DNA of 64,000 nucleotides from Amphiura filiformis (taxonomy: Eukaryota > Echinodermata > Ophiuroidea > Amphilepidida > Amphiuridae): the NCBI RefSeq assembly GCF_039555335.1, contig NC_092642.1, positions 11,730,243 through 11,794,242 on the forward strand, read 5' to 3'. Below the pieces are notes generated by a model that was not told where the DNA came from, searched no databases, and was given only the letters and a program-made list of their open reading frames with translations. The position numbers and the translations under genes were made by a program. How positions within the stretch are numbered: position 1 is the stretch's first letter; every line of letters starts with the position of its first letter. Shown piece after piece: positions 1-64,000 of the stretch.

Positions 1-850
1 CATTTGTTGCATTTTTTTACACCTTTGTTGGTTATACAGTAGCAGACCTAATAATTATATAATTTCGTTTTTGCTCTAATCAAACAGCACATTTTAACCC
101 ATTAATGGTTATTGCAGAACAGGCCACAACACAGCGTCATCATTCCTATATCTTTGTATCAAAAATTGGCGTGATAGTAGGGCGAATCCACTAGTTCTTC
201 AACAGCCACGCATGGTGATTTTGTTCGGCTCAGGCTAAGTACACCACCACGTACGATAAAAAGATTCATTCCCACTACGAATGCAGCGTTGCCATTCATC
301 ATCTGAAATGACTAATTTTTACGTTCTGCGCATGCTCATCCTCGTTAACATTACTTACTCAAGAAATTTTTTGTCGATTTTTGTTTTCAAAGCGCCGATT
401 CAACACATATATTCAACTGCAAGTCAAGCAATAGCTTTTAAAATAACGGGATATATTCTATAATTTGAGATTATAATCAAACATTGACATATCAAAGGAA
501 AATGCACCACCAGTCTTTTTTCATTAGGCATATAGCTAGGAAAAATACCAGAAATGGTTTAATGCTGCCAATTATAGCTATGAATAAAATCAAGTATATC
601 TCAAGTGGCGGTCTTTTCAAATCATAAGCTCTTGTATGTGAAAAATGTGAGGGGCATTTTGATATTTTGCCCCATCTAAAAACATGATAGACGTGTCCCC
701 ACTTTCCCCGGGATTGAAACCCGTAAAAGGGTGGTTAATAGTTATTGTTATAGTTACCGTCTGTATCAGAATGCCCCAATAATGTTCATTAAAAAGTCTG
801 ATACGTACATTATAAAATTTAAATTGAAGATATGTTATGACTTTTTTTAG
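1..850. other. Intron 2 remainder of SDR copy A; no gene seen
   Basis: This stretch precedes exon 3 of the first dehydrogenase copy. It should be the 3' part of that gene's intron 2, with exons 1 and 2 beyond the left edge. I searched it for the conserved exon 1 start (MAS...ITGCAQGIG) and the exon 2 NNAG segment and found neither. It ends in a T-rich tract and an AG acceptor at 849-850. Confidence 0.6.
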
Positions 851-1570
851 GTATTCCACATTATGTACAATACACTGCCACCAAGTTTGCCGTGGAGGGT
901 TTCAGTGAGTCTATTGCTCCACCATTGAGGAAATTTAACATCTGGTAAGTAGACTACGATCATGTTAGGTAATGGAGCCTTAGTATTTATGAAATTTATA
1001 AAAACTGTCACTTGTGATAACATTAATCTTTGCATACAAATTTACAATTATAATTAAGTTTGAAAACTTAGATGATAGGTCATTAATAACAAACATCGAA
1101 ACAGCATCCCGAGATTACTCACATGTCTTTGCTGACAATTTTCCCTCGCGACTGAAGTCGCCTTTTTAGTTCTCCACAACAACTTTTCGCCCTTGATTTC
1201 CATGTTGAACTTGAAATTTTTGGATCTGTTGATTTGCAGGGTTTCTTTGATTGAGCCAGGTTACGTGGCGACCAATATGACTAAACAGTTTGGTGAAAAC
1301 CCTAGTGTTATATTTGCAAAAACAGCCGAGTCGATCCCAACAGCAGAAGAGCGAAGGATTGTGACACATATGCTAACCTCTGACCCGGAAATCGTCATAG
1401 GAAATGATGTGCTGGACCCTCAAGATTTGGCGAAACAGTTGCAAGATGTTATCCTCTCACCCAAACCTGATTTTCGGTATCAGACTTCAAAGGCAATTAA
1501 GAGATTGGCAAGGGAAAAGTTTGTTGACCCGACGGGCAACGCAGTCATGAATGCTTGGTTAAAGCAGTAA
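851..1570 (+). CDS. SDR copy A (RDH8/HSD17B1-like), partial: exons 3 and 4
   Basis: C-terminal part of a classical short-chain dehydrogenase/reductase. Exon 3 is 851-944 (acceptor AG, donor GTAAGT) and exon 4 is 1240-1570, ending in TAA. Exon 3 carries the catalytic YxxxK as YTATK, followed by a FSESIAPPLRKFNIW segment. Exon 4 begins VSLIEPGYVATNM, the Pro-Gly turn and substrate loop region of the family, and ends MNAWLKQ. Exons 1-2 (cofactor fold, NNAG, catalytic Ser) must lie upstream of the window. RDH8 and 17-beta-HSD1 relatives oxidise or reduce retinoids or steroids with NADP(H); the substrate here is unknown. Exon 3 differs from the sister copies (PHYVQYTATK against PLGASYIASK), so this copy has drifted near the active site. 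Both exons are open and the splice signals are intact. Confidence 0.85.
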
Positions 1571-1681
1571 ATTAGTATTGACGATACTATTATTATCACA
1601 ATTGCATCGGTGTATCTAACCCTAAACAAATTCTATTCAAAGTCACTCTTAGCTTTATCTAATTCTAAAACGTGTACATAA

Positions 1682-1687
1682 AATAAA
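1682..1687 (+). promoter_or_regulatory. Poly(A) signal of copy A
   Basis: AATAAA lies 111 nt after the copy A stop codon. The same hexamer is at the homologous place after copy B (17112-17117), which supports its use. Confidence 0.6.
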
Positions 1688-2998
1688 GCAACTGTGGTCC
1701 AAGCTTATGTTTTAGTTTTAATTTTCTTCACTGTACTTATCTGTACATGTCGGTTTTTCAGTTCTAATTGTGTACTGTTTCTTTGGTTCTTTTGTTTAGT
1801 TTCCTTTAGTATTGTGACATCAACTGGCGTCTGATCTCACCTTGACAATTCGGTTACGTTGTCTAAGAAGAATGCGGCGCATCTAGGTGCTCTAGAATCC
1901 ACTTTTTGATCTCCTTTTGAGGATGTCCCATAAGTTTTCCAGAGTGTGGACTCTTTGAAGGCTACTATACGTTTTAATCCTGATGCCAGGAGCATACGAT
2001 ATTGCTATCTAATAGTTGTACACGATAAACAAAAATCTAAAACAAAATAACTGACGAAAATTGAAACAATGAAACAAAGAAGTGGAACAAACAGGTAAAC
2101 GTAGGAAACAAAAATAGACAGCGTTAATAAAAAAAATGACTGAAGAAAAGGTGTTGTCTTTATGTTCCGTTTGTCATGCTTGTTATACTTTATTTCAGTT
2201 GGTAGAAGGGTCTATCGTGCACCCTCGGAAATATACTTTAAAATCAGAAAACATGCGTAGAAAATTTTAAGATATGTTTAAAAATTCCAAAAGTGTTCCT
2301 AGGGGTCAAATTTCATACAACATGATTGAAATTTCAAAAATGCTCAGATTTTATCAAAAACCACACCAAGGTATTCCTCTAGTCATAATGATTCAGAAAA
2401 AGTATAGTTCGACCTATATGTGACATACCTTTCTTAAGTTATAAGCAGAAAGGTCAAAATTAGGCGTAATCATTTTTTTAGCCACACAGGGGTCGAAAGT
2501 ACTCTGATTTCAATGAAAATGGTCTCAAATTGTTCGTCATGTAAAATGAAATCAAAAAGGAATAGTTTTCACCATCCAGGATACTTCATTACCTAGGAAA
2601 TAGGCTCTTTAAATGCGGAAATGGGGGTTGACCATTGCTGGATTGTTGGCAATAAAAGGCATTCTAGATAGTACAATCTTTTCTTATTTGAGTTCATTTT
2701 ACGTGTTTTAACATAGCTTATCTATGTAGTAGATTTCCAAAGGTGCACGACAGACCCTTCAACCAACTGAACTAATTGGCCTCTGTCATTTTCGAAATAG
2801 GCCTACGACACCCGCCTATTCAAATCCTCGTAACTTGGCTTGTAGAGGTCGCAGAAGATCCACAAAGGCGACAATATTTGCAGAATTAGAGTTACGCGGT
2901 AGCTTTGACCAACAAGTTTTAAAAATAAACGACTGACAAAGAAAACTAAAAATGCTCCGCGAGACTATATTTACACGCAGCATTAAAGTTCTATTGTT

Positions 2999-3260
2999 AC
3001 AGATTAGAGAGGCAATTTGGATCAGGAAACGAGGGCGAAACACCATGAACAGAGACGAGTGGAATTATTTATTACCGAATATTTTCAACCAGCTTCTAGC
3101 GCCGCCACCGGCAGCATCTTCAGGAAAGAAGAAGAAGCAAGGTTGCCAGTCTGATGAAGTGCTGGGTAGCAGCATGAAATTGTAACAAGGTATGTCATCA
3201 AAAAATGGATTTGATAGGATGAATTCACATCAAATAATATCCAAAAATTTTGCTACAGCC
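2999..3260 (+). mobile_element. Penelope-like element, 3' fragment
   Basis: A short open frame reads IREAIWIRKRGRNTMNRDEW and ends at 3185. REA-IWIRKR...MNRDE is the typical C-terminal end of the GIY-YIG endonuclease region of Penelope-like retroelements. The downstream non-coding part matches the longer copy at 19380-19640, of which this is a deleted version inside the duplicated flank. It is a fragment with no reverse transcriptase. Confidence 0.7.
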
Positions 3261-4085
3261 CTAGCTACAAATCATTTTCGCACTATTTTGTCTGTTTCCC
3301 TTTCAAATATACCATAGCATATTCTGAGACACACTGCATACAAATTCTGAACACCATATTTCGAAACACCCTGCATACAAATTCTGAACACCATTATTTC
3401 AAAAATGACAAACAGGCTAATTAGTTCAGGTTTTGGTGGATAAGATATGATATAATAATTGAGTAAATATGTGATTTAATAGGTGTCGTATATTTACCCA
3501 ATTATTGTTTAGTTATCAAATGACCTTTGCCCTCTATTTGCATAACCATACAATATGTGTAAAACCATATATTTTATTAATCCTTGTAATAGACGAGTAA
3601 TAATGCTTTGCATCTCGAAACCTTTTTGGAACCATTTTGAAAATTGATCCCTCCCGTGAGCCGTCCAGCAGGGGACAAATATTTTGCCAAATCAATTCCA
3701 CACACCAAAAGCCAAAGTTGTGCAGTTCTTGTGTCAAGTTTTGCTAATAGAGAGTGCCCATGTAATCAAGCGGAACGGACTAAAATAGTGAATCGCACCA
3801 GTCACATTCTCTATTCAATAGAGTTAGGAACATGACAAGACATTTGGGCTAGAATGAGACTTTGGATTACGATGCAACCCACTAATCGACAGCAGAGATG
3901 GTCATTGAAGATGCGAAGACTGGAGCAAAGGCAGCTCGTCACACTTGCTTTCATGACTGGCTTGGGTGACTCCTATTAAAATTACCGGCACCCAGCGCGG
4001 CAGGGCTTAAAAAACACAAAAAGCCACAAGCCCATAGAAAAGATTTCCAAGTAACGGGTTCCAATATAAAATAGCCCCGCAGTCA

Positions 4086-4660
4086 TGCATTACAACAGGT
4101 TGCTATACACCTAGTGACAACCTTTAATGAGCTATGACATCACCCAAGTTACATCTCGCCGTGATTTAATAGTGTATTTACTATGCAAATAACCACTTTC
4201 CTTGCTCAATAGTGTATCGGGAAATAACCCTTTGTTATGCAAAATAGCTTTCCCAATTTTACGCGCTGAAGTTAGCTGAAGGCCACACTCGTCATACCTC
4301 AGTGAACATCCAAAGAGGAACTAGCGGGTTTCCGTGTGTGTGAATTTCTAGCGTATATATTTCTGTGTATAATATTTGTGTATATTGCCAAATAGGGGCA
4401 TTATGACCAATATTTATGAATATTGCATGGTACATATATAATAGGGAAAATAGCCGGATGGTGTCCAAATTTGGTTAGAATATACTTTATGGTCGATACT
4501 ATCGAGTGAGTTTGATATTTTGATGAATGAACTGTATTATGAATGGCAGCACGCCGTCATCCACATCCATATTCACTACGCAAGAGTGAAATGCTTTGTT
4601 GAAATTACATCAGGTACATGTGTCGGTTTTTTCAATTATTTTTGCATGTAACATATTAAC
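4086..4660. other. Spacer between duplicated flank and LINE; nothing recognised
   Basis: No open frame of note and no clear repeat boundary. It is absent from the homologous position after copy B (near 20275), so it arrived in or was lost from one unit after the duplication. Confidence 0.4.
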
Positions 4661-4787
4661 ATACAATACAATACAATACAACTGAAATTTATATAGCGCC
4701 TAAAACCAAACAATTGTACTAAGGCGCTGATAAACACTTAAACCAAATAAAATTACAGTCCATAGGCAACATTAAACAAATGGCATT

Positions 4788-6602
4788 TCAAGAGTCTTTT
4801 GAAAATGAGAAGAGAGTTTGCATTTCTGATATGTTTCGGTAGCCGGTTCCATTGACGAGGTGCGTAGCATGTAAAAGCACGGTCTGCAAATGTTCGGTGG
4901 TAAGTTCGGATAATAGTGGTGCAGAGGAGGAACGTAACGGCCTGCGGTCAGTCTGTATCTGGAGCATGCTTGAAAGATATTCAGGAGCCTGTTGGTGGAG
5001 AGATTTGTATGTTAGAACCATGATCTTAAAGTAAATTCTTTGCTTAACAGGCAACCAATGCAAGTTGATGAGATCGTCAGAGATGGGATCGTATTTTCGC
5101 TTTCTAGTGATCAACCTAGCTGCAGTGCGTTGAATATTCTGGAGTCTTTTAAGGAGATTGTTGTTGATACCTGCTAACAAACTGTTGCAGTAATCGAGTC
5201 TAGATGTGACTAAGGTGTGAACAACTAATTTGGCGGAGTCCGTGGTTAACATTTTCCTCGCCCTACCAATATTGACAAGTTGGAAATTGGCGGACTTAGT
5301 AATACTTGCAACTTGAGCAGCCATTGTCAAACCCGGGTCAAACATAACTCCAAGGTTCTTCACTGGGTCAGATTTGACAGCTATATCAACACCTGCGGTG
5401 TTAACATTCGGAAGATGGATCTTGGCCAGTTGGGATCTGTAACCAAGAACCTCGGTTTTATCAGCGTTCAACTTGAGATAATTCTCAGACATCCATATAT
5501 TTATGTCATTCACACACTGCTCAAGTTTGGACACAGCAAGATTCACACCACTTGTGGGGCAAACAGACACATAAACTTGGGTGTCATCAGCGTAGATGTG
5601 AAGTTTCATCCCGTGTCTACGAATAATGTCACCAAGAGGAAGGATGTAAATCGAAAACAACAAGGGCCCAAGCACAGACCCCTGTGGCACTCCGTACTGC
5701 AGGTGTTGTGGAGCAGAGAACTTCCCGTTTATATGCACACATTGATTCCGATCCGAAAGATATGATGAAAACCAGTCCAAGATGGTAGCCTTTATTCCAA
5801 GATGATGTTGTAATCTGGCAAGTAACATAGCGTGATCGATAGTGTCAAATGCACTGCTGAGGTCCAACAAAACAAGCAAGGTAACACCTTGGTTTTCCAT
5901 TGCACATAAAATATCATTGTGCACTGACAACAAAGCAGACTCTGTGCTGTGGAATTGCTTATATGCTGATTGGAAAGGTTCGTTGAGATTGTGATCAGAC
6001 ATATAATGTTTGAGCTGCTTAGCGACAACACGTTCAAGGACTTTTGACAGGAAGGAAAGGTTGCTGACAGGGCGATGTTTTTTTAAGTTGTTAGCATCCA
6101 AGTTCTGTTTCTTGAGCAAATCTGCTGTGATTAAAATCACAGCAGATTTCATTGAAGATGGAACATCTCCTTCTTTAAGAGACATATTCACGATGGATGT
6201 GCTAATACGCAGCAGCGAATCAAGTAATTTCTTGATTAACCAGGTGGGCATGGGATCAAGAAGCCCAGAGGCACTAGAAGACTCCATAATAATGTCCTTA
6301 ACATCTGTTTCAGAAACCGTGCTAAACTCCGTCCAAGACAACTCCGAAGTTGTTTGATTTTCGGAAGGCAAAGGATCACTTGACGCGAGACTCAACCTGA
6401 TTGTCTGTATCTTAGACGAAAAATAAGATGTGATCTGGCAGTTTAGAAGATTTCTTATTCTGAAAGATGTCGCCAATGACAGCAAACATCGACTTAAAGT
6501 CATTACCACAATCAAGGATCTTCTGATTGAAGAATTCACATTTTGCATTGTACAGAGAAGTATTATATTTGTTTTTAAGCTCTTTGAAATGCTCAAAATC
6601 AA
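4788..6602 (-). CDS. LINE reverse transcriptase frame
   Basis: 604-aa frame with a complete RT palm. Motif A is LLDLSSAFDTIDH, motif B YGVPQGSVLGPLL, motif C YADD. The thumb and C-terminal part include SRLDYCNSLLAG, QRTAARLITRKRK and LHWLPVKQRIYFK, all common in L2/CR1/Rex LINEs. The true protein probably began in the upstream endonuclease frame, since the first residues here are not family-like. The YADD pair is intact. Confidence 0.85.
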   Translation of the reverse strand: MILSISKSLKTNIILLCTMQNVNSSIRRSLIVVMTLSRCLLSLATSFRIRNLLNCQITSYFSSKIQTIRLSLASSDPLPSENQTTSELSWTEFSTVSETDVKDIIMESSSASGLLDPMPTWLIKKLLDSLLRISTSIVNMSLKEGDVPSSMKSAVILITADLLKKQNLDANNLKKHRPVSNLSFLSKVLERVVAKQLKHYMSDHNLNEPFQSAYKQFHSTESALLSVHNDILCAMENQGVTLLVLLDLSSAFDTIDHAMLLARLQHHLGIKATILDWFSSYLSDRNQCVHINGKFSAPQHLQYGVPQGSVLGPLLFSIYILPLGDIIRRHGMKLHIYADDTQVYVSVCPTSGVNLAVSKLEQCVNDINIWMSENYLKLNADKTEVLGYRSQLAKIHLPNVNTAGVDIAVKSDPVKNLGVMFDPGLTMAAQVASITKSANFQLVNIGRARKMLTTDSAKLVVHTLVTSRLDYCNSLLAGINNNLLKRLQNIQRTAARLITRKRKYDPISDDLINLHWLPVKQRIYFKIMVLTYKSLHQQAPEYLSSMLQIQTDRRPLRSSSAPLLSELTTEHLQTVLLHATHLVNGTGYRNISEMQTLFSFSKDS

Positions 6603-6678
6603 CTGTCAGTCCACTCGAGATCCATTTTCGCTCTGCCTTACGACGATCACGTTTAGCTTGATGTAAAGCGTCACTGTA

Positions 6679-7944
6679 CTATGGTTGTTTAACACGAGGG
6701 ACCACGGTTATAGTGCATGATGGTGCATGATGATCCAATAAATCTGATAGTATCTTATTGTACTGATCAGCAGCAGCATTAAGATTTTCAGGCAGCGAAG
6801 TGGTTAGCTCACTTGCCACAATATCGCTATTAAGATTATCAGAGTCAATGGATCTGTATTTCCGCGAAGTGATTGTGGTTCTTGGAACAGGAGGCTTACC
6901 GACCTTAATTGTGCACTCAACAAGTGCATGATCTGAAATAAGGTCATGCACACAAGTGTTCTCTACAAGACTGTCGTTTTCGCGTGCTATGACAACGTCC
7001 AACATGTGGCCACAGCGATGTGTTGGTCCAGTAACAGACTGACTGAGACCGATCATGTTCATAAGTTCACTGAATTTGCGAGTACCGGGATCATTAAGGA
7101 TATCTAGATGAAGATTCAGGTCGCCAACTACAACTAATTCACCTTGAGCAATGGATAAATCCTGCATGAACTGAGAAAATTCCTCAAGGAACAGTCCTTC
7201 GTTGAGGCCATTCTTGGGTGATGGATAAGGTCTATAAATAGTGACAACCGTAAAACATTTTGATCCGCAGGTAAAAACTATAGAACAGTACTCAAAGCTC
7301 CTGAACCGATGATCCGTGTTGTCAATCTTGGAAACAATCTTAAAGGACTTCTGATACAACACAGCAATTCCACCATGAGCATCTCCACCTCCACGCGGAA
7401 CATTGACCACATCATAGCCAGGTGGCGTCATTGATCGAAGACAGAAATCATCAGATTGATTTCCAGCGAACCAAGTCTCTGTGAGGCAAAATATTTGGAT
7501 CCGATGTTCAACAATCAAGTCAGTTATTATCCCGTTCTTGGACTTATCTTTGGCACCTTGGCAGTTCAAAGAATAGAGGGAAACATCAGACCCAACACGT
7601 CTATTTGTGTTAACCTGTTGCAGTTTTAGTCTAAGTTTTCGACCTCCTTTCTTTCCTCTCCTAGTTGGTTTGTATCTTGAAACTCCCAAGGAGCAAATAG
7701 TGTCAAAAACATCCTTGGATACATTATATTTTCCAATATCATTGATTGCAAGGAGATGGTCTCTAGAGTTAATCGGTACTTGAGTTGGTGATTCCATCAA
7801 TAAGTGATCAATCAATATGTGATTAGATGGTAATAATATTGTTGACCACAAGAATATGGCAGTCCAAATCTCAATGCAAATCAACACATGCATGGCTAGC
7901 AATGGTGGTAAAGCTGAGCATACAGAACAGAAAATCCAAAACAA
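6679..7944 (-). CDS. LINE endonuclease frame
   Basis: 421-aa frame of the L2/CR1-group LINE. After a poorly conserved leader and a basic patch (RRGKKGGRKLRLK), the exonuclease-endonuclease-phosphatase fold starts at SLYSLNCQGAKDK. TETWF holds the catalytic Glu, GDLNLHLD the Asp/Asn pair, and SDHALVE the catalytic Asp-His. This enzyme nicks target DNA for target-primed reverse transcription. It probably once ran on into the RT frame as a single protein. Confidence 0.85.
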   Translation of the reverse strand: MFWIFCSVCSALPPLLAMHVLICIEIWTAIFLWSTILLPSNHILIDHLLMESPTQVPINSRDHLLAINDIGKYNVSKDVFDTICSLGVSRYKPTRRGKKGGRKLRLKLQQVNTNRRVGSDVSLYSLNCQGAKDKSKNGIITDLIVEHRIQIFCLTETWFAGNQSDDFCLRSMTPPGYDVVNVPRGGGDAHGGIAVLYQKSFKIVSKIDNTDHRFRSFEYCSIVFTCGSKCFTVVTIYRPYPSPKNGLNEGLFLEEFSQFMQDLSIAQGELVVVGDLNLHLDILNDPGTRKFSELMNMIGLSQSVTGPTHRCGHMLDVVIARENDSLVENTCVHDLISDHALVECTIKVGKPPVPRTTITSRKYRSIDSDNLNSDIVASELTTSLPENLNAAADQYNKILSDLLDHHAPSCTITVVPRVKQP

Positions 7945-8150
7945 GAATCATGAACTTTCGAAGCATAGTCCATCCAAAGACTCAATAAGATGAATCATTA
8001 AACTCCCTGATGTTAGCCAAGTAGAATGGTAGCAGTTTTATTTGGTAAAAGTGCTTGGTGCCAGCAAAATTGATGTTGGTTTTGCAGAGCACCAAGGGGT
8101 GCAGCCTCACAGCGCTACTCCCTTGTAATTGAAGATATTGTAATCAATAC

Positions 8151-9367
8151 TAAGTGTGATATTTTGGCCTAAATACATTTGTTTAGAAAGATACGGCTTT
8201 CGAAAGGAGTGGATACGAGCAAATGGTCTATACACTTTAGTGTGTGATTATTACGTAGTCAATTTACCACACGGCGAATGGGATATGTCCTCTAACTTTT
8301 CTGATGGAAAGCCAGATTGCGGATGGGATGCGTCTAAATGCACACACCAACCATAATTTGCTTTAAAACTACAACAAATATATAGATTGTATATTAATCT
8401 TTTAATATTATTCATCTCTTTATAAACAGAACTGTATTGAACGTATTGAACGTAACAATGTATCCAGATTTGGAGAACCAGAAATAAAATCTCTATGGAC
8501 TATTCAGTCAGTTGAACCCCTCCTTTTGTTTCTTATTTTTCGAAACTGACCCATTTCCACCCAAGCCCCTTATACACATGATGCATGAAACTATATATAT
8601 GATACCAAGATGCAAAGTCGTTTCTGGTTCTTGGGGTGTAAAGGGTTTGAAGAAAGAACAAAATCTTTTGGTTGAAAATTGACATGTATTAAAATTTTTC
8701 TCTGATCTGGAAGGCTCTATTAAAAGGGTACTTTTCTGAAACTGAACAACTTTTTAAGGGTACCTTTTCAAATTTCTGGTAAATTATGAGTCCAAAAAGG
8801 GTACATTTGCTGCATTTTTACTAGCCAAAAACTCATTAGGTGGTAAATTATATGTTAAACTATCTTATTAAGGGGCTAAATTTGCTGGTAGGGTAAAACT
8901 CGTTTAGGGGGCGTTTCAAAAAATTTTGGTCACACATGTGTACACTATCATACTTGAGTGGCCCCCTGGGTACTTTAATAATATCCTCTGCATGAACTCC
9001 TAAAACTAAAATAGCGTGCAAACTCATGGAAAGTACAATGTAAAGTTAACCTAGGTTACCTAGTTAACCTGGGTTATATTAATAATCATTATGAACCTGT
9101 CGCGGCGGCAAACGTAGCATGAAGTTCGTATAGATATGGTGTCACCTGATCAATCAGACCATATATATCTCCAAGATATATGACTAGACGATACATTTAT
9201 TTTGTTCAAAACGTTTATATCAAAATTGGGTGTGATATAACTGGGATATATGCGTTCAAGATAATAACACACAGTCTACTCCATTATTATCTCATTATTT
9301 GTCTCAGGTACCGTAAAGGAACTGTGATATACTTCGGCATATATGCTCCGGCACCAGACAACCAAAC
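8151..9367. other. 5' flank of copy B, paralogous to the flank of copy C
   Basis: From about 8390 the DNA matches 20450-20760 (phrases around AACAATGTATCCAGA and TTTCTGGTTCTTGGGGTGT). From about 9100 to the start codon it matches 22540-22720, including CGTATAGATATGGTGTCACCT at 9127 and 22559. The shared last 250 bp probably hold the promoter of copies B and C. No clear TATA box is visible. Confidence 0.55.
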
Positions 9368-10338
9368 ATGGCTTCACCGGTGGCGTCTTCACTAGTTATT
9401 CTGATCACAGGTTGTGCCCAAGGAATCGGCAAAGAAGTAGCTTTATTTCTTGCACGAGATCCACAACGTCGCTTCAAGGTGTATGCTACCATGCGTAATA
9501 TGGCGACAAGACAAGAGGAGTTGAAAACAGAGGCAGGGAATATTCTTAACGATACCCTGTTTATTCGAGAATTGGATGTTACCAAGCAAGAAACTATTGA
9601 TAATATTGTGAAGGAAATTATCGACATGCAAGGAAAAATTGATGTTTTGGGTAAGATTTTAATTATGTATTAGACATGTTATGTCGAAATGATGACATGC
9701 CGAAATGCTAGAACTAATACTACTCCCAATTCCAGAAAAATACAGACCTAATTATTTTGGATTAAAAAATATTATCCTGTTTTGCCAAATAAAACATAGT
9801 CATTGTTCATTGAATTTACAACCGAATGACAAAACAGGCGAAGATTGGCAATTTAAAGAGATTGGCTATCGCTCATTGAAATGAATCTATATAGACAATA
9901 TAAATGTGCTCTTTCATTTAATGACATAAAATTTTAAAACTATTATAAGGATCACTCGGGGTTTTGACTTTTAAAACCTAAATCTTAGCTGTTCTTGCTT
10001 TCGGCACTTTGAAGATACTTTACCAACTTATCTGTCTGCTACGCTCTGCACGTACAAACCAGCTCGATCACTTCGATCTTCTACCGAACGATTATTGAAA
10101 TCTCCCCGTGTTAATCTTACATCAGTCGGTGAACGCTCCTTTCATTTCGCTGCTCCGGCTGTTTGGAATTCGCTTCCAAACAGCCTCCGTAACACACATT
10201 CGCTTACTCAGTACAAAAAGCAACTTAAAACACATCTTTTTCTTCGTGCTTTTCCGGATACACACATGTAACTTGTTTGTCTTTATTGTTTGTGCGCCTT
10301 GAATTCTTTTGAAGATTGTGCGCCTAATAAGAACCCTC

Positions 10339-10372
<34 letters not shown>

Positions 10373-13300
10373 GGTCCATGAGTGGCCAAACGGTTCCTGG
10401 TAAGCCGTATACTTCTATTACAGTATATGCAGTCTACATGTTCTCTGTTGACAAGGGGCAGTCTTCATTGAACAGCTCTTCCTCAGAGCGAACAAACCTT
10501 TAATTTAGCAGATAGGCGAGGTCTGCTTGTTTTCTGTTGACAAGGGGCAGTCTTCAGTGAACGGCTCTTTTCAGAGCCACCAAAACTTACAAAATCAGCA
10601 GATAGGCGAGATCTGCTTGTTTCTGTTGACAAGGGGCAGTCTTCAGCAAACGGCTCTTTTCAGAGCCACCAAAACTTACAAATTCAGCAGATAGGCGAGA
10701 TCTGCTTGTTTCTGTAGACAAGGGGCAGTCTTCAGCAAACGGCTCTTTTCAGAGCCACCAAAACCTTTATATTAGCAGATAGGCGAGATCTGCTAGTTCT
10801 CTGTAGACAAGGGGCAGTCTTCATTGAACGGCTCTTTTCAGAGCCACCAAAACTTACAAAATCAGCAGATAGGCGAGATCTGCTAGTTTCTGTTGACAAG
10901 GGGCAGTCTTCAGCAAACGGCTCTTTTCAGAGTCATCAGTAGACAAGGGGCGGTCTACATGTCTCATTCTTAGGTACTTTGTCCTGAAGAAGTCAGAGCT
11001 ACTCCTGACGAAAGCTTGACAGTTCTAAACTTGTCCGACGGCGAACCCGCTAAAAACCTACTACTCAACCGTGTAGCGTAAACACAGACTGTGTAGAGAC
11101 AAGGCATTGCTAGCTTGGACAAATTTGTGTATTCAGGCTTATTGAGGTGGAAACTGTGCATAGATGCGTCTATGAGAGATTCGTTTTGTAGCCAAAACCT
11201 TTAAATATGACTAGGAATAAAAGTCAAATTTTAATAGTTTTGCAATTTGGGGGAATTGTTTTAAAAACAAGCAATTTTGCATGATTTCTAACAATTTCAG
11301 TGTTAAAATTCAGAGACTTGGGACAAGTCTAAGCATTCAACAATTTGTAATGTAGGGTAAGAGTTTGCTTATGTGAATTTTGATAATTGCACTCATAGAA
11401 ATGACTTGTTCGCCTTGTTGGCGCAATTCAAAAGGAGTAAGTTTGGACAACTCAAAAATAGTGTAAAAGTTGCCTAAACAAAATTCATTTTAGTTATCCG
11501 AACTTAAAAAATGCTGAAAAAGCTCAAAAAGTTCCGTCAACTAATCAACTTTGTTGGCATTACTTAAAAAGTTGATGTAAGTCGTTGCGTCAACTTTTTC
11601 ATCATCATCAGTCAAGCTTTCTCCAACTGTTGCGATCTTGGGCAAGCGAAACAATTTTGTTTGGCTGCAGCATCCCTTCAGTATCTCCTAGTAGGTGCTG
11701 GACATACTGTAAGTACAGTGTGCGCGGTCGTCCCGGTTTCCTCTTCCCATGTGGTGGGATATAAAGAGCATATTCTTTCGCAGGCTCGCAATCTTCGAGA
11801 CGCAGTATATGGCCGAGAAATTTGAGTTGATATAACTTGACTCTGGCAACCAGTGGAGTGGTGTTGGTCAGGTGGTAGATGGTTTCATTTGGAGTCCGAT
11901 CCACACGCTTGATATTTAACATGACTCTGTAGCAAGATGTTGCAAAGGCATTGATCTTGTTTTCCATGTCCTTGGTAATTACCCATGACTCTCCACCCGT
12001 ACAGAAAGACAGTAACACACGTTGTCTGAAACAGCTTGATTTTTGTTTCGATTGGCAGGGACGGGCTTCTCCAAAGGCGTTCCAGTTTCCAGAAAGCTGC
12101 CCAGGCTAGTGCTTTTCTTCGTTTTAGGTCTCCAGCACTAGAGCCCATCTTGGAACCCAAATACTTGAAGTCTGTGACATGGTTGATAGTGCTACCATAG
12201 ACTTCAAGTGATGGTTGGGCATTACAGTTTGCAGTCATGTATTCTGTCTTAGGTGCGCTGATGACAAGGCCTAGATCTGCTGCTGCAGTTGCAGTCCTAG
12301 TAAGCTGTGACTGGGCCCGGGCTATGGAAGATTCCAGCAGGGCAATATCATCAGCAAAATCCAGGTCATTCAGCATCTTGGCAGGATACCTGCTTGACCG
12401 ACGTGGGTAGGTAACAATTCCAGCGTCAATTCCAGAAGTTGATTTCTTCAGAAGGTAGTCTACCAGGATAATGAACAGGAATGGTGCCAACACATCACCC
12501 TGAAGCATTCCAGTTGTTACTTGGAATGGCTCTGAGATACTGCTGCACTATTGGAGTCCTTGTAAAGCACCTGGATGGCATTTACCACAACCTTTGGTAT
12601 TCCATAATGCCGCAGCACTGAAAACATGACGGACCTGTTGATGGAGTCGAAGGCTTTTTTGAAGTCCACAAAAGTGACTGTTAAGGGAAGTTGGTACTCC
12701 TTGAAGCCTTCCATGATCCTCCTCAAAATGTGTATTTGCTGAGCACAGCTGCGACCCGATCTAAAGCCAGCTTGGTTGCTTCTCAGTAAAGGATCAAGGT
12801 GAGGTCGGATCCTGTTCAGAAGGATCTTGTTGTACACTTTTGCGGCAATGGACATAAGCGAAATACCACGGTAGTTTGTCATGAGAGAGAGGTCACCTTT
12901 CTTTGGCAGAGGAATTATTACATTTGTGACCCATTGACGTGGCGGTGTCAGCGTTGAGAATACTTCCATACAGAATTCGAGAATCATATCAATCATGCTA
13001 TCCCCTCCTCCCTGAAGTGCTTCTGCAGTTATAGCACAGTCATAGGGAGAGTTGGGGGCTCAGTGATAATAGGAAGATCTTCAACAGCTGGCGCAGGAAG
13101 TTCTGAAGCTGCTGTGCCACTGTCGTTGTTAAGGAGGGAGCTAAAATATTCCTTCCATTCCTCAAGCAGTTCATGGTCACTGGTTGGAACTGATCCGTCT
13201 CTCTTTTTGACTTTCACCCCCCTTTCTTGAGTTCTTCCCATAAAGTGAGTGTATGATTTTCCAGGTGGTGGTATAATTCCCCATCTCGTCGGCCAGCTTC

Positions 13301-14718
13301 AGGTCTTCCATCTGCTTATTTAGGGTAGCAAGCTCATCAGATTTATAAGAGTTGTTAAGGCTGGTGTTCAGGTTCCTCCATCTTTCTCTAGAGATGGGTG
13401 TGGTGTCATCCATGCTCAAGACCTGGAATCTGTTTGATAGCTCCAGCTGAAATTCCTTCTTTGTATCAGGATCTTGCAACTTCTTCCAGTTGAATTTTGG
13501 TCTCTTGCAAGGTTTTCCTTTGCTAGTTCGCAGACTGGCAGCTAGACGGATGCTCACAATACGGTGATCGGAGTCCACTTCTACTGAGTTGTATGCTCGA
13601 CAGTTGCGGAGAGAGTTTACCCGCTTGCTGTTTATTAGTATGTGATCTAACTGTGCATGGGTTGATCCAGCTGGATGGGTCCAAGTCCAGAGACGGTTCC
13701 TGGGTTGGGGAATCTCATCTGGGCCGGTCTAAGATTGTACTCCTGGCAGATGTTGACTAAACGCTCACCATTGTCGTTGGTTGAATCATGGTAGCAGTGT
13801 GGACCAATGACCCAAGGATGAGAAAGATGACTATCTGCTCCTATTCTGGCATTAAAATCGCCGAGGATGAGATGGATGTTGTGTCTTTTTATACCATCCA
13901 GGTGGTCAGATAGAGATGAATAGAATTCTTCTTTGTCAGAAGATGTTGAGCACTCAGTGGGTGCATATACAACAGTGATGCTAAGCTGAGGGTTGCCATG
14001 GAATGTTACAAATAGTATCCTCTCGGAAACAGCTTCAACACTCTTAAGACATCTGTGAATGTGCTTGGACATGACCAGACCAACTCCTCCGTGCCTTTGC
14101 TTGGTAGCAGAACTGAATATTAAAACCCAGTTCCTATCATCTGACCAAAGTTCATCAGTTGGGCTTGGTGTAATTAGACGATGTTCTTGAATTCCGGCAA
14201 TGTCAATACCTGCATCAGCACAGCCCATCAGCACTTTTTAAGTAATGCCAACTTCTGTATTCAAGTTCAGGGAACTTAGAAAAATAAACAAGGTTCAAAG
14301 AACCAATTAGTTGAGTTATTGTAACTCAACATGTAAGTTGATGTAACTCGTTCATATTAAGTTACTGGTACTTATTGTTTTGAGTTATTCCAATTTGGTA
14401 CTTTGTTACTTAATTCACGTAATTGGATCATTTTCTGCACAATTAGCAGTATTCAAATATTTATTTTTGTAATCAGTGCAAAATGTTGTATACTATAGCA
14501 CACCTCTAGAAAATTCTGCGAACCTAGTTTCATTTTCTGAGTTGTAACAACTCAATAAAGTAAGTGCAAATGAGTGCGACCAACATAATGATATCGAGTC
14601 AGCGTTACTCAAAATTGTACGCGTTGGCATTACTCGGAAAGTTGACGCAACGACTTACATCAACTTACTGAGTAATGCCAACGAACAATTTCTATGAGTG
14701 TGGTTATGAAACATATTA

Positions 14719-14760
<42 letters not shown>

Positions 14761-16999
14761 ATAATAACGTAAAAAAATTCCAAATTCTTTTCAGTCAATA
14801 ACGCAGGAATACCTTTTAAATCCTGGTGGGAAACGGATCCAATGGAGGCGTACTATGAAGTCATGGAAGTCAACTATTTTGGATGCGTCAGAATGACTAG
14901 GGCGGTAATCCCATACATGAAAGAAAAACGGAATGGCAGAATTCTTCAAATCTCAAGTGTATCTGGATTCCATGGTAGGCCTAATTGTTTTCTGTTAAAT
15001 AATAGTTTCTGTTGCAAAATAACTTAAGACTAAAAATTAGGGTTAGGCGAATTTTGGCCTACTAATATCATTTGAGTTATGAAGCCCAACTCTTTGGGAC
15101 CGGTTAAAGAATCTTGTCCTCAACACTTTAATATTGAAAAGGTAACAAAGACATTGGTTTGCTGATTTTTCAAATAATTAGGTATTCCTCTTGGTGCATC
15201 ATACATTGCCTCCAAGTTTGCCCTAGAGGGTTTCAGTGAGTCTATTGCTCCACCACTAAGGAAGTTTAACATCTGGTAAGTAGACTACAATCATGTTAGG
15301 ATAGCCTTATTCTTTATAAAATATCAATTAATTGACAACTGTTAGTTGTGATAACATTTAATCTTTTCATGTAAAGGCATTGACCAATCAATTTGCAATT
15401 AAATTTAACAAATTAGTTGATGGGTCATTAATAACGAACATCGAAGCAGCATCGACGGTCGATCCCGAGATCGATCAAATTTGTCTGTGGTGCCTTAAAG
15501 TGGAGCTATTAATATGCAGACGTCTTTGCTGACGATTTACCGTTGCGACAGACGTCGCCTTTTTAGGGACGCACCATTAGATTCTCAGTGGGGTAGGAAG
15601 TTGGGGTCGGGGCAATTTTTTTTTAATTTTCATGCATTTATACACTGTGAGGTGGGGAATGTTAAAAAAAAGTCTTACCCCCTGAGAATCTAATGGTGCG
15701 TCCCTTAGTTCTCTACAACAACTTTCGGTTTTCGCCTTGATTTTCCGCTCAAACATGGCTCAAGTGATTAGTTTTATTCAAGGCTTTGCTTCCCATCTGG
15801 ACGTGTTCAACACAGCTCTATGAAAATCTCAAAGAGTACAATTATTAGTCTAGTAGATAACCTTAAAATGTCTTTGAAAGTGTAAACCTGGGTATGACTA
15901 TCATATTTGGGCTTTATATGATAGTTTCAGATGGGTAGAAGAAGAAATTTGGCATTTCGAGATATCCGAGGTCAAAGTTTACACAGGGGTTAAAATTCAA
16001 AATTGCTCAAATTGTGTTAAACCCAATTCCAAAGTATTCCTTTGGTAATAAGGATTAATAAAATATAGTTGAAAAGATCGAATGTCAATATTTCGGCTCC
16101 ACTTGGGTCAAACAGAAATTTTTTTATTATTTTTCAAATTGTCTCAAATGGATAATAGAATAGTTTGCACGATGCAGGACTTTCTGTTACCAAGGAAAGA
16201 CAGCAAAATAAGTCACAATGAATAGGACTGAATGCGTACTGACCCATTTTGATGTGTGTCAGCTTTATTGCCGTTTGACAATATTATTACTCTCCATTAC
16301 TCTCATACCAAGTAGTACCAAGCAGCTGTTTCAATTTAATATGTTAGAAAGATATATTTCTGCTGATGACCCCATGTTGACATTGGTTAAACAATCTGTA
16401 TTTTCGCCCGTAAAGGTACAAATAAATGAGATTTTGTGTGTGCCATTTTCATATGTGTGACATATTTGGAATCTTTCTAACCAATCTAATCAGCATCTCC
16501 CTCACGATGTCTGCTCACGGGCCGAACAAAATATACACCACGTGCTTTATATCCTTTGTTAGGACATCGCTGTTCTGAGGCAAGACGTCAACGTACGTCA
16601 ATTCCTTGTGAGCTCATGTTTTCGCAATAAACCACAAACTTGAAATGTTTGGATCTCTTGATTTGCAGGGTTTCTGTAATCCAGCCAGGTTATGTTGCGA
16701 CCGATATGATCAAACAGTTTGGTGACAACCCTACTGATGCATTTGCAAAAGCAGCCGGTATAATCCCAGGAGAAGAAGAGCGAAAAATTGTCACAAATAT
16801 GCTGACCTCTGACCCGGAAATCGTCGTAGGAAATGATATGCTGGACCCTCAAGATTTGGCGAAACAATTACAAGATGTTATCCTCTCACCCAAATCTGAT
16901 TTTCGGTATCAGACTTCAAAGGCAATTAAGAGATTGGCAAGGGAAAAGTTTGTTGACCCGACGGGCAACGCGATCATGAATGCTTGGTTAAAGCAGTAA
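9368..16999 (+). CDS. SDR copy B (RDH8/HSD17B1-like), complete, 4 exons
   Basis: Exons: 9368-9650, 14795-14974, 15182-15275, 16669-16999; all introns GT-AG. They join in frame to 295 aa. The cofactor motif TGCAQGIG is residues 14-21; ATMRN after beta-2 has the basic residue expected of NADP(H)-preferring members; NNAG is 96-99. The catalytic tetrad is Asn121 (NYFG), Ser149 (ISSV), Tyr162 and Lys166 (YIASK), with the usual 13-residue Ser-Tyr spacing. EPG-like VIQPGYVATDM follows. The arrangement matches RDH8 and 17-beta-HSD1 (about 310-330 aa) but with a shorter tail ending NAWLKQ and no membrane segment. Likely a cytosolic retinoid, steroid or other carbonyl reductase; the substrate cannot be read from sequence. 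Intron 1 (5.1 kb) is swollen by an L2 tail, a histone-stem-loop array and a LINE nested in a MITE. Start chosen because the MAS start is shared by all copies. Confidence 0.93.
10010..10372 (+). mobile_element. L2/CR1-group LINE, 3' end only
   Basis: A translated stretch near 10130-10265 reads RSFHFAAPAVWNSLP-like residues followed by a KKQLKTHLFLRAF-like tail, the usual last part of L2/CR1 RT proteins. It ends in a GTGCGCC segment and an (ATT)n run at 10341-10372 as the 3' repeat. It is 5'-truncated and lies in intron 1 of copy B. Confidence 0.65.
10441..10975 (+). repeat. 89-bp tandem array, six units, each with a histone-type stem-loop
   Basis: Six units repeat at exactly 89 bp. Each carries GACAAGGGGCAGTCTTCA, then a stem-loop, then ACCAAAAC, then a second hairpin (AGCAGAT...ATCTGCT). 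The stem-loop GGCTCTTTTCAGAGCC is at 10563, 10652, 10741 and 10830; a diverged one is at 10474 and one with a changed 3' arm at 10919. GGCTCTTTTCAGAGCC followed by ACCA and preceded by AAC is the metazoan replication-dependent histone mRNA 3' end (SLBP site), here in sea-urchin form. No histone gene is near. The unit downstream of the stem-loop also matches the Penelope-like element at 59287-59325, so the array probably derives from that element family. Confidence 0.85.
10980..11021 (+). ncRNA. Hammerhead-ribozyme-like core (weak candidate)
   Basis: TGTC, CTGAAGA (fits CUGANGA), an extra A, stem GTCAG/CTGAC (10992-10996 with 11005-11009), GAAA, a minimal helix III and GACA pairing back to TGTC. 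Penelope-like elements are known to carry hammerheads with very short helix III. The extra A and the 4-bp helix I make activity doubtful. Confidence 0.3.
11390..14700. mobile_element. Non-autonomous DNA transposon split by a LINE
   Basis: The ends are inverted: CACTCATAGAAAT at 11390 and its complement ending at 14700, followed inward by the shared block GTTGATGTAAGTCGTTGCG and GTTGGCATTACT. Without the LINE it is about 670 bp with no transposase. Compared with the empty site in intron 1 of copy C (near 23332), the target duplication seems to be only TG. The superfamily is unclear. Its interior has many GAGTTATT/AACTCAA-like variants. Confidence 0.75.
11600..14232 (-). mobile_element. RTE-type LINE inserted in the MITE, 5'-truncated and decayed
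   Basis: Minus-strand non-LTR retrotransposon flanked by a 7-bp target duplication ACTTTTT (11593-11599 and 14233-14239) and ending in a short (GAT)n tail. The endonuclease remnant (from 14234 down) has GIQEHRL, YAPTECS and LGDFNARIG. RT pieces contain NYRGISLMSIAAKVYNKIL, VDFKKAFDSINR, LQGDVLAPFLF and FADDIALLE, then DFKYLG. NYRGISL and LQGD point to the RTE/RTEX group. The coding region is in at least five frames, so it is dead. It inserted after the MITE was in place. Confidence 0.85.
14719..14761. repeat. (GAT)n microsatellite
   Basis: About 14 GAT triplets just upstream of exon 2 of copy B. A related GAC/GAT tract is at the same place in copy C (23806-23870), so the repeat predates the duplication. 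Confidence 0.9.
15566..15704. mobile_element. PIF/Harbinger-type MITE, 139 bp
   Basis: Inverted ends GGGACGCACCATTAGATTCTC with TTA target duplications (15563-15565, 15705-15707). The empty site is in copy A at 1163 (CGCCTTTTTAGTTCTCC). It lies in intron 3 of copy B. Confidence 0.85.
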
Positions 17000-17111
17000 A
17001 TTTGGTATTGACGATACTATTATTATCACAATTGCATCGATGTATCTAAACCTAAACAAATTCCATTCAAACTCACTCTTAGCTTTATCTAATACTAAAA
17101 CGTGTACATGA

Positions 17112-17117
17112 AATAAA
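17112..17117 (+). promoter_or_regulatory. Poly(A) signal of copy B
   Basis: AATAAA 113 nt after the copy B stop, at the position homologous to 1682-1687. Confidence 0.6.
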
Positions 17118-18130
17118 ACAAATGTGGTCCAAGCTTATGTTTTTGTTTTAATTTTCTTCACTGTACTTATCTGTACTTATCTCGGTTTTTCATTGTGTAC
17201 TGTTTCTTTGGTTCTTTTGTTTAGTTTCCTTTAGTATTTTGACATCAACTGGCCTCTGATCTCACCGTGACAAATCGGTTACGTTGCTTGAGAAGAATTC
17301 GGCGCACCAAGGGGCTCTAGCATCATCTTATTGATCTCCTTTTTATGATGTCCCATAAGTTTTCCAGAGGGCGGACTCTTTGAAGGCTACTATAGCCTCT
17401 CTTTGTCCGTTTTGATCCTGATGCCTAGAAGTGGAACAAACAAGTAAACGTAGTGAAAAGAAAAGAGAGAGGAAAAAGGAAACAAAAATAGACAGCGTTA
17501 ATAAAAAAAAAAAATGACTGAAGAAAATTTGTTGTCTTTATGTTCCGTTTGTCATGCTTGTTATACTTTATTTCAGTTGGTAGAAGGGCCTATCGTGCAC
17601 CCTCGGAAATATACTTCTAATCAACGTTTCTAGATCAGAAAACATACGTAGAAATGGTAAGATATGTTGAAAAATTCCAAAAGTATTCCTAGGGGTCAAA
17701 TTTCATACAGTATGATTGAAATTTAAAAAATGCTCAGATCTTATCAAAAACCACGCCAAAGTATTACTCTAGTCATAATGATTCAGAAAAAGTATAGTTT
17801 GACCCTTTATGCATACAAGAGCTATATAAGTTATAAGCAGAAAGGTCAAAATTAGGCGTGATCATTGTTTTTAGCCACACAGGGGTTGAAAACTAAACGT
17901 ACTCAGATTTCAATGAAAATGGTCTCAAAGTGTTCGTCATCGTCATGTAAAATGAAATCAAAAAAGGAATAGTTCTCACCATCCAGGATGCTTCATTACC
18001 TAGGAAATAGGCTCTTTAGGCGGAAATGGGGGTTGACCTTTATTGATGGATTGTTGGCAATAAAAAGCATTCTAGATAGTACAATCTATTCTTATTTGAG
18101 TTCATTTTACGTGTTTTAACATAGTTTATC

Positions 18131-18282
18131 GTGCGCACGAAGGGCGAAAAATTTTGTAATTTTTGTACCTATTTTGTTACAAAGCATGGTGTTTATTGGC
18201 TAAAATGGAAGATGCACACTGCACAAGGCAATTTTGGGCCCTGGACCAGGGCCAATGTGGCCCTATGGTAAATCCGGCCCTG
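18131..18282 (-). mobile_element. hAT-type MITE fragment
   Basis: Reverse-oriented copy of the left part of the MITE at 31764-32142; it ends GGTAAATCCGGCCCTG. Only one terminus is present. Confidence 0.6.
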
Positions 18283-18682
18283 TCCACAAAGGCGACAATA
18301 TTTGCAGAATTAGAGTCACGCAGTAGCTTTGACCAACAAGTTTTTAAAATAAACGACTGACAAAGAAAACTAAAAAGATGCTCCGCGAGACTATATTTAC
18401 ACGTAGCATTAAAATTCTATTGTTTTATGATATTTTGCCCTGGGTACAAAATATATCTAAATATAAAACTATGCTAAATATTGGTTACTGTTCTAAGTTT
18501 AATATTTTAAAAACTCAATTAATTTAAAAAAAGATACAACGCTGCAGTCAATCATTGCTTGGTAATAAACAAATTATCTTGTTTCATTTCACCCGGTATT
18601 TCATAGCCAATTATGATTAGTTGAAAATATACCTAATATCCAGAATTTGTTGTATTAGATTCATCTGGATTGTTCATAAATA

Positions 18683-18937
18683 CTATTTGATGGGAATTCA
18701 TTCTATCAAATCCATTTTTGATGACACACCTTGTTACAGTTTCCTACTGCTACGCAGCACTTCATCAGACTGGCAACGTGACCTTGCTTCTTCTTCTTTC
18801 CTGAAGTTGCTGCCGGTGGCGGCGCTAGAAGCTGGTCGAAAATATTCGGTAAGAAATAATTCCCCTCGTCTCTGTTCATGGTGTTTCGCCCTCATTTCCT
18901 GATCCAACTTGCCTCTCTAATCTGTCTTTTGTTCCTG
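18683..18937 (-). mobile_element. Penelope-like 3' fragment, inverted partner
   Basis: Near-complement of 19370-19620: the C-terminal endonuclease end, the CTGATGAAGTGCTG hairpin and the 3' non-coding part. With the plus-strand copy beginning at 18938 it forms a head-to-head inverted pair, an arrangement Penelope-like elements are known for. Confidence 0.75.
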
Positions 18938-19640
18938 TTGAAAAAGTCTAAAAAGAAAAGCGAAACGAACAGGAAAAGTCGGTTGGTCGTAGTTCCTGTT
19001 GTTGAAGGATTGTCACCCAATGTCAAAACATGACGTTGCAACAGCCTTCAAACCGCACAAAACAATTAGCAATATTTTAGTTCACCCCAAGGACAAACGG
19101 GACATATCGCAAACCTCGGACTGTGTGTATGAGATCCCTTGCAAGAATGGTAACAAGGCCTACATTGGCGAAACTTCACGCTTGTTTGGCACACGTCTAA
19201 AGAACATCAAGGAGAATCGGAGAATGCAGCACTTGGGGGTACATACTCGGTCACAGAGGAAACAATCGCTCACAGAAGTAAATAAATTTGCTATTACATA
19301 CCACGTTGCGCAAACCAACCATGTCATGGGTTGGGAGGACGCTAATATCAGATCAAGGTAGGCCAACAGGAACAAAATACAGATTAGAGAGGCAATTTGG
19401 ACCAGGAAACGAGGGCGAAACACCATGAACAGAGACGAGGGGAATTATTTATTACCGAAGATTTTCGACCAGCTTCTAGCCTTCCACCGGCAGCAACTTC
19501 AAGAAAGAAGAAGAAGCAAGGTTGCCAGTCTGATGAAGTGCTGCGTAGCAGCATGCAACTGTAACAAGGTATGTCATCAAAAAATGGATTTGATAGGATA
19601 AATTCCCATCAAATAATATCCAGAATTTTTGCTTCAGCCC
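18938..19640 (+). mobile_element. Penelope-like element 3' part with GIY-YIG endonuclease
   Basis: The frame at 18999-19361 encodes a GIY-YIG nuclease: ISNILVHPKDKRD, the Cys-containing CVYEIPCKNGNKAYIGET (the GIY and YIG strands appear as VYE and YIG), RLFGTRLKNIKENRR, and later SRQ-like residues. REAIWTRKRGRNTMNRDE follows from 19384. RT is absent. This nuclease makes the target nick in Penelope retrotransposition. The element is broken and lies in the spacer between copies B and C. Confidence 0.8.
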
Positions 19641-20929
19641 TAGCTACAAATCCCTTTCGCACTATTTTGTCTGTTCAAATATACCATAGCATATTCTGAG
19701 ACACCCTGCCTACAAATTCTGAACACCATTATTTCGAAAATGACAAACAGGCTAATTAGTTCAGGTTTTGGTGGATAAGATATGATATTATAATTGGGTA
19801 AATATGTGATTTAATAGGTGTCGTATATTTACCCAATTATTCAAACCATATATTTTATTAATCCTTGTAATAAACGAGTAATATGCTTTGCATTTCGAAA
19901 CCTTTTTGGAACCATTTTGAAAATTGATCCCTCTCGTGAGCCGTCCAGCAGGAGGATAATTATTGGTCCAATATTTTGCCAAAACAATTCCGCACACCAA
20001 AAGCGAAAGTTGAGAGAGTGCCCATGTAATCAAGCGGAACGGACTAAAATAGCGCTTCGCACCCACCACATTCTATATTCAATTGAGTTAGGAGCATGAC
20101 AAGACATTTTGGCTAGAAAGATTCTTTAAATTACGATACAACCCACTAATCGACAGTAACGATAGTAGTGAAGAAGTCTGGCGCAAAAGCAACCCGTTAC
20201 CCTTGCTTTCACACTGGCTTGGGTGACTCCTATTACAATGACCGGCACCCAGCGCGGCCGGGCTTAAAATAAAAATAGCCCCGCACGGCAAAAAAGCCAG
20301 GGTGGGGACAGGATGTCTCTAAATGCACACACCACCCATAATTACAACCAGAACCCAATACGTAACAAATAAAACCATCGGTTTGTATTTTGCACTATCA
20401 TGACTATAATGCACTACAGTGGATTCAATCTTCTTGTTTTAAATGACAAGAAAAATGTATAGATTGTGTATTCCATCTTTAAAATTCATCTCTTTAAAAG
20501 AACTTTATTGAACGTAAATGTAACAATGTATCCAGAATTGGAGAACCAGAAATAGAAAATCTCTGTGGACTATTATGTCAATTGAATTCCCTCCTTTTGT
20601 TTCTTATTTTTCAAAATTGACTCCTTTCCACCCAAGTCCTGTATACACATGATGCATGAAACTATATGATACCAACATGCAAAGTCGTTTCTGGTTCTTG
20701 GGGTGTTAAGGGTGTGGTGAAGAAAGAAAAAAATCATCTTCCATTGAAGGTTAAAAATTGACATGAACTAAAATTTTTCTCTGATCTTGAAAGTTCAAGC
20801 TCCTGATAATTATTACACATCATAATTAAATCACCATTCTTTTAAAAAAAACATAGATTTTTGACTTGTGAAATACTTATGATATTTTCCTTTGGTTAGC
20901 ACACCATGTCCTTTACTGAAGCAGGCTAA

Positions 20930-21187
20930 GGGACCGTTCACAAACAATTGTAAGGGGGGCCTGATGCAAAAAAGGGGGGGCCTAAAAATTGTTGACCCTT
21001 CTAAGGGGGGCCCTGAAAAAAATGACCACAAATTTTCCTGGAAAAATTGAGTTTATATGCTTTTCTATGGGGTTGACCCATAATTTTCATGTCAAAAAGG
21101 GGGGGGGGGGCTGACATTTTTGAGGTCTGTTTCGCGATGAAATTTTCTTGCATCAGGCCCCCCTTACAAGTGTTTGTGAACGGTCCC
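20930..21187. mobile_element. PIF/Harbinger-type MITE, 258 bp
   Basis: Inverted ends GGGACCGTTCACAAAC continuing to a TGTAAGGGGGGCCTGATGCA-like block, with TAA target duplications at 20927-20929 and 21188-21190. G-rich interior. A relative is at 61561-61791. Confidence 0.85.
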
Positions 21188-21435
21188 TAATGCTATTATG
21201 CTAATTTTGCGCAACGGGTTTCCAAATGGTTCAAAACCATTTAAAATCAGGGGTGCCGTGTTACTTTAATATTCTCTGCATGAACTCATAAAACTTGCAT
21301 AGCGTGTAAACTCACGGAAAGTACAATGTAAAGTTACCTTGAACTTATGTTAAAATTATCATTATGACCCTGTTGTCCTATGAACATGATGAACGAAACA
21401 TACAGATTATTGTCGCTGATAGTCCATTGCTGACA

Positions 21436-22522
21436 TAGTCTAGTCACCAGAGGGGTTCCCATACGATGTTCCCAAAATTAGATATTGTCCCATGGGGCCC
21501 ATTTTGCGGGATAATGTGGACATGAGCAATCAATTAAAAGGGTTATTTTCATGATTTAAACATGTTGGATACATTAAAATGCAAAATATTACAAAAAATA
21601 ATATCTTCATGGCATGCTCGCCTGTAATAGGAGCTCTTTTTGGTACATTGAGAAGGATATTTTTATGTTATTTATTTATTTATTATTTTCTCTTATAAGT
21701 GCATCACTTACCTTAGTATTAACTAGAACTGGTGTGGGTGAACTAAAAATCGTAGCATAGTTATAGTGAAGTGGTGGATAATCATGCCAAAATGCAAGGG
21801 TGATAAAGGTATCATCAATGCGATAGGGTGAATCATGAGGTTCAATGAGTCTTTTGTCGCGAATGTCAAGTAGCTGAGCAAGCTTGTCAGTGGCGGCCCC
21901 CTTACTTTACTGAGCGGCGCAAAATCTAGATGCTCAATACCACTCACATGTAAAATACAATTTACAGGAGGACGTTTCTGCAGTGAGTCTGACTCAGTAC
22001 CTTTATCACCCTTGCATTTTGGCATGATTATCCACCACTTCACTATAACTATGCTACGATTTTTAGTTCACCAACACCAGTTCTAGCTAATGCTAAGGTA
22101 AATGATGCACCTAGAAGAGAAAATAGTAAATAAATCAATAACATAAAAATATCCTTCTCAATGTACCAAAAAGAGCTCCTATTACATGCGAGCATGCCAT
22201 AAAGATATTATTTTTAGTAATATTTTGCATTTTAATGTATCCAACATGTTTAAATCATGAAAATAACCCTTTCAATTGATTGCTCATGTCCACATTATCC
22301 CGAAAAATGGGGTCATTTGTCTTCCTATGATGTCTAGTTCAAAAGTTATGTCAGTTTAATTGAATTTTGACGGAATCCAAGATGGCCGCCAAATGAACCC
22401 CATGGGACAATATTTAATTTTGGGAACATCAAAATTCATTTACTAGACACCTTCAGGATTACAAAAATGTAAGTTAGAAAAAAAACACTGGGTGTATGGG
22501 AACCCCTCTGGTGACTAGACTA
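21436..22522. mobile_element. Long-inverted-repeat (foldback) element, 1.09 kb
   Basis: The termini TAGTCTAGTCACCAGAGGGG are inverted. Arms of roughly 370-500 bp (21436-21812 and 22008-22522) pair across a spacer of about 200 bp. The right arm has about 100 bp near 22320-22440 (with GATGGCCGCC) missing from the left arm. The arms include a spacer-side block CCAAAATGCAAGGGTGATAA. No transposase is seen. It lies about 200 bp upstream of the start of copy C. Confidence 0.8.
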
Positions 22523-22720
22523 ATAGGGTTTCGCGACAGCAAATCGTAGCATGAAGTTCGTATAGATATGGTGTCACCTAATCAATTAGACCATATAGAT
22601 CCATGAGATATATGACTTGACGATACATTTATCAAAATTGGGTGCGATATAACTGGGACTTGTCTTGTAAAGTACTGTAAGGGACTTTGATACACTTTCG
22701 CTGGCACCAGACAACCAAAC

Positions 22721-25700
22721 ATGGCTTCACCGGTGGCTTCTTCACTAGTTATTCTGATCACAGGTTGTGCCCAAGGGATCGGCAAAGAAACAGCTTTGTT
22801 TCTTGCACGAGATCCACAACGTCGCTTCAAGGTGTATGCTACTATGCGTAATATGGCGACAAGACAAGAGGAGTTGAAAACAGAGGCAACGAATATTCTT
22901 GACGATACACTGTTTATTCGGGAATTGGATGTTACCAAACAACAAACTATTGATAAAACTGTGAAGGAAATTATCGACATAGAAGGAAAAATGGACATTC
23001 TGGGTAAGATTTTAATTATGTATTAGACATGGTAACATGCCGAAATGCTTACTTACTTGCAGAAAAATACAGCACTAATTATTTTGGGTTAAACTTATTA
23101 TCCTATTTTGCCAAATGAAACATAGCTAAATCGTAATTCCTTAGTAAGTTCTAACTGAGAATTAAAGTCAAATTTTAATAGGTTTGCAATGGGGGGGGGG
23201 ATTTAGTCAAAAACAAGCAATTTTGCATGATTTCTAACAATTTCAGTCTTAAATTTCAAAGACTTGGCACAAGTCTAAGCATTCACATACATTTGATATT
23301 TCACGTGAGTTTTGATATACGGTAAATTGGTTATGAAAGATATTAGAAAATATATTTTTCAAAACTTATAACACATAACCTGAAATTAGTTTTAGTACAA
23401 ATGACTTGATTGTATGTCTCAGCATACAACAACAAAAACCACTCTAAAAACGCAATATTTTTGGCCCTTATTTAAAAAAGTAGCCAAATTATAAAATGTG
23501 ACCTTTATTGCCAGTTAGAACTAACTAAAGGATTCGGATTCAGCTATGTTTCATTTGGCAAAACTGGATAATATTTTTTAATTCCATGCTGTATTTTTCT
23601 GGAATAGAGAGTAGGCAAGTCATTGGCTCAACATTGATAGCTTTTGGACAAGTGACAAAGATCAACCAATACCTTATGATAAAGCCTAGGGTTGTGTAGT
23701 GCTTCAGTCTGAAGGTCGGATCATTTTGGGGTAATTAGAAAAAGATTATGTTGAGGGTAAAAATTCCGAAATACCGGCAATTCGACAGATCCTGTTGACG
23801 AATAACGACGACGACGACGACGACGACGATGATGATGATGATGGTGATGATGACGGTGATGATGATGATAAAACGTAAGGAAATATTTCAAATTCTTTTC
23901 AGTCAATAACGCAGGAATATTAAATACCGTCTGGTGGGAAACAGGTCCAATGGAGACATTCTATGAAGTCATGGAAGTAAACTATTTTGGATGCGTCAGA
24001 ATGACTAGGGCAGTAGTCCCATACATGAAAGAAAAACGGAATGGCAGAATTCTTCAAATCTCAAGTGTCAATGGATTCCATGGTAGGCCTAATTGTTTTC
24101 TGTTATATAATAGTTTCCTTTGAATTAATGTTGCAAAATAACCGGTTAAAGAATCTTGTCCTCAAGACTTAAAACAACATTAAAAAGGTAACAAAGGCAT
24201 TGGTTTGCTGATTTTTCAAACAATTAGGTATTCCTATTTGTGCATCATACACCGCATCCAAGTTTGCCCTGCTGGGTTTCAGTGAGTCTATTGCTCCACC
24301 ACTGAGGAAATTTAACATCTGGTAAGTAGACTACAATCATGTTAGGTAATATAGCCTTATTCTTTATGAAAACTGTTAGTTGTGATAATATATAATCTTG
24401 TAAGGCATTGAGCAATACCATTTTACAATTAAGTCTGAACAATTAGTTGATAAGTCAATAATAACAAACATCGAAGCAACATCGACGGTTGATCCCGAGA
24501 TCGATCAAAATCGCCTGTTTAGTTCGCCACAACAACTTCCGGTTTTTGGTCTTGATTATCAATAGATTGACTATATAGTTGTGATAACATTAATCTTTGC
24601 ATGTTAGGCATTGACCAATACAAATTTACAGTTAAGTCTGAAAATTAGTTGATAGGTCATTAACAACAAACATCGTAGTAGCATCGACGGTCGATCCTGA
24701 GATCGATCAAATTTGGCTGTGGTGCTTCAAGGCGGAGCTATTATTATTAAGACGTCTTTTGTTTCTATCTGGACGTTTTCAATTAAGGCCCAATTTCTAC
24801 CAATCTTGAGAGCTCTATGAAAATCTCAAAGAGAACAATTTTGTTATTAGTCTAGTGGATAACCCTAATAATAATAATAATAAGAGAGACTTAATATAGC
24901 GCCCAACGCTGATAGCCTCTGGGCGCTGAACAAATAAAATACCTTAAGCTACAAATACAGATATACTTAACTTAAACATGATAATAACACGCATATATCT
25001 GACACATATTAAACACCTTAAGATAAGCAAGATAATACAAAACCAATTTACATTATTTACGAGTATATTGAGTCAAATATTACTTCAACAATATAAATTA
25101 GGATATACAAAAACAAAGTACATATTTAAAAGTATCATATATACAGAAATAGCACAAATTAAAATAACTTTGGGAATGTGAAGATGCGTGACCAGCACAA
25201 TAACAGGAAAATGGTAACCCAGGAGAGGAGAGGTTACCAGCACTTCACTCTCAGTATGTGCAACAGCAACATACTCCCTGAAACACTAGGGCTGAGTTCA
25301 CGAGAATGATAAAAGCGATGTGCCCGGCACAACAATGACGTAGAAAATCCCTGGAGAGGAGAGGTTACCAGCACATCACTCTCAACAAGTGCAACAGCAA
25401 CTTGCTCCGTAAGATGACAAATCGGCAGGGTAAGCAAATTAAATAAACATATACATGAAAAATGGTTGTATAACAGCTAGGTACATCAATATATAAAACC
25501 CCAAAATGTGAAATCAGATTAATCTGGCAGCGTGAATAAATGCGAATTGAACTGCTCAATAGATTTTGAACCGCGAATGAATGGTGGGAGTTTGTTCCAA
25601 AGTGACGGCGCGGATGACGAAAATGCGCGATAGCCGTATGTAGCAGTCTTGAGTGATGTAACTGGCTGTGGTTTTAGAAGCACTTCAGACGATGAACGAA

Positions 25701-28700
25701 GGGTACGAGCAGGCTTCCGAACTACAATGATCTCCTTGATGTAATCAGGCGCGAAACCGTGGATGGCTTTATAGGTAAGCAGAAGAATTTTGAAGATAAT
25801 TCTTTTCTTCACAGGCAGCCAGTGGAGTTGGCGCAACACAGGTTTCATATGACAACGGCCTTTTACTCTGGTAACCAAACGCGCAGCCGAATTTTGTATT
25901 CGCTGTAATTTATCCAATTCGGAATTCGGAAGACCAAACAGCAGCTAATCGCAAGGTGATGAAGGCATGTACCAGTTTCTCCGTTGAAGGTTGATCAAGG
26001 AAACTACGCAGTCTACCAATCTTGTACAGCGCAAACTAAGCACTCTTGCAGATACTGCTGACATGCTTGGACATGGTTACGTTGCTGTCAATAACAACAC
26101 CGAGGTTGCGAGCTGAAGATGTTGTTTCAACGTCGAAGTCACCGATATGGAGAGAAGAAATCGGTGTTGTTGGTACAAAACGAGAATGAAGATGCAAAAT
26201 CTCTGTTTTGCTGTCGTTTAGCATAAGCATGTTTTTCACCATCCAGCACTTGATATCCTTTACACAGCTTTCGACAATGTGTACAACGTTGTCCAATTCA
26301 CAAGATTTGAAGGTGAAATACACTTGTGTATCGTCTGCATAAATAATGCACTGTAAGCCGTGGGCTTCTACAATTTCTTCAATGGGCGATATATACATTG
26401 TAAAAGCGAGAGGGCCAAACACCGACCCTTGTGGCACACCACGTGTCACGGGTACAGGATTAGATTTCGTACCATCAATCACAACATACTGTTGACGCTC
26501 GTGAAAATATGACTCCAGCCACTTAAGTGCAAGGCCACAAATACCGAAGCGATTTTGCAGACGGCGAAGGAGCGCATGATGATCAATCGTGTCGAAAGCT
26601 GCCGACAGATCCAACAGCACCAGCATGACTTCACAATGTTTATCAAGGGCACGAAGGATGTCATTTGTGACACGAACTAGAGCTGTCTCGGTGCTGTGGA
26701 ACTGTCGGTAAGCAGATTGGGCTTTTGCATGAAAGTTATTTCAGACAGATATTGCTGAATTTGAAGAACCGCAGCACGCTCCAAAACTTTATGCAAAAAA
26801 GGCAGGTTCGATATTGGACGATAGTTCGCCAGCACATTTGAGTCTAATGTAGGCTTCTTGATCAGAGGTGAAACCAACGACACTTTCAACTCAGCAGGGA
26901 TATAACCACTTGAAAACGACTCATTGGTAATCTTCGTGATGACGGGTAAGACCGAATCCAGCATCTCAGCGAGAAGCGGTGTCGGAATTGGATCCAGGGT
27001 GCAAGATGTTTTCGAAGACTGCATGATAATCTTGCGAACTTCGTCATCTGCCACATTACGAAATTTCGCGAACTCAGTTGTGCAGGAGTCAGATATATCA
27101 ACAGACATAGTTCCCGGATCAGAAGTGACAAGTTGCGAGCGAATATTGTCTACTTTTGAATCAAAGAAATCTTGAAACTGACTGGTGAGGCTCTGAAGAG
27201 AATTAGAGTCCGGAAGGGTCTTGGCTGGCTTAGCAGTGGTGAGCTTGTCAACAGTGCGAAACAGTTCGCGTTGATTACAATTCGAAAGTTTTGTGTTGTA
27301 ATAGACTCGCTTTGCAGACTCTAGTGATGTACGATAGTCGGAACAGAAAGAATGAAAAATCTGTTTGTCAATAGTAAGACCAGACTTGATCCATTTTCTT
27401 TCCAGACGACGTTTCTCTCTTTTTGAAGCACGGAGACTGTCATCGTACCAAGGTGCGTGGGGCCGGAGGGATATTTCACGTTCACATTCAAGTGCATGTT
27501 TGTCAAATGCATCATGAAGCACTGAGTCGTACGTTTTAACAAGAGCTGAAAGATCACGATCTTCATGATCATTAAACAAAGAAGACGACTTGATAAAATG
27601 TCTTTTAAAGTGTAAACTTGGGTATCATATTTAGGCTTTATATATAGTTTCAGATGGGTAGAAGAAGAAATTTGGCATTTCGATATATCCAAAGTCAAAG
27701 TTTAAACAGGGGTTAAAATTGTTCAAATTGAGTTACCCCAATTCCAAAGTATTCCTCTGGTAATAAGAATTTATAAAATATAGTTATAGAGTTATATGTG
27801 AAAAGATCGAATGTCAATATTTCGGCCCCACTTGGGTCAAAACAGAAATTGCTTCCAATTTAAATGTTTTTAAATGGTTTCAAAGGTTTATCTTGATAGA
27901 GCAATCCAAAAAAGAATAGTTTGCACGATTTAAGACATTTGGTTACGAAGGAAATTTCTTTCTATTACTATCATATCGTGAAGTACCAAACAGCTGTTTC
28001 AATTCAATATGTTAGAAAGATATATTTCTGCTGATGACCCCATGTTGACATTGGTTAAATAACCTGTATTTTTTACAAATTAGTGACATTTCTTGTCCGC
28101 CATTTTGATATGCGTGACGTATTAAGAATCTTTCCAACCAATCTAATCAGCAGCTCCTTCACGATCTGCTCACGGGTCGAACAAAATATTCACCACGTGC
28201 TTTATATCCTTGCTTAGGACATCGCTGTTCTGAGCCAAGACGTTAACGCACGTTCAGTGGCCTAACTAGGGTTGGTAGCGCCCGGGGCAAGAAACAAAAT
28301 TGGCGCCCCTACCCCGGCCCCTCACCCAAGAATATCTTAGAAGCGGGCAGTGGCATAGCTAGGGGTTTGTAGCGGCCAGGGCCAAGGATATATAATGTCC
28401 CTCCCCATTCTTGAAACAATTGCGCGCGGAGCGCGCGAAATTTTGGACAAATAAGGCCTATCACTAATTAATTTTGGTTACTAGAAGTTGATTATCAGTC
28501 TTAAAATGTTCTTTCAATTGATTTTGTGTTGAAATGCGCACGAAGCGCGCGAAAATTTTGACTTTCATCGCTTGGAGGGGCGCAGAATCGATGTTGAATT
28601 GGTCAATTTGGCGCCCCCCCTAATGGTAGCGCCCGGGGCACGTTGCCCCCCTCTGCTCCCCGCTAGTTACGCCACTGCGCACGTTAATTTCTTGTGAGCT

Positions 28701-29081
28701 CATGTTTTCAAAGTAAACTTGAAATATTTGCATCTCTTGATTTGCAGGGTTTCTGTAATCGAGCCAGGTTATGTTGCGACAGATATGGTTAAACAGTTTG
28801 GTGACAACCCTACCGACGCATTTGAAAAAGCAGCCGGTTTAATCATCCCAGGAGAAGAAGAGCGAAAAATTGTCACGAATATGCTGACCTCCGACCCGGA
28901 AATCGTCGCAGGAAATAATATGCTGGCCCCTCAAGATTTGGCAAAACAGTTGCAAGATGTTATCCTCTCACCCAAACCAGATTTTCGGTATCAGACGTCA
29001 AAGGCAATTAAGAGATTGGCAAGGGAAAAGTTTGTTGACCCGACGGGCAACGCGATCATGAATGCTTGGTTGAAGCAGTAA
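22721..29081 (+). CDS. SDR copy C (RDH8/HSD17B1-like), complete, 4 exons
   Basis: Exons: 22721-23003, 23903-24082, 24228-24321, 28748-29081, all GT-AG and in frame; 296 aa. Cofactor motif TGCAQGIG at 14-21, NNAG at 96-99, Asn121, Ser149, Tyr162, Lys166. The YxxxK reads YTASK, and the residues before it differ from B (PICAS). Exon 4 has one extra codon (AAGLIIPG against AAGIIPG in B). Promoter-proximal DNA is shared with copy B. Intron 3 (4.4 kb) holds an L2 LINE and a hAT MITE; intron 1 is short (0.9 kb) because the elements found in copy B are absent. No disabling change is visible. No clear AATAAA follows the stop in the first 200 bp. Confidence 0.93.
23806..23870. repeat. (GAC/GAT)n microsatellite
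   Basis: Triplet tract in intron 1 of copy C, homologous in position to 14719-14761 in copy B. Confidence 0.85.
24866..27594 (-). mobile_element. L2-type LINE, 5'-truncated
   Basis: Minus-strand L2-like element in intron 3 of copy C. Frames: 27579-26677 (pre-RT region with SLVSPLIKKPTLD and NYRPISNLPFLHKVLE), 26626-26036 (RT with LLDLSAAFDTIDHHALL, RGVPQGSVFGPL, YADDTQVY) and 25917-25519 (HWLPVKKRI, SAPSLWNKLPPFI, end). The endonuclease is missing. The 3' end carries the GGGCGCTATATTAAG signature and (ATT)n tail at 24866-24882. Comparison with copy B (15850) shows the empty site. Its 3' non-coding region has a direct duplication (25220-25290 and 25350-25420, GGAGAGGAGAGGTTACCAGC). Confidence 0.85.
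28255..28677. mobile_element. hAT-type MITE, 423 bp
   Basis: Ends CAGTGGC...GCCACTG with an 8-bp target duplication CGCACGTT (28247-28254 and 28678-28685). A second GCAGTGGCATAGCTAGGGG block inside suggests a nested or duplicated terminus. The empty site is in copy B near 16595. Confidence 0.9.
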
Positions 29082-29702
29082 ACTGGAATTGACGATATTA
29101 TAATCATCACACTTGCAACTTACAGTGTTCCAATCTTAAATGACGATACTATAATTATCACACTTGCACCTTACAGTGTATCGATCGAACACTAATCAAA
29201 TTCCATTCAACGTCATCCTTAAGGAATCGGATAGCAACGTTTACACACACTTTTTGTTAGACTTGCATTCTGAATACGAGGAATGTCCTTCTGATATCAA
29301 ACAATTTTGATTTGTGATATGTGATATAATATAAATTTTATGGCAAATTATTAAAATTGTGTTATTACATATTTTTCCCTAAAAGACCTAAATTCTTTAG
29401 GTGTTTTGGGATAAAACAAATGTATATATTTAATACGAAAGGTCAAAAATGGCAAATAATAGACCCCGTTTACTCCCATCGAGAAACACTTTAAATACAT
29501 ATTGTATATGTACAAAAGCATGGTGAAAAAAATGAAACTGAAACTGAAAACTGATAACCCATTTTTGTGGTTCCTCCCTGGTTCAACCAGTACCTTAGGA
29601 TAAGTCTCAGGGTTGTTTTAAGTGCTGTAGTCTGAAGGACGGATTATTATTAGGACAAGAATCATGTAAACATGCCAGCATTTCGACAGGTTCAGTTGCC
29701 AA

Positions 29703-29703
<1 letters not shown>

Positions 29704-29734
<31 letters not shown>

Positions 29735-29741
29735 AATGATA

Positions 29742-29795
<54 letters not shown>
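29704..29795. repeat. (GAT)n microsatellite, about 90 bp
   Basis: About 30 triplets, nearly pure; the long Asp and Ile frames over it are only repeat translations. Confidence 0.95.
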
Positions 29796-29948
29796 TTTTG
29801 AAACAATCGGTATATCCCCTCAAAACGCGTTTTAACAGCTATTCGGCTTTATGCTGTATCCAAAATGTGTCTACCACCGCGCAGAGAGTTTTATTCGGGG
29901 TCGAATACGCAATTAGCTTCGTGTAAACCATAGAAATAAAAAGGCAAA

Positions 29949-30490
29949 GTAATTTCACCGGATGGAGAAACTGAACTGTTTGAGATACTTGCTGGTGTAC
30001 TGCAAGGAGACACCCTTGCCCCATACCTCTTTGTGGTGGTATTGGACTATGCATTGAGGGAGGCAGTTGAAGGCAAAGAAGCGCAGCTTGGATTCCAGCT
30101 GGAAAGAGAAGAAGCAGACGAATCGGACCTGAAGTGCTAACAGATGTAGATTATGCAGACGACATAGCTCTACTGTCAGAGGAAATCCACCAAGCCCAAG
30201 AGCGCCTGCAAAGGTTTGAATCATCTGTTGGAAAAGTTGGCATCAAAATGAACACTTCAAAAACAAAGTTCATGTCTTTCAACCATAATCAACAGATATC
30301 TATCCAGACAAACAATGACACCAAACTTGAAGAGGTGAGCGACTTCAAGTATCTGGGTGCATGTATGGTTAGCACGGAAAAAGATGTAAAAACACCGTCG
30401 AATCCGTTCTAACCTATGGATGTGAAGCATGGACCATGTCTCCCAGACTACACCAGGCACACACACAAAAAAATCGTCAGTTATATTCAT
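29949..30490 (+). mobile_element. RTE-type LINE fragment
   Basis: RT palm remnant: GVLQGDTLAPYLFVVVLDYA (motif B region), YADDIALLSEEI (motif C) and DFKYLGACM, then YGCEAW. It is cut at both ends, with one frame change between motifs B and C. It is the same LINE group as 11600-14232. Confidence 0.75.
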
Positions 30491-30679
30491 CCTTGGTGTT
30501 CAATAACCTAATAATTTTGGATTATTCTGAAATATACATTTTGTTAATTGGACTTTTCTTTCTCATTTGACACCCTGTTCGTGAACATTGAGCAAGAATT
30601 GACCAAGATATGCGCCTCGAAACTCTCAAACCCCAAAATGAAAAGTTGCAATTTTAACGATTCAATTGTGCAAGTTACA

Positions 30680-31252
30680 CCATTTGGTCTAATACCATTT
30701 GGTCTAATTCCCGTTTAGTCTATATTCATTTGGTCTGTTACCAGAAAGGCTAATAATTATATAGTCTAATTTCTATTTAGTCTAATATTGTTTGGTCTAA
30801 TAACCGGTATGTCTACTAACCATATAGTCTAATAACCATTTGGTCTAATATTTCTTAAATAACCGTTTGGTCTAATAACCGTTTGGTCTAATAACCGTTT
30901 GCTCTAATACTCGTCTAATAACCAGTTAGTCTAATACAATTTCGTCTATTTATTAATAAACTAAATGCTTGTAAGACTAAAATGGTTTGTAGACCAAATG
31001 GGTATTAGATCAAAATGGGTATTAGACCTATTGGTTATAGACCAAATGGGTATTAGACTAAATGGTTGTTAGACTAAATGGTTTTAGACTTAATGGTTAT
31101 TAGACTAAACGGTTATCGGACCAAATGGTTATCGGACCAAATGATTATAGGACCAAATAATTATTGGACGTAGTGGATATAGACCTAATGGGTTTAGACG
31201 AAATGGATGTAGACGAAATAGATATTAGACCAAATGGTATTAGACCAAATGG
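30680..31252. mobile_element. Foldback element with arms of about 15-bp repeats (TU-like)
   Basis: The left half is a run of degenerate CCATTTGGTCTAATA units; the right half is a run of the complement (TATTAGACCAAATGG), with the switch near 30955. The outer 25-30 bp of each end match perfectly in inversion. There is no spacer coding capacity. TU elements of sea urchin have inverted repeats with outer domains made of 15-bp tandem repeats, so I class it as TU-like by architecture only. No target duplication found. Confidence 0.8.
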
Positions 31253-31763
31253 CAAATCCCCATACTATGTGGGGGATGTTTGTACTTATTTTGGTATCAC
31301 TGGATAGAGGATACCTACAACTATACGTTGGCATCAAATATATTAGTATAGGACATTTAATATTAAAAAAATTAGGGGTTTCTAGTTATACAATACTATA
31401 GATCCACCTGATTTGTACAGTTAAGTATACGATTCGTCTCTTTGCCGAATTCATTAATCGCACTTAGGCGCGATTCGTCCAAATCAAGATTTCAATATCT
31501 ACGTCGGGGAGTAAGATTTATCATTAAGTTTTGGTGGAAATAAAAGATAACCTGAAACATAATCATAAGCATACAAAAACTCAAGTTGCTCAAAATTCTC
31601 GATTTGTCTCTTTGCCGAATTCATAACGATATCATTAGATTTATATAGTTTACTTCGAGGACTGTTAAATGTCACATATATAATTTTTTAATATTTTGCC
31701 ATAAAATTCCTCGTATTCAGAATGCAATTAGATGTTTCTGATATTCTCCAGGCCCCATAACAA

Positions 31764-32142
31764 CAGGGCCGGATTTACCATAGGGCCAGATGGGCCCGGG
31801 CGCGAACTTTTTGGGCCCCAAATTTTTTGGGCCCCCAAAATTGCCCTATGCAGTGTGCATCTTCCATTTTAGCCGAAAAACACCATGTTTTGGGCCAAAA
31901 TAGTGTACAAAATTACAAAATTTTGCGCGCTTCGCCCGCCCTGGCCTATTATACAGCAAAATTCAGCTTCAATTTGGGCTAAAGTAGTTTAGAATTGAAA
32001 TTTTTCTCGCGCTTTGCGCGCAAATGTCCTAGTTAAATCTAAAAACTTGGCCACTTGAGTGCACATGCTTTCCTCACGTTGCGTTTGGGGCCTCCAAATG
32101 TTGGTTTGGCCCAGGGCCCCCAAAAAGGTAAATCGCGCCCTG
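31764..32142. mobile_element. hAT-type MITE, 379 bp
   Basis: Ends CAGGGCCGGATTTACC and GGTAAATCGCGCCCTG, with an 8-bp target duplication differing at one base (CATAACAA 31756-31763, TATAACAA 32143-32150). The interior has GGGCCC-rich blocks. Confidence 0.85.
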
Positions 32143-32242
32143 TATAACAATACTGTGCACAGGTTGCTATCCGATCCCTTTACTTGGAATTATTGTGATA
32201 CAAGCTTATAAAACAGTGAATACAACAAAAGGATTTCAATAA

Positions 32243-32523
32243 CCCGGTAAACACAAAAATGTTTTAAACGTTATAAACACGTCTCAGTTTTTGTAAAAAC
32301 TTTTAAAATTTTTGGTATATAAAACCCTGTATAAAAATTCCAAAAAATAATTTAATGTTGTCAAAATATTTTTGCAAAATACTTTGCCAACACTTAAATA
32401 ACTTCATGCTAGAATATTTTTATATAGTTTTCAATAATGTTATTATAACGTTTTATACCATAATAACATTTATATAAACCGACATTTAAACGTTTTCTGC
32501 AAAAACGTTTTGTGTTTGCTGGG
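32243..32523. mobile_element. MITE with AACACAAAA termini
   Basis: Inverted ends CCCGGTAAACACAAAAA and ACGTTTTGTGTTTGCTGGG, AT-rich interior with repeated AACGTTTT-like words. Superfamily not assigned. Confidence 0.6.
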
Positions 32524-32812
32524 AATCAGAAAAAACCCCACATTTTCTTCAGGTAATCTTCGTCAGTATGGTTATGGTTTTGTGTCAGTTCTTCTTCACT
32601 GTACTTTTCAGTTATATTGTATTCCGCTTCTTTTCTCCTTTTGTTTTAGGGATTCTCTCCAAATTGTCCCTTTGAAATCCGATAGCCCCTTTGATCATAT
32701 GAAAGGGAATATAATAATTTTAAAGGGGAGGCAAAGGGGACTTCATAAATTTTCATCGGGAAGCACATATTGTGTTTTAACAGGTTCAACGAGGAGGTAC
32801 TCTGCGGGGAAT

Positions 32813-33371
32813 GGGCTATTCTAGATGTATTCCGCACCCCCCCCCCCTATGGAAGACACTTCCGGAATTCGGGGCTAATATTGACAGCCGGAATTCACAT
32901 GTCAGGAAAACCCCATGGAAGACACTGCCGGAATTGTGGTAATATGTCTAATATGGCCAGCGGGAATGCACGTAAATGTAAATGTCTTCCATAGGGTTCC
33001 AGCTGGAATTAGAACATTTTTTGTTTCCAGTCAGAATTCAAGTAAATGTCTTTCATAGGTTAATCGAGATGGTGATCATAAGTGAAGATTCTGCTGGAAT
33101 TGGAGCATTTTTGACCATTTTCCAGCCGGACTATTAAGAAATGTGAATGTCTTCCATCGGCACATCATGGCCTTTCATAATCCCCACTCTTGTTTTTTCG
33201 TTTATTTCAGCAGCCGATATCAGCACCTAATCTCAATGTCTTCCATACCCTCCAGCCGGAATCTTTGCTAAAAATGACTGGAATTCTAGACACATCTCAA
33301 TTCCAGCTGGAATTGTATTTTTTTAAATGTCTTCCATAGGGGGGGGGTGCGGAATACATCTGGAATAGCCC
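32813..33371. mobile_element. Short foldback/MITE, 559 bp, with C- and G-tract arms
   Basis: Inverted ends of about 45 bp: GGGCTATTCTAGATGTATTC leading to a C-run and TATGGAAGACA, mirrored at 33327-33371. The interior repeats GCCGGAATT/CAGCTGGAATT and TGTCTTCCATAGG words. Flanked by AAT on both sides (32810-32812, 33372-33374). Confidence 0.75.
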
Positions 33372-35100
33372 AATGGAATTGCAATCGACCAATCACCCTT
33401 GCTAACCTCCTAATATCGTTATTCCATGGGCAGCTATATACTCCTCCTTTAAATGTTAAAGGTCCGTGACCCGATCGACAGCATAATTCCCCCGATTTTT
33501 CTCATTGTTGAGTTTTTGGTATCATTTAATAGATTATATTTTTCTCATTACCATCCTGAAATTTGACGATCCAATTTGATGTATTTTTGGAGAAATCAAG
33601 AAACAAACAGGCTATACTGGTAACCACCTTCGACATTCTGGGTAGTGTAATGGGGGTGGGGGGGGGGGGGGCTAAGATTTTATGGCACGTCAAAATGGGG
33701 CAAAGATTTTTTGGCACGGCTCCACGGGGAAGCGATTTTTGGCAGATCACTTTGAGAATTGGGGTACGCCTATCCACATCCACTGAAACCACACTGGGGT
33801 ACGCATACATAATTTTTGCACATTAGGCATATGGATCTTGTTAGCATTTACTATTGGACGTTCATGTAGGCCCTACTATTTGATATGTCAATTCACACTT
33901 GGCTTTCTTACTGTATGCCTCCTTGCTTACTAATATTTTTCCAGCTTTTAGTGTATCACTGTCATGTATCACTATCACTGTGCTTTGGTTTTAGTGATTT
34001 TTGGCTTTACCACTTTCATCCGCAGGCCCCGGCCGCAGGCCTTTCCACATCCACTGAAATCAATTTTTATCCTCCATGGACCATGTACATTCCTACTTTC
34101 TCTCTGTTTTTTTACACCCCAATTCTTTTCAGTATGCATACTACAGTCTAATATTTGAGACCTTCCTTGACTTGTGTTTTATCCAGCAATTTTGGCTTAT
34201 TTTTCACTGTCATCACTTCCAGTGTACTTTTGTACTGTTTTCCTAACACTTATTTGGGCTCTGGAATTGGACACTTTTGGCTATTGAACTTTGCATGTTT
34301 TTGTGCCTACATAGGTTGTTTGATTGATCGTACGTGCACGGTGATTTTTATCACTTGTTCTAGTGCACTTTTGTTTGTATTCTCATTGATTCATGTTGTT
34401 TCTAAAGGCTTAGCACTTCTGTGTGCCTTGGAACTGGTAATGTTTGGTGATCGAACTTAACCTTCTTCTAATGCTACATTTGCTGTTTTTTGCTCCCCCT
34501 CTGCGTACCGTACTGTCTGTTCAATTAGCTTAAATTCTTGCATTCTTAGGATATTTGAAAAAATATAAATATTGTGGTCAAAGTCATCAAAGAAAGTTGT
34601 TAGCACAGCCTTACACCTAACGTGATTTACACATTTCAAATTCCAAAGTTCAAATTCCGAAGTTCAATTTAAAACCCCATTTCTTTTCAATTTTGTCTTA
34701 TTTTAGGCAGTTACTTGGGTCTACCAAAAGGGTTCGCGACCTTTTCACAAATCGAGTGGGACGGTCCATTCTCAACTTAGGGTATAGACCCTATTAAATT
34801 CCCCACGCCAAGTCAGTGTAGGGCCTACCGTGCTCGTTTTCTTTCCAATTGTTCATATTCAAGGTGTCCTCTTGTATCATTTATTGATCCTTGGTATGTT
34901 TTGTGTCCTCGTCCGTTGAGTTCACCCATGTTTAGATCATATAAGAGTATCCTCTCTTCTCTGGAGGCAGAAAGAGTGATAGCGCCCTCTGTTGGTCTTA
35001 ATTAAATGTTATTTGTTGACTGGATATAGCCACAAGTTGGGTCAATTCACAAATCAACTAAAGAACTGACCTATATCGCAAAATAGGGCAAAGAGCAACA
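33372..35100. other. Spacer between copies C and D; no gene seen
   Basis: Contains a G-run (33650-33671) and AT-rich unique-looking DNA. The short open frames have no recognisable domain or codon bias. Confidence 0.4.
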
Positions 35101-35106
35101 AGTTGC

Positions 35107-35115
35107 GATAAAAAG
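35107..35115 (+). promoter_or_regulatory. TATA-like box of copy D (candidate)
   Basis: GATAAAAAG about 95 nt before the start codon. Copy E has TATAAA at 45782. The following 5' leader (CTGTCT...ATTTGCTCT.GTACCA) is shared by D and E. Confidence 0.35.
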
Positions 35116-35208
35116 TGTCAACATTAGTACAAATATATAGTCAAAATAGAATAGTCTACACCAGCTGTCTCGGCTACCTAATATTTGCTCTAGTACCATA
35201 CATACAAC

Positions 35209-38200
35209 ATGGCTTCACAAGTTATTCTGATCACAGGATGTGCTCAAGGCATCGGCAAAGAAGCAGCTTTGTTTCTTGCACGAGATCCACAACGTCGCTT
35301 CAAGGTGTATGCTACCATGCGTAATATGGCGACAAAACAAGAGCAGCTGAAAACAGAGGCAGGGAATATTCTTAACGATACACTGTTTATTCGGGAATTG
35401 GATGTTACCAAGCAAGAAACTATTGATAAAACTTTGAAAGAAATTATAGACATTGAAGGGAAAATTGATGTTTTGGGTAAGATTTTAATCATTTGAAATT
35501 AGTTGTATAATATGTCGCAAATTTAGGCACACCATTGGCTCAACATTGCTAGCCTTTGCAGAAGTGACAAAATGTCAACGAATACCACAGGATATTAGGC
35601 CTAGGGTTGTTTACTGATTTATTCTATTTGTCGAATTAAGAAAAAGATTATGAGTAGGGTGAAAATATTGAAATACCGGAATATCGACAGATTCTGTTGC
35701 CAAATAATAACGATGATGATGAAACAAACATTACAAATGTCAGTGTACCCAAGGGTTATTGTGCCCAATCCATCAAAACCATAGTTAGGGCAAAAACCTC
35801 AATTTGGTGACCACTCTGGCCGGCACCATCTTGAAAAAATTAGTTTTGAACCAGAGGACCTAAAATCGTGTACAATGACACTTTTTTTGCATAAGTTGAC
35901 CACAAGGATTTCGAATCTGACATTACTTTGTCATTACGACCTCATTTTTACCCAGAAATCCAAGATGGTGGCCGCCGGCGCTATCTTGTAAAAATAAATT
36001 TTGAACCAGAGTACCTAAAATCGTGTAGAAAGACACTTTTTCCGGTAAGTCGACCCCAAGAAATCCGAATCTGACATTAATTTGACGTTATAACATAATT
36101 TTTGCCCAGAAATCAATTTGAATGAGAGCAGAAGCATAAGTGTGTCCTTTCCGCCTTATCTGGGGTTCATGTCCCTTTTATGGGGTTTAAACTGCCTTAT
36201 CTTGGGTTTACATCCCTTATCTAGGGATAAGGCGCCTTATCTGTGGTTTAGACGGCCTTATCCTGGGTTTACGTTCGTAACCCAGATAAGAGTGCACACC
36301 AGTAAATACAAGTCTCCTACACCCTGGGAGAAAAAAAATCAGTGTTTCAAACGAGGAAACGTGCAATACGACTGAATTAAATCCATTAGAAAAGGCTTAA
36401 AACCCAACTATTAGGCCCTGATTCATATTTAATCCTCATTTAGGCCTGGGAAATAGATTGTGTGTGAACAATGAGCAGGATCTGACTTTTTATTACAATT
36501 TGGCTAAACTTTCAAAATGTGTTACATTTCAGAAACACTAAGCTATTTGTAAGGTGGCGTGCGTTGTATGGGCTATAGGGTGATCTAGAAAAAAATGCTG
36601 GACTCCGTATATAATTTCTACAATAGATGACTTCATCTGACCTCCGACTTGCAGAAAGGGTAAGTTTTGAAGAACTGAGTCGCTCTGGAGTCAAGACCCT
36701 GTTTGTACAGAAAGTCAATGGGAGCTATTTACTGGTGTGCACCCATAAGGCATCTAACCCCTAGATAATGCGCCGTAACCTCAGATAAGGGACGTAGACC
36801 CCCGTAAAGCAGTCCAAACCCCAAGTAAGGCGCCTTAACCCTAAATAAAAAAAAAAAAAAATAAGGAACATTAACCCCAGATAAGGCATCTAAATCCCAC
36901 ATAAGGTGCCTTACCTCTAGATAAGGGTCGTTAACCCCAGAAAAGGGTCGTAAACCTCAGATAAGGCATCTAAATTCAAGATAAGGCACCTTAACCTCAG
37001 ATAATAGACGTAAACTCAGATATGGCAGTCTAAACCCCAGATAAGGCGCCGTAACCCCAGACAAGGGGTCTCAGATAACGTACGCCTCAGATAAAGCAGT
37101 CCCAACCCATAAGGCGCCATAACCCTAAATAAGGAACATAAACCTAAGATAAGAGAAGTAAACCCCAGACCTGGCAGTCTTAACCCGAGATAAGGCGCCT
37201 TAACCCCAGAAAAGGAACGTAAACCCCAGATAAGGCGCCTTAACTTCAGATAAGGGACGTAAACCTAGGATAACACAGTCTAAACCCCAGATAAGGCATC
37301 TAACCCCATATCAGGCGCCTTAACCCCAGCTAAGAGACGTAAGCCCAGATAAGGCAGTCTAAACCCAAGATAAGTCGCCTTCCATCAAATAAGGAGCGTA
37401 AACCCCAGATAAGGCATCTAAACCCCAGATATGGTGCTTTATCCAAAGATAAGGGACGGAAACCGCAGCTAAGGGACGTAAACCGCAAATAGAGCAATCT
37501 AAATCCCAGATAAGGGACGTAAACCCCAGATAAAGCTGAAATGACACATATATGCTTTCATATACATTACTATTTTATAATAAGCCAAAAAAAGGAGTTA
37601 ATTCATGATCCTAGGTGCTCCCATTCAAAAATTACATTTACGCCTTACCAAATAGGGCCATCTTGGATTTCTGGGCAAAAATTATATTATAACGTCAAAT
37701 TAATGTCAGATTCGGATTTCTTGGGGGTCGACTTACCCGAAAAAGTGTCTTTGTACACGATTTTAGGTACTCTGGTTCAAAACGTATTTTTTCAAGATGG
37801 CGCCAGCGGCCGCCATCTTGGATTTCTGGGTAAAAATGAGGTCGTAATGGCAGATTCGAAATCCTTGTGGTCAACTTATGCAAAAAAGTGTCATTGTACA
37901 CGATTTTAGGTCCTCTGGTTCAAAACTAAATTTTTCAAGATGGTGCCGGCCACCATCTTGGATTTCAGGGTGAAAATGATGCCGTAATGTCAAACTAATG
38001 TCAGAATCGGAATCCTTGTACTCGACATATCCGAAAAAATGTCTTTGTGCATGATTATAGGTGCTCTAGTTCAAAGCTTAAATTTTCAAAATGGCGGCGG
38101 CGGCCATTTTGGATTATGGCCTCCAGCGAAAAATGCCGGGATTTTCGCGGGGGACATGGGCTATTTTTTTTTTCTAAATGGTCCATAGAAGTCGAATCAA

Positions 38201-40933
38201 TCATCAAACCTTACTAGCCAGAGAGTGGTCACCAAATTGAGGTTTTTGACCTAACTGCCATTAGGAGAAATCAATAGCCGCCTTTCCAAATTTTGTTTGG
38301 CGTGGATAAGGACAAAAACGATGAACGTACAGGGTGTCCCAGAATGATTTGTACCGTGTTTGCCAAAATAACTAAAAATAGAAGACGGGCAGTGTATCTA
38401 TTTTTGATACCTGTATTATAATGTTGGACAATCATGTCTCCTACTTATTCTGTTAATTTCAGCACGCTACCTTTTTGTTTTGGCGTGGCATGGAATAATG
38501 TAAAATCGATGAAAAACCTGCTGTTCATTTTCAGCGCAAACGACTCGCATACCCTTGAAAAATGACACAACACACTTGATCAACTCATGGATCTTTTTAT
38601 GTACATTTAATGTCAATCAAACAACTTTCATTCTTTAACTGATTCGTAACGTCATAAATAATAGATGGATATCGGATATTTAGTGGAAATATGAACGGGG
38701 CACAACTAAAATACCTTTTTCCAAATAACTTTGTGCTGAACGCTTAGTAATTTTACAGATTTTCAAAATAGGTTGCATTGTCAAAACTTAGAATTCACCA
38801 TTTTACGCAATCTTCTATAACTTCTACTACAAACGTCCAATCTTTAAAATCTAAAAAATCTGAGAAAGCTAAATAAATGTAGAACTTAAAATGCAAAACA
38901 ATATAACCAATAAACATGCCATTCATACCTTAAAAATTCCATCTTTTCCGGTATAGATCATTCTGGGACACCCTGTATAAAGGAAAGTTTCAAATTATTT
39001 TCAGTCAATAACGCAGGAGTGCCTTATAAAGCCTGGTGGGAAACCGGTCCAATGGACGGGTTCTATGAAGTCATGGAAGGCAACTATTTTGGATGCGTCA
39101 GAATGACTAAGGTTGTAGTCCCATACATGAAAGAAAAACGGAATGGTAGAATTCTTCAAATCTCAAGTGTAGTTGGATTCCATGGTAAGTTATATGGTTA
39201 TTGTTAAATAATCGTTAAATAATATTGCAAAATAACTCAAGACTCAAAATAAGGGTCAGGCGAATTTTGGACTATTTATATCATTAATTGAGTTATGAAG
39301 CCTACTCTTGGGGCCAAGTAAAGAAGATTGTCCTTAAGACTTTAATATTAAAAAGGTAACAAAGACATTGGTTTGCTGATTTTTCAAACAATTAGGCATT
39401 CCTGTTGGTGCATCATACAACGCCTCCAAGTTTGCCCTGGAGGGTTTCAGTGAGTCTATTGCTCCACCACTGAGGAAATTTAACATCTGGTAAGTACATG
39501 TATCTCGCATTTTGCTTTATTTTACAAAATCCTATCGCAAAGATACGTCTGAGGTATAAAAATACAGATTACTGCGCTCATACCATGTTACGTGTAGTAA
39601 GCAGACGGGATCCGGCGCCGTGTTCAAGCGCCTTGTTTAGCTTGACCTACTGCTGTAACTAGTCTCTTCTCCTCATCTGCCTCTCTTATCTCATGTTAAA
39701 CCAGCTCGCGGCGTTCCTTGTCTGAAGAAGTCGACAACCATATGTGCGTAGTCCAAACAAGCCCTTGACGGTCTAGCTTGGTAGTACCAACCATCTCATT
39801 GTTCTTCAGTTTTGACTATGCCATCTCAACTGCCAAGTTGGCTGTCCACTTTCTCTTCTCCCTGACATACCATCTGGCTGGGTGCTCTTGATTACTGGGT
39901 CTTTTGAGTCTCTTTTGGGCCATGAATAATCTTGCCTTGGCCACCTTGAACTCTTCTACAAGAACGCACTGGAAAAGTCTACTTAAGCTGAATTTATACT
40001 CGATCGCTGAGCGGTTGGTATTTGACCAATAAGGCAGAGCGCTTTTCCGAATGCAACAAAAAGCGCTCAACCTTATTGGCCAAAAAACAATCGCTATAGC
40101 TCAGCGATGTAGTATAAATTCAGCTTTAGTGCGGCTACTGTGGATTACGATCCAAGGCTCCTTACTGGTTGTTACTGAATTGGCTTCATGGTTGATGAAT
40201 TTTTCAACTTCAACAAGTTTTGGTTGTGAAAGGTCAAACGTCAGACTGGTTGAGCTGGCTTTACAAAACCTGCGATCTTAGGCATTTGCTGGTCCGAATA
40301 GGGTTGCTTCATATGGTCCTCTAGTTCTTCCTGTGGAACACACTCTTACATTGCTCAAACAGTCTCTTCATATGGTTCTTGCTTGCTTACGAAGCTGTGT
40401 CAGTCCTGGTTTTTCATTGGGTCCCGACATTATCATTGTACTCATTATTTTTAATAATATTACTATCCTGTGGATGTGACATCTGTAAAAACAAAAACAA
40501 AACATGTAAGTAATTTAAGTGAATAAACTTACACTGAACTTGAACAATAATCCAGAAAGTTAAAATAATACTAATGATCTGGAATCTGCTGATTTACAGG
40601 GTTTCTGTTATCGAGCCAGGTTACGTTGCGACTAAGATGAATCAAAGGTTTGGCGAAAATCCCACGGCTCTATTTGCAAAAGCAGCAGCCTATTTAATCC
40701 CAGAAGAAGAAGAGCGAAAGATCGTCACAGATATGATGACCTCTGATCCGGAAATCGTCATAGGAAATGATGTACTGGACCCTCAAGATTTGGCGAAACA
40801 GTTGCAAGATGTTATCCTTTCACCCAATCCTCATTTTAGATATCAGACTTCGAAGACAATTAAGAAATTGGCAAGGGAAAAGTTTGTTGACCCGACGGGC
40901 AACGCGGTTATGAATGCTTGGTTAAAACAGTAA
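35209..40933 (+). CDS. SDR copy D (RDH8/HSD17B1-like), complete, 4 exons
   Basis: Exons: 35209-35476, 39005-39184, 39396-39489, 40600-40933; all GT-AG and in frame; 291 aa. It starts [10 protein letters not shown], five residues shorter than B and C. TGCAQGIG at 9-16, NNAG at 91-94, Asn116, Ser144, Tyr157, Lys161 (YNASK). Exon 4 reads EPGYVATKMNQRFGEN and is more diverged than A-C in the substrate loop. Intron 1 (3.5 kb) holds the concentric foldback and a mariner-type MITE; intron 3 holds a Harbinger-type MITE. The 5' leader and start region pair it with copy E, so D and E form a second subfamily. Product likely a cytosolic NADP(H)-dependent oxidoreductase; substrate unknown. Confidence 0.93.
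35783..38256. mobile_element. Concentric foldback element, about 2.5 kb
   Basis: Three nested inverted shells. Outer: CAAAAACCTCAATTTGGTGA at 35791 mirrored near 38231-38250, with arms of about 170-bp units (each with AAGATGGTGCCGGCC-like, CGATTTTAGGT and CTGGTTCAAAA words), about two units left and four right. Middle: arrays of GATAAGG/CCTTATC-based 20-25-bp units, about 150 bp left (36146-36295) and about 810 bp right (36737-37545). Inner: GTGCACACCAGTAAATA (36292) mirrored as TATTTACTGGTGTGCAC near 36727. No coding capacity. It lies in intron 1 of copy D. Confidence 0.8.
36737..37545. repeat. GATAAGG minisatellite inside the foldback
   Basis: About 35 degenerate units of the type CCCCAGATAAGGCGCCTTAA or CCAGATAAGGGACGTAAA. 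The complementary shorter array is at 36146-36295. Confidence 0.85.
38330..38975. mobile_element. Mariner/Tc1-type MITE, 646 bp
   Basis: Ends CAGGGTGTCCCAGAATGATT and ATCATTCTGGGACACCCTG with TA on each side (38328-38329, 38976-38977). No transposase frame. It ends 29 bp before exon 2 of copy D, so it now supplies sequence close to that acceptor. Confidence 0.85.
39986..40125. mobile_element. Harbinger-type MITE, 140 bp
   Basis: Ends AGCTGAATTTATACT and AGTATAAATTCAGCT, with TTA flanks (39983-39985, 40126-40128). In intron 3 of copy D. Confidence 0.8.
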
Positions 40934-41075
40934 ACTGGCATTGACGATACTTTAATGATCATCTCAAAGACGATTTGTACACAGCATCACAGAATACACC
41001 ACATACTGTAGGCATACATGTATGGTATACAAATATTGAATGTGTATGAGTTCAATGGTAAGAATATTTTCATGA

Positions 41076-41139
41076 GGTGAAATATGGACTGTTCCATTCA
41101 ACAAGGCCGAGTTGAATGGAACAGTTGATATTTCACACC
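41076..41139. repeat. 64-bp hairpin (mini-foldback)
   Basis: GGTGAAATATGGACTGTTCC...CAAC, an 8-base loop, then the complement; one bulged region. About 150 bp after the stop of copy D. Confidence 0.75.
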
Positions 41140-41844
41140 AACTCAAACCTGAGATATCTTTTATACACACATGAACCAGGAAAGTATTATAATGTTCTAT
41201 CATTATTTTGTTTTATATAGGCAGAAAATGGTCACCTTTGGGCTTGTCGTTTAATATGAAGTCAACCTATACAATTACTGGGACTTAGCAAAGTTGTAAT
41301 TTAAGACTAGTAGTCATATATAGGTGACGTTATAAATTTTGAAGGTGGACCACATCGACTTTGGGCCCCCTGAAAATGTTGAATTTGCAATAAAGTTCAT
41401 CTTCGTGAGGGCGCTGTTCGAAATGTAAATGAATTGTGAGCTCAATTTTTTGAATATGCATTGTATTTATCCTATTTCATGTATTTATAGCATCAGTGAC
41501 AACAACAAATAATTAATCTGACAAAAAATGTGAATTAAGGGGGCTAAACTTGCCAGTTTACAAAACATTACATTTTTTTCTTGCAGATTTAATGACCCCG
41601 TGACACAACGCACAATTACAGAAATTTTATTTTTTTTTACTTTGTGACAAATTGGACATGCAGTTAGTCTGTATACAAGGTTTCAGGCACAGACTCCCAA
41701 AGAATTTATTTAAAGGGCAACTTTCGGGTCTAAATTTAGGCCCCGCCTACTCCAACTTTAAATGGCTGCCACAGAAAATCCGCAAGAGCTACAGACCTCA
41801 AATTTGCCTCAACATATAACTAAAATATAAAGCAAATCTGAGGG

Positions 41845-42175
41845 GGTCGGGTGGGGGACCTCCTTGATTTCATATGGATATGTCTTCATGTGTACAAATG
41901 TCTCAATCACTGTGGTCCTGAATATCTTGCCAACTTATTTGCTAACATAAATCGTCCTTCAACGGCTCCAGTTACACGGTCTGCAACAGATAAGACTCTT
42001 CTTGCAATACCATTTAGTAAGAAATGCATACACACGTACCTCCTGAAAACTCATTTGTTTTCATGTGAATTTGTATTTTTGCTTTGTATTATATTTCATC
42101 TAGTATTGTTTGTTGTATTTTGCGCCTTATATGATAAGAAATTGTTATATATATGTATGTAAATAATAGTTTCGC
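41845..42175 (+). mobile_element. LINE 3'-end fragment
   Basis: Frame reads VYKCLNHCGPEYLANLF and THLFS, matching the C-terminal tail found in CR1/L2/Jockey-type RT proteins. Rest missing. Confidence 0.5.
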
Positions 42176-42279
42176 GGAGCATCTGTTTAGTCTTCAGTCG
42201 TTTTTTTAAAACTTGCTGGTCACGGCTACCGCGTGACTCCAATATAGGCCTAATAAATATTATAGTCTTCTAAAAATCT

Positions 42280-42505
42280 GCAAAATCGAAAAATGTAGTA
42301 AAATATACATCATAATTTTTATATCGAATATATTTTAATATCATTTTTTAAAATTTAAATTTAAGACAGGATAAGGCTAGTGTACTGTGTCCGTATTTTG
42401 CTCGATTTGAAAGACATGACTGTAAAAATCGAAAAATGTAAAAATAGTAATATATTATATTTCAATATCATTTTTTAAATTTAAATTTAAGACAGGATAA
42501 AATCC
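42280..42505. repeat. Tandem duplication, AT-rich
   Basis: Two diverged copies of a unit ending TTAAATTTAAGACAGGATAA (42280-42375 and 42426-42498). Confidence 0.6.
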
Positions 42506-43015
42506 GGGGATAAAGTGTACTTTTGTTCTACTTGTCTGAAATTACCAAGTCTATAGACGAATCCAACGAGCCAAGTCATGGTCAGGATTTGGTTGGCCAT
42601 TTTTGGGTCCCCGCAGCACCTAACTGGTGTTGTGACTGCCCAATTGGGTGGATTAAAGCCACTTAAAATCGATATTAGATTATTTTGTGTTGTCATCTTT
42701 CTTTTGTCTGACGTGTAACACAGGTGATAGAATGCAGTTTAAAATACCTCCAAGGCCGCATCATTTCACATTTTAGGTGAAATGGAGCCGACGGGGACCC
42801 AGCTAATGGCTGTCATTGAGGTGTAGGAATGAGTGAAATTGGATTCGTCTATAGCTTACTTTTAAGCAGAGAGTAGTTATTCTTGAGAGGGCACTCTATT
42901 CACGTGGTTTCTTTTCCAACGCTAAAAGATCACGAATTTTGGTGGTTTGCAAATGAAAAGTGTCCGCACTATCGATTGATTACGTAACTGTTATGAATAA
43001 TTTATTAGTTTTTCA

Positions 43016-43346
43016 ATGCAATCGCCTCGACCCATTAGTACGTATTATCTGTATTATCAAAGTATTTGGAATAACAATCCGGTGAGTTCAATGAACTACG
43101 CCCTAATACCGATGGAGTTTCAATGGCGTCTTCTCTCCATACACAGATGAACAAATACAATAGAAGAAGGTCAGCACATAATGCAATCGCCTCGACCCAT
43201 TAGTACATATTATCTGTATTATCAAAGTACTTGGAATAACAATCCGGTGAGTGCAATGAACTACGCCCTAATACCGATGGAGTTTCAATGGCGTTCTTCT
43301 CTCCATACACAGATGAACAAATACAATAGAAGAAGGTCAGCACATA
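43016..43346. repeat. 165-bp tandem duplication
   Basis: Two nearly identical copies beginning ATGCAATCGCCTCGACCC at 43016 and 43181. Only a few differences, so recent. Confidence 0.9.
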
Positions 43347-43669
43347 TGACCTGCTTTAATGACATGTTATATGAGTTGTACAAAAAGCTCAATATCGAAA
43401 AGATAAGTATTCATTTGTGCATATGGACTGCACATTGAACATGCAAAAAATAAGTCACTATAATTTAAACAAGATGTGGGATTTTCACATACTATAAAAA
43501 CATGGAATAAAACGACTAATAAATTCTGCCATCCTGGCGTCAGGTCAATGGTTCATTATATCCCGTATGTTTCTTTTAATTCATTAATATTCGAGACCAA
43601 TTTTGCTACCCATTTATATGTACACAGGCGGATATGTTTTTTTGTTGTTGTGTATTTTCGTTTCTTTTT

Positions 43670-43697
43670 GGGCGGGTGCGGCGTGCCGCACCCGCCC
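43670..43697. repeat. GC-rich perfect palindrome
   Basis: 13-bp arms GGGCGGGTGCGGC and complement around a GT centre, in AT-rich surroundings. Confidence 0.9.
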
Positions 43698-44048
43698 TAT
43701 ATTCTCTGACTATTGACCTACTTTCTCACATGCCACAGTGTTGAGAAAATATTCGTGCCGGTTATATCCCAAACACCCACAGAGGTGATAGTTTACGGCG
43801 AGTTTTGTAATTATTACTTGATTTTGATATGTAAGTAATACGATAAAGTCGTCATAGGCAGTAATAAAACTGAACTGAACTGATGTGTTTGTATTAAAAG
43901 AAATAACAAAAATATTTATTTAAGTACTAGAAATACTATTTGGAAATTGCAGCAAGATTTGCAGATGTTTTTATTTGAACAGTACCAGTTCATCAGTTTT
44001 GCTAGTTTTCCTAATCTTTGGGCTAAATTAATAGCATCGTGAAGGTCA

Positions 44049-44308
44049 TATATGTGACCCCTCAGCACAACTGAGCCCGGATGTCGCCAGTGCCACTATT
44101 GAGATATGCTCCATCGAACTTAACAATAAACAATAGGAAACAAAGGATTTATTGACTGTTTTATTGATTTTCACTGCTTAAATGTCAAGTACTATAGACA
44201 TGATATACATCATTTTAAAGCTAATTTCAAGCAGAATATTTTGGTTGAATATCTCAAAAATGATGGTTGGCGACTTCAGGGCTCAGTTGTGCTGAGGGGT
44301 CACATATA
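44049..44308. mobile_element. MITE with ATGTGACCCCTC ends, 260 bp
   Basis: Inverted ends TATGTGACCCCTCAGCACAA and complement, about 40 bp, flanked by TA-rich DNA. Probably Tc/mariner type. Confidence 0.75.
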
Positions 44309-44973
44309 TCATTTTATACTGTACTGACAGCTTCGGCATGTACTTAAATACAGCTTGTATGTGCATTGTGTTCAGTGTGTACATAGGATATTTACTTTTC
44401 AAATCTTGTGACACATAGTGCTTGCTGATGCTTCTATAAGGTATTATAGACACATTATTAGAATGCATGTGCACCAGTAGAAATGGCCCAGGTTAAATAA
44501 AATAAATAAACATATGAATGAATATTTTATTCCCTGGATTATTTTTGTTGGGACAAAATAATGATATAGTTTGACGCTTTGAAATACAGTTATGTTAATC
44601 ACAATAAAGTTACAAAGTTAAAAAATAATATCGAAATATTGTAAAAGCAAACTTTTCCCCTCATAAGTTGTATCAAAACAACATATTGAGGAAATTGATA
44701 TGACAGATTTTTAAACTTTGATATGGAAAGATACCCCAGCCCTGTTGTCTCACCAGAGAAGATGAGCAGAAGTCTTTCTATCTGATGATAAAAAAACTCT
44801 ACGTATGATTACGAAAATGTTTCAAATAACTATTATCTACAAAAGTTTTACAACAATGTTGTATATAAAATGTTAACATAAAACGCCTTCTGTTATGATG
44901 TGAAGGGTTAATATAAAAACAGGGAAAATCTGTTCCAACTGACTAGCAGAGAACAAAGTATAAGCAATAGATA

Positions 44974-45129
44974 AGATTAAAATCAGGGAAAATATGACAC
45001 AACCTCCAATGGTGGAATAACAAACGTATAAACGTATAAAGTTAAAAACTCTTTTAACTTTGTTTATACGTTTTGTGTTATTCCCCCATTGGAAATCGAT
45101 ATTGTGTCATATTTTCCCTGTTTTTAATT
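44974..45129. repeat. Long perfect-like hairpin, arms about 70 bp
   Basis: CAGGGAAAATATGACACAA...AAAGTT, an 8-base loop (ACTCTTTT region), then the complement ending ATATTTTCCCTG. Few mismatches. Confidence 0.8.
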
Positions 45130-45781
45130 GTGAAGACTTACTCATTCTTTCATTTCTCTTGACAATTTTTCATTTGTCCGCCCTATTCCTTTTAAAGGAA
45201 TTTTTATTAAATAACATATTCTGGTTTTCCAGTGCACGGGGCCGCCAGGGTGATACTAATTTAATGCTTTTAAAAGATATTTCTAGTATAATTGCTCTCC
45301 ATACACAAATGAACAAACACAATAGAGGGGTCATTCTGCCATGCTTCAGGAGAAGTGTCACCCCTCTGCTTTTAAGATACATAAAACGAAGTTGATAATA
45401 CATTTTGTGTGACGCTACGTGAACGACTTGACGGGCTCATTAATTGCAGGTCTCCACGCTTCATTGATGCCGAGGTCACTGACAGCGTTTAGCCTGTGCT
45501 GTTCGTATCTCTGTGCTGGTAGAGAGAATAAACGTTGTCAAGATAGGACACCCGGGCCCTACTCTGCCATGTTTGCCTGTACATGTACACGGTCTTTTGT
45601 TCCTATGTAAATTAGTCAATGTGTAAAGCTGAGTTCATACTCATGGGTTACTCATGCTAGACCGCATCCTTGTTGTTAAAAGTGATACCAACTGCGAGTG
45701 TAATGCTTGTTTATAGTGACTGAATCGCGCGATTTTGTACACTGATCATGTGCGTGTGATGCGGTTTTCTGCAAAAGCGAG

Positions 45782-45787
45782 TATAAA
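45782..45787 (+). promoter_or_regulatory. TATA box of copy E (candidate)
   Basis: TATAAA 75-80 nt upstream of the start codon of copy E, followed by a leader shared with copy D. Confidence 0.35.
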
Positions 45788-45980
45788 CAGTACTATACTT
45801 ATCGGGCTAGTCTTTACCACCTGTCTAGACTATACATTTGCTCTGGTACCACACATATAACATGGCTTCACAAGTTATTCTGATCACAGGTTGTGCCCAA
45901 GGCATCGGCAAAGAAACAGCTTTATTTCTTGCACGAGATCCACAACGGCGCTTTAAGGTGTACGCTACCTTGCGTAATAT

Positions 45981-47210
45981 CAAGGGGGTGACACTAAATT
46001 CACGGTTGTTCTATTAGCAACGCAAAATCTATGAAAAATTCAGCTGGTTTACTAGCTAGAAAGTGAGGCCAGTTATCGATCCGTTATAGCTCGTTATGAA
46101 TAATTCATGTTCGACCCTTGGATCATGTTAATTGAGTTTGGCAAATAACAACGTTGTTCGTTTTGCGAACTTTGCCTGTTTAATGAGAGTATAACCCGCC
46201 CCCAATACATCTGGGCGCAAAACAGGCGAAAACGATACAGTTTAATGAAATGGCGGACGGGTATTCCCATCAGGCACCAGTTATATGTTTTTTCAAAGAA
46301 AGTCTACTAATTTGATATAAAATGACATTTTGCAATAGCAAAGTCAAAATTAGGACTTGCTGTCAATAATATGAAGGAAATATGTGACAGAGGCAAGGTG
46401 AGAAATACAAGTAGTATTTAAGTTATAATAACCTTTGATACCCGACCTGACCTTCCATCATGGCGCCTTATTCGTCTTTATGTATTTCTATTATGCTCTC
46501 AAGTAAAATAAAATACCAATCTGCTCTGAGCAGACAATGTTACTTGGCTCCCAGCACGAATTATTGATTTTATACGGAAGTAAAGAAATGCACAGTGTAT
46601 GTGCATGATGTGCAAGCATACTCCAAATATTTACGGTAAATCTGAATAGTGGTCACATGTTAACATATCATGTGTTCGGGAAATCACGTGGCAACATTTT
46701 AAGATTTCAGGCTTGTTTACTAGTTAATTGCCATTTGTACTCTTTATTATTTATCTTTGTTAATTAACATATATTTTAAATGCTGATAAATCGTGGTTGG
46801 CTACCCATGATATCTGTCGAAATTCAATGTTTTATGAATATAATTCTACCACGCAGAGGGGGTCACGCAGCAGAATTTCACATCACCTGACTTAGCTACA
46901 TTTCGAAGCTCTGCTCTTCAAATTCATGTAAATTTCAAAGTTTATACATTTAATATATTTAATATGATACTAATTTTTGTCATAACCAACTGGTACACGA
47001 AATATACTAGCTTATTACCTATACAGAAAGGTGATTATCAGCCTTCACTCAGCAAATTGACATGCCCGGCATATGCAGCCATTCTCCGTCTGGATAACCT
47101 GACTGTCGCCCTCAATACGTCTGGGCGCAAATTTAAATAACAATACGCTATTTACATATCAATGTGGCCTCATGCTAATTAAAGCTGCCCCATCCAGGAG
47201 TTCATCTATG
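45981..47210. mobile_element. Insertion in exon 1 of copy E, 1230 bp, family unknown
   Basis: Bounded by GTAATAT at 45974-45980 and 47211-47217 (8 bp with one mismatch if extended). Starts CAAGGGGGTGACAC, ends TTCATCTATG; no terminal inverted repeats and no poly(A). Inside, CAATACATCTGGGCGCAAA (near 46203) recurs as CAATACGTCTGGGCGCAAA (near 47113). No coding frame. Confidence 0.75.
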
Positions 47211-47426
47211 GTAATATGGCAACAAGACAAGAGGAGTTGAAAACAGAGGCAGGGAATATACTTGACGATACATTGTTTATTAGGGAATTGGATGTTACCA
47301 AGCAAGAAACTATTGATGAAACTGTGATGGAAATTGTCAACAATGAGGGGCAGATCGATGTTTTGGGTAAGATTTTAATCAGTATATGCATTATTATAAT
47401 ACATCCAAACAAACCCATTCTTCAAT

Positions 47427-47466
47427 TTGTTTGTTTGTTTGTTTGTTTGTTTGTTTGTTTGTTTGT
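47427..47466. repeat. (GTTT)n microsatellite
   Basis: Ten tetramers in intron 1 of copy E. Confidence 0.95.
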
Positions 47467-47557
47467 TGGTTTTATTTTAGTTTTATGATATTGAGGGAAT
47501 ATTTATTTTTATAATGCATTTTTGTCCATTGTAAAGACCTGCAGTTTATCAGTTACT

Positions 47558-47634
47558 ATTCGCCGTAGAAGTAATGATGTTGCAGGAATAACTACCATAA
47601 GCAATAGATGAATACAATTTTTGAATATATCGCC
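47558..47634. repeat. Solo end of the 51107-52475 element
   Basis: ATTCGCCGTAGAAGTAATGA to ATATCGCC matches the terminal repeat at 51107. No second end nearby. Confidence 0.7.
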
Positions 47635-48040
47635 AAGGATAATAGAAATCAGGATGTGACAATTGTTCATTAGCATGTGTCCAATTCTTATTTAAATAGC
47701 GTATTGTTATTAGAATGATGTTCTGACCTTGCTAGAGGGTGCTAATAATATCCGCAGACAGACCTTGACTCGAATTCTATGTGGAGTTAAATGCGCAATT
47801 AAATAGCTGTTAAATGATCCGCTTGCCATAGTTTACCATTTCAAAATAAATGTAACCATTCAATTCGTGTGTAAACTTAAAGTTTGAACGTGACGTTTTA
47901 GCATCTAAAGTACCGAACTCGGGTAAGATCTAGCTTAATCTACTAGTGTCAAATTCTGCTGCATCACCGTGTCTGGATGATAAAATTAGCCCAAAAACTC
48001 TGGCCATAGTTACGGTTTTTACTTTTACTAAGGTACTTAA

Positions 48041-48450
48041 AGGGGTCTCCGGCAATCATAACATCAAGCCCCGGGCATCAAGCCTTATATGTTAGAAAAA
48101 TAACTATCAAGCACGAATCACATGGTTTTATTCAAAACAAGCTCATATTGACAATAAAAACGAATAAAAACAGTCGGCTCTCAACACGCGATATTCAAAA
48201 TTCCCGCCCCAAAATTGTCTAAGTGCAATGACGTAATGGTTATTTGTGCTCAATCGTCGTCAGCCTTCATTGTATTTATACTGGGACGTCATTGCACTCG
48301 ACGATTTCGAAGCCCGGGAATTTTGAATAAGCGTTGATTTTATTCGTTTTTATGGTCACTATGAGTTTGTTTAAATCAGACCACGTAATTCGCGCTTGAT
48401 ATTTTTTTCTTACCTATAAGGAATAATGTTGTGATTGCCGGAGACCCCCT
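48041..48450. mobile_element. TTAA-flanked MITE, 410 bp (piggyBac or Kolobok type)
   Basis: Ends AGGGGTCTCCGGCAATCA and TGATTGCCGGAGACCCCCT, flanked by TTAA (48037-48040, 48451-48454). Subterminal inverted blocks include CGTTTTTAT and CCCGGGAATTTTGAAT-like words. Confidence 0.85.
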
Positions 48451-49211
48451 TTAATATTGCAAATCTGGTAGAGCATGCTAATAAAACCCATATGAGAACA
48501 CACAATCGGCGGTCATTTCTAAAGATGCATTTATACTCATTCGCTTTTGATTGCTTGGCCTTTCGAAAAGCGAGAAAAATTCAAATTCTTTTCAGTTAAT
48601 AACGCAGGTGTATCAGTTGGACATTGGTGGGAAACCGGTTCAATTCAGACGTACTATGACGTCATGGAAATCAACTATTTTGGATGCGCCAGAATGACTA
48701 AGGCAGTAGTCCCGTACATGAAAGAGAAACGGAGCGGCAAGATTCTTCAAATCTCAAGTGTATGTGGATTCTATGGTAATTGTTTTTTTTTTGTTAAACA
48801 ATCATAGATAGTGACCAGGCACAGTGCAATTCACCCTTTACCGTTAGGTTTGAAACATATTTACCAGAGAGTCTGAAAATATATATTATGGCAATTATCA
48901 TGTTATTCCTAATCTAAGCAAATCGCCTTTGGAATTAACAACGGCTATATTACCAGACGTTTTCAGAATCCCTAGAAACTTCCCGCAAATTTAGAACTCA
49001 ACGCATGAATTAAAATGTTTGTCAATGATTGTAACGATTGTTAAATCAGACAATTTCACCAATTATCCGAATGGTTTCTGAAGTAACTAATATTATGTTA
49101 TAAGAACTGGATTTTGTGGAGTAAAGCGTTGTCGGTAATCCGTGACACCGTTAGGTCAATGCTTTTGCGAATCCTGATTGGTTGTATGTTCTTCAATCTG
49201 TGCACGTACAG

Positions 49212-49585
49212 CAGGGGCGTAGCCAGTTTTTTTGGTGGGGGGCAGAGACGAAAAAAATTACAGTTGCATCATACAATACATAGAGACTGGTTGTCTTCGA
49301 GCTTCCAAAAAAGGCTTTATTGTAACGATGTACGTGCGTAGCGCGCAAAACAAGTCCTTTATTTTAAAGATATTTAACAATATCTTTACAATGTGCGCAC
49401 GTTTTTACACTATTTTGGCCCATGATCGGGCTGAAATTTGGTAGATAAGGGGCTCCTTGTCTCTTTTCTTTTCCTTTGCCCTCCTGATTTTCTCTTTCAT
49501 TTTTTGTCAGAGGGGCACTTTTTTCTTTCATTTTTTTTTTGTCAGGGGGCACTCTGCCCTCTTGCCCCCGCTGGCTACGCTACTG
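49212..49585. mobile_element. hAT-type MITE, 374 bp
   Basis: Ends CAGGGGCGTAGCCAG and CTGGCTACGCTACTG with an exact 8-bp target duplication ACGTACAG (49204-49211, 49586-49593). Confidence 0.9.
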
Positions 49586-50404
49586 ACGTACAGTAATGCT
49601 GTATTGGGTGATTTCCGCTGTGCATTGCAAGAATAGTGTTCTTGAAATAAAAATTAATAATTCAAACACAAAACACACCATATAATCGTTGCTCTCTATA
49701 GTGAGTATCAGATTTATTTAAAAGTCTGATACATTCTAAAATTTGATGTTGACATCTCACGCCCAAATTACGTTTTTATTTTAAAGCCATAATGTGCGAT
49801 TTGCTTCACAGCGACGCCCTCAATTTTACTCGGATTTCTACTCTTTGCATAATTATAATGCCCAGTAGTGTACTAAAATACCACGTAAAAGACTAAGCAT
49901 GAAGTGCTTTAATAACAGTAAAATTTAACTTTTTATATTAAAACCGGGTCGACCCGATTTTATTCAGAGTTCATCGATCGACCGCTTGCTAACATCTCCC
50001 GTGGATGTCCGCTTATGTGTGCACACGTCGAGCGCGATGCTCCGTGCAGTATTACATGTTACGATCAGCGAGCGTAGTACACTCAATGTAGGCGCTGGAA
50101 TGAAATCGCAATTTTCTTCGTTATACCACATTTGTTTGGCTCGAAATTAAAAGGGGATAATGTGATAAATAAAAACAAACATTTAAATAGGAATCTATTC
50201 TTTATGCAAATCACACGTTATTGCTTTAATTGAAGCAAGGTCACGACAGGGGCGATATAACGGCCCGATAGAATTCCACAGTTAAGCGGCCATAGCCTGG
50301 GGCTATAGTGATTTTCTTTCATTTTTAATACCTCGATTATTTCTGCTCGAAATAATCAGAAAACCTAATATAAGGTCAAATACAATATTTTAATTCTAAT
50401 ATAA

Positions 50405-50952
50405 GGCCAAATACAATATTTTAACTCTTGCAGACACCTACAAACTTGAATTGGGAGTATTTATGTACAAGTACAGTAATAATGAATTACCGGGCGTATT
50501 TGATGGCTTCTTTACACTATGTTCCAACATTCATAATTACCAAACGAGAAACGCAGATAAATTCAACTTAATGAAGAACAACAAAACATTTACTGACCAT
50601 GCCATTCGTACTGCTGGTCCAATATTATGGAATTCATTGCCAAACTCAATAAAAACGGCAAATTCATTGAAACATATAAACGTGACTTGATCTCAAAATA
50701 TGATTAATTCTTGAGCATTGTGTTTCTCGTTTGTTTGTTATGTTTTGTTTTGTTTTTTTACTTCTTTTGATGGTAACATTTCTTTGTTAAGGGGGGTGAC
50801 TTCCTCTGGCCTTACTGGCCTTCTTGTCATCCCCTCCATAATTCGTTTGTTTGATATTGCCTTTGTTTTTAAAAATTTATACTTGTGTGATTTCATGTGA
50901 ATTATGGGAAAATAAAATATCTTGTATCTTGTATCTTGTATCTTGTATATTA
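50405..50952 (+). mobile_element. LINE 3' end with TATCTTG tail
   Basis: Frame 50451-50690 reads HNYQTRNADKFNL and AIRTAGPILWNSLPNSIK, the RT C-terminal tail of Jockey/CR1-like LINEs. The 3' end is a run of TATCTTG heptamers (50918-50947). Confidence 0.75.
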
Positions 50953-51106
50953 TGTAATACTTTTTGTCAAAGTATAATAATAAATTTTGACCGACATCAT
51001 ACATAATGGCTTTTAAAATATTTCCCAGTGGAAACTGCCATCTTGATATTGTAAAGACTGTAAGGATTACCTCGATATTGAACAGATAAACAAAACAGAC
51101 CATCAT

Positions 51107-52475
51107 ATTCGCCGTAGAAGTGATGATGTAATAGGATTAACTACCATAGCAATAGATGAATACAATTTTTGCATATATCGCCCTGCACTACAAGCATCAC
51201 CGGTGTATGTCTGCAATCATAGAATGAATACAATACCGCTCTTTTCAAAGATATTAATCTTACAGGTGCGAGTTATCAGCCTGATATGAATATTCTATAG
51301 AATTACGATCCAGGTCTTTATCCCTTTTCTTTGACATCATTCAATGCAAGGAGCTTACATATCATGGAGAAGCAATAGACTACGTAACGCAATATATTAC
51401 GTAACGCAATCGATTACGTAACGCAATAGATTACGTAAAGCTATTCATCGAGAGGTACCTTTTGTTCAGGACAAAAGGGTTCCACCATTAAATCGGTAAC
51501 TGACCCGATCGAACGCTTTACCAGGCAGGCTACTGTCAAGAAGTGATCAAAAGAAAGTCATGTGAAAGCGCCCACTTGAGCGAGAGGTACCTTTTGTTCT
51601 CATAAAGCACACCGGTGTGATCGCCAGCACACAAACGCACATTTTACCGTCGATGTACAGTTATTTACACCGCCCACCTAAATTTAGATGCCTCATTTAA
51701 ATAAATTGTAGAGTTTCTGATCGATTACCCGTAACAACGTGACGTGGCTGCCAGGTATATTGGTCCGTGTCTATCTCTGTCACTTTCTATCAAATAACTA
51801 TTTCGCAGTATATGTAATTATCATGGTTATAGGCCTATTCAATAAAGTCTTCTTAATATCACGAATGTCCATTTGTAAAGCCAGGTGCAAGTGATGGAGT
51901 GACGGAGGGGCCGAGGGGTGAAAAGAGGAGAAGCGGGTGGGGATCGAAATTGAAGGGAAGAGGAGGAAGACAAAAAGAAAAAGAAAGACAGAGGGGACGG
52001 AGAAGAGGAGAGAGAGGGAGAAGTAGAGCAAGGGAGTGATGGGCCCTTAAAGTGTCGGAATAAGAAAGAATAAGTGCAGGGAAAGGAAAAGAAATGGATG
52101 AACAAAGAAAATAAGAATTATTATTATTATAGAAACCAAACAAATAACAGCACTAGGCAGCCATTCAATGATGCCAAAACCTTTATGCGTTACGTAATTA
52201 AAACACCCAGTCAGATGTATTTCACACCTGCCAAACACAAGTCACCCAATTTCGAAAACTGGACGTTGAATGTACACTCGCATGAATATTTTTGGTAAGA
52301 TTTTCCAATATGTTAGCGCTCTAATCGGAAGCAATAGATGAATAGATGCTGATGCCCGCTGGTTCAATGCATATGTACCGGGTGAACATTGAAGTGCAGG
52401 GCGATATATTCACTAATTGTATTCATCTATTGCTATGGTAGTTAATCCTGTTACATCATCACTTCTACGGCGAAT
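51107..52475. mobile_element. DNA element with 80-bp inverted ends, 1.37 kb
   Basis: ATTCGCCGTAGAAGTGATGA...ATATCGCCCTGCAC at the left, inverted at 52393-52475. The interior has four 17-bp units (GCAATAGATTACGTAAC, 51372-51440) and the phrase GAGAGGTACCTTTTGTTC at 51451 and 51579. No transposase seen. Confidence 0.75.
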
Positions 52476-52785
52476 TGAAAAGATAACAAAGAACTTTCTG
52501 ATTTTTAAAATTTGTAGCTGTTCCTATAATTATACAATACGTAGCCTCCAAGTTTGCCCTGGAGGGTTTCAGTGAGTCTATTGCTCCACCACTAAGGAAA
52601 TTTAACATATGGTAAGTACATGTTACATATTGTTTTAACCAATCACATGATAAATGAAAATTTTACTGCTTTATATTCCAGGCATGGCTAAGATTAGAGG
52701 CCCGCGGTGATTTCAAAACCATGACTATGCCCTTCAATCAATCTTTATTTTCATCAATCTCATACAAAGCATTATAGCATTATTA

Positions 52786-53797
52786 CAGGGTGTCCCAAAA
52801 AAAAGAGGCCCCTCATTGCGCCCTCTTTTTCTCCTATTTCTGAAAAGTTTATCAAACATATTTTGGTATGTAAAAAACCTTGAGTCGTTAGCTTTAATAA
52901 ACCAAAACAATTATATCAATCGGCTCACAACTTTTGAAGATATGCTCTTTTAAAGAAATGTACCCGTTTTTCACTCTCTCCACGGAGAAGGTTTCGCTAC
53001 TTCAAAGATTGAAAAGGAGTACACATACCATGCATGAATATCAAACATTCCTCAATGATAACTTTATAAAATAACTTTATTTATGGAATGGGCTTTACCG
53101 GTGGGTATATGGGCAATGGATTTTGTTAATAGTGTCATTAATTTGTGGGTAAAATGGATGCCGAATGGGACTTCTTTTGCTTTACTTGCAATTACTTATT
53201 TTTTCTTGGTTATTTATGCCTTTTTGTTTTATGTTTCTTACTTTCTTACTTTTTTGTTTCTTGCTTTTTTAAATTTTTATTTAAAACATAAGTCATTTCT
53301 CTTTTTAGGATAAAAGGTAGCCATGAAAGGCTGTTTGGTTTGTCTATAGTTCTTCTGAAGTGAGTTTACTGTGCTGCTCTGCCCTCTACCTGGTTGCCTC
53401 CTTGGCGAATACAAGTTTCAGCCCTGGTCCTCATTGCATCAGTTGCGTTGCGTACCATCCTTGTGCGCCGGATACTTGCGAATGCATTCAGTAATACGTT
53501 TGCGAAGATTTTGGATTTTGCCACAAAGGAAAAAAAATCTGGTGATTGTGCAGGCCACTCCACAGCATGAGCCATCCCAACCACTCTGTTTGCTATCCGT
53601 GGACAGAGTGAAAAACGGGTACTTTTATTCAAAATGGCATATCTTCAAAAGTTGTGAGCCGATTGAAGTAATTGTTTTGGTTTATTAAAACTAACGATTA
53701 AAGGTTTCTTTACATACCAAAATATATTTAATCAACTTTTCAGAAACAGGAGAAAAAGAGGGCGCAATGAGGGGCCTCTTTTTTTGGGGACACCCTG
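52786..53797 (-). mobile_element. Mariner-type transposon remnant, 1.0 kb
   Basis: Ends CAGGGTGTCCC with TA flanks (52784-52785, 53798-53799) and inverted arms of roughly 140-150 bp. A minus-strand frame (53632-53366) reads VEWPAQSPDF and RAETCIRQGG, the last part of a mariner transposase (WPxxSPDxxPxDFF, then xxRxxxCIxxxG). The N-terminal two thirds are missing, so it is non-autonomous. Confidence 0.8.
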
Positions 53798-53960
53798 TAT
53801 ATACAATTATTGTGTATTAACAAGTATTGATGAAGGTAGGTACATCACAAAGCCGAGGCCTGATAACGTGGTACCACCTTTTAATTAACAAATAATTATA
53901 ATTTAATCAAAACAACGAATATACACATAAACAAATAAATAAACAAAATAAATAAACAAA

Positions 53961-54187
53961 GAACCCATCTTAATTTACCATAATACAATTTTAAGCAAAC
54001 AAATATTTTAGCAGTAGTATAGTATCAAGTAGTATATAGTGAATAACATAGAGTCAGCACAATATGAATTATAAGAACCCATCTTAATTTACCATAATAC
54101 AATTTTATGTAGGCCAATATTTTAGCAGTAGTGTAGTATCAAACAGTATAGTGAATAACATAGATTCAGCACAATATGAATCATGAC
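53961..54187. repeat. 114-bp tandem duplication
   Basis: Two copies starting GAACCCATCTTAATTTACCA at 53961 and 54075, a few per cent to 10 per cent diverged. Confidence 0.85.
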
Positions 54188-55262
54188 ATTATTTGTTATC
54201 TTTTAGATACCTTAACATACTATTTTTGAATTTATTTACCAGTTTAGCTTCTTCGACTTCGTCTCGGGGCATAGTCATGGTTTTGAGATCACCGCGGGCC
54301 TATAAAATCAACCATGCCCCTCATAGCAGCCAATATTTGTATACTGCACATTCTTTTAAATCTATGTGACAGGACGGATAGTTTGACATGCATTTTACAG
54401 TAGTCATTTTTCATTTTTGACCCCTGTATTTATGGATTTAGTTTACACCCTCCTAGAGTTTAATAGCCCACACTTTTGAGAATTTTTGATCAAAATTTTG
54501 ATCAAAGGCAAATTTTGATCCTTTTGATCCATATTTTTAAAATGAAGAAAAAATTCAAAAACCTTGAGAAAACACTTTTTAGTTTTGTGTCTTTAGAACA
54601 CATATGCAATTTCGATAAATTTGGAATTTGGATAAAATTAGGATATTTTAGGTAAGTTGTTATGGCGGACCGAAAAAGTATTGGCTTGGAAAATCAATAT
54701 TGGCGCTTCATTACTTTGAAAGATGAAATACAAAATAATCTCTAACATTTCCCAATTTCAGCGATCCTGCGTGCCACCTTAATTTTTACGGAATCATGTT
54801 TTTCACTATTTTTTTCCAAACTTGAAATATTTGCAATCTGTTTATTTACAGGGTTTCTGTAATCGAGCCTGGTTACGTCGCGACTAGGTTGACTCTACCC
54901 CATGGTAACAACGCTTGTGCTCTATATACAGCCGCAGCCAGCATAATTCCAGGAGAAGAAGAGCGAAAGATCGTCACTGATATGCTCAACTTTGACCCGG
55001 ATATCAAAATAGGAAATGAAACGCAGGACCCTGAAGAATTGGCGAGGCTGTTTCAAGACATTATCTTGTCACCAAATCCTGATTTTCGGTATCAGACTTC
55101 TGAGACAATCAAGAGATTGGCAAGGGAAAAGTTTGTTGATCCGACGGGCAATGCGACCATAAATGCTTGGTTAAAGCAGTAAATTTTTATTCACGAAATC
55201 TAGCTCTAACACTGCCTAATCCAACCCATTCAAGGGCACCCTTTAAGGGTACAGCCTATAGG

Positions 55263-55268
55263 AATAAA
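55263..55268 (+). promoter_or_regulatory. Poly(A) signal of copy E (candidate)
   Basis: AATAAA 80 nt after the stop codon of exon 4. Confidence 0.5.
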
Positions 55269-55525
55269 GACCAATCGAACATATTCTTGTTTATGCCATA
55301 ATATTGTAGTCTTTCAACCCTTTCATAACTTCAGCTGTGTAACTTACGAAAATTCCCGCTAAAAAGTGGTTCTTTTAATTTTTGAAAATCTGGATTTTTT
55401 TGTACTGATCATACTATAATGATCACCAGACAATAATGTTCTAATCACACTATAGACTGTGTTGACATGAGACATCAATTGCTAGGCAATTTCGGTCATA
55501 TGGCCCACGGATATGTTATGTTCAG

Positions 55526-57600
55526 TACGGTGTACTATGAGGAACATGCTAACTTAAAATAATTTTTGCAAACTTTGATAATTTTTTACAAACTCAAATG
55601 ATTTTTTACAAACTCGTATAATTATTACAAACTTTAATTTTTGTTGTTGCAAACTTTAATATAATGTATTGTGCATGTAGAGGCCCATTTATTGTCGGAT
55701 TTCTGTATTTAGATCACGCAGGGGACGCACCATTAGATTCTCAGGTGTGCAATGGGAGTTTGGGTCAGGCAGAATTGTTTTTGTATTTTTTATCGCCTCC
55801 AAAGGGAGGATTTATTTTCACCGCCTTTATTTATTTATTTATTTATTTTTCAATTATAATGTATACCTTTATACAAAGTTGGGTGGGAGAAATTTGTTTT
55901 ACTCACCAGTGAGGCAAAAAAATTTTCCATCTCACTAGTGGGCGAAGTTGTTTTTTCGTCTCACTAGTGGGCGAAGTTTTTTTTCAAAAACTCCCATGCC
56001 CCTTGAAATCAAATGGCGCGCCTCTTAACGCGGCTGTGTACTCTAGACATTGTTTCTTTCGCAAAATTGAGGGTTTTTTTATGTTTGCACTTTGTTATGT
56101 ATAAATAAAAGGAATGAAAATCCAGATTTGTAAACTCCAACTGCAATATTTTAAGGATTTTATTTCACTATTCCACTCGTGTTTGAAATTGAAAAGGAAA
56201 GAAAATCTTTGTTGAACCAGCAGGGTACACGCGCCCAACAACGCATCGCGTTGCGTATCGCGCAATTTGTTAACGCACAAATACGCTACGCATACGTGAC
56301 GCTTATCTGCATGCGCGGCGCATCTTATGGAAACACCACAGAAGCACTGATTTCACAAAAACCTAGTGGTCAAATGGCTCCGTTTTAGCTGATAAAATGT
56401 GGGTTTTTTCAAGTTCTTTCCCCGATTTAAATATCAAGTTATGAATGGATTTCGCTCAAACTTCTCAAGGGGCTGTGGATTTACCCGATGTTCACGTAAT
56501 ATAAGGTACAAAAACGAAAACTGCCCTATTCCCTGTGAAATTCGATGAAAGTGCAAAATGTGACCACTTTAAACTTCAACGGCCATTATTTCAATGTTCA
56601 TTTTCTCGGTAAAATGACGATTTAGGTACACGATAACTCAATAAATACAGCATCTATAGGTAAGCAAATATGATCATCGTAAAAAGCACGATTGACTCAA
56701 GAAACGGTTTTCTCATTTTTTTATATTTTGGTCTATTTCCGATTTTCGGCATCATTTTGTGCAAATAGGCGTTTGTGAATTTTCAAAAGTTCAATTTGAT
56801 GTCTTATATGGTCAATATCTCAAAATATAAGGCCAATTGATATAAAAAACTAAAAAAACCGTTTTTGGAATGGAGACTCAAGTTTGAGCTAAAAACAAAA
56901 TAAAATATTTTGGAAAGAGTGTTTTTTTTTTTGTTGTACCTACCTTAAATAAAAAAAAAACTCAATTTTTTGTAATTTTCTTCAGAATTGTTGTTTTTAC
57001 CCCAAATCTGTATTTATATTAAGATTTATTGATGTCTTGCCTTCATAAAATGTATACTTTTATATGTCTTGTGCGAATAATTACAAAGTTATTGCACTTT
57101 TACTACATGCATGTCTGAGAGTACACAGCCTCCTCAACAACAATTGGGCGCTATTAATACACATTAATGTTTTAAGCAAATAAAATTCCAAAATATGGTA
57201 CGTTTTCTGCCTTTGCTTGCCACGTGGTAAGCCTATGTTGAGGTTGCGATTATATGTAAAAAAAATTCAAGATGGATACCAACAAGTCGTGTGGCCGAGC
57301 GGTCTAAGACCCTTCTTTAAAAAAAAATAATAATATCGCATCGTGCATAGACTCAATCTCGATAGCCTGAGTCTCGCTGGGAGTCTTGCTCTCTCGTGAA
57401 AGTCGAAAGTTTGCCAAAAAATATTTCAAGTTTGTAAAAAATTATTTGAGTTTGTAGAAATTTATTTGAGATTGTAAAAAAATTATTAGAGTTTGTAAAA
57501 AAAAAATTTGAGTTTGTAGAAAATCATTTCAGTTTGTAAAAAAATATTTGAGTTTGTGAAAAATTATTTTAAGTTTGCATGTCCCTCATGGTACACCGTA
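55526..57600. mobile_element. Foldback element, 2.1 kb, arms of 20-bp repeats, GTTCAG duplication
   Basis: Ends TACGGTGTACTATGAGGAAC and its near-complement GTACACCGTA. Next come arrays of CAAACTCAAATAATTTTTTA-type units: about five at the left (55558-55665), about nine at the right (57395-57580) in inverse. GTTCAG flanks both sides (55520-55525, 57601-57606). The middle has a GGGGACGCACCATTAGATTC block (55722) like the Harbinger MITE at 15566, and a tRNA-Leu-like piece. Confidence 0.8.
57282..57312 (+). repeat. tRNA-Leu-like 5' half (SINE head or tRNA relic)
   Basis: GTGTGGCCGAGCGGTCTAAG matches the A-box and D-arm of tRNA-Leu. No B-box GGTTCGAATCC follows, so it is not a full tRNA. Confidence 0.5.
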
Positions 57601-57606
57601 GTTCAG

Positions 57607-58600
57607 GGACCGTGCTTTTAAAAACCCGCCAGATCGCAATCAGGCCATTGACCTGTGTAGTGGTCATACGTTGCTCGCTCAACCATAACATCATGACTGT
57701 CCCTAATAGCTACTCATTAATAATGCGTTGCGTCAGGTCATGGACTCTATTCAATAATTGTAATCCTTTCTTTAAGGTCAATAGATGAAAGGGAGACCTT
57801 GAAAAACAGATGCGTGTGTCTAGATAATATTTTATCATCCAAGCTGGTGATCTAGGACATTTCTAGGAGGCGACACTTATTAATTCATACCGCTCACATC
57901 TTTCTTCATCCAATGGACTTTGGGGAACTGCTGAGATAATAAGTGGATGTTACAATCTAATCGGCTACAATCGGCATAGTTGAGGATATCTGATTCTGAT
58001 AATTCACTAGTAGCAGCGAAATTACAGCGCTTTGTATCCTCTGGTGCACTATATAAATCTTATATGGATTCATGTTATTTATTTATTTTATAAATATTTC
58101 TTGTAAACACAATCTAATGTGGTGCTCACTACATGTAGAAGGCCTGGTCTGCAAATGTTAAGTGCATAAATCTAGTAAAGATAAAGCTTCATATGTTTAG
58201 TGTAGCCTAATCAAATGAAATACCAAAGCTGGATATTATACAATCGTGATGCATTCCTTCTTGTTATGGACGACAAGTATTAACTTTGATATTATTATGG
58301 CAATATCCATTCCCTTCTCAATTGATTATGCTTTCTTTTCGAAAAATAAACCATGAGGCCTAGAGGCCATGATATAAACCTATATTCGGTATGCGGAAAC
58401 CTTCCACGGTTAGGGCGGCGCTTACACTCGCATATTCGCTAAACTGCCGCCTCCTTCATTTGCCAACCTTTATCGAGGGGCGTGTTTGAGGTTTTATAGT
58501 CATACATGTAGGCCTACCATTTTTCACCCTGATGTGGCAGTCAACGTCAACGCGTTGAAGCAGCTGTTTTGCTCGCGCATCTATGTGGCGTATTAAGCGT
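57607..58600. other. Spacer; no gene seen
   Basis: AT-rich DNA with no recognised frame or repeat boundary between the foldback and the Penelope-like element. Confidence 0.4.
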
Positions 58601-58661
58601 GTGCATGTGTACACCAGCGCTTTGACCGAACGCTAGTAATTATTTGGCTGTGCCCAATTAA

Positions 58662-59271
58662 ATGCTCACTGTACTGACATCACTACCACATCAGGATGAA
58701 AAATCGCATATCGCAAACCAGCCAAATTTGTCATCTAAAAAGTTTGAACCATCAAAAGAGAGAAGCCTCCGTTTACAAAACGAGAACTATAAGTCTGTGT
58801 CCAAATTTATATCAAACATTGATTCCTTGATCAGGCGCCGTGAGTCAATTATCCAGACACACGAGACGACTGTGACAGAAATCAACAGTGGTGTTGTTCC
58901 CAATGTAACGCGCATCCGAACAGAACCCACGCCACCCCAGGGTACAGACTTTCCCTCTGAATTTTGTCAGTTTACCAAGACAAAGTCAAGGAATATAGTG
59001 CAAAATTGGCTAATCTCCTTTTACCCGAATACATCCGTATCATCGACAATCTATCCTTAGAAATAGATCTCGAGGTTCACGAAGCTGAAGACTCTCTTGC
59101 ATCCATCACCGACGAAGAAGAACGAGGAAAGGCCATTGAGCTTTTCGGCATCAAGCACAAAGGGTACTCCGTCGCCTTGAAGATCGCCGTAAAAAGGCAG
59201 TAGCTGAGAAGAAGAAGAACAAGAACAGCCGCCATCCTTATCGCCGTCATCATCGTGCTAAACCCTTTTAG
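58662..59271 (+). pseudogene. Penelope-like first frame (ORF1), basic tail, broken
   Basis: Hydrophilic protein with Lys/Glu-rich helices such as NLSSKKFEPSKERSLR and DSLASITDEEERGKAIEL, ending in a basic segment (RHPYRRHHRAKPF) at the stop 59269-59271. No known domain; a nucleic-acid-binding role is only suggested by charge. It precedes a histone-type 3' stem-loop by 15 nt. Broken in at least one place. Confidence 0.6.
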
Positions 59272-59286
59272 CTAAATAAACCAAAC

Positions 59287-59302
59287 GGCTCTTTTCAGAG
59301 CC
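59287..59302 (+). promoter_or_regulatory. Histone-type mRNA 3' stem-loop
   Basis: GGCTCTTTTCAGAGCC: 6-bp stem, TTTC-type tetraloop region, preceded by CCAAAC and followed by ACCA. This is the SLBP recognition element of replication-dependent histone mRNAs. It lies 15 nt after the stop codon of the Penelope-like first frame, as in real histone mRNAs. The purine-rich CAAAATGAGATA at 59312 could stand for a U7 site, but this is weak. Confidence 0.85.
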
Positions 59303-60773
59303 ACCAATACTTCAAAATGAGATATTGCTTTGTATGTCAACAATTGGTTATTATATATATTTAAATAAAATATCATCCTAATAACCTCTTGATTGTATCA
59401 CTTATTATCCTTTAAGTTCTAAATATCATATAAATATATCAAAGCCACCCATCTCTGATAGTTAATAATGGCTAGAAGGGGAAAGAATAAATCTAAACTT
59501 GCTTATCATAAAAATAGAGTTGATGTCAAAAAACATCAACATCAAATCATATATCTAAAGCTAAGGCGAATATCAAAGCCAAGGCTGATTTGTGTAAGCG
59601 GTTCATCTATAATTATTCAGATTACCAATTATCCGATATGCAAATCATTGCACTATCTAAAGGCTTCAAATTTATACCTCTGGGCCGTAGACCACCACGT
59701 ACTCAAATTTTGCAAGATTTTCATCAACTTGCACGTAAAATGAGAATGAAATATATCATGCGTGGAAAGTCGAAAAAAGACCATTATTCAAATTACCATC
59801 TACGTGGGACCCACGATCCTCTGATAATATCAAATTAGAGGAATATCTCGATGAAACTAAACTTGAACTCTCGAAGTTAAAGCGCAGAAATCCTAGTGAC
59901 AACATGTCTAAAGCTGAAAAAGCTGCATTAAATCAACTCAAAAACAACAAATCCATTGTCATTAAACCCCTTGATAAGGGTAAGGCATGTGCCGTGGTCT
60001 CTCGTGATCAATACATCAAAGAAGCGCATAGACAATTGTCGGCGTTTCAATACCAGAAAATCGATCATGACATGACAGCGGACACCGCCAAAATGGCGGA
60101 TGAAATAGTTGAAGATTTGTTTGCTGAGAAATGCATAGACAAACATGCAAGAGAATATCTACTTTCTGATAACAATGACATCAAGGTACCAAGCCTATAT
60201 CTACTGGTCAAAGCCCATAAACCTAAACCCAAAGATAGTGATTTTTGTGGCAGACCAATTATATCAGGATGTCGGTCACCGACCAAACTCTTATCAGAAT
60301 ATTTAGACTATTTTCTTCTACCACTAGTCCAAGAACAAGAAACATATCTCAAAGACTCGCCTGAACTTATCAAAATTCTAGCAAACTTAAAACTCCCGCA
60401 AGATATAACATTAGTAACAGCGGACGTTACAAGTTTGTATACCAATATACCACAGGATCAATGTCTTGAGATTGTTGTTGACCGCTTAGAAAAATCAAAC
60501 AAACGCTACCAAATTCCGAAACCCCCACCACATCTAGTACGAAGAATTCTTGAACTTATCCTCAAACGTAACTGTTTTGAGTTTAATGATGAATTCTATC
60601 TTCAGATTGTAGGTGCGGCTCAAGGAACATCCTATCCCCGAAATATCGGATTTGGTCATGTACGTTATTGAGAAAGAGTTCATCTTAACCGACCCAAACA
60701 TAGTGTTCTATCGTAGATATCGGGATGATATTTTACTCTTTTATCAGGGTAATTGCAACGGCAGGTATAAAAG

Positions 60774-61010
60774 ACTGGTCACTGATTACTGATTGCTGAT
60801 CACTGACTGCTGATTGCTGATTGACCAGTTACTGATTACTGAATGGTTACCTGATTACTGATTGATCAGGAGCTGATTACTGATTGTTCAGTCACTGATT
60901 GCTGATCGTTCAGTAGCTGATTACTGATTGTTCAGCAGGTATAAGACTGATCACTGAATGCTGAAAACGCTGATTGTTCAGTAGCTGATTACTGATTGGA
61001 TTGCAAACTT
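60774..61010. repeat. CTGATTACTGATTG minisatellite
   Basis: Variable units made of CTGATTACTGATTG, GCTGATTG and TTCAGTAG words for about 235 bp, directly after the Penelope-like RT. Confidence 0.9.
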
Positions 61011-61020
61011 GCTGAATGAC

Positions 61021-61240
61021 TTGTTTAAAGGGGCATTCGCAAATTTGTGAAGTTATAAAATCTAAATTAAAGGAATATTAATCAAGTTGTTTAAAGGGGC
61101 ATTTGTAACTTTACGGTTATTACCTCTGAATTAAAGGATATTTAATGAGCTGTGATTGACAGATTAAAGGGGCAAATGCAATTGTGGAGCTATAAATTGA
61201 AATTTAAGGAATATTAATTGTGTTGTTGGATAACTTATTT
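61021..61240. repeat. About 75-bp tandem repeat, three units
   Basis: Each unit has TTTAAAGGGGCA and TTAAAGGAATATTAAT-like words; units differ by 15-25 per cent. Confidence 0.75.
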
Positions 61241-61560
61241 AAAGTGAAACCCTTGCCTAATCGTAATTTAATATTGTTGGTTTTTTTGTTTGCCCAATGC
61301 AACTAAGAGGAAAACATTCAAATTATTATCTTTTGGAAAATATCAACATCACGTTCTTCTTCAAATGAGCCCAACAGTTTAGGCTAAGTTAATGCAAGAG
61401 ACTTACACGAACAAAATGTGCTACAAACAACAATATTCAAATAACAATCATTTTATTACCTCTTTCGCATGAAACAGCAAATAATTTATACAGTAATTAA
61501 TAGCTAATAAATAAATCTTTATCCCCGGCAAAACATCAATTTATTTACTTTTTTTCATTA

Positions 61561-61791
61561 GGGACCGTTCACAAAGACATGTTAGAGGGGGCCTGATGTA
61601 AACAGGAAAATTCACACTTTTTCAGGGACCCATTTGCGGACCTAAAATTATTTTCTGCTCCCCCCCTTGAAAAATGTATGTACGCATGTCACCTCATAGA
61701 AAGTAGTGTAAGATCATGTTCTATCAAAAGGCACCCCCTTCCCGGTGCCTCCATTTTGCATCAACCCCTATTAGTGTTTGTAAACGGTCCA
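61561..61791. mobile_element. PIF/Harbinger-type MITE, 231 bp
   Basis: Ends GGGACCGTTCACAAAG and GTTTGTAAACGGTCC with TTA on both sides (61558-61560, 61792-61794). Same family as 20930-21187. Confidence 0.8.
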
Positions 61792-62610
61792 TTAGCACTT
61801 TACGTACTAAACTTAGCGGGAAACTTGGTAGCAAACTAATAAAAAAATTAAATACTGAATACTGAAATACTAAAGGTCTAATTGTTACACAATTTGGAAA
61901 TCAACTTGCAATTATTATTTGATACTTTCATCTGCTTTTTCCTTTTAAAATTATCAACACCAAAATTGAATCCCGATGAGCATTTTTGACTTGAACATTT
62001 AAGCTATTAATTTCTTAGCAAAGTTGATCTACCGTGATTAGACCCTAATCGTAGGCTAAGATTGTTGATTTCTCTTGTTTTGAAAGAAAATAATGTTATC
62101 TATGTGTGCTTTCCAGCAAGTTTTCTAGTCCAAAAATATTAGAGTATAAAAAAGCACATTTTCCTGTTTATGCCATCAAAGGTATGTGCTTATTTTATTA
62201 ATGACACACCATTTTAGACTGGGAGCTAGCACTGACCACCACCTTTGCATCCTCCAGGTTTTTATGGTCCCAAAACAGATTCAAGATGTTTCCTAACCCC
62301 GGGCCGGCACTCAACACAAGTGGCCATAAGGATATGCTCCCCTGGAAAGACCCCCCTTTTTGGATTTCGCAGCTCCGAAAGACCCCCTATATTTGACCAA
62401 AATAGAGCTCCGAAAGATTTTTTCAGACAATTTTCAACCAGAAAGCCCCTTGATTTGGACTGTTTGCAGCTCCAAAAGTCCCCATTTACTTGTTCGCAGG
62501 TCCAAAAGACCCCCTTTTATCGGTACGCTGTCTGCTCCCAAAGACCCACCACCTCAAAATTCCTGGGGAGCATACCCACCAAAATTTTTCGTTGTGCCCC
62601 CTCCCCCCGG

Positions 62611-62772
62611 TTTCCTAACTTAAGCAGGCATGAGAATGATCATGCATGAAAAAAACCTGAATAAGTATGTGAAATTAGGCTAAACTGGCCAAAAACGGGC
62701 TGAAATTAAAAGAAATTGCAAAAAGAAAAAAAAAACAGCCTTACAATTCTCATGCCTGCTTAAGGTAGGAAA
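62611..62772. mobile_element. Small MITE/palindrome, 162 bp
   Basis: TTTCCTAACTTAAGCAGGCA...GAAT and the complement ATTCTCATGCCTGCTTAAG..GGAAA. Interior about 100 bp. A run of AAAGACCCCC-like short repeats lies just upstream (62350-62550). Confidence 0.7.
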
Positions 62773-63024
62773 ATCGGTTCCCACATGTCGCCAAGGAAAA
62801 ATTATAAAAAAATATTCCCCTTCCAAGTGCACACCTCTCGATTTGTATGAGTAAACTACACATCCCAATGCTGGAACCATACAATTTGCATTAATTAATT
62901 AGTTTAACCTTAATTTTAGGACTAAAAACTTCCAACTGATTCCAACTTTTACCACTGGTAAAATTGTAAATGAATATTATCCAAAATCTCTCGCTAGCTT
63001 TTTTTGGCTAAATAATAGTTTAGT

Positions 63025-63300
63025 TTAATACCTTTATTACACAAAATATCAAAAAGCGGTGTGTGGTGCAAAAGGGCATCCCCGAACAGGCACGCAGGCC
63101 CACTGGATGGGGTCCCTTATACACACACCAAAATAAAAGAAATAAAATTACACAGTACATAATTATAAACACATTTTTAAAAAACACTATAAAATACATT
63201 AAAAATACAATATAATACTAAAATTGAGTTGCCAAGTATAGGGTAAAGACTGGTTCTATTTTGGGAAAATCACGTTCCTATCGGCAAGTTTGCATAAAAA
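63025..63300 (-). mobile_element. Possible LINE 3' end
   Basis: Reading the minus strand, GGGGATGCCCTTTTGCACCA and GTGTAATAAAGGTATTAAAC look like a LINE 3' UTR tail. No coding part supports this. Confidence 0.3.
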
Positions 63301-64000
63301 TTGGCAACCAGCATAGGCCCTATATTTCTTAATTTGGGTATGCTGAACTCGAATCTGTTGTCGCAGATAGGTAAAACCTAACTTTTTCTGAATCCTTGAG
63401 AGGAATACTTAAATATGGTTAACAACTTTTGGGAATATCTTAAAAGCCATGGGATTCAAAATACATTTAAAGCATTAATGATTTGAGCAAGGTGTGAAAG
63501 GTATGTGGGTGAGGGCTGAACAACCTTCCTTCAACCGGAGTGGATGGTCCGGGCAAATCTTTCGCAAGACTGGGAAAGAATCGTTTTTATCAGGAGTTAC
63601 AGGTATCTTGTGTACTGGTAACTTCTCTTTCTTCACGTGTGAAGAAAGTGACCTTGTATACCGTACTGGAAGGTCACGTGCATCACAACATGTTGAGTTG
63701 CAACATCAATGTCTGGTTGACCAGATTTACATGAAATTGTAGCTTAATATACATAGACCCGATATTTTTGGAAAATCACATTCTTTAAAACTTATGTATT
63801 ACATAAAATGTTATCCCTTTCAAGCATTCATGCAAAAAGATCATGTAAATGTTCCTTGTAAATGTGACTAATTCTTTATGGAATTACTGACATTTAATAC
63901 GAGTACAGCGTAAAACTGGTACCCGTAAAATGGGGTAACTTTGGGTACTTTTCAGTGTTTTTAAACCACTGCTTCCAAACAAAACCAATTATATTTCTAA
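63301..64000. other. Right edge; no gene recognised
   Basis: Short overlapping frames (63494-63742) show no known domain. No further SDR exon is present after 55182. Confidence 0.4.

Follow-up and report, generated by a model that had tools for sequence, protein, structure and literature searches.

Tandem histone-type stem-loops next to a hammerhead-like motif in an apparent intron of Amphiura filiformis: a possible retroelement relic

In a 64,000-nucleotide stretch of the genome of the ophiuroid Amphiura filiformis (NC_092642.1, positions 11,730,243 to 11,794,242; hereafter, the window, numbered from its first nucleotide), we analyzed a short tandem array of 89-bp units, most of which carry a stem-loop of the kind that, to our knowledge, normally terminates histone messages only. 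A motif with the layout of the minimal hammerhead ribozymes of Penelope-like elements follows on the same strand. We tentatively interpret the array as a relic of a retroelement in which RNA 3' ends of the histone type were combined with a self-cleaving ribozyme, a sequence-based reading that we put forward as the best explanation even though we would hesitate to call it probable. On this reading, the intron of a dehydrogenase gene would have received the insertion, most likely the terminal region of a Penelope-like element or else a derivative that was non-autonomous.

The array was delineated by TRF in the window at 10439-10932 (5.5 copies of 89 bp, 89% matches, score 742), and no further copies of it were found within the window. 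The hairpins start at 10474, 10563, 10652, 10741, 10830 and 10919, that is, with a spacing of exactly 89. A scan of both strands for the 16-mer GGCTCTTTTCAGAGCC, allowing up to 3 substitutions, returned 6 places, 5 in the array and one at 59287. Perfect copies start at 10563, 10652, 10741, 10830 and 59287, and a single deviation is present in the copy at 10919, confirming the description in the initial annotation of four perfect array copies and one altered in the 3' arm only. In units 2-5 (the interior units), the stem-loop consists of a 6-bp stem and a UUUC loop flanked by AAC and ACCA, the latter directly 3' of the perfect 16-mer.

The Rfam model of the histone 3' stem-loop (RF00032, Histone3; gathering score 34 bits) recognized, on the plus strand, the stem-loops of unit 2 (10563-10578, 34.8 bits), unit 3 (10652-10667, 37.1 bits), unit 4 (10741-10756, 34.9 bits) and unit 5 (10830-10845, 34.8 bits), along with the single histone-type stem-loop at 59287-59302 (42.0 bits); a search of the whole window at E up to 2 yielded no additional place. 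The covariance check thus came out in favor of four of the six array units, but not of the two at the edges. Unit 6 (10919-10934, plus strand) scores 19.9 bits, below the threshold, with a single 3'-arm change that gives a G-U pair and with ATCA replacing ACCA. Unit 1 (10474-10489, plus strand) is a degenerate hairpin rather than a histone stem-loop, with a 5-nt loop, no ACCA and ~4 changes including an insertion; it was missed by the 3-substitution scan and is absent from the Rfam output at E up to 5. The array had been described as six histone stem-loops, and the exact spacing of 89 stands, but the count does not, because four copies are good, one is weak and one is lost. Conceivably, the minus strand could be the functional one, with the palindrome forming a GAAA-tetraloop hairpin and the histone likeness being accidental: for one unit folded both ways, the minus strand was equally stable (-25.8 vs -25.7 kcal/mol for the plus strand). 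However, the histone-specific AAC and ACCA flanks are preserved in all four interior units, and the plus-strand Rfam scores of four units and of the 59287 stem-loop exceed the threshold; we regard this possibility as extremely slight.

When folded singly, each interior unit forms three hairpins, namely, HP1, the histone stem-loop and HP2. HP1, CTGTTGAC..GTCTTCAG, contains two U-U mismatches, one of which becomes an A-U pair in units 4 and 5; in unit 3, the fold places it at 10623-10646 (plus strand), and the copies in the remaining units start at 10445, 10534, 10712, 10801 and 10890. HP2, AGCAGAT..ATCTGCT, is located at 10686-10706 (plus strand) in the fold of unit 3. The initial annotation listed two hairpins per unit, overlooking HP1, and its assignment of HP2 to every unit applies to five of the six (the unit 1 copy carries one change), whereas unit 6 ends before HP2. 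From sequence and fold, we also identified a truncated seventh unit that extends past the TRF end of the array and consists of an HP1 copy whose stem of 6 bp reads GTAGAC/GTCTAC (10938-10963, plus strand). Two units taken in another register gave folding-energy z-scores of -2.27 and -2.23. TRF also hinted at a regular higher-order repeat of 267 bp, but the unit identities did not support it.

In a column comparison restricted to units 2-5, which excludes the degenerate unit 1 and the truncated unit 6 and uses blocks picked post hoc, 15 of the 90 columns vary, all of them within the 32 columns outside the hairpin blocks, whereas the 58 columns of the blocks (AAC-stem-loop-ACCA, 23; HP2, 17; HP1, 18) are invariant. 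Conservation of the stem, previously seen as a hint of recent amplification or selection, is therefore real, but the HP1 and HP2 blocks are equally invariant, so that it is accounted for equally well by recent amplification or by constraint acting on the unit as a whole, and we rejected the notion that the histone stem-loop is specially conserved. The pattern of variation fits hairpin constraint or merely recent amplification, and does not single out the histone stem-loop.

The main rival explanation is that the array is a non-functional minisatellite. Its seed would have been part of the 3' end of a histone gene, acquired directly or through an element carrying such a piece, and slippage or unequal exchange would have multiplied it, with the stem-loop as a passenger and the neighboring hammerhead as chance or an unrelated relic. 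The stem-loop is conserved no more than HP1 and HP2, there are only 5.5 copies, with both edges degenerate or truncated, the flank past ACCA weakly resembles the Rfam histone consensus, and the frames of the surrounding insert lack a Pfam match to a mobile-element protein. We consider this explanation a serious possibility, against which stand the hammerhead core ~15 nt past the last, truncated unit, the second stem-loop located beside Penelope-like reverse transcriptase (RT) frames, and the finding of a histone domain in none of the 40 frames scanned.

The putative hammerhead, a minimal Penelope-type motif identified by descriptor scans at 10979-11022 on the plus strand, starts 46 nt past the TRF end of the array and ~15 nt past the truncated seventh unit. 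It comprises stem I (TTGTC/GACAG), the core CTGAAGA, an extra A and stem II (GTCAG-AGCTACTC-CTGAC), followed by GAAA, two bases, TT and the stem I strand GACAG, and the predicted cut falls at 11017/11018. The detailed consensus of minimal hammerheads is taken here as general background. The full descriptor (stems I and II of at least 4 bp, two helix III bases), written after the motif had been spotted by eye, is found once in the window, with 0.01 expected per window (100 simulations) and 0 found in 150 simulated windows; a relaxed descriptor is found once in the window and 11 times in 150 simulated windows. Reduced to the core, GAAA and a stem II of 4 bp or more, the descriptor matches three places in the window (2051, 3151 and 10984), vs 0.32 expected, and the expectation drops to 0.107 per window when stem II is required to have at least 5 bp; two places, the present motif and the one at 3151, have a stem II this long together with exactly one extra base, vs 0.033 expected. 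In searches at E up to 5, 10 and 2, the Rfam hammerhead models gave no match to the motif, nor did they match the Penelope remnants in the window, and the descriptor scan found no hammerhead core within the array units. An argument from a stable fold of the motif was rejected (z -0.56). Small Penelope-associated hammerheads reportedly cleave as dimers; here, there is a single motif. The available part of one study reports minimal hammerheads, usually without helix III, for all available Penelope-like sequences (PMC6155905), and their layout, as given in the parts available of this and a second report (PMC6155905, PMC7229834), is that of the motif at 10979-11022.

The same bases are covered by a 35-aa open stretch (10974-11078, plus strand) that sits behind a splice-acceptor-like TTCTTAG and weakly matches the Pfam family Vault_3 (E 1.7e-4, 22.1 bits, cut-off 28.8), raising the possibility that the "hammerhead" is what is left of a protein-coding exon. 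In that case, the stretch following the array would derive from an exon encoding the major vault protein, the hammerhead resemblance would be due to chance, and the array would be an intron repeat of a vault gene or a copy thereof. A variant query retained the Vault_3 match (E 2.8e-4), and the best PDB match is to the major vault protein, over 26 aa. However, the latter match is not significant (E 1.4), the Vault_3 score falls short of the Pfam cut-off, the similarity stops after 26-27 aa with a stop codon next, and two 5-bp stems together with all hammerhead core bases would have to arise by coincidence (~1e-5, a rough estimate). Because chance would need to supply both stems and every core base right beside the array, the motif at 10979-11022 is more likely a hammerhead than a vault relic, and we consider the vault exon an improbable explanation.

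Comparison with a paralogous stretch of the window shows that the array belongs to an insert. The segment 9100-9799 aligns with 22531-23125, and 11210-11366 aligns with 23154-23312, whereas the intervening 1.4 kb (9800-11208, plus strand) is absent from the paralogue at 22.5-23.3 kb. The insert consists, in this order, of what we take by eye to be an L2-like 3' end with an (ATT)11 tail reaching 10372, the array, and ~250 bp more, with the hammerhead motif. No Pfam match was obtained for the L2-like part, the borders of the insert against the paralogous stretch show no clean target-site duplication, and the insert is composite. A pLTR-like copy of the insert, sought in the window as a pLTR-ORF-pLTR structure, was not found. 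None of the 14 frames of at least 40 aa overlapping 10373-11208 matched RT, GIY-YIG or histone domains at E up to 0.1, and Pfam detected no mobile-element protein in the insert frames; given that the RT-like frame at 59739-60668 likewise goes unrecognized by Pfam, a decayed RT in the insert could escape detection. AATAAA and ATTAAA are both absent from the plus strand of 10373-11208, which counts weakly in favor of the relic reading because only ~1.5 occurrences are expected there by a rough estimate.

The assertion that the array lies outside any histone gene was upheld. The Pfam scan covered all 40 stop-to-stop frames of at least 100 aa in the window and 1 of the 39 frames of 85-99 aa; a histone domain was found in none of the 40, although broken relics in shorter frames could escape, and in none of the short frames tested before 59287 and after the array. 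Near the array, no histone downstream element was recognized by eye. The frame at 9317-9670, on the same strand as the array, matches the short-chain dehydrogenase family (PF00106, E 2.3e-12), and Pfam adh_short frames recur at 22691-23023, 35194-35493 and 47183-47485 (the last one weak). A second family of related frames is located at 1136-1570, 16631-16999, 28698-29081, 40544-40933 and 54826-55182; we take these to be the last exons of the same dehydrogenase genes, though Pfam gives no match. The adh_short frames, which represent the first part of the dehydrogenase, alternate with those of the second family, apparently forming a tandem cluster of dehydrogenase genes. With the second family read as last exons, the array appears to be intronic to one of these short-chain dehydrogenase genes.

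The stem-loop at 59287 has a different neighborhood. It lies 15 nt 3' of a TAG (59269-59271) that closes a basic reading frame, ..RRLEDRRKKAVAEKKKNKNSRHPYRRHHRAKPF, for which Pfam gives no match, and ~165 nt 5' of an ATG at 59468. The broken plus-strand frames at 59468-60770 contain the motifs TADVTSLYTNIP and YRDD, which we take to be those of a Penelope-type RT. Pfam RVT_1 does not match the main RT-like frame (59739-60668), whereas LINE-type frames elsewhere in the window do match; PDB and NCBIfam searches with the frame returned nothing relevant, and its structure prediction was unusable (mean pLDDT 39.1). Against viral contigs, the frame gave 3 pattern matches, of which 0 were confirmed, and two DNA patterns gave none; the two bacterial matches of an 18-base pattern in genome contigs were taken as chance. 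At 60770-61250, the RT-like frames are cut short by a degenerate minisatellite of the CTGATTA type, which is followed by a second repeat of ~66 bp. Penelope-like elements with two ORFs and without an endonuclease are known, according to the available part of PMC6431247.

The two stem-loop loci share little sequence. When the insert was compared by local BLAST with the remainder of the window, the only significant sharing was the stem-loop with its flank (5 matches, 28-40 bp long and 85-92% identical; best E 4e-7). The 3' flanks of the array and of the 59287 stem-loop score 11 against each other, and 6 and 8 against the Rfam histone consensus; a flank score of 11 is reached by 0.12% of random 23-mers from the window, and in a 25-mer test, ~1% of random window stretches (192/20000) reach the score. 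The resemblance of the array flank to that at 59303, pointed out in the initial annotation, is thus genuine but modest, and we rejected it as proof of a Penelope origin because it is too weak. Between 10373-11208 and the Penelope-like region at 58.7-60.8 kb, the significant sharing is limited to the stem-loop and ~20 nt of flank, which does not establish the proposal that the array is a tandem part of the same Penelope family. Common descent of both stem-loops, either from one element or from the histone genes of the species, nevertheless seems likely.

A connection between the array and Penelope remains plausible, on grounds other than those originally offered: the hammerhead motif follows the seventh unit at ~15 nt, although neither RT nor GIY-YIG is detected in the insert and the flank resemblance is weak. 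With the hammerhead beside the array and the Penelope-like RT beside 59287, each of the two loci carries an independent hint of Penelope ancestry. The hammerhead-like core at 3151 serves as an internal positive control, because the Penelope remnant that contains it, at the 3' end, is of the GIY-YIG type. This Penelope 3' end spans 2998-3240, and the core overlaps the last codons of an apparent endonuclease frame. Two further copies of this 3' end, at 18.7 kb (minus strand) and 19.5 kb, fail to satisfy the descriptor, leaving the one at 3151 as the only match among the three. The relative of the 3151 remnant includes a GIY-YIG frame at 18993-19361 (E 5.6e-4, slightly below the cut-off).

If the array is indeed a retroelement relic, the RNA of its source element would have ended in the histone fashion. 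RNAs cut by hammerheads lose the poly(A) tail. The hammerhead would cut the plus-strand RNA after 11017, 83 nt past the last stem-loop, yielding an end without poly(A), and the stem-loop binding protein (SLBP), bound to the stem-loops, would substitute for the tail in stability, export and translation, possibly tying the RNA of the element to the S phase. Stem-loops in series would raise the odds that one of them works, and unequal exchange or tandem reverse transcription would account for their spread. We infer cleavage, SLBP binding and S-phase timing from the sequence. The more far-reaching proposal, that a Penelope-like lineage swapped poly(A) for histone-type stem-loops plus a hammerhead and relies on the SLBP pathway for the processing, export, translation and timing of its RNA, seems to us rather unlikely, if worth stating. 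If true, it would mean that a retroelement with a histone-type signal exploits the histone route of RNA finishing, linking its life cycle to DNA replication, and would suggest how hammerhead-cut RNAs, devoid of poly(A), stay stable and translated in Penelope-like elements. A decoy function has also been suggested, in which transcripts with multiple stem-loops titrate SLBP and so disturb the processing of histone mRNAs; there are four intact stem-loops in tandem, but a single locus with 4-5 sites would hardly rival histone mRNA in the S phase, and we attach very little probability to this idea.

With the histone 3' UTR stem-loop (RF00032), the array shares the stem, the UUUC loop, ACCA and an A-rich 5' flank; it differs in being tandem and apparently intronic, with a hammerhead motif downstream, no histone domain among the frames of at least 100 aa scanned in the window, and no downstream element recognized by eye. 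With Penelope-like elements, which are characterized by pLTRs and minimal hammerheads, it shares a putative minimal hammerhead on the same strand with a vestigial helix III, and a Penelope-like stretch elsewhere in the window bears the same stem-loop, whereas the insert is without a detected RT or endonuclease. Animal non-LTR retrozymes, as described in the available part of PMC7229834, similarly combine short, self-paired, low-GC tandem repeats with a type I hammerhead, but their units are ~150-450 bp long with the hammerhead inside the repeat, in contrast to the 89-bp units and the single putative hammerhead outside them observed here. Among the matches listed from the open literature, mostly titles and beginnings of abstracts, none describes Penelope-like elements that carry histone stem-loops, or a stem-loop array combined with a hammerhead, and none of the listed papers naming Penelope, histone, stem-loop and hammerhead together ties, in its available part, histone stem-loops to Penelope. 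The giant squid genome paper, in its available part, merely counts 235 Hammerhead_1 and 133 Histone3 Rfam matches.

Two other features of the window are worth recording. In the GIY-YIG Penelope remnant at 18680-19630, the 3' end is present as inverted copies (91% identity) flanking the endonuclease frame, an arrangement that recalls the inverted-repeat structures of rotifer Penelope elements described in the available part of PMC3846280. The region 43015-43346 is a 165-bp tandem duplication, with the copies 97% identical.
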